Assembly (NCBI GenBank): GCA_022703255.1
Contig: JAKLDZ010000005.1
Span: 1 to 39,095, forward strand
Source: Myxococcota bacterium
GTDB taxonomy: Bacteria; Myxococcota_A; Polyangia; Polyangiales; Polyangiaceae
Reading direction: 5' to 3'
DNA length: 39,095 bases
Of the stretch, positions 1 to 39,095 are shown one piece after another (position 1 is the stretch's first letter; each line of letters starts with the position of its first letter). The position numbers were made by a program, and so were the translations under genes. The notes under the pieces were generated by a model. The model did not search any database, was not told the origin of the DNA, and worked only from the letters and a program-made list of their open reading frames with translations.

Positions 1-22
1 CACCGATTCCCGACGCCCCCAA

Positions 23-883
23 TCACACCCGTCGTAGCTCGAGCGCTATCCACTCGTCCTGTTGCTCGACCTTCTCCAGCCGAAGCCCCGCGTAGGCCTC
101 CACCACCTCGTCGCGTTGATCCTCCAGCACCCCGGACAGCACCAGCAGCCCGCCTTGGGTCAGCAGCCTCGTGAGGTGAGGCGCCATCGGTAGGAGCACT
201 CTCGCTTCGATGTTCGCTACCACCACCGGCCATGCTCCCCTCAACTCGGAAGCATCCGTCGTGTCCGCGTCGATCCGGGGCACCATGCCGTTGCGCGCGG
301 CGTTCTCGCGCACGACGTCGATGACGTCAGGGTCGTTGTCCACAGCCCGTGCCCGCGTCGCCCCGCAGGCCAACGCGACGATCGCAAGGATCCCCGTCCC
401 GCAGCCCACATCGAGGATCTCGCGTCCCGATAGCTCGTCGAGGTGACGCTCGAGCGCCCGAGCCACGAGCGAGGTCGTAGCGTGCAGGCCAGTCCCGAAG
501 GCTCGTCCTGGCTCCAGAACGAGAACACGCTCGCCCGGCGCGGCGGTCCACTCTTCCCAGGGTGGGCAGATGACGACCGACGGTGTGAGGTGGAAGGGGT
601 GGAAGCCTTCCTTCCAGGAGTCGCGCCAGGCATCGCCGACGATCTCCTCGATACGTGCCCCCATGTCCGACAGAGAAGCGACGGCCTCGTGGGCTTCCTC
701 GAAGGAATCGAAGGAAGCGACCAACGTGACCCTGCCGTCCGCGGAGGACTTGAGCAAGGTGGCCTGGTCGCGCTCCTCCACACCGGTGGCTCCCAGCTCG
801 AAGAGCGTGGCGGACAGCACATCGGAATCCGGAGCATCCACTTCGACGACGACACGGGGGAAACGCGGAGGGGTTTCGTTCAC
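23..883 (-). CDS. prmA: Ribosomal protein L11 methyltransferase
   Basis: A 286-residue class I SAM-dependent methyltransferase; PrmA trimethylates ribosomal protein L11 in the cytoplasm. The C-terminal half carries the family signature GRAFGTGLHATTSLV, the SAM-binding stretch ILDVGCGTGILAI, the acidic AVDNDPD loop and the catalytic-region motif VVANIEA. The N-terminal third matches the substrate-recognition domain in length. A GTG start at 883 is chosen because it gives the family's usual length and because GTG (883-881) overlaps the TGA stop (882-880) of the upstream gene, which suggests translational coupling. The open frame runs further upstream to 1009, but that part is low-complexity Arg/His/Pro shadow of the neighbouring gene. 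The family assignment is firm; the start is likely. Confidence 0.93.
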   Translation of the reverse strand: MNETPPRFPRVVVEVDAPDSDVLSATLFELGATGVEERDQATLLKSSADGRVTLVASFDSFEEAHEAVASLSDMGARIEEIVGDAWRDSWKEGFHPFHLTPSVVICPPWEEWTAAPGERVLVLEPGRAFGTGLHATTSLVARALERHLDELSGREILDVGCGTGILAIVALACGATRARAVDNDPDVIDVVRENAARNGMVPRIDADTTDASELRGAWPVVVANIEARVLLPMAPHLTRLLTQGGLLVLSGVLEDQRDEVVEAYAGLRLEKVEQQDEWIALELRRV

Positions 884-1818
884 GGTTGACCCACGGTGAT
901 GATGACTCGGCTGGTTGGGGCTGCGCTGGACGGGTTGGAGTCCCGCGTGAGGAGGAAGGCGGCGACGACACCGCCGATGACGACGGCTCCGGTACCGGTC
1001 CAGAACCACGGGCTCGAGAGCAGGCCGCCACTCTGGGCCGGAGCGGGCACCGCGATGCGCAAGGGTGCTGCGGCATCACCGCGCAGGGCGACGGGCAACC
1101 CCTTGGCGTCGAGCGCCTCGAGGTAGTACTCGACGAGAGGGGGCTTCACGGCGGCGGCGGGGATCACCGCGCGATAGCGGGAGCCCTCGGAGCGTCGGGC
1201 ATCCACCTTTTCGAACTTGCCCTGGGAGCCGGTCCGGTAGTGCAGCACGACGGAGCCGGCGCGCGCGTCCGGATCCTCGAGCTCCGCGGAGAGGGGGACT
1301 TCCTTGTCGGGCTGCTGCTGCGGAGGCGAGGAGTGCTTGAGGTTGACGGGCTTCAGGGCGGCGACCTGCTCAGTCACCAGGCCCGGCTTGCCCTCCGCCT
1401 CCCATCGCTTCTTCGCCTCCGCGAAGAACTCCTTGAAGCGAGGAGACTCGTTGGACGCGAGGTGGAACTCCGGGTCGATGGAGTACAGACCGCGCACGGC
1501 AGCCTCGGCCTCCTCCTTCTGGCTCAGGACGATGTAGTTGTAGGCCAGGAGACGGTAGATCTCGACGCGATCCTGCTTGGGGGTGTTCGGGCGGAGCAGC
1601 GCCGCAGACAACGTCTGGATCGACTCTTCGTAGCGCTGATCCTCGAAGAGATTGCGTCCGGTGATGATGAGGTTCCCGCCCGCAGACGAAGCGGAAGCCG
1701 CCGCAGCAGGCTTCTTCGGGCTCTGCGCCCCGGCTGGACCGGTCGCCGTCATGACGGAGAGAGAGAGCATGGCGACCGCGGTGAGCCCGACCGCACGGCA
1801 TCTTCGACAGACCGACAT
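880..1818 (-). CDS. Exported TPR protein with C-terminal membrane anchor
   Basis: A 312-residue protein with a Sec-type signal peptide (Arg-rich start, hydrophobic core, PAGA-Q cleavage site near residue 31). One or two TPR-like helical pairs follow at about 50-135 (GRNLFEDQRYEESIQTLSAA onward). Residues 140-250 look like a beta-rich domain with a Pro/Gln-rich linker before it. A C-terminal transmembrane helix (about 273-291, WFWTGTGAVVIGGVVAAFLL) is followed by a short tail. This layout is common in myxobacterial envelope proteins of unknown role. The stop overlaps the prmA start, so the two are probably co-translated. An AAGG ribosome-binding site lies upstream of the ATG at 1818. No enzymatic motif is visible, and a structural or envelope-associated role is only inferred. 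Confidence 0.82.
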   Translation of the reverse strand: MSVCRRCRAVGLTAVAMLSLSVMTATGPAGAQSPKKPAAAASASSAGGNLIITGRNLFEDQRYEESIQTLSAALLRPNTPKQDRVEIYRLLAYNYIVLSQKEEAEAAVRGLYSIDPEFHLASNESPRFKEFFAEAKKRWEAEGKPGLVTEQVAALKPVNLKHSSPPQQQPDKEVPLSAELEDPDARAGSVVLHYRTGSQGKFEKVDARRSEGSRYRAVIPAAAVKPPLVEYYLEALDAKGLPVALRGDAAAPLRIAVPAPAQSGGLLSSPWFWTGTGAVVIGGVVAAFLLTRDSNPSSAAPTSRVIITVGQP

Positions 1819-1906
1819 GACGCGACCTTATCACCCGCGGCGTGCGGACGAAACAGCCCGAGGCGTCGCGAAGCATGTCCCTGTCGCTCAGGATGCGGGC
1901 AACGGC

Positions 1907-2635
1907 TCAACCCGAGGGACTCGGGCCGGTCTCCCGGCGGATGGGGACGTAGGGACGCGCGGACGGCTCGGACACGAGCACGCTCATGCGCTGATCGACG
2001 TCGGGAATCCGCTCACCCGGCACGAGCACCATCGCGGTCAGGGCGCCGCCATAGACGCAGCCGGTGTCGAGCCCCGTCGCCCACGGGTGGATCTGCGGAG
2101 CGATCCAGGCGTTGTGGCCGAAGACCACGTGGGGCGGACCACAGTGGGACTCCGCCCAAGGGCGTGTGCCGCGCTCGCTCGACGGCAGCCCGTCGTCGGT
2201 GATGCCTCGCAACGTCAAGAGCACGTTGGGATCCGTGGCTTCGATCGCCACGCCTGGCATGACGCCAGCGTGCACGACCCTCAGGTCGTGCTCGGGGAGG
2301 TCAAACCACAGCGGGAGGGACGCAAGCCAGCTCCACTGTTCGCTGCTCAGGCGCGCAGCGACCTCGCGCAGCGAGCGTCCCATGCGGAACTCCCGGTGCT
2401 CTCCGCGCAGCCGGGCCGTCCGGAAGCTCAGGAGCTTGTGCTCGTGGTTGCCGCGCACGACCACCGCACCGAGCTTCCGCACGAGCTTCAGCACCCCCAT
2501 CGTGTCGGGACCGCGTCCGACCAGATCCCCGACGAATACGAGCCGATCCTCGTCGCGCAATCCGATTCGCTTCAGGAGCCTCTCGAGCTCCTTGCGACAT
2601 CCATGCACGTCGCCGACGATGATGATTCGGCCCAT
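1907..2635 (-). CDS. Metallophosphoesterase (ApaH/PrpE-like)
   Basis: A 242-residue calcineurin-like phosphoesterase. The metal-binding blocks are intact: GDVHG (residues 8-12), GDLVGRGPD (36-44) and RGNHE (61-65), with later His residues in the VVHAG and VFGHNAW contexts. These are the signatures of the PPP-type serine/threonine phosphatase and diadenosine tetraphosphatase (ApaH/PrpE) group, so it probably hydrolyses a phosphoester or dinucleoside polyphosphate using two metals. The exact substrate cannot be read from sequence. It lies between glgC (72 bp upstream) and the exported TPR gene (88 bp downstream), all on the minus strand, so an operon is plausible. A short inverted repeat, GCTCT-TTCT-AGAGC (2641-2654), sits directly upstream of the ATG. 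Confidence 0.9.
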   Translation of the reverse strand: MGRIIIVGDVHGCRKELERLLKRIGLRDEDRLVFVGDLVGRGPDTMGVLKLVRKLGAVVVRGNHEHKLLSFRTARLRGEHREFRMGRSLREVAARLSSEQWSWLASLPLWFDLPEHDLRVVHAGVMPGVAIEATDPNVLLTLRGITDDGLPSSERGTRPWAESHCGPPHVVFGHNAWIAPQIHPWATGLDTGCVYGGALTAMVLVPGERIPDVDQRMSVLVSEPSARPYVPIRRETGPSPSG

Positions 2636-2707
2636 GGACTGCTCTTTCTAGAGCGCCCCGTGGGAACGTGCAACGCAGAACGCGGGACGAGCAGGAGGGG
2701 GCACCGG

Positions 2708-3979
2708 TCAATCCTCCACGCGCGTACGTTTCGGGACAACGACGATTCCGCCTGGACTCACGTAGAACCGTCGTCGGTCCTTCTCGAGATCGTAGCCGAT
2801 CTCGACCCCCGCCCCGACCTCGACACCCTTGTCGAGGACCGCGCGTCGGATGCGCGCGTGGCGCCCCACCGAGACGTCGTCGAAGAGAACCGACTCCTCG
2901 ACCTCGCTGAACGAGTTGATGCGCACGCGACGTCCGAGAACGCAGCGGTGGATGCGTCCTCCCGAGATGATGACGCCTTCCGAAACGAGGCTGTCGGTCG
3001 CGATGCCGACGCGCGCCATGGCCTCGTCGCGGAACACGAACTTCGCCGGAGGATCGTGGGTCTGACCCGTGCGAATCGGCCAGCGTCGGTTGTAGAGGCT
3101 GAACATCGGATGGACCGCGTTCAGGTCCATGTTGGCCTCCCAGTACGCGTCCACGGTCCCGATGTCCCGCCAGTAGCCCTTGACGTCCGGGTCCCCGCCC
3201 GGGACCTGGTTGGTCAGGAAGTCGTAGACCTGCAGCCTCCGCCCCGACGCTCGCATCGCCGGAAGCAGGTCGCGGCCGAAGTCGTGCGCCGAGGCGTCGT
3301 CGTTCGAATCGCGCTCCAGCTCGTCGAGAAGCACATCGCTCCTCATGACGTAGTTCCCCATCGAGGCGAGGGACATGTCGGGCTGCCCCGGCATGGGCGG
3401 CGGGTCGTCCGGCTTCTCGGCAAACCCCGTCACGCGTCCGGTCCCGTCGGCGATGATGCAGCCAAACGACCTCGCCTGCTCCCGAGGGACCGGTATCGCC
3501 GCGATCGTGCAATCGGCATGACTGGCGAGATGCACGGCAATCATCTGGCGCAGGTCCATCTTGTAGACGTGGTCCGCGCCGAAGATGCAGACCGTGTCCG
3601 GGGCCTCGTCGCTGATCACGTGCTTGGTCTGGAACACGGCGTCCGCCGAGCCCTTGAACCAGCTCTTGCCCGTGCGCTGCTGCGCGGGGATGGTCTCGAT
3701 GAAGTTGTCGAGGATGGGGGACATGCGCCAGGCGCGGGCGACGTGTTCTTCGAGCGAAGCGCTTTTGTACTGGGTGAGGATCTTGATCCGAGCCAGGCCG
3801 GAGTTGACGAAGTTGGACAGGACGATGTCGATGACGCGATAGCGTCCGCCGAAGGGGACCGCCGCCTTGGCGCGGTCGAGCGTGAGTGGGCCCAGCCTTC
3901 GCCCCTCGCCCCCCGCCAGGACCATCCCCAGGACCCGTGACGTGTCCACGCCCGCGTGCAGCGATTTGGCGTCAGTCAT
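2708..3979 (-). CDS. glgC: Glucose-1-phosphate adenylyltransferase
   Basis: A 423-residue ADP-glucose pyrophosphorylase, close to the usual length of about 420-430. GlgC makes ADP-glucose from glucose 1-phosphate and ATP for glycogen synthesis. The N-terminal nucleotidyltransferase domain has the signature LAGGEGRRLGPLTLDRAK and GGRYRVIDIVLSN, then KGSADAVFQ, FGADHVYKMD, FAEKPD and GYWRDIGTVDAYWEANMDL. The C-terminal third is the left-handed beta-helix (hexapeptide-like repeats from SEGVIISGGRIHRCVLG to VLDKGVEVGAGVEIG). The ATG at 3979 is chosen over an upstream extension to 4261 because a strong ribosome-binding site (TAGGAGG) lies 5 bases before it and the family's N-terminus begins here. 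It appears to be the first gene of the minus-strand run towards prmA. Confidence 0.96.
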   Translation of the reverse strand: MTDAKSLHAGVDTSRVLGMVLAGGEGRRLGPLTLDRAKAAVPFGGRYRVIDIVLSNFVNSGLARIKILTQYKSASLEEHVARAWRMSPILDNFIETIPAQQRTGKSWFKGSADAVFQTKHVISDEAPDTVCIFGADHVYKMDLRQMIAVHLASHADCTIAAIPVPREQARSFGCIIADGTGRVTGFAEKPDDPPPMPGQPDMSLASMGNYVMRSDVLLDELERDSNDDASAHDFGRDLLPAMRASGRRLQVYDFLTNQVPGGDPDVKGYWRDIGTVDAYWEANMDLNAVHPMFSLYNRRWPIRTGQTHDPPAKFVFRDEAMARVGIATDSLVSEGVIISGGRIHRCVLGRRVRINSFSEVEESVLFDDVSVGRHARIRRAVLDKGVEVGAGVEIGYDLEKDRRRFYVSPGGIVVVPKRTRVED

Positions 3980-4143
3980 CGCGCCTCCTATATGTGCCCG
4001 GGCCGGGCAGCTCGACCAGGGGGAAAGCGACCGGACGGGGACGAAGGCCGCAGGGTAGCATTGACCTTGCGAAAGACGCGTCGCCCGTGTTACGGCGTGT
4101 CTGGCTCGAATTGGCCCCGAGACGGGGTCGTTGGAGGAGCGAG

Positions 4144-4848
4144 ATGACCTTTCCGCGTTCGGTTGCCCTGGCGACAACGGCCGCCCTGCCGGCCTTCGCC
4201 ATGCTCCTTGCGATGCCTGCGTGCGGACCGAAGGACGAACCGTACAAGGCACAGCCGGCATACAGCGGCAAGCCGGTGAAGATGCCCGACGTTCCGACGC
4301 TGCCCGCGAGGGCGGTGAAGGTTGGTGACGCGTACACCGTGTGGGGAGCAGTGCATCACCTGCGCAGCCGCGTCCACGACGTCGACGTCAAGGGCAAGGA
4401 CATCACGATCATCGGCTACATCGTGAAGACGAACCTGCCCGATGCGCCCGTGTGCGCCGTCCACAAGACGGGCAAGGGAGATCCGGACGGCTGCAAGCCG
4501 CCGATCCCTGCGTTCTGGATCGCCGACGAGAAGGGCGACGCGAAGACCACGATCAAGGTCATGGGATTCGCGTCGAACTTCGCGCAGCTCTACGACGCGA
4601 TCGAGAAGTACAAGAAGGCGAAGGACGGCGATCCCCTGGTACAAGACGAGTTTCTCGGCCAGCCGGTCCCGCGACCGGTTCCGGCTGCTGATGCCAAGGT
4701 CAAGGTCACCGGCAACTACGGGTTCGCCTACACGCGCGCGACGTCCGGCATCGAGACCGACCCTCGCTTCGGAATCCTCACCTTCCAGAAGATCGAGTAC
4801 ATCGAGCCTCCCCCCACGCCGGCGACCTTGCCCGGCATGAAGCCCTGA
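4144..4848 (+). CDS. Exported OB-fold-like protein, possible lipoprotein
   Basis: A 234-residue protein beginning at an ATG with an ideal ribosome-binding site (GGAGGAGCGAG). The first about 27 residues form a signal peptide ending ...LLAMPAC-GPK. The Cys suggests a lipoprotein, but the lipobox (MPAC) is not canonical. The mature part has alternating beta-strand segments, KGKDITIIGYIV, PAFWIADE and TTIKVMGFA, which resemble the strands of an OB-fold, and one CAVHK...DGCK cysteine pair. No catalytic motif is seen. It diverges from glgC (164 bp apart) and converges on the stress-protein gene, whose stop is 4 bases away. Similar proteins appear in other myxobacteria as far as I recall, but I do not know a function. 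Confidence 0.8.
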   Translation: MTFPRSVALATTAALPAFAMLLAMPACGPKDEPYKAQPAYSGKPVKMPDVPTLPARAVKVGDAYTVWGAVHHLRSRVHDVDVKGKDITIIGYIVKTNLPDAPVCAVHKTGKGDPDGCKPPIPAFWIADEKGDAKTTIKVMGFASNFAQLYDAIEKYKKAKDGDPLVQDEFLGQPVPRPVPAADAKVKVTGNYGFAYTRATSGIETDPRFGILTFQKIEYIEPPPTPATLPGMKP

Positions 4849-4851
4849 CCC

Positions 4852-5313
4852 TCAGGCAGCCCCCTTCCGGCCCCGCCGAACCCGCCCGGGAACCAGCATC
4901 ACCGGGAGCCGTGCGTCCGCAAGCACCCGCCGCGACACCGAGCCGGTGAGCACGTTGTGAAGCCCCGTCCCGGGCGTCGTTCCCACCACCAGAAGCGAGG
5001 CTCCCAACTCGCTGCACAGGGCCAGCAGCGATCCCGCCAGCGGCCCCACGAGCACGCACCCCGTCGCCCGCACGCCGCACCGCAGCAGGCGATCCACCCA
5101 AGAATCAAGGGCCAATCGCGCTGCCGTCATCCGCTCGGCCACGGTGGACGTGGGGGTCGTGATGCCCCCAAGGAGCGAGGACACGCCTGAGTCGCTCAGG
5201 ACGTGCACGACCGTGACTTCGGTGGGCGCGGAGGACGCAAGACGAGCGACCAGCCCGAGAGCTCGCCGGGCGGCGTCGGAGAAGTCGGTCGCGAGCACCA
5301 CGACCCGGGGCAT
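4852..5313 (-). CDS. Universal stress protein, UspA family
   Basis: A 153-residue single-domain protein of the Usp alpha/beta fold. The N-terminal strand VVVLATDFSDAARRAL is followed by TEVTVVHVL. The C-terminal half has LLVVGTTPGTGLHNVLTGSV and SRRVLADARLPVMLVP, which corresponds to the ATP-binding G-rich loop and last strand of the ATP-binding Usp subgroup. The ATG at 5313 is preferred. An in-frame ATG at 5340 would add nine residues (MGYWPHGSC) with no ribosome-binding site and no family similarity. Usp proteins are cytoplasmic and respond to stress; the specific role is not visible. It is divergent from pilC and convergent with the upstream exported protein. Confidence 0.87.
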   Translation of the reverse strand: MPRVVVLATDFSDAARRALGLVARLASSAPTEVTVVHVLSDSGVSSLLGGITTPTSTVAERMTAARLALDSWVDRLLRCGVRATGCVLVGPLAGSLLALCSELGASLLVVGTTPGTGLHNVLTGSVSRRVLADARLPVMLVPGRVRRGRKGAA

Positions 5314-5375
5314 GCACGATCCATGGGGCCAGTAGCCCATCGGGTCGACCGGCCCACCCCGGAATCGTCGGGTCT

Positions 5376-5405
5376 TTGACCAGAGGGCGTTCGGACCTGT
5401 AAGCT
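5376..5405 (+). promoter_or_regulatory. Possible sigma-70 promoter for pilC
   Basis: TTGACC (5376-5381, 5 of 6 to the -35 consensus) is followed after 18 bases by TAAGCT (5400-5405, which keeps the key T, A and final T of the -10). It lies 33 bases upstream of the pilC ATG in the pilC/usp divergent region. It was found by eye, and a chance match is possible in this GC-rich background. Confidence 0.35.
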
Positions 5406-5438
5406 GTGGTCGTCGCAGTCTCAGGCCGAGGATAGAGA

Positions 5439-6650
5439 ATGCCCGAGTTCAACTGGGAGGCACGCACCCGCTCCGGAGAAGTCCGGAAGGGCGTGATGTC
5501 GGCCGACAACGTCAACACCGTCGAGCAGCGGTTGCGCAGCCAGCAGCTGACCCCCTCCTCGATCAAGAAGAAGAGGCGCGAACTCAACCTGACCATCGGG
5601 TCCGGCGTGGACTCCAAGGAGCTCGTGGTCTTCACGCGGCAGTTCGCCACGATGATCGACGCGGGCCTCCCACTGGTGCAGTGCCTCGACATCCTGGCTT
5701 CGCAGCAGGAGAACAAGGTCTTCAAGAACGTCCTGAAGGACATCAAGTCCTCGGTCGAGCAGGGCGCGACGTTCTCCGACTCGTTGCGTCGCCACCCGAA
5801 GATCTTCGACGATCTCTACACCAACCTGGTCCAGGCCGGCGAGGTCGGCGGCATCCTCGACACGATCCTCAACCGCCTCGCGATCTACATCGAGAAGAAC
5901 GTCAAGCTGATGCGGCAGATCAAGGGTGCCATGACCTACCCCGCGGTGGTCCTGGTCATCCTCGCCGTCGTCATGGCGGTGCTCCTCGGATTCGTCATCC
6001 CCGCGTTCGAAGGCATGTTCAAGGACTTCGGAGCGAAGGACGCCCTGCCGAAGATCACGCAGTTCGTCATCTGGGCTTCGAAGAGCTTCATCACCTCTCT
6101 GCCCGTGACGATCCCCGCACTCATCATCACCGTCGGCACGGTGATCTTCGTCTACAGGCGTCCGAAGGGCAAACGCTTCATCCACAAGCTGCTGCTCACG
6201 CTGCCGATCTTCGGCACGGTGATCCGGAAGATCGCGGTTGCCCGATTCACCCGCACGATGGGCACGCTGCTTCAGTCCGGCGTCCCAATCCTCGACGCCC
6301 TGGAGATCTGCGCGAAGAGCTCCGGCAACGTGGTCATCGAGGAAGGCTTGATGTACACGCGCGCCAAGATCTCCGAAGGCAAGAACATGGCGGACCCGCT
6401 CACCGAGTCCAAGGTGTTCCCCTCGATGGTCGTCCAGATGATCGCGGTCGGCGAGCAGACCGGTGCCCTCGATCAGATGCTCAACAAGATCGCAGACTTC
6501 TACGAAGAAGAGACCGATGTCGCCGTCTCCGCCATGACCTCCATGCTCGAGCCGCTGCTGATGGCCATCGTCGGCGGCCTGGTCGGCGTCGTGATGGTCG
6601 CCATGTACCTGCCCATCTTCTCCCTGGCCGGTGCCATCAAGACCGAGTAG
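5439..6650 (+). CDS. pilC: Type IV pilus inner-membrane platform protein PilC
   Basis: A 403-residue member of the T2SS-F family. The N-terminus, MPEFNWEARTRSGEVRKGVM, is typical of PilC. The first GspF domain (about 65-190) contains FTRQFATMIDAGLPLVQCL, LVQAGEVGGILD and a membrane helix (AVVLVILAVVMAVLLGFVIP). A second membrane helix is followed by the second GspF domain (ARFTRTMGTLLQSGVPILDA, IAVGEQTGALDQML) and the C-terminal helix. PilC is the membrane platform that couples the PilB and PilT motor ATPases to pilus assembly. In Myxococcus pilC follows pilB and pilT and precedes pilS-pilR-pilA. Here a stress-protein gene lies upstream, so the cluster is rearranged. pilS follows after 80 bp. 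Confidence 0.95.
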   Translation: MPEFNWEARTRSGEVRKGVMSADNVNTVEQRLRSQQLTPSSIKKKRRELNLTIGSGVDSKELVVFTRQFATMIDAGLPLVQCLDILASQQENKVFKNVLKDIKSSVEQGATFSDSLRRHPKIFDDLYTNLVQAGEVGGILDTILNRLAIYIEKNVKLMRQIKGAMTYPAVVLVILAVVMAVLLGFVIPAFEGMFKDFGAKDALPKITQFVIWASKSFITSLPVTIPALIITVGTVIFVYRRPKGKRFIHKLLLTLPIFGTVIRKIAVARFTRTMGTLLQSGVPILDALEICAKSSGNVVIEEGLMYTRAKISEGKNMADPLTESKVFPSMVVQMIAVGEQTGALDQMLNKIADFYEEETDVAVSAMTSMLEPLLMAIVGGLVGVVMVAMYLPIFSLAGAIKTE

Positions 6651-6730
6651 ATGCCTTCTGCGCGGCCCTCCCAGCAGCTTCACCGCCCGCATCTCGCAGA
6701 CACCTCCAACCGTTTGCCCCGAGCCGTCGC

Positions 6731-8038
6731 ATGAAGATCGACGTCGGCCTCCCCTACGACGGCTCCACGCTCGGTCGCCGGATCGCGGCAGTGACGCTCC
6801 TGCGGTTGGTGTTCCTGTCGCTGCTGATGGGGATCATCGGGCGCTGGTACTTGCGCGAGGTCGAGTGGCGGGCGTTCTCCGTGCAAGTTGCGCTCATCGC
6901 ACTCGCATGCGCGTTCGGGCTGTCGGGCGTCTACGCAGCGTGGCTCAGGACCGGACGCAAGCTTCAGGCGCTGACGTACGCGCAGGTGGTGTTCGATCAG
7001 GCGACCTGGACTGCGCTCGTGTACGTATCCGGCGGAGCGAACAGCGGAGCGACGTCGCTGTACGGTCTGTCGACGCTGGTCGCCGCGATTCTGGGAGGTC
7101 TTCCGGCTGCGACCGCCAGCGGCATCATCGGTTACTCGTTCTATGCGACGCTCTGCGCGACCATGGTCAGCGGAGTGCTCAGCGCGCCGCCCGACCAAGG
7201 GGACGTGGCCTACGCGCTGACGCTCCGTCAGGTTGTCTATCCGCTTGGACTCAACGGTCTCATGCTCCTGGTGGTCACGCTGCTCAGCGCCTATCTCGCC
7301 GAGCGGTTGCGCATCGCCGGTGGACGCGTCGTGGAGGCGACGGAGAGAGCCGCCAGGGCTGAGCGACTGGCGCAACTCGGGCGTCTCGCCGCAGGCCTCG
7401 CCCACGAAATCCGCAATCCTCTGGGCTCGATCTCCGCGTCGATCGAGCTGCTGCGTGATGGCAGCACGCTGAGCGACGAAGACCGGAAGCTGTGCGACAT
7501 CATTCGCAACGAGTCGACGCGTCTGAACGACCTCGTGACGGACATGGTGGATCTCGCTCGTCCGAAGCGACCGGAGATCTCTCCAACGGATGCCGCCGAG
7601 GCCGCGCGCGAGGTCGTGGCCCTCGCCGCGCGCTCTGGTCGAAGCGCGCAAGACGTGGCGGTCCGTCTCGAAGCCCCGGATGCCCAGGGGCCGGTCTTCG
7701 TCGAAGCGGATTCCCGACAGCTCCGCCAGCTGATCTGGAACCTCGTGCGCAACGCCGTCCAGGCGACGGCCCCGGGCACGGAAGTCACGGTGCGTGTGGA
7801 GCCGGGGCCTCACAGGGTGCTGGTGGAGGTCCTCGATCGCGGCCCGGGGATCGCCCCGGAGGCGCGGGAGCATCTGTTCGACGCGTTCTTCACGACCCGC
7901 TCCCACGGGGCAGGGATCGGGCTGGCCGTGGTCAAGCGCATCGTCGATGATCACGGCTGGGCCATCGACGTGAGCGGTCCTGGCGACGGGGAGACCGGGT
8001 GTACGCGGTTCAGGGTGACGATACCCGTGGGGGAATGA
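6731..8038 (+). CDS. pilS: Membrane sensor histidine kinase PilS
   Basis: A 435-residue kinase with about six hydrophobic segments in residues 18-190, a short coiled linker (199-215), then a HisKA domain with the H-box AGLAHEIRNPLGSI (phospho-acceptor His about 225). The HATPase domain has the N-box LIWNLVRNAVQA (about 334-345), G1 box DRGPGIAP (369-376), F box FDAFFTT and G2 box GAGIGLAVV (393-401). This architecture and its position after pilC match PilS, which with PilR controls sigma-54-dependent pilin transcription. The ATG at 6731 begins the first family-like sequence. The frame is open back into pilC but encodes only shadow sequence there. No response-regulator gene follows, so PilR must be encoded elsewhere or be absent. 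Confidence 0.9.
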   Translation: MKIDVGLPYDGSTLGRRIAAVTLLRLVFLSLLMGIIGRWYLREVEWRAFSVQVALIALACAFGLSGVYAAWLRTGRKLQALTYAQVVFDQATWTALVYVSGGANSGATSLYGLSTLVAAILGGLPAATASGIIGYSFYATLCATMVSGVLSAPPDQGDVAYALTLRQVVYPLGLNGLMLLVVTLLSAYLAERLRIAGGRVVEATERAARAERLAQLGRLAAGLAHEIRNPLGSISASIELLRDGSTLSDEDRKLCDIIRNESTRLNDLVTDMVDLARPKRPEISPTDAAEAAREVVALAARSGRSAQDVAVRLEAPDAQGPVFVEADSRQLRQLIWNLVRNAVQATAPGTEVTVRVEPGPHRVLVEVLDRGPGIAPEAREHLFDAFFTTRSHGAGIGLAVVKRIVDDHGWAIDVSGPGDGETGCTRFRVTIPVGE

Positions 8039-8128
8039 GCTATCGCAGCGCTCACCGCTGGGTGCATCGGGGCTGGTTTCGCGCGTCGAATCCGTGCCGC
8101 GCCCCAGCCAACGGGGTATGACTGGCAC

Positions 8129-8153
8129 CTGCCGTCGAGGTCTCCGGCGGCAG
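8129..8153 (+). other. Inverted repeat downstream of pilS
   Basis: CTGCCG (8129-8134) and CGGCAG (8148-8153) can form a 6-bp stem. It lies 90 bases after the pilS stop and 68 bases before the sigma-54 promoter. There is no T-run after it, so a protein-binding site (for example for a sigma-54 activator) is as plausible as a terminator. Confidence 0.25.
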
Positions 8154-8220
8154 TGAATCAAGACGAGCCGGGCCTCGTCTCCAGGAAGGCAACTCGGTGA
8201 CACGGAGAGACAATTCCCAA

Positions 8221-8236
8221 TGGCATCGATGTTGCT
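8221..8236 (+). promoter_or_regulatory. Sigma-54 (-24/-12) promoter
   Basis: TGGCAT-CGATG-TTGCTT matches the sigma-54 consensus TGGCAC-N5-TTGCW with correct spacing between the invariant GG and GC; only the last base of the -24 element differs. A start site about 12 bases downstream would give a leader of about 40 bases before the ATG at 8286. It directly follows pilS. Sigma-54 promoters are the known targets of the PilS-PilR system, which makes control of the downstream MlaC-like gene by that pathway a reasonable hypothesis. Confidence 0.72.
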
Positions 8237-8285
8237 TAGAGATTCGACAGAACCCGCACTCCAGCGGGTCTTGGAGAGAACGACG

Positions 8286-8885
8286 ATGAACAGGATCCTC
8301 AAGCTGGTGCTCGTTCCCATGGCCTTCGCGTTGGCGCTCAGCGCCGCATCGCCGGCGTCGGCTGGAGAAGCGCAGGACTACATGCAGGCGCGCCAGACCG
8401 AGCTGAACGCGGTGCTTCGCACTCCGGCATCCCCGGCGCGCACGCAGAAGGTGGCCGCGATGCTCGACGCGATGTTCGACTACGACAAGCTGGCCCGCGA
8501 CTCCCTGGGTCGGCACGCCGAGGGACGCTCCGAGGACGAGATGAAGGAGTTCACCGGGCTGCTCAAGCAGCTGGTCCGCAAGGCGTACCAGAAGAACATC
8601 GAGAAGACCCTCAACTACCAGGTTTCGTGGCTCGGTGAGGAGGGCGGAGGCGACGCGGCGGTGATCAAGACCACCGCGAAGTCAACCAAGCCCGGCAGCA
8701 ACCAGGAAGAGATCTCGATCGTCTACAAGCTCCACAAGAAGGACGGCAAGTGGGCGGTCGGCGACGTAGTGACCGAGCAGTCGAGCCTGGTGAACACGTA
8801 CCGCAACCAGTTCAACCGGACCATCAACAAGGACGGCTGGAACGGGTTGATCACGAAGCTGAAGAACAAGGCCGGCCAGCGCTGA
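8286..8885 (+). CDS. MlaC/Ttg2D-like periplasmic phospholipid-binding protein
   Basis: A 199-residue protein with a clear signal peptide (MNRILKLV..., cleavage after ASPASA). The mature part resembles the MlaC (toluene-tolerance Ttg2D) family: the FDYDKLARDSLGRHAEGRS segment, LVRKAYQKNIEKTLNYQVSW, and a strand-rich end with ISIVYKLHKKDGKWAVGDVV and LVNTYRNQFN. MlaC carries phospholipids through the periplasm between outer- and inner-membrane complexes. The other Mla components (mlaA, B, D, E, F) are not nearby, so it acts with distant partners or has a separate role. The ATG at 8286 is preceded by GGAGAGAA. A sigma-54 promoter lies 50 bases upstream, which is unusual for this family. Confidence 0.8.
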   Translation: MNRILKLVLVPMAFALALSAASPASAGEAQDYMQARQTELNAVLRTPASPARTQKVAAMLDAMFDYDKLARDSLGRHAEGRSEDEMKEFTGLLKQLVRKAYQKNIEKTLNYQVSWLGEEGGGDAAVIKTTAKSTKPGSNQEEISIVYKLHKKDGKWAVGDVVTEQSSLVNTYRNQFNRTINKDGWNGLITKLKNKAGQR

Positions 8886-8982
8886 CGCTCCTGCTTGCGT
8901 GCCCCTTCGACGCGGTCTCCCTCTCCCCTTCCTTCGATTCTGGGCCATCCAAGCGGAAACCCGCTACGCTTGATCCGCCCGA

Positions 8983-11262
8983 ATGAGCCATCGCGAGCTC
9001 GCCTCCCACCGCTCTTCCCCCCCTGAGTGCCCGAGCCCAGGCGCACCACTGCGCCTTTCTGCCGCCCGCGGACAACTCAGCATCGAGCTCCAACGACCTG
9101 TCCCCATCGGCCCCGTGCTCGTCGAGGCGATGGAAGTCTCCCTCCCCGGCTTGAAGTTCCCCATCGACTTGTCGGGCGGAGTGACCCGGTTCCGCAACCG
9201 ACGCGGTGTCCTCGAACGACTCAGGATCCGGGTCCCCTTCGCGAGACTGTTACGTCACATCGAGCCCGGGGTTCGTAACACGCTCGGCCCAGGACGGTGT
9301 GAACTCGTGGTCATGCCCGGTGCCCACGGGCTCGTGTTGGGAATCCACCACGCTCGCGCTGCGCTGGCGTTCGACCTCGTGTTCGCCCCCGACGACGACC
9401 GGCTACGACTCGTCGTGGTCGATGCTCGCGGGTCCGGCCTCGGGGCCCATGCGCACGGTGCGGCCCTCCGCGCGGCTGCGGGGATCGTCGGGAGCTCCGG
9501 GAGCTGCGCCGGCAGCGTGCTGGGGCTCGACCGAGGGCTCCGAGAGCTCGTGCGGGAGCTCACGATCGACGCGGGGGCGCGGGCGCCCGAGACACGCGGA
9601 CTGCACTTCGGAGAGTGGACCGAGACCGACGATGGGGTCGAGCTCGAGGCACGACGCGACGGTGAGGCAGCGGCGTTGCCGGCTCGGGCGGTCCGGGCGC
9701 TGGAGGCCGCGCGATGGTCGCAGGCGGCCGACGACGCGTTGGCGCACGGGGATCTCGACGCGGCCCGCAGCGAGTTGCTTTCGGCGCTCGAGCGCGCGCC
9801 TCGTCATCCCGCGCTGTTGCTGCGCCTTGCCGAGATCGACCTGGTCGCCGGGCATCGTCCGGAGAGCGCATTGAGCATGCTGATCGAGGGCATGGCTGCC
9901 GTAGACGCCGGCCCTGTCGGTGCCAGGTTGCTCGCCGCAACCGGAGACCTGGAGGGAGCGACTGCGGCGATGCGCCGCGCCGCGGAGCGCGAGGTCTTCG
10001 GGCGGCTGGCCGCGCTCCTCTTCCTGGAGGCAGCCGAGTACGCGGACCGCTATCGCGACCGGGCGGTGCTGCTCGACGAGGCGGTCGCGCGGGCTCCGGG
10101 ACTCGCGGAGGCGAGGTGGGAGCGCGCAGGAGCGAGGTTGGCAGCGGGCGACGTGCAAGCGGCGGTGGCGGACTTCGATCACCTCGAGGCATCCACGCAC
10201 GGGAGTGCAGCCCGTTTCGAAGTCTGCGAGCGTGCAGGGCGCATGCTGCTCGACGCACGGGCTCCGTCGGACGCGGCGCGGATGTACCAGCGCGCCCTTC
10301 GATACCTGCCGGGAAGCGCCGAAGCGAGCGCCGGGCTGGCCCGCTCGTTCCTCGAGGTCGGAGACGGTCCACGCGCGGTAACGCTGCTGACCCGGGCCGT
10401 TGCGCTCACGGGCAAGACGGGACCGAGCCCGGGGCTGGCGTTGGAGTTGGCCGAAGGGTTGGCGGACATCACGCAGGACCTGCCCGCGGCGATTGCGCAC
10501 GCGCGCTCGGTTCCCTTCGGAGTGACGGAGACGCCCCGGGCGAGGACGCTCGAAGGACGTTGGCTGGCCGTGCTCGGGGATCTGGTGGGAGCGAGCGTTG
10601 CCTACGCGCGGGCCCGCGAGGCGATGGAGGTTTTGCCCAAGGCCGCTCCCATCCCGGCGGAGTGGTCCCTGGAAGCCGCGCGCTTCGAGGCGGAAGTTCG
10701 CGGGGACTGGCGAGCCGCGCAGAGGCACCTGGCCGTGGCGTTGGTTCGTCACCCGAACGATCCGGGCGTTCGCGGGATGTTCCGCAAGGCCGGCCTCGCC
10801 CTGGGCGGCTCCGCCGACGAAACCGCACCGGATCGCGGTCGGGAGGCTCGTGGTGTGGAGCCATCCCCTTCCCTGCCCCAGGAGCTCGAACCACAGGCAG
10901 ACGTACGTGCTGCTGCCAGCGCAGAAGTGGCGGAGGAAATCGGAGAGGAGCAGCACGAGCCTGGCGAGGTGGACGAAGGGCGGATCGCGCGTCTGAGCGA
11001 GATGGTTCAGGGGGATCCGACGAACCGGGAGGCGGTGCGCGAGCTGTGCGGCCTTCTCTCCCGCGCGCGAAGGATGCTCGACCTGTTCGCGCTCGTGTCG
11101 GCGAGGCTCGAGGAGACCGCATCCCCGGAGGATCGCGGGTGGCTGCTGTCGTATCGAGCCCAGGCGCTGCACTCGCTCATCGACGCGGCAAGAGCAGCGG
11201 GCAGGGAGGAAGAGGCCGCGCTGTACGACGAGGCGCTCGGCATGGAGCCGACGCCCGGCTGA
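8983..11262 (+). CDS. Large TPR protein with unassigned N-terminal domain
   Basis: A 759-residue protein with no signal peptide. Residues 1-245 form a beta-rich domain I do not recognise (LRLSAARGQLSIELQRPVPI, VSLPGLKFPIDLSGGVTRFR). From about 250 to 610 there are helical TPR-type repeats rich in Ala, Leu and Arg, for example ADDALAHGDLDAARSELLSA and AARMYQRALRYLPGSAEASA. An acidic linker (about 650-680, AEVAEEIGEEQHEPGEVDEG) precedes a final helical block. TPR arrays usually serve as protein-binding scaffolds, and no catalytic motif is visible. It ends 18 bases from the convergent aminotransferase gene. No good ribosome-binding site precedes the ATG at 8983, so the start is provisional. Confidence 0.82.
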   Translation: MSHRELASHRSSPPECPSPGAPLRLSAARGQLSIELQRPVPIGPVLVEAMEVSLPGLKFPIDLSGGVTRFRNRRGVLERLRIRVPFARLLRHIEPGVRNTLGPGRCELVVMPGAHGLVLGIHHARAALAFDLVFAPDDDRLRLVVVDARGSGLGAHAHGAALRAAAGIVGSSGSCAGSVLGLDRGLRELVRELTIDAGARAPETRGLHFGEWTETDDGVELEARRDGEAAALPARAVRALEAARWSQAADDALAHGDLDAARSELLSALERAPRHPALLLRLAEIDLVAGHRPESALSMLIEGMAAVDAGPVGARLLAATGDLEGATAAMRRAAEREVFGRLAALLFLEAAEYADRYRDRAVLLDEAVARAPGLAEARWERAGARLAAGDVQAAVADFDHLEASTHGSAARFEVCERAGRMLLDARAPSDAARMYQRALRYLPGSAEASAGLARSFLEVGDGPRAVTLLTRAVALTGKTGPSPGLALELAEGLADITQDLPAAIAHARSVPFGVTETPRARTLEGRWLAVLGDLVGASVAYARAREAMEVLPKAAPIPAEWSLEAARFEAEVRGDWRAAQRHLAVALVRHPNDPGVRGMFRKAGLALGGSADETAPDRGREARGVEPSPSLPQELEPQADVRAAASAEVAEEIGEEQHEPGEVDEGRIARLSEMVQGDPTNREAVRELCGLLSRARRMLDLFALVSARLEETASPEDRGWLLSYRAQALHSLIDAARAAGREEEAALYDEALGMEPTPG

Positions 11263-11280
11263 GCGAGGTGGAGGGGCCGG

Positions 11281-12222
11281 CTACTTGCCGAGGCCCGAAG
11301 ACCCGGTCGGACCGACGGGAGCGCCGTCTTCCCAGGGCATGCGGGAAGGCAGTCCACCTTCCTGACGGAACTGACGGTGGATGGCCCGCGTGACCGGACC
11401 GACCGCGCCATTTCCGACGACCTGATCGTCGATGCGGACGACTGGAAGCACTTCCCGGACGGTCGAGGAGATGAAGACCTCATCGGCCCCGATGATGTCA
11501 CCGCTGGTGAGGGTGGTGATACGCACCGGGATGTTGATCGCGGAAGCCGCGAGGAGCAGGTGCCTGCGGGTGATGCCGGGAAGGATTCCCTCGGACTCCG
11601 GAGGTGTGAGCAGGACACGGTCCTTGACGGCGAAGACGTTCGAGGTCGTGCCTTCGAGGACACGGCCGCGGCCGTCGATGATGATCGCCTCGCGAGCGCC
11701 ACTGGCGTACGCATCGCGCAGCGCGAGGAGGCTCACCAGGTAGTTCGAAACCTTCGCGCCAGCCGCGGGGGTGTTGTCCGCCGTGCGCTCGGTTCGAACG
11801 AGCAGCACGCCGATGCCGTTGCGGTAGTCGTCGAGGGGGGGCAGGGAGATCGGCTCGACGAACACGATACGCATGGGGCTGCGTGCATTGGACGGGTCGA
11901 GGCCGAGGGGTCCGACGCCTCGCGTGATCTGGATGCGGACGACCGAGTCGCCTGCCCCTTCGGCGCGCGAGATCGCGGCGAGGATCTCGCCTTTGAGCGC
12001 ATCCTGGGAGACAGGCGGGACGATCGCGACTCGGCTGGCGGATTCGAAGAGCCGCTCGACGTGAGCGTCGAGGGCGAAGGGTCTGTGATCGTAGGTGCGG
12101 AGGACCTCGAAGACCGAATCCCCGTAGAGGAATCCGCGGTCGTAGACGGAAACGAATGCGCGGTCGGGAGTGACGACGGAGCCGTCGATCATCACGATGC
12201 GGCCGGGAATGGATTCCATCAT
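11281..12222 (-). CDS. Class-IV PLP aminotransferase (IlvE/DAAT type)
   Basis: A 313-residue fold-type IV aminotransferase. It shows MIDGSVVTPDRAFVSVYDRG and FLYGDSVFEVLRTY at the N-terminus, the PLP lysine in AAGAKVSNYL (K157), the conserved Glu in RVLEGTTSNVF (E190) and the phosphate-binding GILPGITRR. The family includes branched-chain aminotransferase (IlvE), D-amino-acid aminotransferase and 4-amino-4-deoxychorismate lyase. The sequence does not settle which, although the length and the NYL motif fit IlvE or D-amino-acid types best. The ATG at 12222 has AGGAGA upstream and overlaps the TGA of the upstream acyltransferase gene (ATGA), which points to translational coupling. A second ATG follows directly. 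Confidence 0.9.
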   Translation of the reverse strand: MMESIPGRIVMIDGSVVTPDRAFVSVYDRGFLYGDSVFEVLRTYDHRPFALDAHVERLFESASRVAIVPPVSQDALKGEILAAISRAEGAGDSVVRIQITRGVGPLGLDPSNARSPMRIVFVEPISLPPLDDYRNGIGVLLVRTERTADNTPAAGAKVSNYLVSLLALRDAYASGAREAIIIDGRGRVLEGTTSNVFAVKDRVLLTPPESEGILPGITRRHLLLAASAINIPVRITTLTSGDIIGADEVFISSTVREVLPVVRIDDQVVGNGAVGPVTRAIHRQFRQEGGLPSRMPWEDGAPVGPTGSSGLGK

Positions 12223-12881
12223 GCGTTCTCCTGTGCGGCTTCTGGCCAGCCTGGGATGGGGCAATGGTCGAGGAGAGCTTGCGCCTGCGCGCAGGCTGCG
12301 TCGAGGGCGAGGGCGAGAGAGTCCTCGGGGCGTGCGCGCGAAGTCGAATCCGGGTGGACGGGTTCGCCGAGGACGACGGCGACGCGGCTGAAGGGACATG
12401 GGATTTCGAAGTGATCCCAAGAGCTCAGCTTCCACGAGCGAGAGCACGCGGCGGCGAAGGGCACGACCACTCCGCCGGATCGGGATGCGGCGAGGAGGAC
12501 ACCGGGGCGCGCCTGATGCCTTGGGCCACGCGGACCGTCCAGTGCGACGGCGCCGTCCCACCGCTCCCGGAGCATCCTGACCAGACCGATCAACGCGGCG
12601 CGCGCGTTGCGGGAGGAGGATCCCCGGACCGCATGCAGGTCGAGCCATTTGAAGGCGGAGGCCATCAGGTCACCGTCGCCGGAGAGGCTGACGATCGCGG
12701 CGGTGCGACGTCGTCGCCGGAATGCGAGCAGCGGCAGGATCTGACCGTGCCAGAGGGCGAGGACCCAGGGCAGGTCTGCGCATCGGCGCAGGGAGGGGTG
12801 GGAGGCGGAGGTGGTGCGCAGGGTCGCGATCCAGAGCCGCGCGACGAGACCGAGGACGAAGCCAAGGGCGGCCCTGCGCAT
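12219..12881 (-). CDS. DUF374 lysophospholipid acyltransferase-like protein
   Basis: A 220-residue protein of the DUF374 branch of the LPLAT/lipid A acyltransferase superfamily. It has an N-terminal hydrophobic segment (LGFVLGLVARLWIATL), the LWHGQILPLL block (His about 45), SLSGDGD (66-72), RGSSSRNA (86-93), and DGPRGPRHQARPG (115-127), all typical of the family. It probably transfers an acyl chain to a lipid acceptor at the inner membrane; the substrate is unknown. It starts 9 bases after the stop of the giant TPR gene and overlaps the aminotransferase start by 4 bases, so the three genes form one transcription unit. Confidence 0.88.
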   Translation of the reverse strand: MRRAALGFVLGLVARLWIATLRTTSASHPSLRRCADLPWVLALWHGQILPLLAFRRRRRTAAIVSLSGDGDLMASAFKWLDLHAVRGSSSRNARAALIGLVRMLRERWDGAVALDGPRGPRHQARPGVLLAASRSGGVVVPFAAACSRSWKLSSWDHFEIPCPFSRVAVVLGEPVHPDSTSRARPEDSLALALDAACAQAQALLDHCPIPGWPEAAQENA

Positions 12882-12890
12882 GTCGAGGGG

Positions 12891-15800
12891 CTACTGCTTG
12901 AGCTCCTTGAGGAGCTCCTGGGCTTTTTGGAACGAGGAGTCGTTCTCGAGGGAGCGCTCGAGCATCTGGATGGCCTTCTTGGTGTCGCCCTGACGACGGC
13001 TGATCTCGCCGAGGTAGTAGAAGACCTCGGCCTTGGTGATGGGCGCCTTGTCGTCGAGGCGCTGCAGCAGCAGGGCGCGGAAGGTCTTCTGGGCACGCTC
13101 GAGATCGTTCATGTCGAGGGCGAGGACCCCGAGGTCCACGAGGATCGCGAGGTTGCCGGGGTTGATGCGGAAGGCCTGATCGAGCTCCTGCAGGGCGCGC
13201 TCCTTCTCGCCGTCGGCGGTGAAGGCGCGAGCCAGGCGGTGGTGGATGTCGGCGAGCTCCTTGACGCGCTTTCCGGCGTAGGACTCGACGATCTTCTCGA
13301 GGGCCTTGACCGCGTCCTTGCCGCGGCCGGAGGCGCTGTAGGAGTCGCACAGGGCGAGCAGCAGGTCGCGGTCGTCGGGAGCCAGGGTGCTGGCCTTCTC
13401 GAGCAGCAGCGATGCGGCGGCGGCGTCCTTGCGTTTGTCGGTGTGGATGTCCGCGGCGGCGCGCAGGAGCTTGACCTTCGCGGCGGGTTCGACCGCGGCT
13501 TCGGCGTCCTGCGAGATCATGTCGGCCACTTCTGCCCAGGCGCCGGTGCGCTCGTAGAGCTTGCGGAGGCGCTCGCGGACGGGAGCCGAGGACGGGTCGG
13601 CGCGGAGGCCGGATTCGAGGACGCGGCGGGCGCCCGCGTCGTCCTTGACCCTGGCGAACAGGTCGGCGAGGCGCATAGCGAGCTCGACGGCCTCGTCGCC
13701 GGACAGGGAGCCAAGGATCTTCTCGAGGGTTTCTGCGGCCTTGGCGGGCTCGTTCTTGACCTCGTAGAGCCTGCCGAGGGACTCGAGGGCTCCGCGATGG
13801 TTCGGGTCACGAGCGAGCACCTGCTGATAGGCCTCGATGGCCTTCGCGGTGTCGCCGAGGCGGGACTCGTAGACCTCGCCGAGGCGCACGGTGAAGGTGA
13901 GCTCCGCTGCGGAGTCGCCGCGCCCGCGCGCCAGATCGATCTGGCCGTTGAGCAGCTCGGCGAGCTCCTCGTCGCGTCCGCTCTTCTCGTAGAGCTGAGA
14001 GAGAGAGACCACGGCGTCGGTGAGTCCGGGCTCCTCCTCGAGCACCTTGTGAAGCACGCCGACCGCGTCGGAGACGGCATCGAAGCGTGCAGCGAGCAGG
14101 TGAGCGAGCTCGAGGCGGAGCTCGTTTCGCTCCTTGGGCGTGGAGGCGACGTCGATGAGGCGCTCGAGCAGGGTGCACAGGTCCTTGTCGCGCTTCTCCT
14201 TGGCGTACAGCTCGCGAAGGGCGGCCGCGGCCCCCTTGTCTGCGGGCTCCGCGTCGAGGATCTCCTCGTAGATCTCGAGGGATCGGACGTTGTCGTTCAG
14301 CTTGTCGCGCAGCACCTCGGCAGCCTTGTGCTTGAGCGTGACGATGCTGGGGCCATCGGCGGTGAGCTCCGCGCGGCGGAGCAGCAGCTTGACGGTTTCG
14401 GGCCAGTCGCTGGCGCGCTCGCGGAACCGGGTGAGCTCCTCGAAGGGCCAGATCCAGGCATCGTCGACCTCGACGAGCTGGCGCAGTACCTGCTCGGCGA
14501 GGGGTTCGTCGTGCACCGATCCCTCGGCGAGGGTGGCCGCCTCGCGGAACAGATCGCGGCGCTTTTCGCCGTCGGTCTCGAGCATCGCCCTGCGGCGCAG
14601 GGTTTCGATGAGGTCACGCTCGCGCCCGGGCTCGCGCTGCAGGCTCTCGACGGAGCGGAGCAGCTCGAGGTTTTCGGGGTCGCGCGCGAGGGCCTTGGTG
14701 AGCGCGTCTTCGGCGGCGCGGGCATCGGCGAGCTTGTCGCGATACCAGCCGGCGAGGCGGGCGAACAGGTCGCGGGCGCTCGAGGAGTCGAGGTCGGAGG
14801 CGCCTTCGAGCGCCTTGGCGAATGCGCGAGCTGCCTCGGTCCACTGGGCGTTGATCGCGGCCAGACGCTCGATCTCCTTGAGCGTCGATTCGTCGCGGGG
14901 GTCGTCGGCGATCGCGTCTTCGAGGACGCGCTGAGCGCGGCGGGTGTCGTTGGCCTGATCTTCGAGGACGCGTGCGAGCTCGCTGCGCATCCGGAGGCGG
15001 TCTGCCGGGGACTGAGCGAACGAGATACGTTTCTCGAAGAGGTTGGCGAGGCTTTGGAAGTCGGCGCGGGCTCTGTAGACGGTTTCCAGAGCCGAGGCGG
15101 CGTCTTCGAACAGGTCCTTGTCGGCGGTGAGCTCCTCGATGGTCTCGCAGGCCTTCACGTGGTCGGGAGCGCGTTCGAGGGCCATGCGCAGGGTCTCGAG
15201 GCCCTGCATCTTGTCGCCGAAGGACTTGATCTGCAGGACGGCGAGGCGGTGGTACAGGTCGGCCTGCTTGCCGGAGTCGGTCTCGACCGAGACGCGACGC
15301 TCGAGGATGTCGGCGAGCTCGTGGTCGTTGCCGAGCTTGCTGTGCAGGCGGTCGAGGGCTTCGAGGAGATCGGGTGCATCGCCGGCCTGCTCGAGCGCCT
15401 TGCCGTAGGCAGCCACGGCCCGCTTGTCGTCGGACAGCTTGTTCTCGGCCACGCGGCCGAGGCGGGTCCACAGGTCCTTGGCGACGACGGCGTCGAAGGT
15501 GTTTCCTGCGCGTTCGGTGAGGGCGTCGGCGTAGCGGTCGTAGCCCGAGCACGCGCCGCAGAGGCGCTCGATCTCGTCGTGGAACGCGGGATCGTCGGGC
15601 GTCTCCGCGAAGGCCCGAAGCATGGCGTCGAGCGCTTTGGAGGCGTCCGACATCGAGGCGTCGAACACGACCGCGATGCTCTTGAGGGTGCGTGCGCGGT
15701 CGAGGGGTTCGGACTGGGCCTTGAGGCGCATTTCGAGGACGCCGACGAGGGTGTCGAAGCGGGAGCCTGCGCGCAGGACCGGCTCGAGGATTTCGGCGGC

Positions 15801-18800
15801 CTGCAGGCGGAGCTCTTCGCGCTCTTCGCCGAGCTTGCGCACGGCATCGATGGCGACGGAGTCCGCGGGTGCCTCTTCGAGGACCATGCGGAAGGCTTCG
15901 AGTGCCTCATTGGGCTCCGCGAGCGCGCCGGCGAGGAGTCCGCCGATTTCGCGTCGCAGGCCGACGCGATCGTCGACGGTATCGGCGACGCTGGCCTCGA
16001 GGCGCAGGGTGTCGAGCAGCTCGGACCACATCGACTCGGCCCGGTACAGCTCTTCGAGCTTGCGGAGCACGAGCCTGTCGGCCGGGCGTACGTCGAGCGC
16101 GGACCGCAGGGTGTCGATCGCAGCCGGACGATCCTTGAGCTGTTTTTCCCAGCGATCGGCGGACTGGACGAGGAGCGAGAACTTGAGGTCCTGGTCGTCG
16201 TCGCCGGCGAGCTCGACGCGGCGCTGGTACAGCTCGACGAGGCGCTTGGCGTCGTCCTTCTGCTCGTACAGCTCGATCAGGCAATCGATCGTGTAGGCGC
16301 TCATGGGATCGAGCTCGAAGGCGCGCTCGTAGTCGGCGACGGCGCCGTCGGAATCCTCGAGCATGTCGCGTCGCGTCTCGCCGACGCGGCGCCACACCGA
16401 CGCGCGTTCCTCGTCGGAGCCGATGAGGTCGGCCTTTTTGGTGAGGACGCGGACCAGGGTGGGCCAGTCGGAGAGCAACGTGGCGAGGTAGTCGATTTTC
16501 TCGAGGGGAGCGGGATCGGACTCGTCGGTAGCGGCGAGGCGTTCGTAGGCGACGAGGGCGCTGCGGGGGTCGTCGCGGCGCTCGTCCTGGACGACGGCGA
16601 GGGCAGCGAGGAGATCGCGCAGGGTGGTTCCTTCGGCGTCCTTGGCCGCGGCCTCGTAAGCCTCGGCGAGGTCGTCCCAGGCGCCGAGGTCACCGGCCAG
16701 ACGCTCGAGGTCGGCGCGGATGTCGGAGTCGTCGGCGACGATCTCGAAGGCAGCGCGCAGGGCTTCGAAGGCCCGGCTCTTGTCGTTCCCGCGCTGCTCC
16801 CACAGGCGAGCGGTCTCACGCAGGATCGAGATTCTATCGACGTCGTCGCTCGCGAGGTCGAAGCGCTGGGCGTTGAGGTAGATGAGCTTGCGCCAGTCGT
16901 CGGCCCCCTCGTGGATGGGCATGAGGATCTCGACGATGCGCTCCTTGTGCTGATCGTCGGCGGCGAGCAGGGCCTCGAGGTCGGCGACGGCCTCTTTGTG
17001 GCCCGGGGAGCGGCGGACGATTTCCTCGTACTGGTCGATGGCGCCGACGAGGTCATGGATCTGGTCGCGCAGCAGGCGAGCGAGGTCGAGGCGGTAGGCG
17101 CACCCCTTGTCGAGGTCCTCCTCGCCTTCGGCACGCTGCAGGCAGAGCTCGGACAGCTCAGTCCAGCGTTCCCGCGTGCGATACAGCGCAGTCAGCGCGT
17201 CGAGAGACACCTCGTCGTGCTCGTCCACGTCGAGCGCCGATCGATACGTCTCGATGGCCTTGTCGAGGTCGAGCAGGGAGTTGCGCTCGAGGTCTGCGAT
17301 GGTGTGCAGGACCTTGAGTCGGTCGACGGGGTCGTAGCGATGATCGAGAGCGCTGCGATAGAGGGCGACCCGCTCGGAGGGCCTGTCGGCCTTGATGAGC
17401 AGGGCGTCGATGGCGCCGAACAGCTCGCGGGAGTCGGGCTCGAAGTCGAGGGCGCGGCGATAGAACGCGAGGGCTCGGTCCGTGTTGCCGAGCTCGGCGA
17501 AGAGCTCGCCGGTGCGGCGGCACAGCTTGGCGGTGGCGGGCTCGTCGGAGGGGATCTTCTCGAGCTCGGCGGCGAAGATGTCGGCGAGCCTGCGCTCTGC
17601 GCCGGCGACCTTGGCCTGGCTTTCGAGCTGACGCCACGTGTCCTGGTCGGTGATGTCCTCGTGCAGGAGCTTCGCGGTGGTTTCGAGGGCGGCGGAGAAG
17701 TCCTCTTCCTGCTCCTCCTGCATGAGGGCGAGGCGACGGAGCAGCTCGCGACGCTTGTCGCTGTCCTGGCTGGCGGCGAGGCGCGCCTCGATGGTGACCT
17801 TGACGCGCTTCCACTCTGCGGTGTTGAGGTAGAAGGGCTCGAGCATTTCGGCGGCACGAGCGCGGTGCTCCGGATCCTCGGCGTGCTCGAGCAGGCGCTC
17901 GAGCTCCGCGATCGCGGCCGGGTTCTGCGGGTCGATGGCGAGCGCATCGGCGAGCTCGTCAAACGCGCGGAGCGTGTCGCCGAGCCTGGCGTCGGCGACC
18001 TGCGCGATCTTCACGCGCAGCAGGGCCTTGTCGGTGGACTCCTGATCGAGCTGACGCTCAGAGAGGGCAACGAGGTCGTTGTAGCGGTCGGTCTCGGTGT
18101 AGAGCTTCTCGAGGGCCTCGACAGCAGCGGGGTCGAGGTCGAGGTCGAGGACCGACTCGTAGACGGCGATGGCGGCGGGGCGATCCTGGAGGACCTCGCT
18201 GCAGAGCCGCGCCTGGCGGAAGAGCAGCTGCTTCTTCTCACCCTCGTTCTCGGCGACATCCACCCTGCGGCGGATGATGTTCAGAAGGGCGTTGGCGTCG
18301 CCGGCCTCCTCGTACAGCGCCTCGAGTGCGATGAGCGCGCGCGGATCGTCGCCGTGGATGTCGAGAGCCTTGAGGTAGTTCTCGCGAGCGAGCTCGCGGT
18401 CCGCGAGCTCGGTGCGCGCAAGCTCTGCGATGCGCAGGGTCACACTGAGCTGGATGTCGCCGTCGAGGATCTGGCCGACGACCTCGCGCAGGAGCGCGAC
18501 GAGCTCGGGGAATCTGCGGGTGGCGGAAGCGAGGCGTTCGACGGTGTCGAGCCAACCCTGGACGGAGTCGGTGCCAGCGGCTTCCTTGAGGCCACCGACG
18601 GCGAACTGGAAGGCGCGAGCGGGGTCGGCGAGGGGGCCTTCGGCGACCTTGACGGCCTGCTCGAGCAGGTCGAGGCGCTCGACGGGGGAGTAGCTGGTTT
18701 CGGCTTCGATCTGGACGACCTTGAGGAGCTTCTCGTGGTCGCCGTCGGCCTCGTACAGGGGGTGCAGCACCTGGGCGGCATCCCTGCGGGCGGAGGGGTT

Positions 18801-21800
18801 CTCGAGCAGCAGCTCGAGGGCGGCGCGGCTGGGGCCGTGGCTCGGCTCGATGGTGAGGGCCTGACGATACGCCTCCAGGGCGCCGAGCAGGTCGTCCTGA
18901 TGCGTGCGGCGGACATCGCCGAGACGCACGAGCAGGGCGATGCGATCGTTGGGCTCCTCGGCGAGCGCCAAGTCGGCGTCGAGGGTTTCCGCGAGGTCGA
19001 CCCACCGGTCGGCCTTTTCGTAGAGGGTCTCGAGGGCCTGCAAGACGGGACGCTCGGGGCCGAACTCCTCGAGGATGGATCGCCACGCGGAGATGGACTC
19101 CGGGACGTCGTCGAGCTTGTCGGTGAGGGTCTGGGCGATGCGGGTCATGATGCGACGTCGCTCGTCGGGATCAGTGGAACCCTGCTCGCGAGCGCGAAGG
19201 ACTTCGACCAGCTCGCGCCACTTCTGGGCCTTCTCGTACAGGCGTTCCAGGGCACCGAGGGCGGTGGAGTCGCCCGGGTTGTCGGCGAGACGCGCGCGCC
19301 AGGCGTCGATGGCACCGGGCTGATCCTCGAGGATGCTCTCGCAGATTTCGCCGAGGCGGCCGAGGAGCTCGGCGCGACGAGCGGTGTCGTCCTCGAGCTT
19401 GACCTCGGTGCGGAGCATCTCGACGAGGGCGGCGTGGTTGCCGAGTCCGGCGTAGATCTCCTCGAGGGCGCGAGCGGCGGGGAGCACGAGGTTGGCGTCG
19501 TCGGGATCGATCTCGATCACCTTGCGGTACACGCCTTCCGCGCGCTTGACGTCGTTGAGCTGGTCGCGGCAAATCGCGGCGACCTCCATCAGGATCGTGC
19601 CGCGCGACTCGGGGTCGGGCGCGGCCGCCGACGCCTGCGTCAGCACCTCGGCCACCCGCTCATGGGCGCCGATCCGTCGGCCGATCTCCGTCAGGCGCGT
19701 TCGCGCGGAGCGGTCCACCGGATCGATCGGCACGAGCTTGGCGAGGGCTTCCAGCGCGCCGGTGTCGTCGGCCAGGCGCTCGTCGCGCAGCATGGCGGTG
19801 CGACGGAGCAGCTCCCTGCGCACGGACTCGTCGGTGGCGGACTCGAGGCGGATGTCGAGGACGCGGACCAGGTCGCGGATCTCGCCCTTGGCGTCGTAGA
19901 CGACCTCGAGGATCTCGGCGGCGTGGGGACGCAGCTCGGGGACCTCGAGGATCTTCTCGACGATGGCGCGGGCCTCGTGCTGGTTGGGGTCGATGCGCAG
20001 GACGTCTTCGACCTGCGGCAAGGCGGCGGTGGGATTCGAGAGCTTCTCGAGCTGGAGGGTGCCGAGGCGGAGCTTGATCTGGACGATCTCGTCGCCGACG
20101 GCGGTGTCGAGCTTGCGCTCGAGCAGGGCGACGAGCTTGCTCCAGCGCTGCTCGGAGGCGTAGAGCTTCTCGAGGGCGGAGATGGTCGACGCGTGGAGCG
20201 AGTCGATCTCGAGGATGCGCTCGTAGTAGTCGATCGCCTTGGGGAGGTTCTCGATGATCTCCTCGCAGACGATGGCGACTTCGGCGAGCAGGTCGATGCG
20301 TCGGCTGGCGCCGGAGGTGGCGGTGACCGCGCCGGCGTACATCGCCTCGAGATCGGCCCAGCGCTCGCGGCCGGTGAGGATCTGCTTGAGGCGCGAGAAG
20401 GCGCGATCGTTGGCGGGCTGACGGGTGAGCACGCGGTTCAGGTAGGGGATGGCCCCGTCCTGATCGCCGAGGACCTCGTCGTGCAGGCTCGCGGCGCGCT
20501 CGCACAGCTCGATCTCCACGGCTTCGGGCAGCGCAGGCTCGGAGGCGAGGGCGGCCTTGTAGGCCTCGGCGAGGTCGTTGGGACGCTCCGCGGCGGTGGA
20601 GAGATCGGAGGCGCGATCCCACAGCACGAGCTCTTCGGGGTACTCGGCGACGGCCTTGAGGACGACCTCGAGGGCGACGCCGGGTTCGGCGAGCTTCTTC
20701 TCGCAGACGTCGGCCAGGCGCGACATCAGCTCGAGACGGCGGCCACGATCGACCGTGCAGTCGATGAGCACGCCGAGAGAGGCTGCCTCCCTGGGAGCGT
20801 CACCGAGCTTCGCGTGCAGATCCACGAGCACTTCGGCTGCGCGTGGACGGGTCGCGTCGATCTGCACCAACGCGTCGAGGATCTGGATCGCGCGGTCGGC
20901 GTCGGCGCCGAGGTCGAGGGCGCGGACGGCGGCATCGAGGGCTGCTGCGTGGCGATCCATGCGGGGGAACAGCTCGGCGAGCTGCAGGTCGAGCTCGCCG
21001 CGGTCGGCGCCTTCGCGCTGATCCCGGTGGGCCTCGATGACCTTCGCGGCGGCATCGAGCTCACCGGCGGAGATCAGGAGGCGGGGCAGGGCGACGAGCG
21101 AAGCGTGGTTCGCGAGGTCTTTTTCGAGGCAGCGACGGTAGATCTCGATGGCGCGGGCGGGCTCGCCGAAGGCGTCCTCTTCGAGGGTCGCCCACTCGAC
21201 CATGAGGCGCGGCCCCTCTTCGATGTCCGCCAGCTCGATGCGCAGATCGAACAGCCAGCGCAGGTCGTCGCGGCGGTCGGTCGCGCGCAGGATGCGATCG
21301 AGCGTGGTGATGGTGTGCTCGTCGGTCGGGTCGCTCTCGACCAGGGCGCGGTAGGTCTTGATCGCCTCGTCGGCGCGGCCGAGCTCGGTGGCGTAGACCT
21401 CTCCGACGCGCACCTGCAGGAACCTGCGCTCCTTGTCGGACAGGTCCTTTTCGCGGGCGAGGCGGCCTTCGATGGCGTTGACGAAGGGTTCCCAGGCGCC
21501 CGCGGCGCGCGCGAAGCTCTCGAGCATCTCGAGGGCGCCGTCGGCGCGCGGGTTGAACTCGTAGGCCTTGCGCGCATAGGCGAGGGCCGCGGCCTTGTCG
21601 GACAGCTTGTGGCCGGTGACGTCGGCGAGCTTGCGCAGGAGCACGAGCTTGTCGGCCGGGTCCTCGGACTTGCCGAGGAGGATCTCGTACAGGGCGGGCA
21701 GGCGGTTCCAGCGCTCGTCCTTCTCGTAGATGGGCACCAGGGCGCGAGCCGCGCGGGTGTCGTCGGGACGCACGCTGAGCACGCGTTCGTAGGAGCGGAA

Positions 21801-24095
21801 GGAGCGCTCGGGAGCGTGGATGCGCTCCTCGAAGACCTCGGCGACGCGGAAGGAGAGGTCGACCTTGACGGTGGGGTCGGCGGCCTTGTCGGCGGCGGAG
21901 GAGAGGACCTCGGCGAGGCCTTCCCAGTCCTCGTTCTGGGCGTACAGCTCGGTGAGGCCGTCGTAGTCCTCGGCGGCGAGGTAAGCGTCGCGCAGCACGC
22001 GCAGCGCACGGGAATGGCCTGGGCGAATCTCCAGCACGCGACGCCATGCGCTCGCGGCCTTGCGGGGATCGTTGAGCCGGTCGGAGCAGATCTGGCCGAG
22101 CTTCTGCAGCACCGCGATGCGGGTGTTCTCGTCGGGCGCCTGCTCGACACGCTTCTCGAGGACCTCGGCGACGGTGACGTAGTCCTTGTCGCGCTCGGCC
22201 TGCTTTTCGAGCATGTCCATGATGCCGGGAGCGGACGGGTCGATGGACAGCACGCGCTTGTAGATGGCGATGGCGTCGGCGGACTTGTCGAGGCGCTCGG
22301 AGGCGAGCTTCGCCATCTCGATGAGGACGGGGAGCTTCTCGGAGTCGGCGAGCAGCTCGACCTCCTGGGCGTACAGGGCGAAGAGGGGGGCCCAGGCGCG
22401 GCGACGGTTGTACAGCTCCTTGAGGCGCGTGCGCGCTTCCTCGTCCGTGGGATCGATCTTGAAGATCGCCTCGTAGACCTCGGTCGCGTTCTGCACGTTC
22501 TGGAACTGCTCGACCCAGCGCTTGCCCGCGGAACGCAGGAGCGTGAGCTTCTCGTCGCGATCGGTGGACAGCTCCGCCAGCTTCTGCTGGTGAACCAGCA
22601 AGTCACGCCAGCGCTGCAGCGCCTCGTACACCCGGCACAGCTCCCGCACCGCGTCGATCGCCTGGTCGTCGAGCTGCAGGATCTGGTTGAGCACCGTGAC
22701 CAGCGCGCTGTCGCTCTTGATGTTGTCGCGATAGATTGCCGCGATCTCGCGCAGCACCTCGAGGCGACGCTCGCGATCGTCGGCGCCGATGCGCTCGAGC
22801 TCCTGGCGGAGCAGATCGACGAGCGGCGACCATGCCTCGGTCTGGCGATACAAGCGCTTGAGGGAGGCGCGGGCGTCGTGGTTCTCCGGGTCCTGGCGCA
22901 GCAGCACCTTGTACTGCTCGATCGCCTTGCCGGCGTCCTCGCGCGTCTCGGCCAGCTTCGCGATCTCGGTCCCGATCGCGGCCTTCTGCTCGCCGTCGGT
23001 CAGCGAACGCTGCGCGTCGGTGAGGATCGACATCAGGCGCCCGATGTCGCCGGACTTCTCGCAGAACTCGCGGTAGAAGTTGAGCATGCCGAGGTGCGCG
23101 GGCTCGGAGCGACGGACCTTGTCGAAGTAGGGCTCGGCCAGGTCGGCGCGGTCGCGCATGCGCCACTGGGTCATGGCGATCTGGAGCCAGATGCCGATCT
23201 CCTGGCCGGGCTTGTAGCCGCTGGCCTTGAGCTGGTCCTCGTACATCGCGACCAGGTGCTCCCAACGCTCGTTGCGGCCGAAGAAGTCGGACAGGAAGCC
23301 CATGGCCTCGGCGTAGCCGGGGGCCAGATCGAGGGCGCGCTCGTAGGCCGCCGCGCCGCGCGCGTCGTTGCCGAGCCTGCGCACGACCACCCGGGCGAGA
23401 CGGATCAACGCGGCGAAGCGCTCGTCGCGAGAGGGGAGGTCGGTCGCCATGATCTCGAGCACGCGAGCGACGTCTTCCCAGGCGCCGCGGTCGCGGTAGA
23501 TGCGCTCGAGGAGGATGGCAGCGCGACGGTTGCGCGGGTCGAGGCGCAGGGCCTCCTCGAGGACCTCCACGATCTCGGCGAGGGTGTCGTCGGAGCGGCC
23601 GTAGCGGTAGATGACCTCGGCGGCGGTGGCGAGCATCGAGCTCTTGAGCTCGCCGCCCTCTTCCTTGCGCGCCTCGGCGAGGTTGCGGTCCGCGATGGCG
23701 CGCCACTCGGCGGCCTGATCCTCGGAGCGCTCCAGGGCCTCGGTGGCCGTGGGATCGCCGGGGCGAATCTCGAGCAGACGCTTGTACGCCGCGGTCGCGC
23801 GCTTGTGCTCCAACAGCTCGTCGTCGAGCACCCGGGCCAGCTCCGCCTGCAGGATCGGCTCCTGCTTGGAGCCCCCCACCAGCGAGATCGCGTACTCGAG
23901 CAGCGTGGCTACCGCGCTCCACTCGCGACGCGTCTCGTGCTCCCGACGCGCTGCCTCGAGCAGGTCCACCAGCTCGTCGTTCGACATCCCGATGTCCGGC
24001 GCCGTGATGGCGTCCTGCAACTCGACCCAGGCAGTCTCGTTGTCCGCGTCGTCCTGCAACAGACCAAGAGCAGTTCGGATTTTCTGCGCGCTCAT
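12891..24095 (-). CDS. Giant TPR-array protein, 3,734 residues
   Basis: An 11.2-kb gene for a 3,734-residue protein made almost entirely of degenerate helical repeats. A recurring block of roughly 105-115 residues can be followed from end to end: RRxELLxRxAxLxxxxLxDxxxAxxxY, then a short turn with DP or EP, then AxxxLExLYxxxxxWxxLVxLLxxRL. By length this is about 33 blocks, each equal to about three TPR units. No signal peptide, membrane helix or catalytic motif is visible, so it is probably a cytoplasmic scaffold forming a long superhelix. The ATG at 24095 (MSAQKIRTALG) is preferred over a GTG two codons earlier. The upstream GGGGTG is a modest ribosome-binding site. It leads an operon with the DUF374 acyltransferase and the aminotransferase. 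Over its whole length it uses no TTA, CTA or TCA codon. Long TPR proteins occur in Myxococcota, but I cannot name a characterised homologue. Confidence 0.9.
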   Translation of the reverse strand: MSAQKIRTALGLLQDDADNETAWVELQDAITAPDIGMSNDELVDLLEAARREHETRREWSAVATLLEYAISLVGGSKQEPILQAELARVLDDELLEHKRATAAYKRLLEIRPGDPTATEALERSEDQAAEWRAIADRNLAEARKEEGGELKSSMLATAAEVIYRYGRSDDTLAEIVEVLEEALRLDPRNRRAAILLERIYRDRGAWEDVARVLEIMATDLPSRDERFAALIRLARVVVRRLGNDARGAAAYERALDLAPGYAEAMGFLSDFFGRNERWEHLVAMYEDQLKASGYKPGQEIGIWLQIAMTQWRMRDRADLAEPYFDKVRRSEPAHLGMLNFYREFCEKSGDIGRLMSILTDAQRSLTDGEQKAAIGTEIAKLAETREDAGKAIEQYKVLLRQDPENHDARASLKRLYRQTEAWSPLVDLLRQELERIGADDRERRLEVLREIAAIYRDNIKSDSALVTVLNQILQLDDQAIDAVRELCRVYEALQRWRDLLVHQQKLAELSTDRDEKLTLLRSAGKRWVEQFQNVQNATEVYEAIFKIDPTDEEARTRLKELYNRRRAWAPLFALYAQEVELLADSEKLPVLIEMAKLASERLDKSADAIAIYKRVLSIDPSAPGIMDMLEKQAERDKDYVTVAEVLEKRVEQAPDENTRIAVLQKLGQICSDRLNDPRKAASAWRRVLEIRPGHSRALRVLRDAYLAAEDYDGLTELYAQNEDWEGLAEVLSSAADKAADPTVKVDLSFRVAEVFEERIHAPERSFRSYERVLSVRPDDTRAARALVPIYEKDERWNRLPALYEILLGKSEDPADKLVLLRKLADVTGHKLSDKAAALAYARKAYEFNPRADGALEMLESFARAAGAWEPFVNAIEGRLAREKDLSDKERRFLQVRVGEVYATELGRADEAIKTYRALVESDPTDEHTITTLDRILRATDRRDDLRWLFDLRIELADIEEGPRLMVEWATLEEDAFGEPARAIEIYRRCLEKDLANHASLVALPRLLISAGELDAAAKVIEAHRDQREGADRGELDLQLAELFPRMDRHAAALDAAVRALDLGADADRAIQILDALVQIDATRPRAAEVLVDLHAKLGDAPREAASLGVLIDCTVDRGRRLELMSRLADVCEKKLAEPGVALEVVLKAVAEYPEELVLWDRASDLSTAAERPNDLAEAYKAALASEPALPEAVEIELCERAASLHDEVLGDQDGAIPYLNRVLTRQPANDRAFSRLKQILTGRERWADLEAMYAGAVTATSGASRRIDLLAEVAIVCEEIIENLPKAIDYYERILEIDSLHASTISALEKLYASEQRWSKLVALLERKLDTAVGDEIVQIKLRLGTLQLEKLSNPTAALPQVEDVLRIDPNQHEARAIVEKILEVPELRPHAAEILEVVYDAKGEIRDLVRVLDIRLESATDESVRRELLRRTAMLRDERLADDTGALEALAKLVPIDPVDRSARTRLTEIGRRIGAHERVAEVLTQASAAAPDPESRGTILMEVAAICRDQLNDVKRAEGVYRKVIEIDPDDANLVLPAARALEEIYAGLGNHAALVEMLRTEVKLEDDTARRAELLGRLGEICESILEDQPGAIDAWRARLADNPGDSTALGALERLYEKAQKWRELVEVLRAREQGSTDPDERRRIMTRIAQTLTDKLDDVPESISAWRSILEEFGPERPVLQALETLYEKADRWVDLAETLDADLALAEEPNDRIALLVRLGDVRRTHQDDLLGALEAYRQALTIEPSHGPSRAALELLLENPSARRDAAQVLHPLYEADGDHEKLLKVVQIEAETSYSPVERLDLLEQAVKVAEGPLADPARAFQFAVGGLKEAAGTDSVQGWLDTVERLASATRRFPELVALLREVVGQILDGDIQLSVTLRIAELARTELADRELARENYLKALDIHGDDPRALIALEALYEEAGDANALLNIIRRRVDVAENEGEKKQLLFRQARLCSEVLQDRPAAIAVYESVLDLDLDPAAVEALEKLYTETDRYNDLVALSERQLDQESTDKALLRVKIAQVADARLGDTLRAFDELADALAIDPQNPAAIAELERLLEHAEDPEHRARAAEMLEPFYLNTAEWKRVKVTIEARLAASQDSDKRRELLRRLALMQEEQEEDFSAALETTAKLLHEDITDQDTWRQLESQAKVAGAERRLADIFAAELEKIPSDEPATAKLCRRTGELFAELGNTDRALAFYRRALDFEPDSRELFGAIDALLIKADRPSERVALYRSALDHRYDPVDRLKVLHTIADLERNSLLDLDKAIETYRSALDVDEHDEVSLDALTALYRTRERWTELSELCLQRAEGEEDLDKGCAYRLDLARLLRDQIHDLVGAIDQYEEIVRRSPGHKEAVADLEALLAADDQHKERIVEILMPIHEGADDWRKLIYLNAQRFDLASDDVDRISILRETARLWEQRGNDKSRAFEALRAAFEIVADDSDIRADLERLAGDLGAWDDLAEAYEAAAKDAEGTTLRDLLAALAVVQDERRDDPRSALVAYERLAATDESDPAPLEKIDYLATLLSDWPTLVRVLTKKADLIGSDEERASVWRRVGETRRDMLEDSDGAVADYERAFELDPMSAYTIDCLIELYEQKDDAKRLVELYQRRVELAGDDDQDLKFSLLVQSADRWEKQLKDRPAAIDTLRSALDVRPADRLVLRKLEELYRAESMWSELLDTLRLEASVADTVDDRVGLRREIGGLLAGALAEPNEALEAFRMVLEEAPADSVAIDAVRKLGEEREELRLQAAEILEPVLRAGSRFDTLVGVLEMRLKAQSEPLDRARTLKSIAVVFDASMSDASKALDAMLRAFAETPDDPAFHDEIERLCGACSGYDRYADALTERAGNTFDAVVAKDLWTRLGRVAENKLSDDKRAVAAYGKALEQAGDAPDLLEALDRLHSKLGNDHELADILERRVSVETDSGKQADLYHRLAVLQIKSFGDKMQGLETLRMALERAPDHVKACETIEELTADKDLFEDAASALETVYRARADFQSLANLFEKRISFAQSPADRLRMRSELARVLEDQANDTRRAQRVLEDAIADDPRDESTLKEIERLAAINAQWTEAARAFAKALEGASDLDSSSARDLFARLAGWYRDKLADARAAEDALTKALARDPENLELLRSVESLQREPGRERDLIETLRRRAMLETDGEKRRDLFREAATLAEGSVHDEPLAEQVLRQLVEVDDAWIWPFEELTRFRERASDWPETVKLLLRRAELTADGPSIVTLKHKAAEVLRDKLNDNVRSLEIYEEILDAEPADKGAAAALRELYAKEKRDKDLCTLLERLIDVASTPKERNELRLELAHLLAARFDAVSDAVGVLHKVLEEEPGLTDAVVSLSQLYEKSGRDEELAELLNGQIDLARGRGDSAAELTFTVRLGEVYESRLGDTAKAIEAYQQVLARDPNHRGALESLGRLYEVKNEPAKAAETLEKILGSLSGDEAVELAMRLADLFARVKDDAGARRVLESGLRADPSSAPVRERLRKLYERTGAWAEVADMISQDAEAAVEPAAKVKLLRAAADIHTDKRKDAAAASLLLEKASTLAPDDRDLLLALCDSYSASGRGKDAVKALEKIVESYAGKRVKELADIHHRLARAFTADGEKERALQELDQAFRINPGNLAILVDLGVLALDMNDLERAQKTFRALLLQRLDDKAPITKAEVFYYLGEISRRQGDTKKAIQMLERSLENDSSFQKAQELLKELKQ

Positions 24096-24485
24096 CGTCA
24101 CCCCAACGCCACGTCGTGGTTTCGTCGCACCGGTTCGGTCGGCACTCGGACAGTGTCATCGACACGCCAACCGCTCGCGTCGCCCGCTGTGTCGTCCACG
24201 CCGATCGAGGCGAAATTCCGCCAGATCCACGCAGAACGACACAAGGGGCCGCGATGCTACGACGCGGTCCCCCAGGACACAAGACGTCCTGGCCACGACG
24301 GCGGCGGTCCCGCGCCCGACGGCGCGCAGATGCGGCAACTCGTGGAGAACGGGCCCACGACGCGAACGGAATCCTCGGGCGGTGTTGATTCCTCTTGCAA
24401 TCCGGAGCCACCCCCCTGCAGAGCCGAGCCGGGAGCGCGCAGCCCCCCTGCCCCGTCGCTTCCCCCCAGAATCCCCCGGAGACCC
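24096..24485. other. 390-bp divergent intergenic region with possible structured leader
   Basis: This region separates the giant TPR gene (leftward) from the Fe-S gene (rightward) and should hold both promoters, although no convincing -35/-10 pair was found. An imperfect palindrome, GGCGAAATTCCGCC, lies at 24209-24222. Between 24246 and 24360 several hairpins are possible: 24246-24271 (8 bp, one bulged T, 9-base loop), 24272-24292 (CCAGGAC/GTCCTGG, 7-base loop), and 24311-24326 (CGCGCC/GGCGCG, 4-base loop). TCGTGG (24340-24345) can pair either with CCACGA at 24293-24298 or with CCACGA at 24355-24360. This could be a 5' leader switch for the Fe-S gene, or a chance result of high GC. Confidence 0.35.
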
Positions 24486-25805
24486 ATGGGACACCTGCAC
24501 GCCTCCAAGGACCGCTGGCTCGCGCTGCAACGTCGCGTCGACAAGACCCAGACCGGCCTGCCGCCCACCCCCGAGCTGCACGACATCCTCCGCCACCTGT
24601 TCACCGAGCAGGAGGCCGACATCGCCGCCCGACTCCCCGTCGTCCCCCGCTCCCTCTCCAGCCTCGCCCGACGCTTCGACCTCCCCGCCGAGTCCCTGCG
24701 CGCCATCCTCGACCGCATGGCCGACAAGGGCCTGGTGTTCGACCTCCCCCACCCCACCCGCGGCACCTTCTACATGCTCGCCCCGCCCGTCATCGGCTTC
24801 TTCGAGTTCTCGATGATGCGCGTGCGCTCCGACATCGACCAGAAGGCCGTCGCAGGCCTGCTCTCCCGCTACCTCTACGACCGCCCCGACTTCATGCGCG
24901 AGGTCGCACGCAGCGACACCCCCGTCGGACGCGCCCTCCCCCACGAGCCCGCCCTCGACGGCGACGTCCCCGACACGGAGGTGCTCGACACCGATCGCGC
25001 CACCGAGATCGTTCGTGACGCGAAGTACGGCGCGGTCTCCCTGTGCTACTGCCGTCACAAGAAGGAGCACCTGGGCGAGGCATGCGGCCGCCCGGTGGAC
25101 GTGTGCCTCTCGCTCGGCACCGGAGCCGACTACATCCTGCGGCACGGTCACGGACGACGCGCGGAGGCCGCCGAGCTGCTCGACATCCTCGAGCGATGCC
25201 GCGGCCAGCAGCTCGTCCACATCGCCGACAACGTGCTGCGCAAGCCGTCGTACATCTGCAACTGCTGCGGCTGCTGCTGCGGCCAGCTCGCGGCGATCAA
25301 CCGGCACGGCCTGTCCCATGCCGTGGCCACCTCGGGGTTCCTGGCGCGCATCGACCGCGAGGCGTGCACCGGCTGCGGACGCTGCGCGCGGGTGTGTCCG
25401 GTGCGGGCGATCTCGGTGCGTCCGCGGCCCCCGCAGGAGGGGCCGAAGGCGAAGATGCTGGCGGAGATCGAGGAGGACATCTGCCTGGGGTGCGGGGTGT
25501 GCAAGGCGCAGTGCACGAAGGGGGCGCTGCACATGAAGGCGCGGGAGCGGCGGATGCTGACGCCCGAGGACACGCTCGAGCGCGTGCTGAGCATGGCGGT
25601 GGGGCGGGGCAACCTGCACTCGCTGCTGTTCGACGACCAGGACGGGCCTGGTTCGGCGCTGGCGAGCCGTCTGGTGGGGGCGATCGAGCGGATGCCGCTG
25701 GCGCGGCGGGCGGTGCTGGACGAGCAGCTCAGGTCGCGGTTCGTCAAGTTCCTGGGCAGGACGGCGCGCCGGGATCGGAGGACGCCGAAGGAGGTCGTGG
25801 AGTAG
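24486..25805 (+). CDS. Winged-helix and dicluster 4Fe-4S protein
   Basis: A 439-residue cytoplasmic protein. Residues about 40-100 look like a winged helix-turn-helix (SLSSLARRFDLPAESLRAIL, DRMADKGLVFDLP). A middle Cys-rich part has CYCRHKKEHLGEAC (187-200), C207 and the dense NCCGCCCGQ cluster (259-267). Two classic ferredoxin motifs follow: CTGCGRCARVCP (294-305) and CLGCGVCKAQC (333-343). Two 4Fe-4S clusters are therefore expected, with a third metal or cluster site possible at the extra Cys. Proteins with this general layout occur in Deltaproteobacteria and are annotated only as 4Fe-4S binding; the physiological role is unknown. GGAGACCC precedes the ATG at 24486. The frame is open far upstream but only in antisense of the TPR gene. 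It converges on the lipoprotein operon 8 bases downstream. Confidence 0.87.
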   Translation: MGHLHASKDRWLALQRRVDKTQTGLPPTPELHDILRHLFTEQEADIAARLPVVPRSLSSLARRFDLPAESLRAILDRMADKGLVFDLPHPTRGTFYMLAPPVIGFFEFSMMRVRSDIDQKAVAGLLSRYLYDRPDFMREVARSDTPVGRALPHEPALDGDVPDTEVLDTDRATEIVRDAKYGAVSLCYCRHKKEHLGEACGRPVDVCLSLGTGADYILRHGHGRRAEAAELLDILERCRGQQLVHIADNVLRKPSYICNCCGCCCGQLAAINRHGLSHAVATSGFLARIDREACTGCGRCARVCPVRAISVRPRPPQEGPKAKMLAEIEEDICLGCGVCKAQCTKGALHMKARERRMLTPEDTLERVLSMAVGRGNLHSLLFDDQDGPGSALASRLVGAIERMPLARRAVLDEQLRSRFVKFLGRTARRDRRTPKEVVE

Positions 25806-25813
25806 GCGCGGGG

Positions 25814-26491
25814 CTACTGCGCGAGGGGGAAGCCGCAGCACTCGGCGCCGACATCGCACGCGCTCACGCCGGGCTTCTCCATCCAGCCGCACCCCCACGG
25901 CGCGGGATGGTCGTTGAAGATGCAGAAGCAGGCGCCGGAACCCTCCTGCTTCGGCGTGCAATCGAAGCCGTAGGAGAAGCCGTCGGAGCAGGCGAAGGAG
26001 CAGGAGCAGATCCCGTCGGACGATTCCGCGCAGGTGCTCTCGGAGCAGACGACGGGGGACTTCTCGACGCAGAGCCCGTCGGGCTTGCAGGTCTGGGAGG
26101 CCTCGCAATCCCAGTTGTTGTAGCAGGCGGCTTTCTCGCACGGGTCCACGCCGTTGGAGCACACGTAGCCGATCACGCAGCCGTTGGCGTCGAGCTTGGG
26201 ATTGCCGTTGCACCAGTTGCACAAGGGCATGGGTGGGCAGAGGGAGTCGGGGAGCCCGGAGTCGCCGGCCTGGCCGCCGGCGCCGCCGGCCCAGCCTCCG
26301 CCGACGGCGATTCCCGCCGCTCCGGACGAGCCTGCGACATAGCCGCCGTTTCCGCCGGAGCCCGCCTGGGAGCCACCGCTTCCGGCCACGGCCTCCCGCT
26401 CCACCTCGACCTTGCCTCCGCAGGCGAGCAGGGCGTCCATGGCCCCGATCCACGCGAGCAGTCGAATCCGAAATGGGACAATCGAAATCAT
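25814..26491 (-). CDS. Cys-rich secreted lipoprotein (Gly-rich linker)
   Basis: A 225-residue lipoprotein. A hydrophobic signal segment ends in a good lipobox, LLAC-GGKVE. Residues about 35-77 are a low-complexity Gly/Ser/Ala linker. The rest carries about 24 Cys in short spacings (LCPPMPLCNWCNGNPK, CEASQTCKPDGLC, CSCSFACSDG), which implies a disulphide-stabilised extracellular domain. The CEASQTCKPDGLC segment resembles small Cys-rich repeats seen in myxobacterial surface proteins. The ATG at 26491 has GGGAG upstream. It is the last of three lipoprotein genes spaced by 13 and 18 bases. Function is unknown; surface display through the Lol pathway is inferred. Confidence 0.83.
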   Translation of the reverse strand: MISIVPFRIRLLAWIGAMDALLACGGKVEVEREAVAGSGGSQAGSGGNGGYVAGSSGAAGIAVGGGWAGGAGGQAGDSGLPDSLCPPMPLCNWCNGNPKLDANGCVIGYVCSNGVDPCEKAACYNNWDCEASQTCKPDGLCVEKSPVVCSESTCAESSDGICSCSFACSDGFSYGFDCTPKQEGSGACFCIFNDHPAPWGCGWMEKPGVSACDVGAECCGFPLAQ

Positions 26492-26504
26492 GGCAAACTC
26501 CCTC

Positions 26505-27527
26505 TCAGGGATAGGAGCAGACCCCCGGGATTCCCCAACTGGGGTCCAGGACCATGCAGAAGGCGCCGTCCGGCTTTGCGAGGCAGTCCGCGTCGGTCTG
26601 GCACGCCTGGGCGCAGAAAGCCGTGTCCCCGATTCCCGTCTCCAGCCCTCGGAACACGTGAGAGCAATAGCCGGCCTGAGGATCACTGTCGGCTCCGCAC
26701 CCGGTCCTCTCGCCATTGACGCAGCGTTCCGTGCAGAAGGAGACTTGGGCGCCCGATCCTGGATCGAGGGTGGGACCACTCACGCAGATTCCCGCGCACT
26801 GCGGGCCATTGGCCGTGCAGCTCGAGCCGAAGGGGAGGCCGGAGTGGGGCTGTGTGGTGCAGACGCGGTGTCGTGGATCGCAGGAGGTTCCGGGGGCGTT
26901 TTCGCAGTCCTTGTCGGTGGCGCAGGTCGGCAGACAGCCCCACTTCGCTGTAATGGGGGCTTCGCCGAACGGGCTGCAGGCGATGTCCTGCCTGCCCCAG
27001 CACTTCTTGGGATTGAAGGTCTGCGGCTGATCGATCGGGAGTGCCGGGCCCGCGGAGCAGCCCTGAACACAGAAGCCTTTTCCCGAGCTGCCGGGGGGGT
27101 CGTCGAGGACGGCGCAGAATGAGGTGGAGTCGCCGGAGGCGGCGGAGCAGGCGTTTCCGGGGCCGGCGGGATCGCACTGCAGCGTGCAGTATCCGCCGGA
27201 GGGGCCGCCGCCGAAGAAGTCCTTGGCGTCGGAGCGAATGCAGGTCAGGTCGCCGCACTCGCTGTCTTCGACGCACGTGCGGCCCAGCTTCATGGGGGAG
27301 GAACCGGCCTCGCCTCCGGCACCGCCCTCCTGGGAGGAGCCGCCCTTTCCGGCGTGGCCGCCGTATCCAGAGGAGCCGCCCGAGCCATCGCCCTGGGACA
27401 CGTCGAAGCTGGCGTCGAGGTAGAACCCTCCGGTCCCACCCAGCGTGGTATCGTCGCCCTCGACCTTGCCGCCGCAGCTTGTGGCCGCGAGGAGGGGGAG
27501 TAGTGCGAGTCGCTCAATGGTGGTCAT
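26505..27527 (-). CDS. Cys-rich secreted lipoprotein, paralogous layout
   Basis: A 340-residue protein with signal sequence MTTIERLALLPLLAATSC and lipidation Cys followed by GGKVEGDD, nearly the same start to the mature part as its neighbour. A Gly/Ser-rich linker (about 30-75) leads into a domain with many Cys in EGF-like or DxDC spacings: CVEDSECGDLTCIR, CATDKDCENAPGTSCDPRH, CQTDADCLAKPDGAFC. Repeats of the form xDxxC...C are common in myxobacterial surface proteins. The ATG at 27527 is preferred; a further in-frame ATG at 27539 lacks a ribosome-binding site. Middle gene of the three-lipoprotein operon. No enzymatic motif is visible. Confidence 0.82.
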   Translation of the reverse strand: MTTIERLALLPLLAATSCGGKVEGDDTTLGGTGGFYLDASFDVSQGDGSGGSSGYGGHAGKGGSSQEGGAGGEAGSSPMKLGRTCVEDSECGDLTCIRSDAKDFFGGGPSGGYCTLQCDPAGPGNACSAASGDSTSFCAVLDDPPGSSGKGFCVQGCSAGPALPIDQPQTFNPKKCWGRQDIACSPFGEAPITAKWGCLPTCATDKDCENAPGTSCDPRHRVCTTQPHSGLPFGSSCTANGPQCAGICVSGPTLDPGSGAQVSFCTERCVNGERTGCGADSDPQAGYCSHVFRGLETGIGDTAFCAQACQTDADCLAKPDGAFCMVLDPSWGIPGVCSYP

Positions 27528-27545
27528 GATATCACCCATTGTCGG

Positions 27546-28148
27546 CTATTTGGTTGGCGAGCAGATCAGTCCGAGATGGAGCTCGGTGGCCGCCTGCTCG
27601 CACGATGTGGCGACGTTCTGTTGAGCATTGGCCGCGAAGCCCGTGCAGGCTCCTCCCCTGCAGTACTCGTAGTCGCCGAAGAAGCCGTAGTCTTGGCCCG
27701 CATCGTAGCTCCGCACGGCCCCATCCCACCAGTCGATGCAGGTGAGACCCAGATGGACGCGACAATATGAGCTCAGGTCCGCGACGCCCTGCCCATAGAA
27801 GCAGATGTCGAACCCGGTCATGTAGGTATCGCTGAAGATCCACAAGCTCGAGCCGGCGCAATCATAGTCGTGCGTGATCGACTGCCGGGCTGTACCCAGG
27901 ACGTCGCTATCTCGCCTATCACCGGGATCCGTCAGCCGACGGGCTCGATCTTCGATCTCCCACTTCTGCTGCGCAGTCGAGATCGTTCCGTCGAACAGCA
28001 CCACGTTCCCTTCCGGCCGCAGCTCGACCACGGTGCGATGAACCTCCCCCGGTTCCGTGGCAGTCACCGACTCATCGCCAGCGCCCGAGCATGCCCCGAG
28101 AGCCGCTGACGCGCCGAACACGATCGTCGCAATGACATGCTTTCCCAT
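27546..28148 (-). CDS. Secreted lipoprotein of unknown function
   Basis: A 200-residue protein with a signal peptide ending in the lipobox LGAC-SGAGD and a strong ribosome-binding site (AAGGAGGA) 6 bases before the ATG at 28148. The mature part has a dipeptide-rich start, then a central domain with several aromatic residues and Cys: DYDCAGSSLWIFSDTYMTG, FDICFYGQGVADLSSYC, CIDWWDGAVRSYDAG. The SSLWIFSD...FDICFYG pattern loosely recalls beta/gamma-crystallin-like secreted proteins of myxobacteria, but I would not assign it. It lacks the Gly-rich linker of the two following lipoproteins. It heads the operon. A 6-bp hairpin (GAACCG/CGGTTC, 28166-28180) lies just upstream of the ribosome-binding site. 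Confidence 0.8.
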   Translation of the reverse strand: MGKHVIATIVFGASAALGACSGAGDESVTATEPGEVHRTVVELRPEGNVVLFDGTISTAQQKWEIEDRARRLTDPGDRRDSDVLGTARQSITHDYDCAGSSLWIFSDTYMTGFDICFYGQGVADLSSYCRVHLGLTCIDWWDGAVRSYDAGQDYGFFGDYEYCRGGACTGFAANAQQNVATSCEQAATELHLGLICSPTK

Positions 28149-28391
28149 GGTCGTCCTCCTTGCCGGAACCGCGTCGGTTCTCCCCGAACGATGCTCTCCA
28201 AGCTGTCCCGGTGCAACCGTTTTTGTCCGTAACCTGGAATACGATCACCCCTGCGCCCTTCAACCTCTCCCGATACGACGACACAATCGGACGGCAGAAC
28301 TCGTCAGTCGCATCTCGTGACGACAACGAGCGCGTTGCCGTGAAACCTGGAAGGAGGAGAACCCAATGGACACGCTCCAGCCGTCGCCCGT

Positions 28392-29099
28392 GTGCTCGAA
28401 GACACGTTCCTCGGAGCCGTCAGCGTGCTGCGCGCCACCGGAACCAACAAGACCCTCTATCGAATCCTGTCCTCCCACGGCTTCACCCCCGAGCAGCAGC
28501 AACGCGGCTGGGGCTTCGTTCTCACCGCCTCCAATTACGGCAAGCCCCTCGCCGAGAGCTCCATCGACAAGCGCGTTCGCGACGCCATGGTCGAGCTCGA
28601 CTCCTCCGACGAGCGGTTCTTTGCCCTGCTGCAGGCCGCCTGGCGCCGGGACTTCCCCGACCAGCTCGAGTTCGTGCTGCAAGGGGAACTCGGCCCCTCG
28701 ACGGGCGCCAGCGCCGTCGTCGGGATGGCCACGGCACTCGCACGCATCAAGCAACTCCAGTCCTCGGCAGAGCGCAAGAAGACTCACAAGCAGGACCAGG
28801 CCGCGCTCGCAAAACCCGCCACCAAGGGGATCACTTCCCAAGAGCTCGATCGCTTTGCCTCTCTCGTCGAACTCGCCCAGAGCACCCCCGAGGCGATGGA
28901 AACGCCCTCGGACGACGCCGCCGCGAACGCGGAGCGCGCGAACGCGTTGCTCGAGCTTCACGGCTGGTACACCGAGTGGGCGGACACGGCCCGCGCCGTG
29001 ATCACCCGTCGCGACCACCTCATCAGCCTCGGACTCGCCAAACGCAAGAAGCCCGCGAAGCCGACCGAGCCCGAGAACCCGCCCGCGCCCCCGAAGTAA
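28392..29099 (+). CDS. Unknown protein, probable frameshift near the start
   Basis: A 235-residue frame with typical GC-rich codon use. It begins at GTG (28392), LEDTFLGAVSVLRATGTNK, with no ribosome-binding site. A near-perfect site (AAGGAGGAGA, 28351-28360) lies 5 bases before an ATG at 28366, but that ATG is in another frame. One extra base around 28380-28391 would join them to give MDTLQPVARVLEDTF..., a natural N-terminus. A one-base deletion or a sequence error is therefore likely. The protein is helical, with a TLYRILSSHGFTPEQQQRGW motif, a Lys-rich middle and a Pro-rich C-terminal tail (KPTEPENPPAPPK). No family was recognised. It precedes the AbiEii-like pair, with a repeat-bearing gap between. 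Confidence 0.68.
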   Translation: MLEDTFLGAVSVLRATGTNKTLYRILSSHGFTPEQQQRGWGFVLTASNYGKPLAESSIDKRVRDAMVELDSSDERFFALLQAAWRRDFPDQLEFVLQGELGPSTGASAVVGMATALARIKQLQSSAERKKTHKQDQAALAKPATKGITSQELDRFASLVELAQSTPEAMETPSDDAAANAERANALLELHGWYTEWADTARAVITRRDHLISLGLAKRKKPAKPTEPENPPAPPK

Positions 29100-29441
29100 C
29101 CTCACGAAGCCTTCGCGGGGGATGTCCAACACCTCGCGCTCGTCTCCCAAGCCTTCGCGCTCGTCTCCCAAGCCTTCGCGCTCCACTCCGGCGGCTTCGC
29201 TCTCCGCAGATTCGCCCTGGATTTCCAACAACCCCACCGTGGCGCTCCGCGACCGGACCTGGGGGGTCGCTCGACAACGGCCCATTTCGGCGCGAAACGG
29301 GGGTGCGCTCCGAGCGCGGAGGCTTCCGGGGCGAGAACGAAGGCGTGTGGAGGGGGAGCGGAGGCGACGCATCCGGCAACCGGTGCCGCTCGTCCGTCGC
29401 CCTGGTGTCGCAGAGGTCCCTGCCCTACGATCAGATCGCCC
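29100..29441. other. 342-bp gap with tandem repeat, no gene seen
   Basis: The gap holds the 21-bp tandem repeat described separately and otherwise low-complexity, Arg/Pro/Ser-coding sequence in all frames. Open frames cross it on both strands, but their composition is that of shadows. No clear promoter for the following toxin-antitoxin-like pair could be identified. Confidence 0.5.
29135..29197. repeat. 21-bp tandem repeat, three units
   Basis: Two exact 21-base units (29135-29155 and 29156-29176, each starting CGCGCTCGTCTCCC and ending AAGCCTT) are followed by a diverged third unit (29177-29197). The period is a multiple of three, but no accepted gene covers it. Confidence 0.85.
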
Positions 29442-29750
29442 ATGCCTCTCACGAAGCAGCTCGTACAATCCATCGACCGCCTGCTGTGGGACGTCGATCC
29501 GGAGACACTCGATCTCGAGCGGCACGAGGACTTCGTCATCGGACGCATCCTGACCGAAGGGGACTGGGCGGCAGTGCAGGCGCTGCGCAAGGAAGTGGAC
29601 GACCGAGCCCTTGCCGCGTTCGTGCAGCGGAGCGGACGACGGCTCGATCAGCGGACGCGCCGCTTTCTGGAAGCGGTGCTCGACCTGGAGCCCACGGAAT
29701 GCGACTCGAGATCCTTGAAGGCGCTCAGCGCGACGCCCTTTCGTCGCTGA
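29442..29750 (+). CDS. DUF6922-like protein, probable antitoxin partner
   Basis: A 102-residue protein. The segment LLWDVDPETLDLERHEDFVI, GRILTEGDWAAVQALRKE and QRTRRFLEAVLDL follows the pattern of the small DUF6922 family (WDxDxxxLDxxxxxxFIIxRVLxxGDWxxxxxL), which is usually found just upstream of AbiEii-type nucleotidyltransferases. By position it is the likely antitoxin, but this is inferred from context and not from a known DNA-binding motif. Its 3' end overlaps the nucleotidyltransferase gene by 52 bases in a different frame, so expression is tightly linked. The ribosome-binding site is weak. Confidence 0.78.
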   Translation: MPLTKQLVQSIDRLLWDVDPETLDLERHEDFVIGRILTEGDWAAVQALRKEVDDRALAAFVQRSGRRLDQRTRRFLEAVLDLEPTECDSRSLKALSATPFRR

Positions 29751-30334
29751 AGCCCGCGGCGAGCGAGGGCTTCTATCTCGCCGGCGGGACGGCTCTCACC
29801 CTGCATCTCGAACACAGGCGTTCGGTGGACCTCGACCTGTTCTGCACAAGCCCCTTCGAGGCCGAGGAGATGGTGAGCCGTCTTCGAAGCGCGGGCGTAG
29901 CGCTCGATGCCGTGCGAACCGCGCCAGCCACCGTGCACGCCAGCGTGGCCGGCGTGCGCACCAGCCTTCTGTCCTTCCCCTATCCGCTTCTGGAGCCCCC
30001 GGCCCCCTCTCCTGTGGGCGTCCCGATCGCCGGCTTGCGCGACATCGCGGCGATGAAGATCGAGGCGATCGCTTCGCGCGGAGCGCGCAAGGACTTCTAC
30101 GATCTGTTCTTCATCTGCCGCGCGGGGCTGGAGCTGCCAGACGCCCTTGAAGCGTTCCGGATGCGCTTCGCCTCGGCCTCACCGGACATCTATCACCGGC
30201 TGCGCGCGCTCACGTTCTTCGACGACGCCGAGCGAGAGCCCGAGCCGGTGCTGCTGCGTCCGGCGACGTGGCCCGAGGTCCGGCAGTTCTTCCGCGAGCA
30301 GGTGCACGCCATCTGGGTCCGGGCCGGCGGCTGA
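29699..30334 (+). CDS. AbiEii/AbiGii-family nucleotidyltransferase (toxin-like)
   Basis: A 211-residue protein with the AbiEii-type nucleotidyltransferase core: YLAGGTALTLHLEHRRSVDL followed by DLF, giving the GG(T/S)...DxD-type active site (the DLDLF acidic residues), then a KIEAIASRGARKDFYDLFFI helix with the family's conserved Lys/Arg-Asp and a C-terminal FFDDAEREPEP block. In AbiE systems such enzymes transfer nucleotides to tRNA or a similar target and arrest growth; in other genomes this family is paired with DUF6922-type proteins. The ATG at 29699 lies inside the preceding gene. Function as a toxin is inferred from family and pairing. Confidence 0.86.
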   Translation: MRLEILEGAQRDALSSLKPAASEGFYLAGGTALTLHLEHRRSVDLDLFCTSPFEAEEMVSRLRSAGVALDAVRTAPATVHASVAGVRTSLLSFPYPLLEPPAPSPVGVPIAGLRDIAAMKIEAIASRGARKDFYDLFFICRAGLELPDALEAFRMRFASASPDIYHRLRALTFFDDAEREPEPVLLRPATWPEVRQFFREQVHAIWVRAGG

Positions 30335-30543
30335 CCGGAACCCTCGGTCTACGGAGCGCGACGCTCTCCCCTTCCCTGCTCGCGGGCGGCGATCGCGAAG
30401 AAGCACCGGCGCGTCCTCCCCCTGTGCTTCCGCGCAAAAACGATGCTATGTCTTGCCCGCCTTGCATGGCCGGCGCCCGTGCCCCGTCGAACGTGGCAGA
30501 TGTAAGCGGTCCCGTCGGACATCGTTACCCGGACACAAACACC

Positions 30544-31218
30544 ATGCACAGACTCCACTTCGTCCTGCTCGCCTTCGTCACGCTGATCGGCCTCGCCATC
30601 TCCACGGGCACCGACGCCCGCGCAGCGGATCCCATCAAGGCGACGGAAGTCGCCACGCGCGTGCAGGCCTTCTACAACACCACCAAGACCTTCGGCGCCA
30701 CCTTCAAGCAGCACTACAAGGTCAAGGCGTACAACACCGAGAAGCAGTCCAGCGGGCGGGTGGTGTTCGAGAAGCCCGGCAAGATGAAGTGGACCTACGA
30801 CCAGCCCAACGGCAACCGCGTGGTGTCCGACGGCAGCCTGATGAAGGTCTACGAGGCGGCGAACAACCAGATGTACGAGACGCCGCTCAACAAGTCCCAG
30901 TACCCCGCGGCGCTGGCCTTCCTCATGGGCACCGGCGACCTCGCCGCCTCCTTCAACCTCAAGCTCCTCGACTCCAAGAAGATGAAGTTCGAAGGCGGCT
31001 GGGTCCTCGAGGGCACCCCCAAGCAGGCCACCCCCGCCTACCAGAAGGTCATCATCTACGTCGACTCCGCCACCGCCCAGGTCCGTCGCATGGTCATCCT
31101 CGACGCCCAGGGCAACCGCAACACGTTCACCTTCGAGAACCCCGTCGTGAACACTCCCGTGGCCGCCGACGAGTTCACCTTCACGCCGCCTCCGGGAACC
31201 CAGGTCATCAAGCCCTGA
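30544..31218 (+). CDS. lolA: Outer-membrane lipoprotein carrier protein LolA
   Basis: A 224-residue periplasmic protein. A signal peptide (MHRLHFVLLAFVTLIGLAIS to DARA-ADP) is followed by the LolA fold: VQAFYNTTKTFGATFKQHY, SSGRVVFEKPGKMKWTYDQP, DGSLMKVYEAANNQMYETPL, a middle FNLKLLDSKK part and the C-terminal strands VRRMVILDAQGNRNTFTFEN. LolA escorts lipoproteins from the inner membrane to the outer membrane, which fits the lipoprotein operon nearby. The ATG at 30544 begins the signal peptide, and upstream in-frame sequence is not secretion-like. No strong ribosome-binding site is visible. The gene stands alone and ends convergently with ruvC. Confidence 0.93.
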   Translation: MHRLHFVLLAFVTLIGLAISTGTDARAADPIKATEVATRVQAFYNTTKTFGATFKQHYKVKAYNTEKQSSGRVVFEKPGKMKWTYDQPNGNRVVSDGSLMKVYEAANNQMYETPLNKSQYPAALAFLMGTGDLAASFNLKLLDSKKMKFEGGWVLEGTPKQATPAYQKVIIYVDSATAQVRRMVILDAQGNRNTFTFENPVVNTPVAADEFTFTPPPGTQVIKP

Positions 31219-31232
31219 ACCGACGGATGCCT

Positions 31233-31254
31233 GGGCCACGCCGTCGCGTGGCCC
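31233..31254. terminator. Hairpin between lolA and ruvC
   Basis: GGGCCACG (31233-31240) and CGTGGCCC (31247-31254) form a perfect 8-bp GC-rich stem with a 6-base loop, 15 bases after the lolA stop and 38 bases beyond the ruvC stop on the other strand. The position between convergent genes fits a bidirectional terminator. No T-run follows on either side, so it may need Rho or work by structure alone. Confidence 0.55.
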
Positions 31255-31291
31255 GACGTTCCGCGCGGCCCTGCTCCGCAATCAGCCGCAA

Positions 31292-31798
31292 CTACCGCAG
31301 CTTCACCCCACCTGCCCGCAACGTCTCGTCGAACTTCGCGACCCGCGCGTGCGTGATCGCCACAGCCAGAGCGTCGGATGCATCGACGCCCGGGACCTCG
31401 CGCAGGCCGAGCACGGTCTTCACCATCATCCCCACCTGATGTTTGTCCGCCTGGCCGTTGCCTGCCAGCGCGCGCTTCACGCGGGCCGGCGGGTACTCGT
31501 GGATCGAGACGCCCGCGCGCACGAGCCGCAGCAGCGCCACGCCTCGCGCGTGCCCCAGCTTCGCCGCCGCCTGCGCGTCCTTCGCGAAGAACAACGCCTC
31601 CACCGCCCCCTGCTCCGGACGATGCTCGCGCAGCATCTCCTCGAGCCCGTCGTCGATCGTCACCAGCCTCCGCGCCAGCTCGTCGTCGGGGTTCGTGTGG
31701 ATGATCCCGTGATCGACATGGACGAGCTTCGTTCCCTCGGTGCGGATCACGCCCCAGCCGAGGTGCAGCGTGCCGGGGTCGATTCCAACGATCAGCAT
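31292..31798 (-). CDS. ruvC: Holliday junction resolvase RuvC
   Basis: A 168-residue endonuclease, the usual RuvC length. The catalytic acidic residues are all present: D7 in GIDPG, E67 in VEALFF, and D139 and D142 in VDASDALAVAITHA. The HxxxxxxQV region (ADKHQVGMMVKTVLGL) is also typical. RuvC cuts four-way DNA junctions made by RuvAB branch migration. ruvA and ruvB are not adjacent. The ATG at 31798 follows a weak TAGG site. The gene lies 82 bases downstream of the GlcD-type gene, with a hexanucleotide microsatellite in the gap, and ends convergently with lolA. Confidence 0.95.
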   Translation of the reverse strand: MLIVGIDPGTLHLGWGVIRTEGTKLVHVDHGIIHTNPDDELARRLVTIDDGLEEMLREHRPEQGAVEALFFAKDAQAAAKLGHARGVALLRLVRAGVSIHEYPPARVKRALAGNGQADKHQVGMMVKTVLGLREVPGVDASDALAVAITHARVAKFDETLRAGGVKLR

Positions 31799-31815
31799 CG
31801 CGCCGAACCTACCAC

Positions 31816-31875
31816 GTCGGCATCGCCGTCGCCCTTGCCGTTGCCATTGCCATTGCCGTCGCCGTCGCCGTCGCC
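31816..31875. repeat. Hexanucleotide microsatellite upstream of ruvC
   Basis: Ten 6-base units without a break: on the plus strand GTCGCC and close variants (ATTGCC, GTTGCC, CTTGCC); on the minus strand GGCGAC/GGCAAT. It fills most of the 82-bp gap between the stop of the oxidase gene and the ruvC start, both transcribed leftward. Confidence 0.92.
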
Positions 31876-31880
31876 GACCA

Positions 31881-33311
<1,431 letters not shown>

Positions 33312-33352
33312 CGCGCGCAGGACTGTATCACGGTCACGCCGCACGGCTCCCG

Positions 33353-33389
33353 GATCGCGCACGCGCACGCGCACGCCGAACGCGCACGG
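33353..33389. repeat. 37-bp dispersed repeat, copy 1
   Basis: A (CGCACG)-rich element beginning GATCGCGCACG and ending GAACGCGCACGG. It is identical base for base to 37286-37322. It lies in the divergent region between the oxidase and NfeD-like genes. Confidence 0.93.
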
Positions 33390-33425
33390 CCACGACGGCG
33401 TTGGAGGATCTGGTCGGGTCGGGCT

Positions 33426-34016
33426 ATGCTGCGCGACGTGGGACTCATCTATCTCGCAGCGCTGATCATCGGTCTGGGGACGCAGGTACTGCAGTTCGTC
33501 ATGGCGCACGCCGGGGGTGGCGATGCGGGGCACGAGCTGGAGGTCCACGACGGAGCGGAGCACGACATCTCGCACGCGGAGACGGAGAGCGGGATCGGCG
33601 GGACGGCTGCGCTGTTCCTTTCGATGCGTTTCTGGACGTTCGGGCTCATGGCGTTCGGGATGGTGGGCGCGTCGATTCACTACATGAAGCTGGCGGGTGT
33701 GCTGGTGAGCGCGACGTTGTCGGGGGTGTTCGGCATCGCGTGCGGGCTGCTGGCGGCGGCGGTGTTCCGCAACCTGACGCGGGGAGTGAGCTCGTCGGAG
33801 ACCTCGGCGGACGCGGTAGGTCAGGTGGGACGGGTGCTGGTGCCGGCGGAGAAGGGGCACGCGGGCAAGGTCCGGATCCAGCTCAAGGGCAAGGTGGTGG
33901 ATCTGCTGGCGACCTCGGAGTCGGATCTCTCCGAGGGAGACGAGGTGCTCGTCGTCGAGATGAGAGGCACCGACGCGCACGTCGAGCCAGCGCCGCTCAA
34001 GTCCGAAGAGAGCTGA
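33426..34016 (+). CDS. NfeD-like membrane protein
   Basis: A 196-residue protein. Membrane helix 1 lies at about 6-26 (LIYLAALIIGLGTQVLQFVM), then an acidic His/Glu-rich loop (GHELEVHDGAEHDISHAETE), then helices 2 and 3 (FWTFGLMAFGMVGASIHY and LVSATLSGVFGIACGLLAAA). The C-terminal about 60 residues (GQVGRVLVPAEKGHAGKVRI, LLATSESDLSEGDEVLVVEM) form the OB-fold domain typical of NfeD. NfeD proteins are usually encoded beside flotillin/SPFH genes and form membrane microdomain partners; here two SPFH genes follow, which supports the call. The start is ATG 33426, with GTG 33438 as an alternative. A hairpin (34035-34050) lies after the stop. Confidence 0.82.
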   Translation: MLRDVGLIYLAALIIGLGTQVLQFVMAHAGGGDAGHELEVHDGAEHDISHAETESGIGGTAALFLSMRFWTFGLMAFGMVGASIHYMKLAGVLVSATLSGVFGIACGLLAAAVFRNLTRGVSSSETSADAVGQVGRVLVPAEKGHAGKVRIQLKGKVVDLLATSESDLSEGDEVLVVEMRGTDAHVEPAPLKSEES

Positions 34017-34034
34017 GCGCGAGCAGGGAACGCG

Positions 34035-34050
34035 CGCACGCCCGCGTGCG
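34035..34050. terminator. Short GC hairpin after the NfeD-like gene
   Basis: CGCACGC (34035-34041) and GCGTGCG (34044-34050) are a perfect inverted repeat 19 bases after the stop. The central bases must open to make a loop, leaving about 6 bp. There is no T-run. Confidence 0.3.
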
Positions 34051-34092
34051 TACGAACCTTCGGGAGGCCGGCGATTCAACGGCCGGAACCGC

Positions 34093-34678
34093 ATGCGAAG
34101 CTCGCGCGCCCCCATCCTCGACGCTCGCCCGTCGCACCTCGTCTTCGTCGCCGCGGCAGCCGCGATCGCTCTTGCAGCATCACGCGGCAGCGCGCAGCCC
34201 CGACCGCCGGGCGACACCTACGGGCCAGGCGTCCCCTACGCTCAGCCGTACGGTCAGCCCAACTACGGTCAGCCCAACTACGGTCAGCCCAACTACGGTC
34301 AGCCCAACTACGGTCAACCGAGCGACGGGCGTTCGCCGCAGTATGGTCCGTGGACGCCGCCCGCAATTTACGGTTCACCATCATCCTACGCGCCGCCGAG
34401 GAGCAGGTCGCAGCGTTCCTGCAGCTCCGGGGAGTGTGCGCGCGGGGTGGGGCTCGGGGTGTTGGGGCTGCGGCTCTCGCACAGCGGCTACGCGACGTCG
34501 CAGGGAGTTCGCGCGGCTGGGGCTGTTCACGGCGCAGATGAAGAACGACTATGCGAGAGCGTCGCTGGTGGAGTTCCCGGGGCAGACGCCGTGGATGAGC
34601 TCGACGCTCTGGTACGGAGGGTTGCTGGTGGGAGTGGGAGTGGGCGGGGCGAAGTCCGGGTCGAGCAGGATCGACTGA
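34093..34678 (+). pseudogene. Frameshifted exported NYGQP-repeat protein
   Basis: The first frame starts at ATG 34093 with a signal peptide (LVFVAAAAAIALAASRGSAQ) and a Pro/Tyr/Gly/Gln-rich stretch holding NYGQP repeats, then becomes less protein-like after about 34500 and runs to 34767, into the next gene. A second frame, offset by one base, carries a natural-looking end from about 34503, REFARLGLFTAQMKNDYARA through WMSSTLWYGGLLVGVGVGG to a stop at 34678. One extra base near 34495-34503 would explain both halves, giving ...GYATSREFARLGL.... It is either a decayed gene, a contingency-type frameshift, or an assembly error. It lies between the NfeD-like gene and the first SPFH gene. Function unknown. 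Confidence 0.58.
34246..34320 (+). repeat. 15-bp in-frame tandem repeat (NYGQP)
   Basis: Five 15-base units: a diverged first (34246-34260), three exact AACTACGGTCAGCCC copies (34261-34305) and a last copy with two changes (34306-34320). It encodes YGQP/NYGQP and is prone to slippage in whole-codon steps. Confidence 0.92.
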
Positions 34679-34715
34679 GCTTGGCAGGGCTGCGTTGCAG
34701 TGTATCCTGCTCCGC

Positions 34716-36008
34716 ATGTTCAACGACACCGGCTCCGAAAGTTTCGCGTCTGCCGCGATCCTCCTAGGGGGGGCGCTGGCGGTCGTCCTGGGCCTGGCGA
34801 TCCTGGCCCTGATCATCCAACGGTTTCTCTACATATGCGCGCCGAACGAGGTGCTCATCTTGAGCGGTCGGAAGCACAAGCTGCCCGACGGCACGCAGAT
34901 GGGCTACCGCGTGGTGCACGGTGGCAGGGCGTTCCGGATTCCGCTGATCGAGTCGGTGTCCCGTCTCGACATGCGGCTCTTCCCAGTGCAGGTGAGCGTG
35001 CAGAACGCGTTCTCCAAGGGCGGCATCCCGCTGTCGGTACAGGCGATCGCGAACGTGAAGGTGAGCAGCGATCCGGTGCTCATCGGCAACGCCGCGGAGC
35101 GGTTCCTGGGGATCTCGATGTATCAGCTCGCGGAGGTGGCGCAGCAGACGCTGGAGGCGTCGCTGCGCGAGGTGCTGGCGATGCTGACGCCGGAAGAGGT
35201 GAACGAGGACCGGTTGAAGTTTGCCGAGCACCTGGTGAAGACGGCGCAGGACGACTTCGACAAGCTGGGGTTGCACCTCGACGTACTGAAGGTGCAGCAC
35301 GTGTCGGACGAGCAGAAGTACCTGGAGAATCTTGGGCGCGCGCGCATCGCAGGGATGCTGCGAGACGCGGAGAACGCCGAGAACGCAGCGAACCAAGCGA
35401 TTTCCGAGGCGCAGGCGGCGACGCGGCAGCGAGCGGAGATGGCGCAGAAGCAGGCCGAGGCGCTGGTGCTGCAGAAGAAGAACCTGTTCCACGCGGAGAT
35501 AGCGCGGCTCGAAGCCGATGCGAAGTCGGTGGAGAACGAGGCAGCGGTCGCGGCGGAGACGGAGCGTTCGAAGGCGGAGCAGGAGCTGCAGGGGTTGCGA
35601 GCGGAGTACGAGAAGCTGCGGCTCGAGTGCGACGTGGTGCTTCCTGCCCAGGCGCAGCGCAAGGCCGAGGAGCTTGCGGCGCAGGGTGATGCGGCGCCGA
35701 TCGTGGAGACGGGCAAGGCGCGCGCGGCGGCGCTGCAGGCGTTGGCGCAGGAGTGGTCGGCGGCGGGAGCCGACGGCCGCGACGTGTACGTGCTGAACCA
35801 TCTGAAGGAGATCGCGCAGGCGGCGGTGTACCGCACGGCGACGACGGAGATCCGGGAGCTGAACATCGTGGATGGCGGAGACGGCTCGTCGTACGCGGCC
35901 TTCGTGAGCGGGTTCCCGGTGGTGGTAGCGAGAATGATGGAGGAGACCGGCAAGGCCGTCGGGGTCGACGTGGCCGCGCTGCTGCGCTCCAGGAAGGCAG
36001 GTGCGTGA
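34716..36008 (+). CDS. SPFH/flotillin-like membrane protein 1
   Basis: A 430-residue protein with an N-terminal membrane helix (about 13-37, AAILLGGALAVVLGLAILAL), then an SPFH/band-7 domain: CAPNEVLILSGRKHKLPDG, GYRVVHGGRAFRIPLIESV, FSKGGIPLSVQAIANVKVS, ERFLGISMYQLAEVAQQTLE, MLTPEEVNEDRLKFAEHLVK. A long Ala/Glu-rich coiled coil covers about 215-345, followed by a globular C-terminal part. This is the flotillin layout, and such proteins oligomerise on the membrane and organise microdomains. The ATG at 34716 lacks a clear ribosome-binding site. Its TGA overlaps the next ATG by one base, so the two SPFH proteins are co-translated and likely form a hetero-oligomer. Confidence 0.9.
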   Translation: MFNDTGSESFASAAILLGGALAVVLGLAILALIIQRFLYICAPNEVLILSGRKHKLPDGTQMGYRVVHGGRAFRIPLIESVSRLDMRLFPVQVSVQNAFSKGGIPLSVQAIANVKVSSDPVLIGNAAERFLGISMYQLAEVAQQTLEASLREVLAMLTPEEVNEDRLKFAEHLVKTAQDDFDKLGLHLDVLKVQHVSDEQKYLENLGRARIAGMLRDAENAENAANQAISEAQAATRQRAEMAQKQAEALVLQKKNLFHAEIARLEADAKSVENEAAVAAETERSKAEQELQGLRAEYEKLRLECDVVLPAQAQRKAEELAAQGDAAPIVETGKARAAALQALAQEWSAAGADGRDVYVLNHLKEIAQAAVYRTATTEIRELNIVDGGDGSSYAAFVSGFPVVVARMMEETGKAVGVDVAALLRSRKAGA

Positions 36009-37261
36009 TGGGAGGCATTGTCGGCATCCTGATCGCGGCGTCGCTGTTCGTGATCATCTTCCTCGCGATCACCATCAAGCGCGTGCTCATCGTGGTTCCC
36101 CCGAACGAGGCGCTGATCCTGTCGGGCGGGCACCGCGAGGTGGCGGGGCGTCACGTGGGCTACCGCGTGGTGCGTGGTGGCAGCGCGCTGCGCATGCCGC
36201 TGCTCGAGCACGCGGACCGGATCGACCTGCGCAACATCAAGATCGACGTCCAGGTCGCGGGAGCGTTCTCGAAGGGGGGCATCCCGCTGAACGTGCAGGG
36301 CGTGGCGAACGTGAAGATGCCGGGTGGTGAGCCGTTGCTGACCAACGCGGTGGAGCGGTTCCTCGGGCGCAGCCGCGAGGAGATCATGCTGATCGCGAAG
36401 GAGACGCTGGAAGGCAACCTGCGCGGGGTGCTTGCGCAGCTCACGCCGGAGGAGGTCAACGAGGACAAGAACCGGTTCGCGCAGATCCTCGTGGAGGAAG
36501 CGGAGCACGACATGGCGCGGATGGGTCTGGAGCTCGACCTGCTCAAGATCCAGAACGTGACCGACGACGTGGGGTACCTGAAGTCGATCGGCCGCATCCG
36601 GGGCGCGCAGCTGCGCAAGGAGGCGGTGACGGCGGAGGTGACGGCGCAGGCGGACGCAGCGGTGCAGAAGGCGCAGAACTGGAGCGCATCGGAGGCGGCG
36701 CGTTACGACGCGGACCTGGCGATTGCGCGAGCGGAGATGGAGAAGAGGATCCTGGATGCGCGCACGCGGCGCGAGGCGATGATCGCCGAAGCGCAGGGGC
36801 AGGTGCTGGCGCAGATCGCGCAGATCCGCGCGGAGCTGGAGCGTCAGAAGGCGCGCGCGGTGCAGGTGCAGCGCATGCTCGAGGCCGACGTCGTGCAGCC
36901 CGCGGAAGCAGCCCGACAGAAGAAGGAAGAAGAGGCGCGCGGCGAGGCGGCGTCGATCGTGGAGCGAGGCAAGGCCGAGGCCGCGGGGCTCCGGAAGATC
37001 CTCGAGGTCTACAAGGTGCGCGGGGCGGAAGCCCGGGAGATCCTCGCGCTGCAGAGCGTGCTGCCCATGGCGAGCGACATCGCCGGCACGCGCTACCCGT
37101 GCAAGATCGGCAAGATCACCGTGTTGCCGCAGGAGACGGGCGGTGACAGCTTCGCCCGCAAGCTGCTGGGCGCCAACGAGCAGCTCAAGGCAGCGGCGGG
37201 CATCGACCTTGCCGCCGTCGCGGGACGCCTCGCCCCCAAGCCCCCGACCCCCACCCGCTGA
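36008..37261 (+). CDS. SPFH/flotillin-like membrane protein 2
   Basis: A 417-residue paralogue of the preceding protein. An N-terminal helix (about 3-22, GIVGILIAASLFVIIFLAIT) is followed by the SPFH domain with the same blocks: VPPNEALILSGGHREVAGR, GYRVVRGGSALRMPLLEHA, FSKGGIPLNVQGVANVKMP, ERFLGRSREEIMLIAKETLE, QLTPEEVNEDKNRFAQILVE. A coiled coil runs from about 205 to 330. The C-terminal part (GEAASIVERGKAEAAGLRKI) is again flotillin-like. The start ATG (36008-36010) overlaps the previous TGA (36006-36008). The pair resembles eukaryotic flotillin-1/-2 in being two related subunits. A cluster of CGCACG repeats follows the stop. Confidence 0.9.
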   Translation: MGGIVGILIAASLFVIIFLAITIKRVLIVVPPNEALILSGGHREVAGRHVGYRVVRGGSALRMPLLEHADRIDLRNIKIDVQVAGAFSKGGIPLNVQGVANVKMPGGEPLLTNAVERFLGRSREEIMLIAKETLEGNLRGVLAQLTPEEVNEDKNRFAQILVEEAEHDMARMGLELDLLKIQNVTDDVGYLKSIGRIRGAQLRKEAVTAEVTAQADAAVQKAQNWSASEAARYDADLAIARAEMEKRILDARTRREAMIAEAQGQVLAQIAQIRAELERQKARAVQVQRMLEADVVQPAEAARQKKEEEARGEAASIVERGKAEAAGLRKILEVYKVRGAEAREILALQSVLPMASDIAGTRYPCKIGKITVLPQETGGDSFARKLLGANEQLKAAAGIDLAAVAGRLAPKPPTPTR

Positions 37262-37285
37262 GTCCCCCGACATCCCGGCTTCCGA

Positions 37286-37322
37286 GATCGCGCACGCGCA
37301 CGCGCACGCCGAACGCGCACGG
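37286..37322. repeat. 37-bp dispersed repeat, copy 2
   Basis: Identical to 33353-33389. It lies 25 bases after the stop of the second SPFH gene, in the convergent gap. The sequence continues GGTTCGCG, which is also found after copy 3. Confidence 0.93.
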
Positions 37323-37336
37323 GTTCGCGGGCGGTT

Positions 37337-37384
37337 TCGCGCACGCGCACGCGCACGCCGAACGCTCACGCGCACGGGTTCGCG
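37337..37384. repeat. Dispersed repeat, copy 3 (with 4-base insertion)
   Basis: The same element as copies 1 and 2 from TCGCGCACGCGC onward, interrupted after GCCGAACG by an extra CTCA and then continuing CGCGCACGGGTTCGCG. It is in tandem with copy 2, separated by about 14 bases. The 10-base palindrome GTTCGCGAAC overlaps its end. Confidence 0.85.
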
Positions 37385-37430
37385 AACGAGCTTGCGGACG
37401 CCGGAGTCGGCGGGGTGTCCGGGCAGGCGG

Positions 37431-37967
37431 TCAGGCGTCGCCGCCGGAGGAGCGGATCTTCTTCGCGAGCTCGACCATCTCGTCGAGCTGCGACTGGCGT
37501 TGCTGCGCTTCCTCCCGGTCGATCCCCTCGGCATCGAGGCCCGGGTCGCGACCGGTCTCGAGGATGGTCTTGAGCCGATTGCGGGCGAGGTAGGAGACGT
37601 CGAGCAGCAGGGCGCAGCACCGCAGCAACTGTTGGGAGCTGAGGGTGTTGTCTTCGAGGGCGATGTCGATGCAGGTGCTGACCTCGCCGTCGGCGGGGTC
37701 GTACTCGAACTGCACGAGGCGCGTTTCGTAGGCCATCTGGAGCATGGCGCGGAACAGCAGCGGCTTGGTGTCGGGGTCGGCGGCGGAGAACAGGCCGGGC
37801 GCCCGGAGCTGCACGAGCTCGCCGTTCTCGAGCAGCATGATCAGCAGCAGGACCGGGTTGTCATCCCGGACCCACATCGTCTTGAGGTACTGGTGGTCGT
37901 CGTCGAACTCGTAGAGGATCCCTGCCTCGCCGAGGATCTTGCCGATCGCTTCGAAGTCGGTGCTCAT
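37431..37967 (-). CDS. YbjN-like protein A
   Basis: A 178-residue protein of mixed alpha/beta composition that looks like the YbjN/type III chaperone-like fold: MSTDFEAIGKILGEAGILYE, a strand-rich core (VLLLIMLLENGELVQLRAP, AYETRLVQFEYDPADGEVST) and a helical end (LLLDVSYLARNRLKTILETG). YbjN-type proteins are small cytoplasmic proteins of poorly known function. The C-terminal ILETGRDPGLDAEGI is shared with the gene upstream (ILETGEDPALAEGGE), so the two are paralogues. It starts 8 bases after that gene's stop. The fold call is by pattern only. Confidence 0.75.
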   Translation of the reverse strand: MSTDFEAIGKILGEAGILYEFDDDHQYLKTMWVRDDNPVLLLIMLLENGELVQLRAPGLFSAADPDTKPLLFRAMLQMAYETRLVQFEYDPADGEVSTCIDIALEDNTLSSQQLLRCCALLLDVSYLARNRLKTILETGRDPGLDAEGIDREEAQQRQSQLDEMVELAKKIRSSGGDA

Positions 37968-37975
37968 CGTGGACC

Positions 37976-38521
37976 TCAGTTCCGATCGCCCGGCTCGCGC
38001 GGGGTACCGAGCAGCGCCTGCATGCGGGTCTGCAGCCGCCGCAGCTCGTCGCGCACCGGATCCTCGCCGCCTTCGGCCAGGGCCGGATCCTCGCCGGTTT
38101 CGAGGATCTGCAGCAGGCGAGGCCAGGCGCGGTCCGCGAGCTGCGCGGCGGAGGACACGATGCGGTGGACCTGGCGCGCGGTGGGTTGGGTATCGAAGAC
38201 GGCGAGCTGCACGGTGACGCGGACCTCGCCGTCGCGGTGATCCATCTCCCACTGGCCGAGATTGGTCAGGTAGGCCTCGTGGAGCATGGCCTGCATGAGC
38301 ACGGGCAGGTGCGGGTGCTCGGGGACGCGGAGGAAGGCGGTAACGGTGGCGGTGAGGACATTGCCGCCGGCGTCGGAGCGCACGTGCACCATGACCGTCG
38401 GGCGGGTGGCGTGCTCTCCCATGAACGCCACGATGCACCCGTCCTTCGTATCGGGCGCGTTCCAATGCCGCAGCCCGGCTTCATCGAGCAGCTCGAGCAG
38501 TCTGTCCGGAGAGCAGGTCAT
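37976..38521 (-). CDS. YbjN-like protein B
   Basis: A 181-residue paralogue of the next gene downstream. It has MTCSPDRLLELLDEAGLRHW, a core with TVMVHVRSDAGGNVLTATVT and QAMLHEAYLTNLGQWEMDHR, then QVHRIVSSAAQLADRAWPRL and the shared ILETGEDPAL segment. No catalytic motif, signal peptide or membrane helix is visible. The ATG at 38521 is chosen because upstream in-frame sequence is Arg/Pro-rich shadow; no strong ribosome-binding site is seen. The pair may form a heterodimer, as type III-like chaperone folds often dimerise, but this is inference. Confidence 0.73.
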   Translation of the reverse strand: MTCSPDRLLELLDEAGLRHWNAPDTKDGCIVAFMGEHATRPTVMVHVRSDAGGNVLTATVTAFLRVPEHPHLPVLMQAMLHEAYLTNLGQWEMDHRDGEVRVTVQLAVFDTQPTARQVHRIVSSAAQLADRAWPRLLQILETGEDPALAEGGEDPVRDELRRLQTRMQALLGTPREPGDRN

Positions 38522-38637
38522 GGGAGCATGGTGGGGGAAACCGACGTCGGTGTCGATACCCCATCCCTCGGTGCTGCAGCGACGGTCTGCCCCGCACGGG
38601 CGCGCTTCGCGTGCCCACGGAACCGACGCGGGTGAAG

Positions 38638-39003
38638 CTACAGGCCCCTGAGCGGTTTGGGATAGTCGGACACCAGGGTCTTGGAGGGGCGATCTACCTC
38701 GAGCAGGGGGCTGGTGACGAGGTCGCGACCGCCGGTTCCGAAGAAGAGGGACTCGCCGACGCGGGGGGAGCCGAGGCTGGGGCGGATGGAGCCGTTGGCA
38801 TAGAAGCGCAGGCTGCCGGTGAGCTGGCGGTTGAGGGCGACGTGGCCGGGGAGCCACTCGCCGCTGGCGCGGTCGCGGACGGCGACGCAGAGGCCATCGC
38901 GAAAGTGGTACTCGGAGTTGCGGGTCACGTACATCGTGTGTCGTCGACGCTCGACGCCGCGGTAGCGCGGCGAGTTCCTGGATACTTTCTCTTGGCCGCT
39001 CAT
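38638..39003 (-). CDS. Small unknown protein
   Basis: A 121-residue protein whose ATG at 39003 has a good ribosome-binding site (AGGAGAGC). The first about 30 residues are basic (SRNSPRYRGVERRRHTMYVT), followed by a strand-rich part: EYHFRDGLCVAVRDRASGEW, GHVALNRQLTGSLRFYANGS, VGESLFFGTGGRDLVTSPLL. I do not recognise the family. No signal peptide or membrane helix. It lies 116 bases upstream of the YbjN-like pair and may be in the same transcript. The last 92 bases of the window beyond it show no gene. Confidence 0.7.
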   Translation of the reverse strand: MSGQEKVSRNSPRYRGVERRRHTMYVTRNSEYHFRDGLCVAVRDRASGEWLPGHVALNRQLTGSLRFYANGSIRPSLGSPRVGESLFFGTGGRDLVTSPLLEVDRPSKTLVSDYPKPLRGL

Positions 39004-39095
39004 GGATCGCTCTCCTGGATGGTGGAAGCGATCGTGAAGGCAGGGGGGGAAGCTGGCCAACTAAGCGGATCGGACGGGAGTGCGTTTGGCCCGGC

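Follow-up and report, generated by a model that had tools for sequence, protein, structure and literature searches.

Long TPR scaffolds such as Ctr9, Ski3, IFT139/TTC21B and O-GlcNAc transferase consist of a continuous alpha-alpha solenoid of TPR-type hairpins in chains of about 900-1,370 residues. LapB (YciM) is a small, membrane-anchored TPR regulator of LPS synthesis. Acyltransferases of the DUF374 family were renamed LpxJ following enzymatic work in Epsilonproteobacteria and Rickettsia, and in the R. typhi enzyme residues W60, H61, D86, D132, W172 and D173 are essential (PMC6148475). The window described here is the whole stretch of DNA that was analysed (39,095 nucleotides), one entire contig of a Myxococcota bacterium genome that is 73.5% complete. 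It carries a gene for a giant TPR protein (the giant), followed closely on the same strand by a DUF374 gene and an aminotransferase gene. The features are as follows.

12891..24095, minus strand: giant TPR solenoid gene; open reading frame from the ATG at 24095, 3,734 aa plus stop, with TPR Pfam matches
13395..22904, minus strand: array of 72-residue four-helix units, several with an extra helix of about 17 residues (residues about 398-3567)
12894..13298, minus strand: C-terminal helical cap without periodicity (residues about 3600-3734); one of the best conserved regions
12882..12890, no strand: gap of 9 bases from the giant gene to the DUF374 gene
12219..12881, minus strand: DUF374/LpxJ-family acyltransferase gene; 220 aa, ATG at 12881, PF04028 with E 3.7e-20
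12219..12222, minus strand: ATGA overlap (4 bases) of the DUF374 stop and the aminotransferase start
11281..12222, minus strand: class IV (BCAT/DAAT-like) aminotransferase gene; 313 aa, PF01063 with E 5.6e-53
24486..25805, plus strand: 4Fe-4S ferredoxin-type protein gene, divergent, upstream of the giant; a neighbour in the close clade only
8983..11262, plus strand: gene for a 759-aa TPR protein, convergent, downstream of the aminotransferase; only in the window's four-genome clade

The 3,734-residue TPR protein, the 9-base spacing and the 4-base overlap had all been reported by a sequence-only reading of this DNA, and each stands as listed: many TPR Pfam matches fall in the minus-strand frame, whose stop codon is TAG, and the DUF374 ATG follows nine bases later. 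A plus-strand open reading frame of 4,513 aa (12264-25805) that crosses the giant was rejected as a codon-aligned antisense shadow joined to the real Fe-S gene; it shares the codon boundaries of the giant, and only its end, from about 24486, is a gene. An antisense frame stays open through the giant because each of its codons is the exact complement of one of the giant's, with TTA, CTA and TCA seldom used at such GC. The GC content at the three codon positions of the sense frame (0.74/0.41/0.91), together with end-to-end alignment with orthologues, identifies the minus-strand reading as the real gene. The 9-base gap and the 4-base overlap are consistent with co-transcription of the giant, DUF374 and the aminotransferase, and perhaps with translational coupling as well, though they do not imply a dedicated scaffold-acyltransferase complex. 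Elsewhere in the window are an MlaC-type phospholipid transport gene (PF05494; 8220-8885, plus strand), found a few kilobases from the giant here and also in three other close loci, and two adjacent genes for Gly-/Ser-rich putative lipoproteins (25814-27539, minus strand), one of which was checked against Pfam and had no match.

The giant is built from a 72-residue four-helix (double-hairpin) unit. In a profile over 17 orthologues the autocorrelation has its maximum at lag 72 and satellite peaks at 34, 37-38, 144 and 72n+17, and it is this unit that replaces the blocks of about 110 residues proposed earlier. Compared with the canonical 34-residue TPR, the sub-lags of 34 and 37-38 sit inside the dominant 72-residue double unit. 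Clear register is seen for about 41 units, with the consensus xLExDPxDxxAxxxLExLYExxGRWxxLAELLxxRLExAxDxxxRxxLLxRxAxxxExxLxDxxxAxxxYRx. The alignment of the 17 orthologues has 536 invariant columns distributed along its whole length; the invariant residues are for the most part Leu, Ala and Arg. Several unit spacings extend to 88-90 residues (in the window protein at about 1306-1392, 1685-1773, 1991-2081, 2298-2389, 2677-2766 and 2911-2999), owing to the insertion of one extra helix. This extra 17-residue helix, with a consensus like RAAEILEPVYEA, recurs every three to five units. This higher-order period could set kinks in the superhelix.

TPR models of Pfam score above their cut-offs in the giant (TPR_8, 120 bits; TPR_1, 117.6 bits), and no domain other than TPR was recognised. 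Structure prediction, which the sequence-only reading had suggested as a check, agrees with the TPR assignment: AlphaFold models of both ends are all-helical TPR solenoids (mean pLDDT 90.8 for residues 1-760 and 89.4 for residues 2935-3734), and the giant is predicted to be one continuous helical solenoid. Inspection of the sequence gave no evident signal peptide at the N-terminus, so the protein is probably cytosolic. Its solenoid of TPR-type hairpins is of the kind seen in Ctr9, Ski3, IFT139/TTC21B and O-GlcNAc transferase, which are among its top Foldseek matches with TM-scores near 0.2. Unlike those scaffolds, the giant reaches about 3,750 residues, repeats a 72-residue double hairpin and has no catalytic domain. 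The Foldseek matches to Ctr9, Ski3 and IFT-A (TM about 0.2) and the Pfam matches to TTC21 ARM repeats were set aside as generic solenoid similarity. LapB (YciM) is likewise a TPR protein, and one tied to LPS synthesis; unlike LapB, the giant is retained by genomes in which LPS genes were not found.

Conservation of the giant extends over its whole length. In tblastn searches of DUF374-anchored loci of the window's family, the giant lies directly upstream of DUF374 in every fetched locus and its copies align mostly end-to-end, in a single collinear alignment at 48-80% identity; some of these copies run off contig ends, and those at L018, L028 and L034 are more divergent than the others. Giants from other orders and classes show 25-37% identity, mostly near full length, with a few best alignments shorter or fragmented. 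A profile search of genome contigs, many of the genomes compared being draft assemblies, yielded 70 giant loci, including Polyangium, Sorangium, Minicystis, Byssovorax, Labilithrix and Sandaracinus. A C-terminal probe matched the giant in 52 of 59 relatives (the match in G002 is weak and may be a paralogue) and, at E 1e-12, in 103 of 237 Myxococcota genomes, a count that includes some paralogues. The giant thus occurs in nearly all searched Polyangiales genomes and can be recognised in further classes of Myxococcota. The 80 complete copies measure 3,699-4,184 codons, with a median of 3,800. Judged from these alignments and lengths, the Myxococcota giants are orthologues of a single protein, old and length-constrained. 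Unit numbers in repeat proteins usually change fast, by gain and loss, so the near-fixed count of about fifty units argues for strong constraint. A limited keyword search of the literature returned no description of the giant and nothing relevant on giant TPR proteins in myxobacteria. Additional paralogues of the giant TPR type, some of about 4,050 codons and others of about 3,370-3,480, were seen at L134, L135 and L138 and at G020:C1:3579757 and G032:C1:9461534, and the genome of the window itself has one of 1,974 codons on its contig C13.

The DUF374 gene is likely to encode an LpxJ-type lipid A secondary acyltransferase, on the basis of family, residues and co-occurrence. PF04028, the domain common to LpxJ of Helicobacter, Campylobacter, Wolinella and Rickettsia, scores 71.7 bits in the window protein against a gathering cut-off of 26.8. 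All six essential LpxJ residues are present, with spacing equal within one residue: the W-H, D, D and W-D positions numbered 60/61/86/132/172/173 in R. typhi correspond to W44, H45, D69, D115, W155 and D156 in the window protein. H45, D69, D115, W155 and D156 occur in at least 95% of 41 DUF374 proteins from the window's and related loci. The product would use the His45/Asp115 pair. As expected of an LpxJ, DUF374 of this type occurs with LpxC and LpxK; unlike the known LpxJ enzymes, this putative one is encoded in a run that includes a giant TPR gene.

The genomic distribution of DUF374 follows lipid A synthesis. Among the 59 relatives, LpxC or LpxK was found in 28 of 28 with DUF374 and in 2 of 31 without it; within the window's family the counts are 26 of 26 and 1 of 11, and LpxK was found in the window genome. 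The pattern recurs across the phylum, where 98 of 109 DUF374 genomes have LpxC against 16 of the 128 others (237 genomes). The Fisher tests applied to these co-occurrences ignore shared ancestry; chance is an unlikely explanation, since the agreement is near-perfect inside one family and losses are repeated. Among nine named genomes, LpxC and DUF374 were both found in six (three of Polyangium and those of Minicystis, Labilithrix and strain 68-20), and neither was found in the three of Sorangium cellulosum. Sorangium is reported as LPS-lacking in the title of Keck et al. 2011, which is listed among the references of PMC6372800.

The giant does not share this distribution. It is kept in Sorangium, where LpxC was searched for and not found, and in 22 relatives without detectable LpxC and LpxK, 18 of which have the aminotransferase adjacent to it. 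Across the phylum DUF374 and the giant are negatively associated. The two genes are therefore not gained and lost together, and their distributions suggest that the putative LpxJ serves lipid A while the function of the giant is older.

The neighbourhood of the giant was compared in a neighbour table with a FastTree phylogeny of 88 giants, in which 80 loci had enough flank to be counted. The neighbours of the giant are the aminotransferase only (22 loci), DUF374 and the aminotransferase (21), DUF374 only (14), MlaE/MlaF (6), the aminotransferase with phosphatidylserine decarboxylase (Psd; 3), beta-oxidation genes (1) or other genes (13). Adjacency to DUF374 changes at least 11 times on the giant tree, and adjacency to the aminotransferase likewise. 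DUF374 is beside the giant in 26 of the 28 DUF374 genomes of Polyangiales; both exceptions belong to family f8, where the two are on different contigs. The conservation of the DUF374 neighbour that the sequence-only reading had put forward for checking thus holds in Polyangiales, and within Polyangiaceae in particular, but neighbours switch elsewhere. Outside Polyangiaceae the homologues do have other neighbours, which speaks against that reading by its own standard, although these are often lipid genes and not random ones.

The aminotransferase is the deepest conserved neighbour of the giant, deeper than DUF374. Of 41 genomes with its orthologue, 35 have it next to the giant; 13 of the 17 order-level genomes that carry the giant are among them. 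In deep Polyangiales clades without LpxC it comes directly after the giant. In the Sorangium loci its open frame starts 6 bases past the giant stop. In family f36 it is divergent upstream of the giant, with Psd directly downstream. The enzyme shares PF01063 with the class IV aminotransferases IlvE, D-amino-acid transaminase and PabC. Its closest NCBIfam models are those of branched-chain aminotransferases, and it falls below every curated cut-off (PRK08320, 243.7 of 363 bits; ilvE_I, 191 of 245.6 bits), so that it does not classify as IlvE. A second class IV enzyme, at 30-37% identity, is present in many relatives.

Outgroup lineages with the giant-aminotransferase pair and without DUF374 suggest that DUF374 was inserted into an existing pair. 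One distant genome, of family f17, likewise has DUF374 immediately after the giant (L124), so the linkage may be ancestral or may have arisen twice. In four genomes of family f36 in which the two genes share a contig (G154:C44, G105:C22, G088:C111 and G235:C64), DUF374 has the same orientation as the giant and lies downstream of it at roughly 40-50 kb. This is perhaps a trace of older linkage, and taken with L124 it leaves room for an ancestral association of the two genes.

We consider it probable that the giant and DUF374 have different histories and are co-expressed neighbours in one run, not a dedicated pair. DUF374 was probably inserted into the giant-aminotransferase run, or retained there, in Polyangiaceae, and would have been lost together with lipid A, for example in Sorangium, with the giant and the aminotransferase staying together. 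The persistence of the DUF374-giant adjacency in Polyangiales weighs against separate histories, as it could mean function. This adjacency and the nine-base spacing are what one would expect of a single envelope-assembly machine in which the giant scaffolds the acyltransferase, and LapB (YciM) offers a TPR precedent in LPS regulation; the sequence-only reading had favoured such a shared function, perhaps in an envelope complex. But the giant persists where neither lipid A enzymes nor DUF374 were found, and the two genes are unlinked in family f8. Since DUF374 tracks LpxC and LpxK whereas the giant does not, we have downgraded a dedicated TPR-DUF374 machine to a quite improbable explanation. 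Hardest of all to credit is that the giant forms a functional pair with the class IV aminotransferase, in amino-acid metabolism alongside RidA for instance, and that DUF374 is a passenger. The frequent adjacency of the two, their divergent arrangement in f36 and the presence of RidA nearby in 21 loci fit such a pair, but several lineages have the giant without an adjacent aminotransferase, and the adjacency has changed repeatedly on the tree.

A broader role can be put forward tentatively, though we think it unlikely: the nearly length-invariant superhelix may organise lipid or envelope metabolism in the cytosol in general, exchanging its operon partner from lineage to lineage (LpxJ, MlaE/MlaF, Psd, PlsC with DAG kinase, or beta-oxidation). 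This speculative role draws on the recurrence of lipid genes beside the giant, which differ by lineage. Apart from MlaE/MlaF and Psd, divergent DAGK and/or PlsC genes lie upstream in about 19 loci, divergent 3HCDH/ECH genes (3-hydroxyacyl-CoA dehydrogenase, enoyl-CoA hydratase) in up to 29/23 loci, and thiolase-3HCDH-ACAD genes beside the giant in L125; the PlsC and DAG kinase genes mark one clade, the 3HCDH and ECH genes another. Control sequence totalling 400 kb, taken from three genomes, contained none of the tracked lipid families, the MlaF query matching only generic ABC ATPases. Against this, the lipid theme was picked after the data had been seen. ECH, 3HCDH and ACAD are numerous in large myxobacterial genomes generally. 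The aminotransferase, RidA and DnaX recur equally: RidA is near the giant in 21 loci and DnaX in about 20, mostly on the opposite strand (e.g. L042, L046 and L099) and 1.5-5 kb downstream, near the giant-aminotransferase pair, in what is a conserved neighbourhood. The 13 loci classed as other have no tracked neighbour at all.

Under the favoured reading of separate histories, the giant would be a cytosolic protein about 3,750 residues long, in which some fifty four-helix units of 72 residues are joined to a C-terminal cap. From its fold and conservation, it is most likely a very long superhelical protein-binding scaffold. The myxobacterial DUF374 protein gains a concrete likely role, that of LpxJ. 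And Sorangium, reported to be without LPS, provides a natural experiment that sets the giant apart from the acyltransferase.
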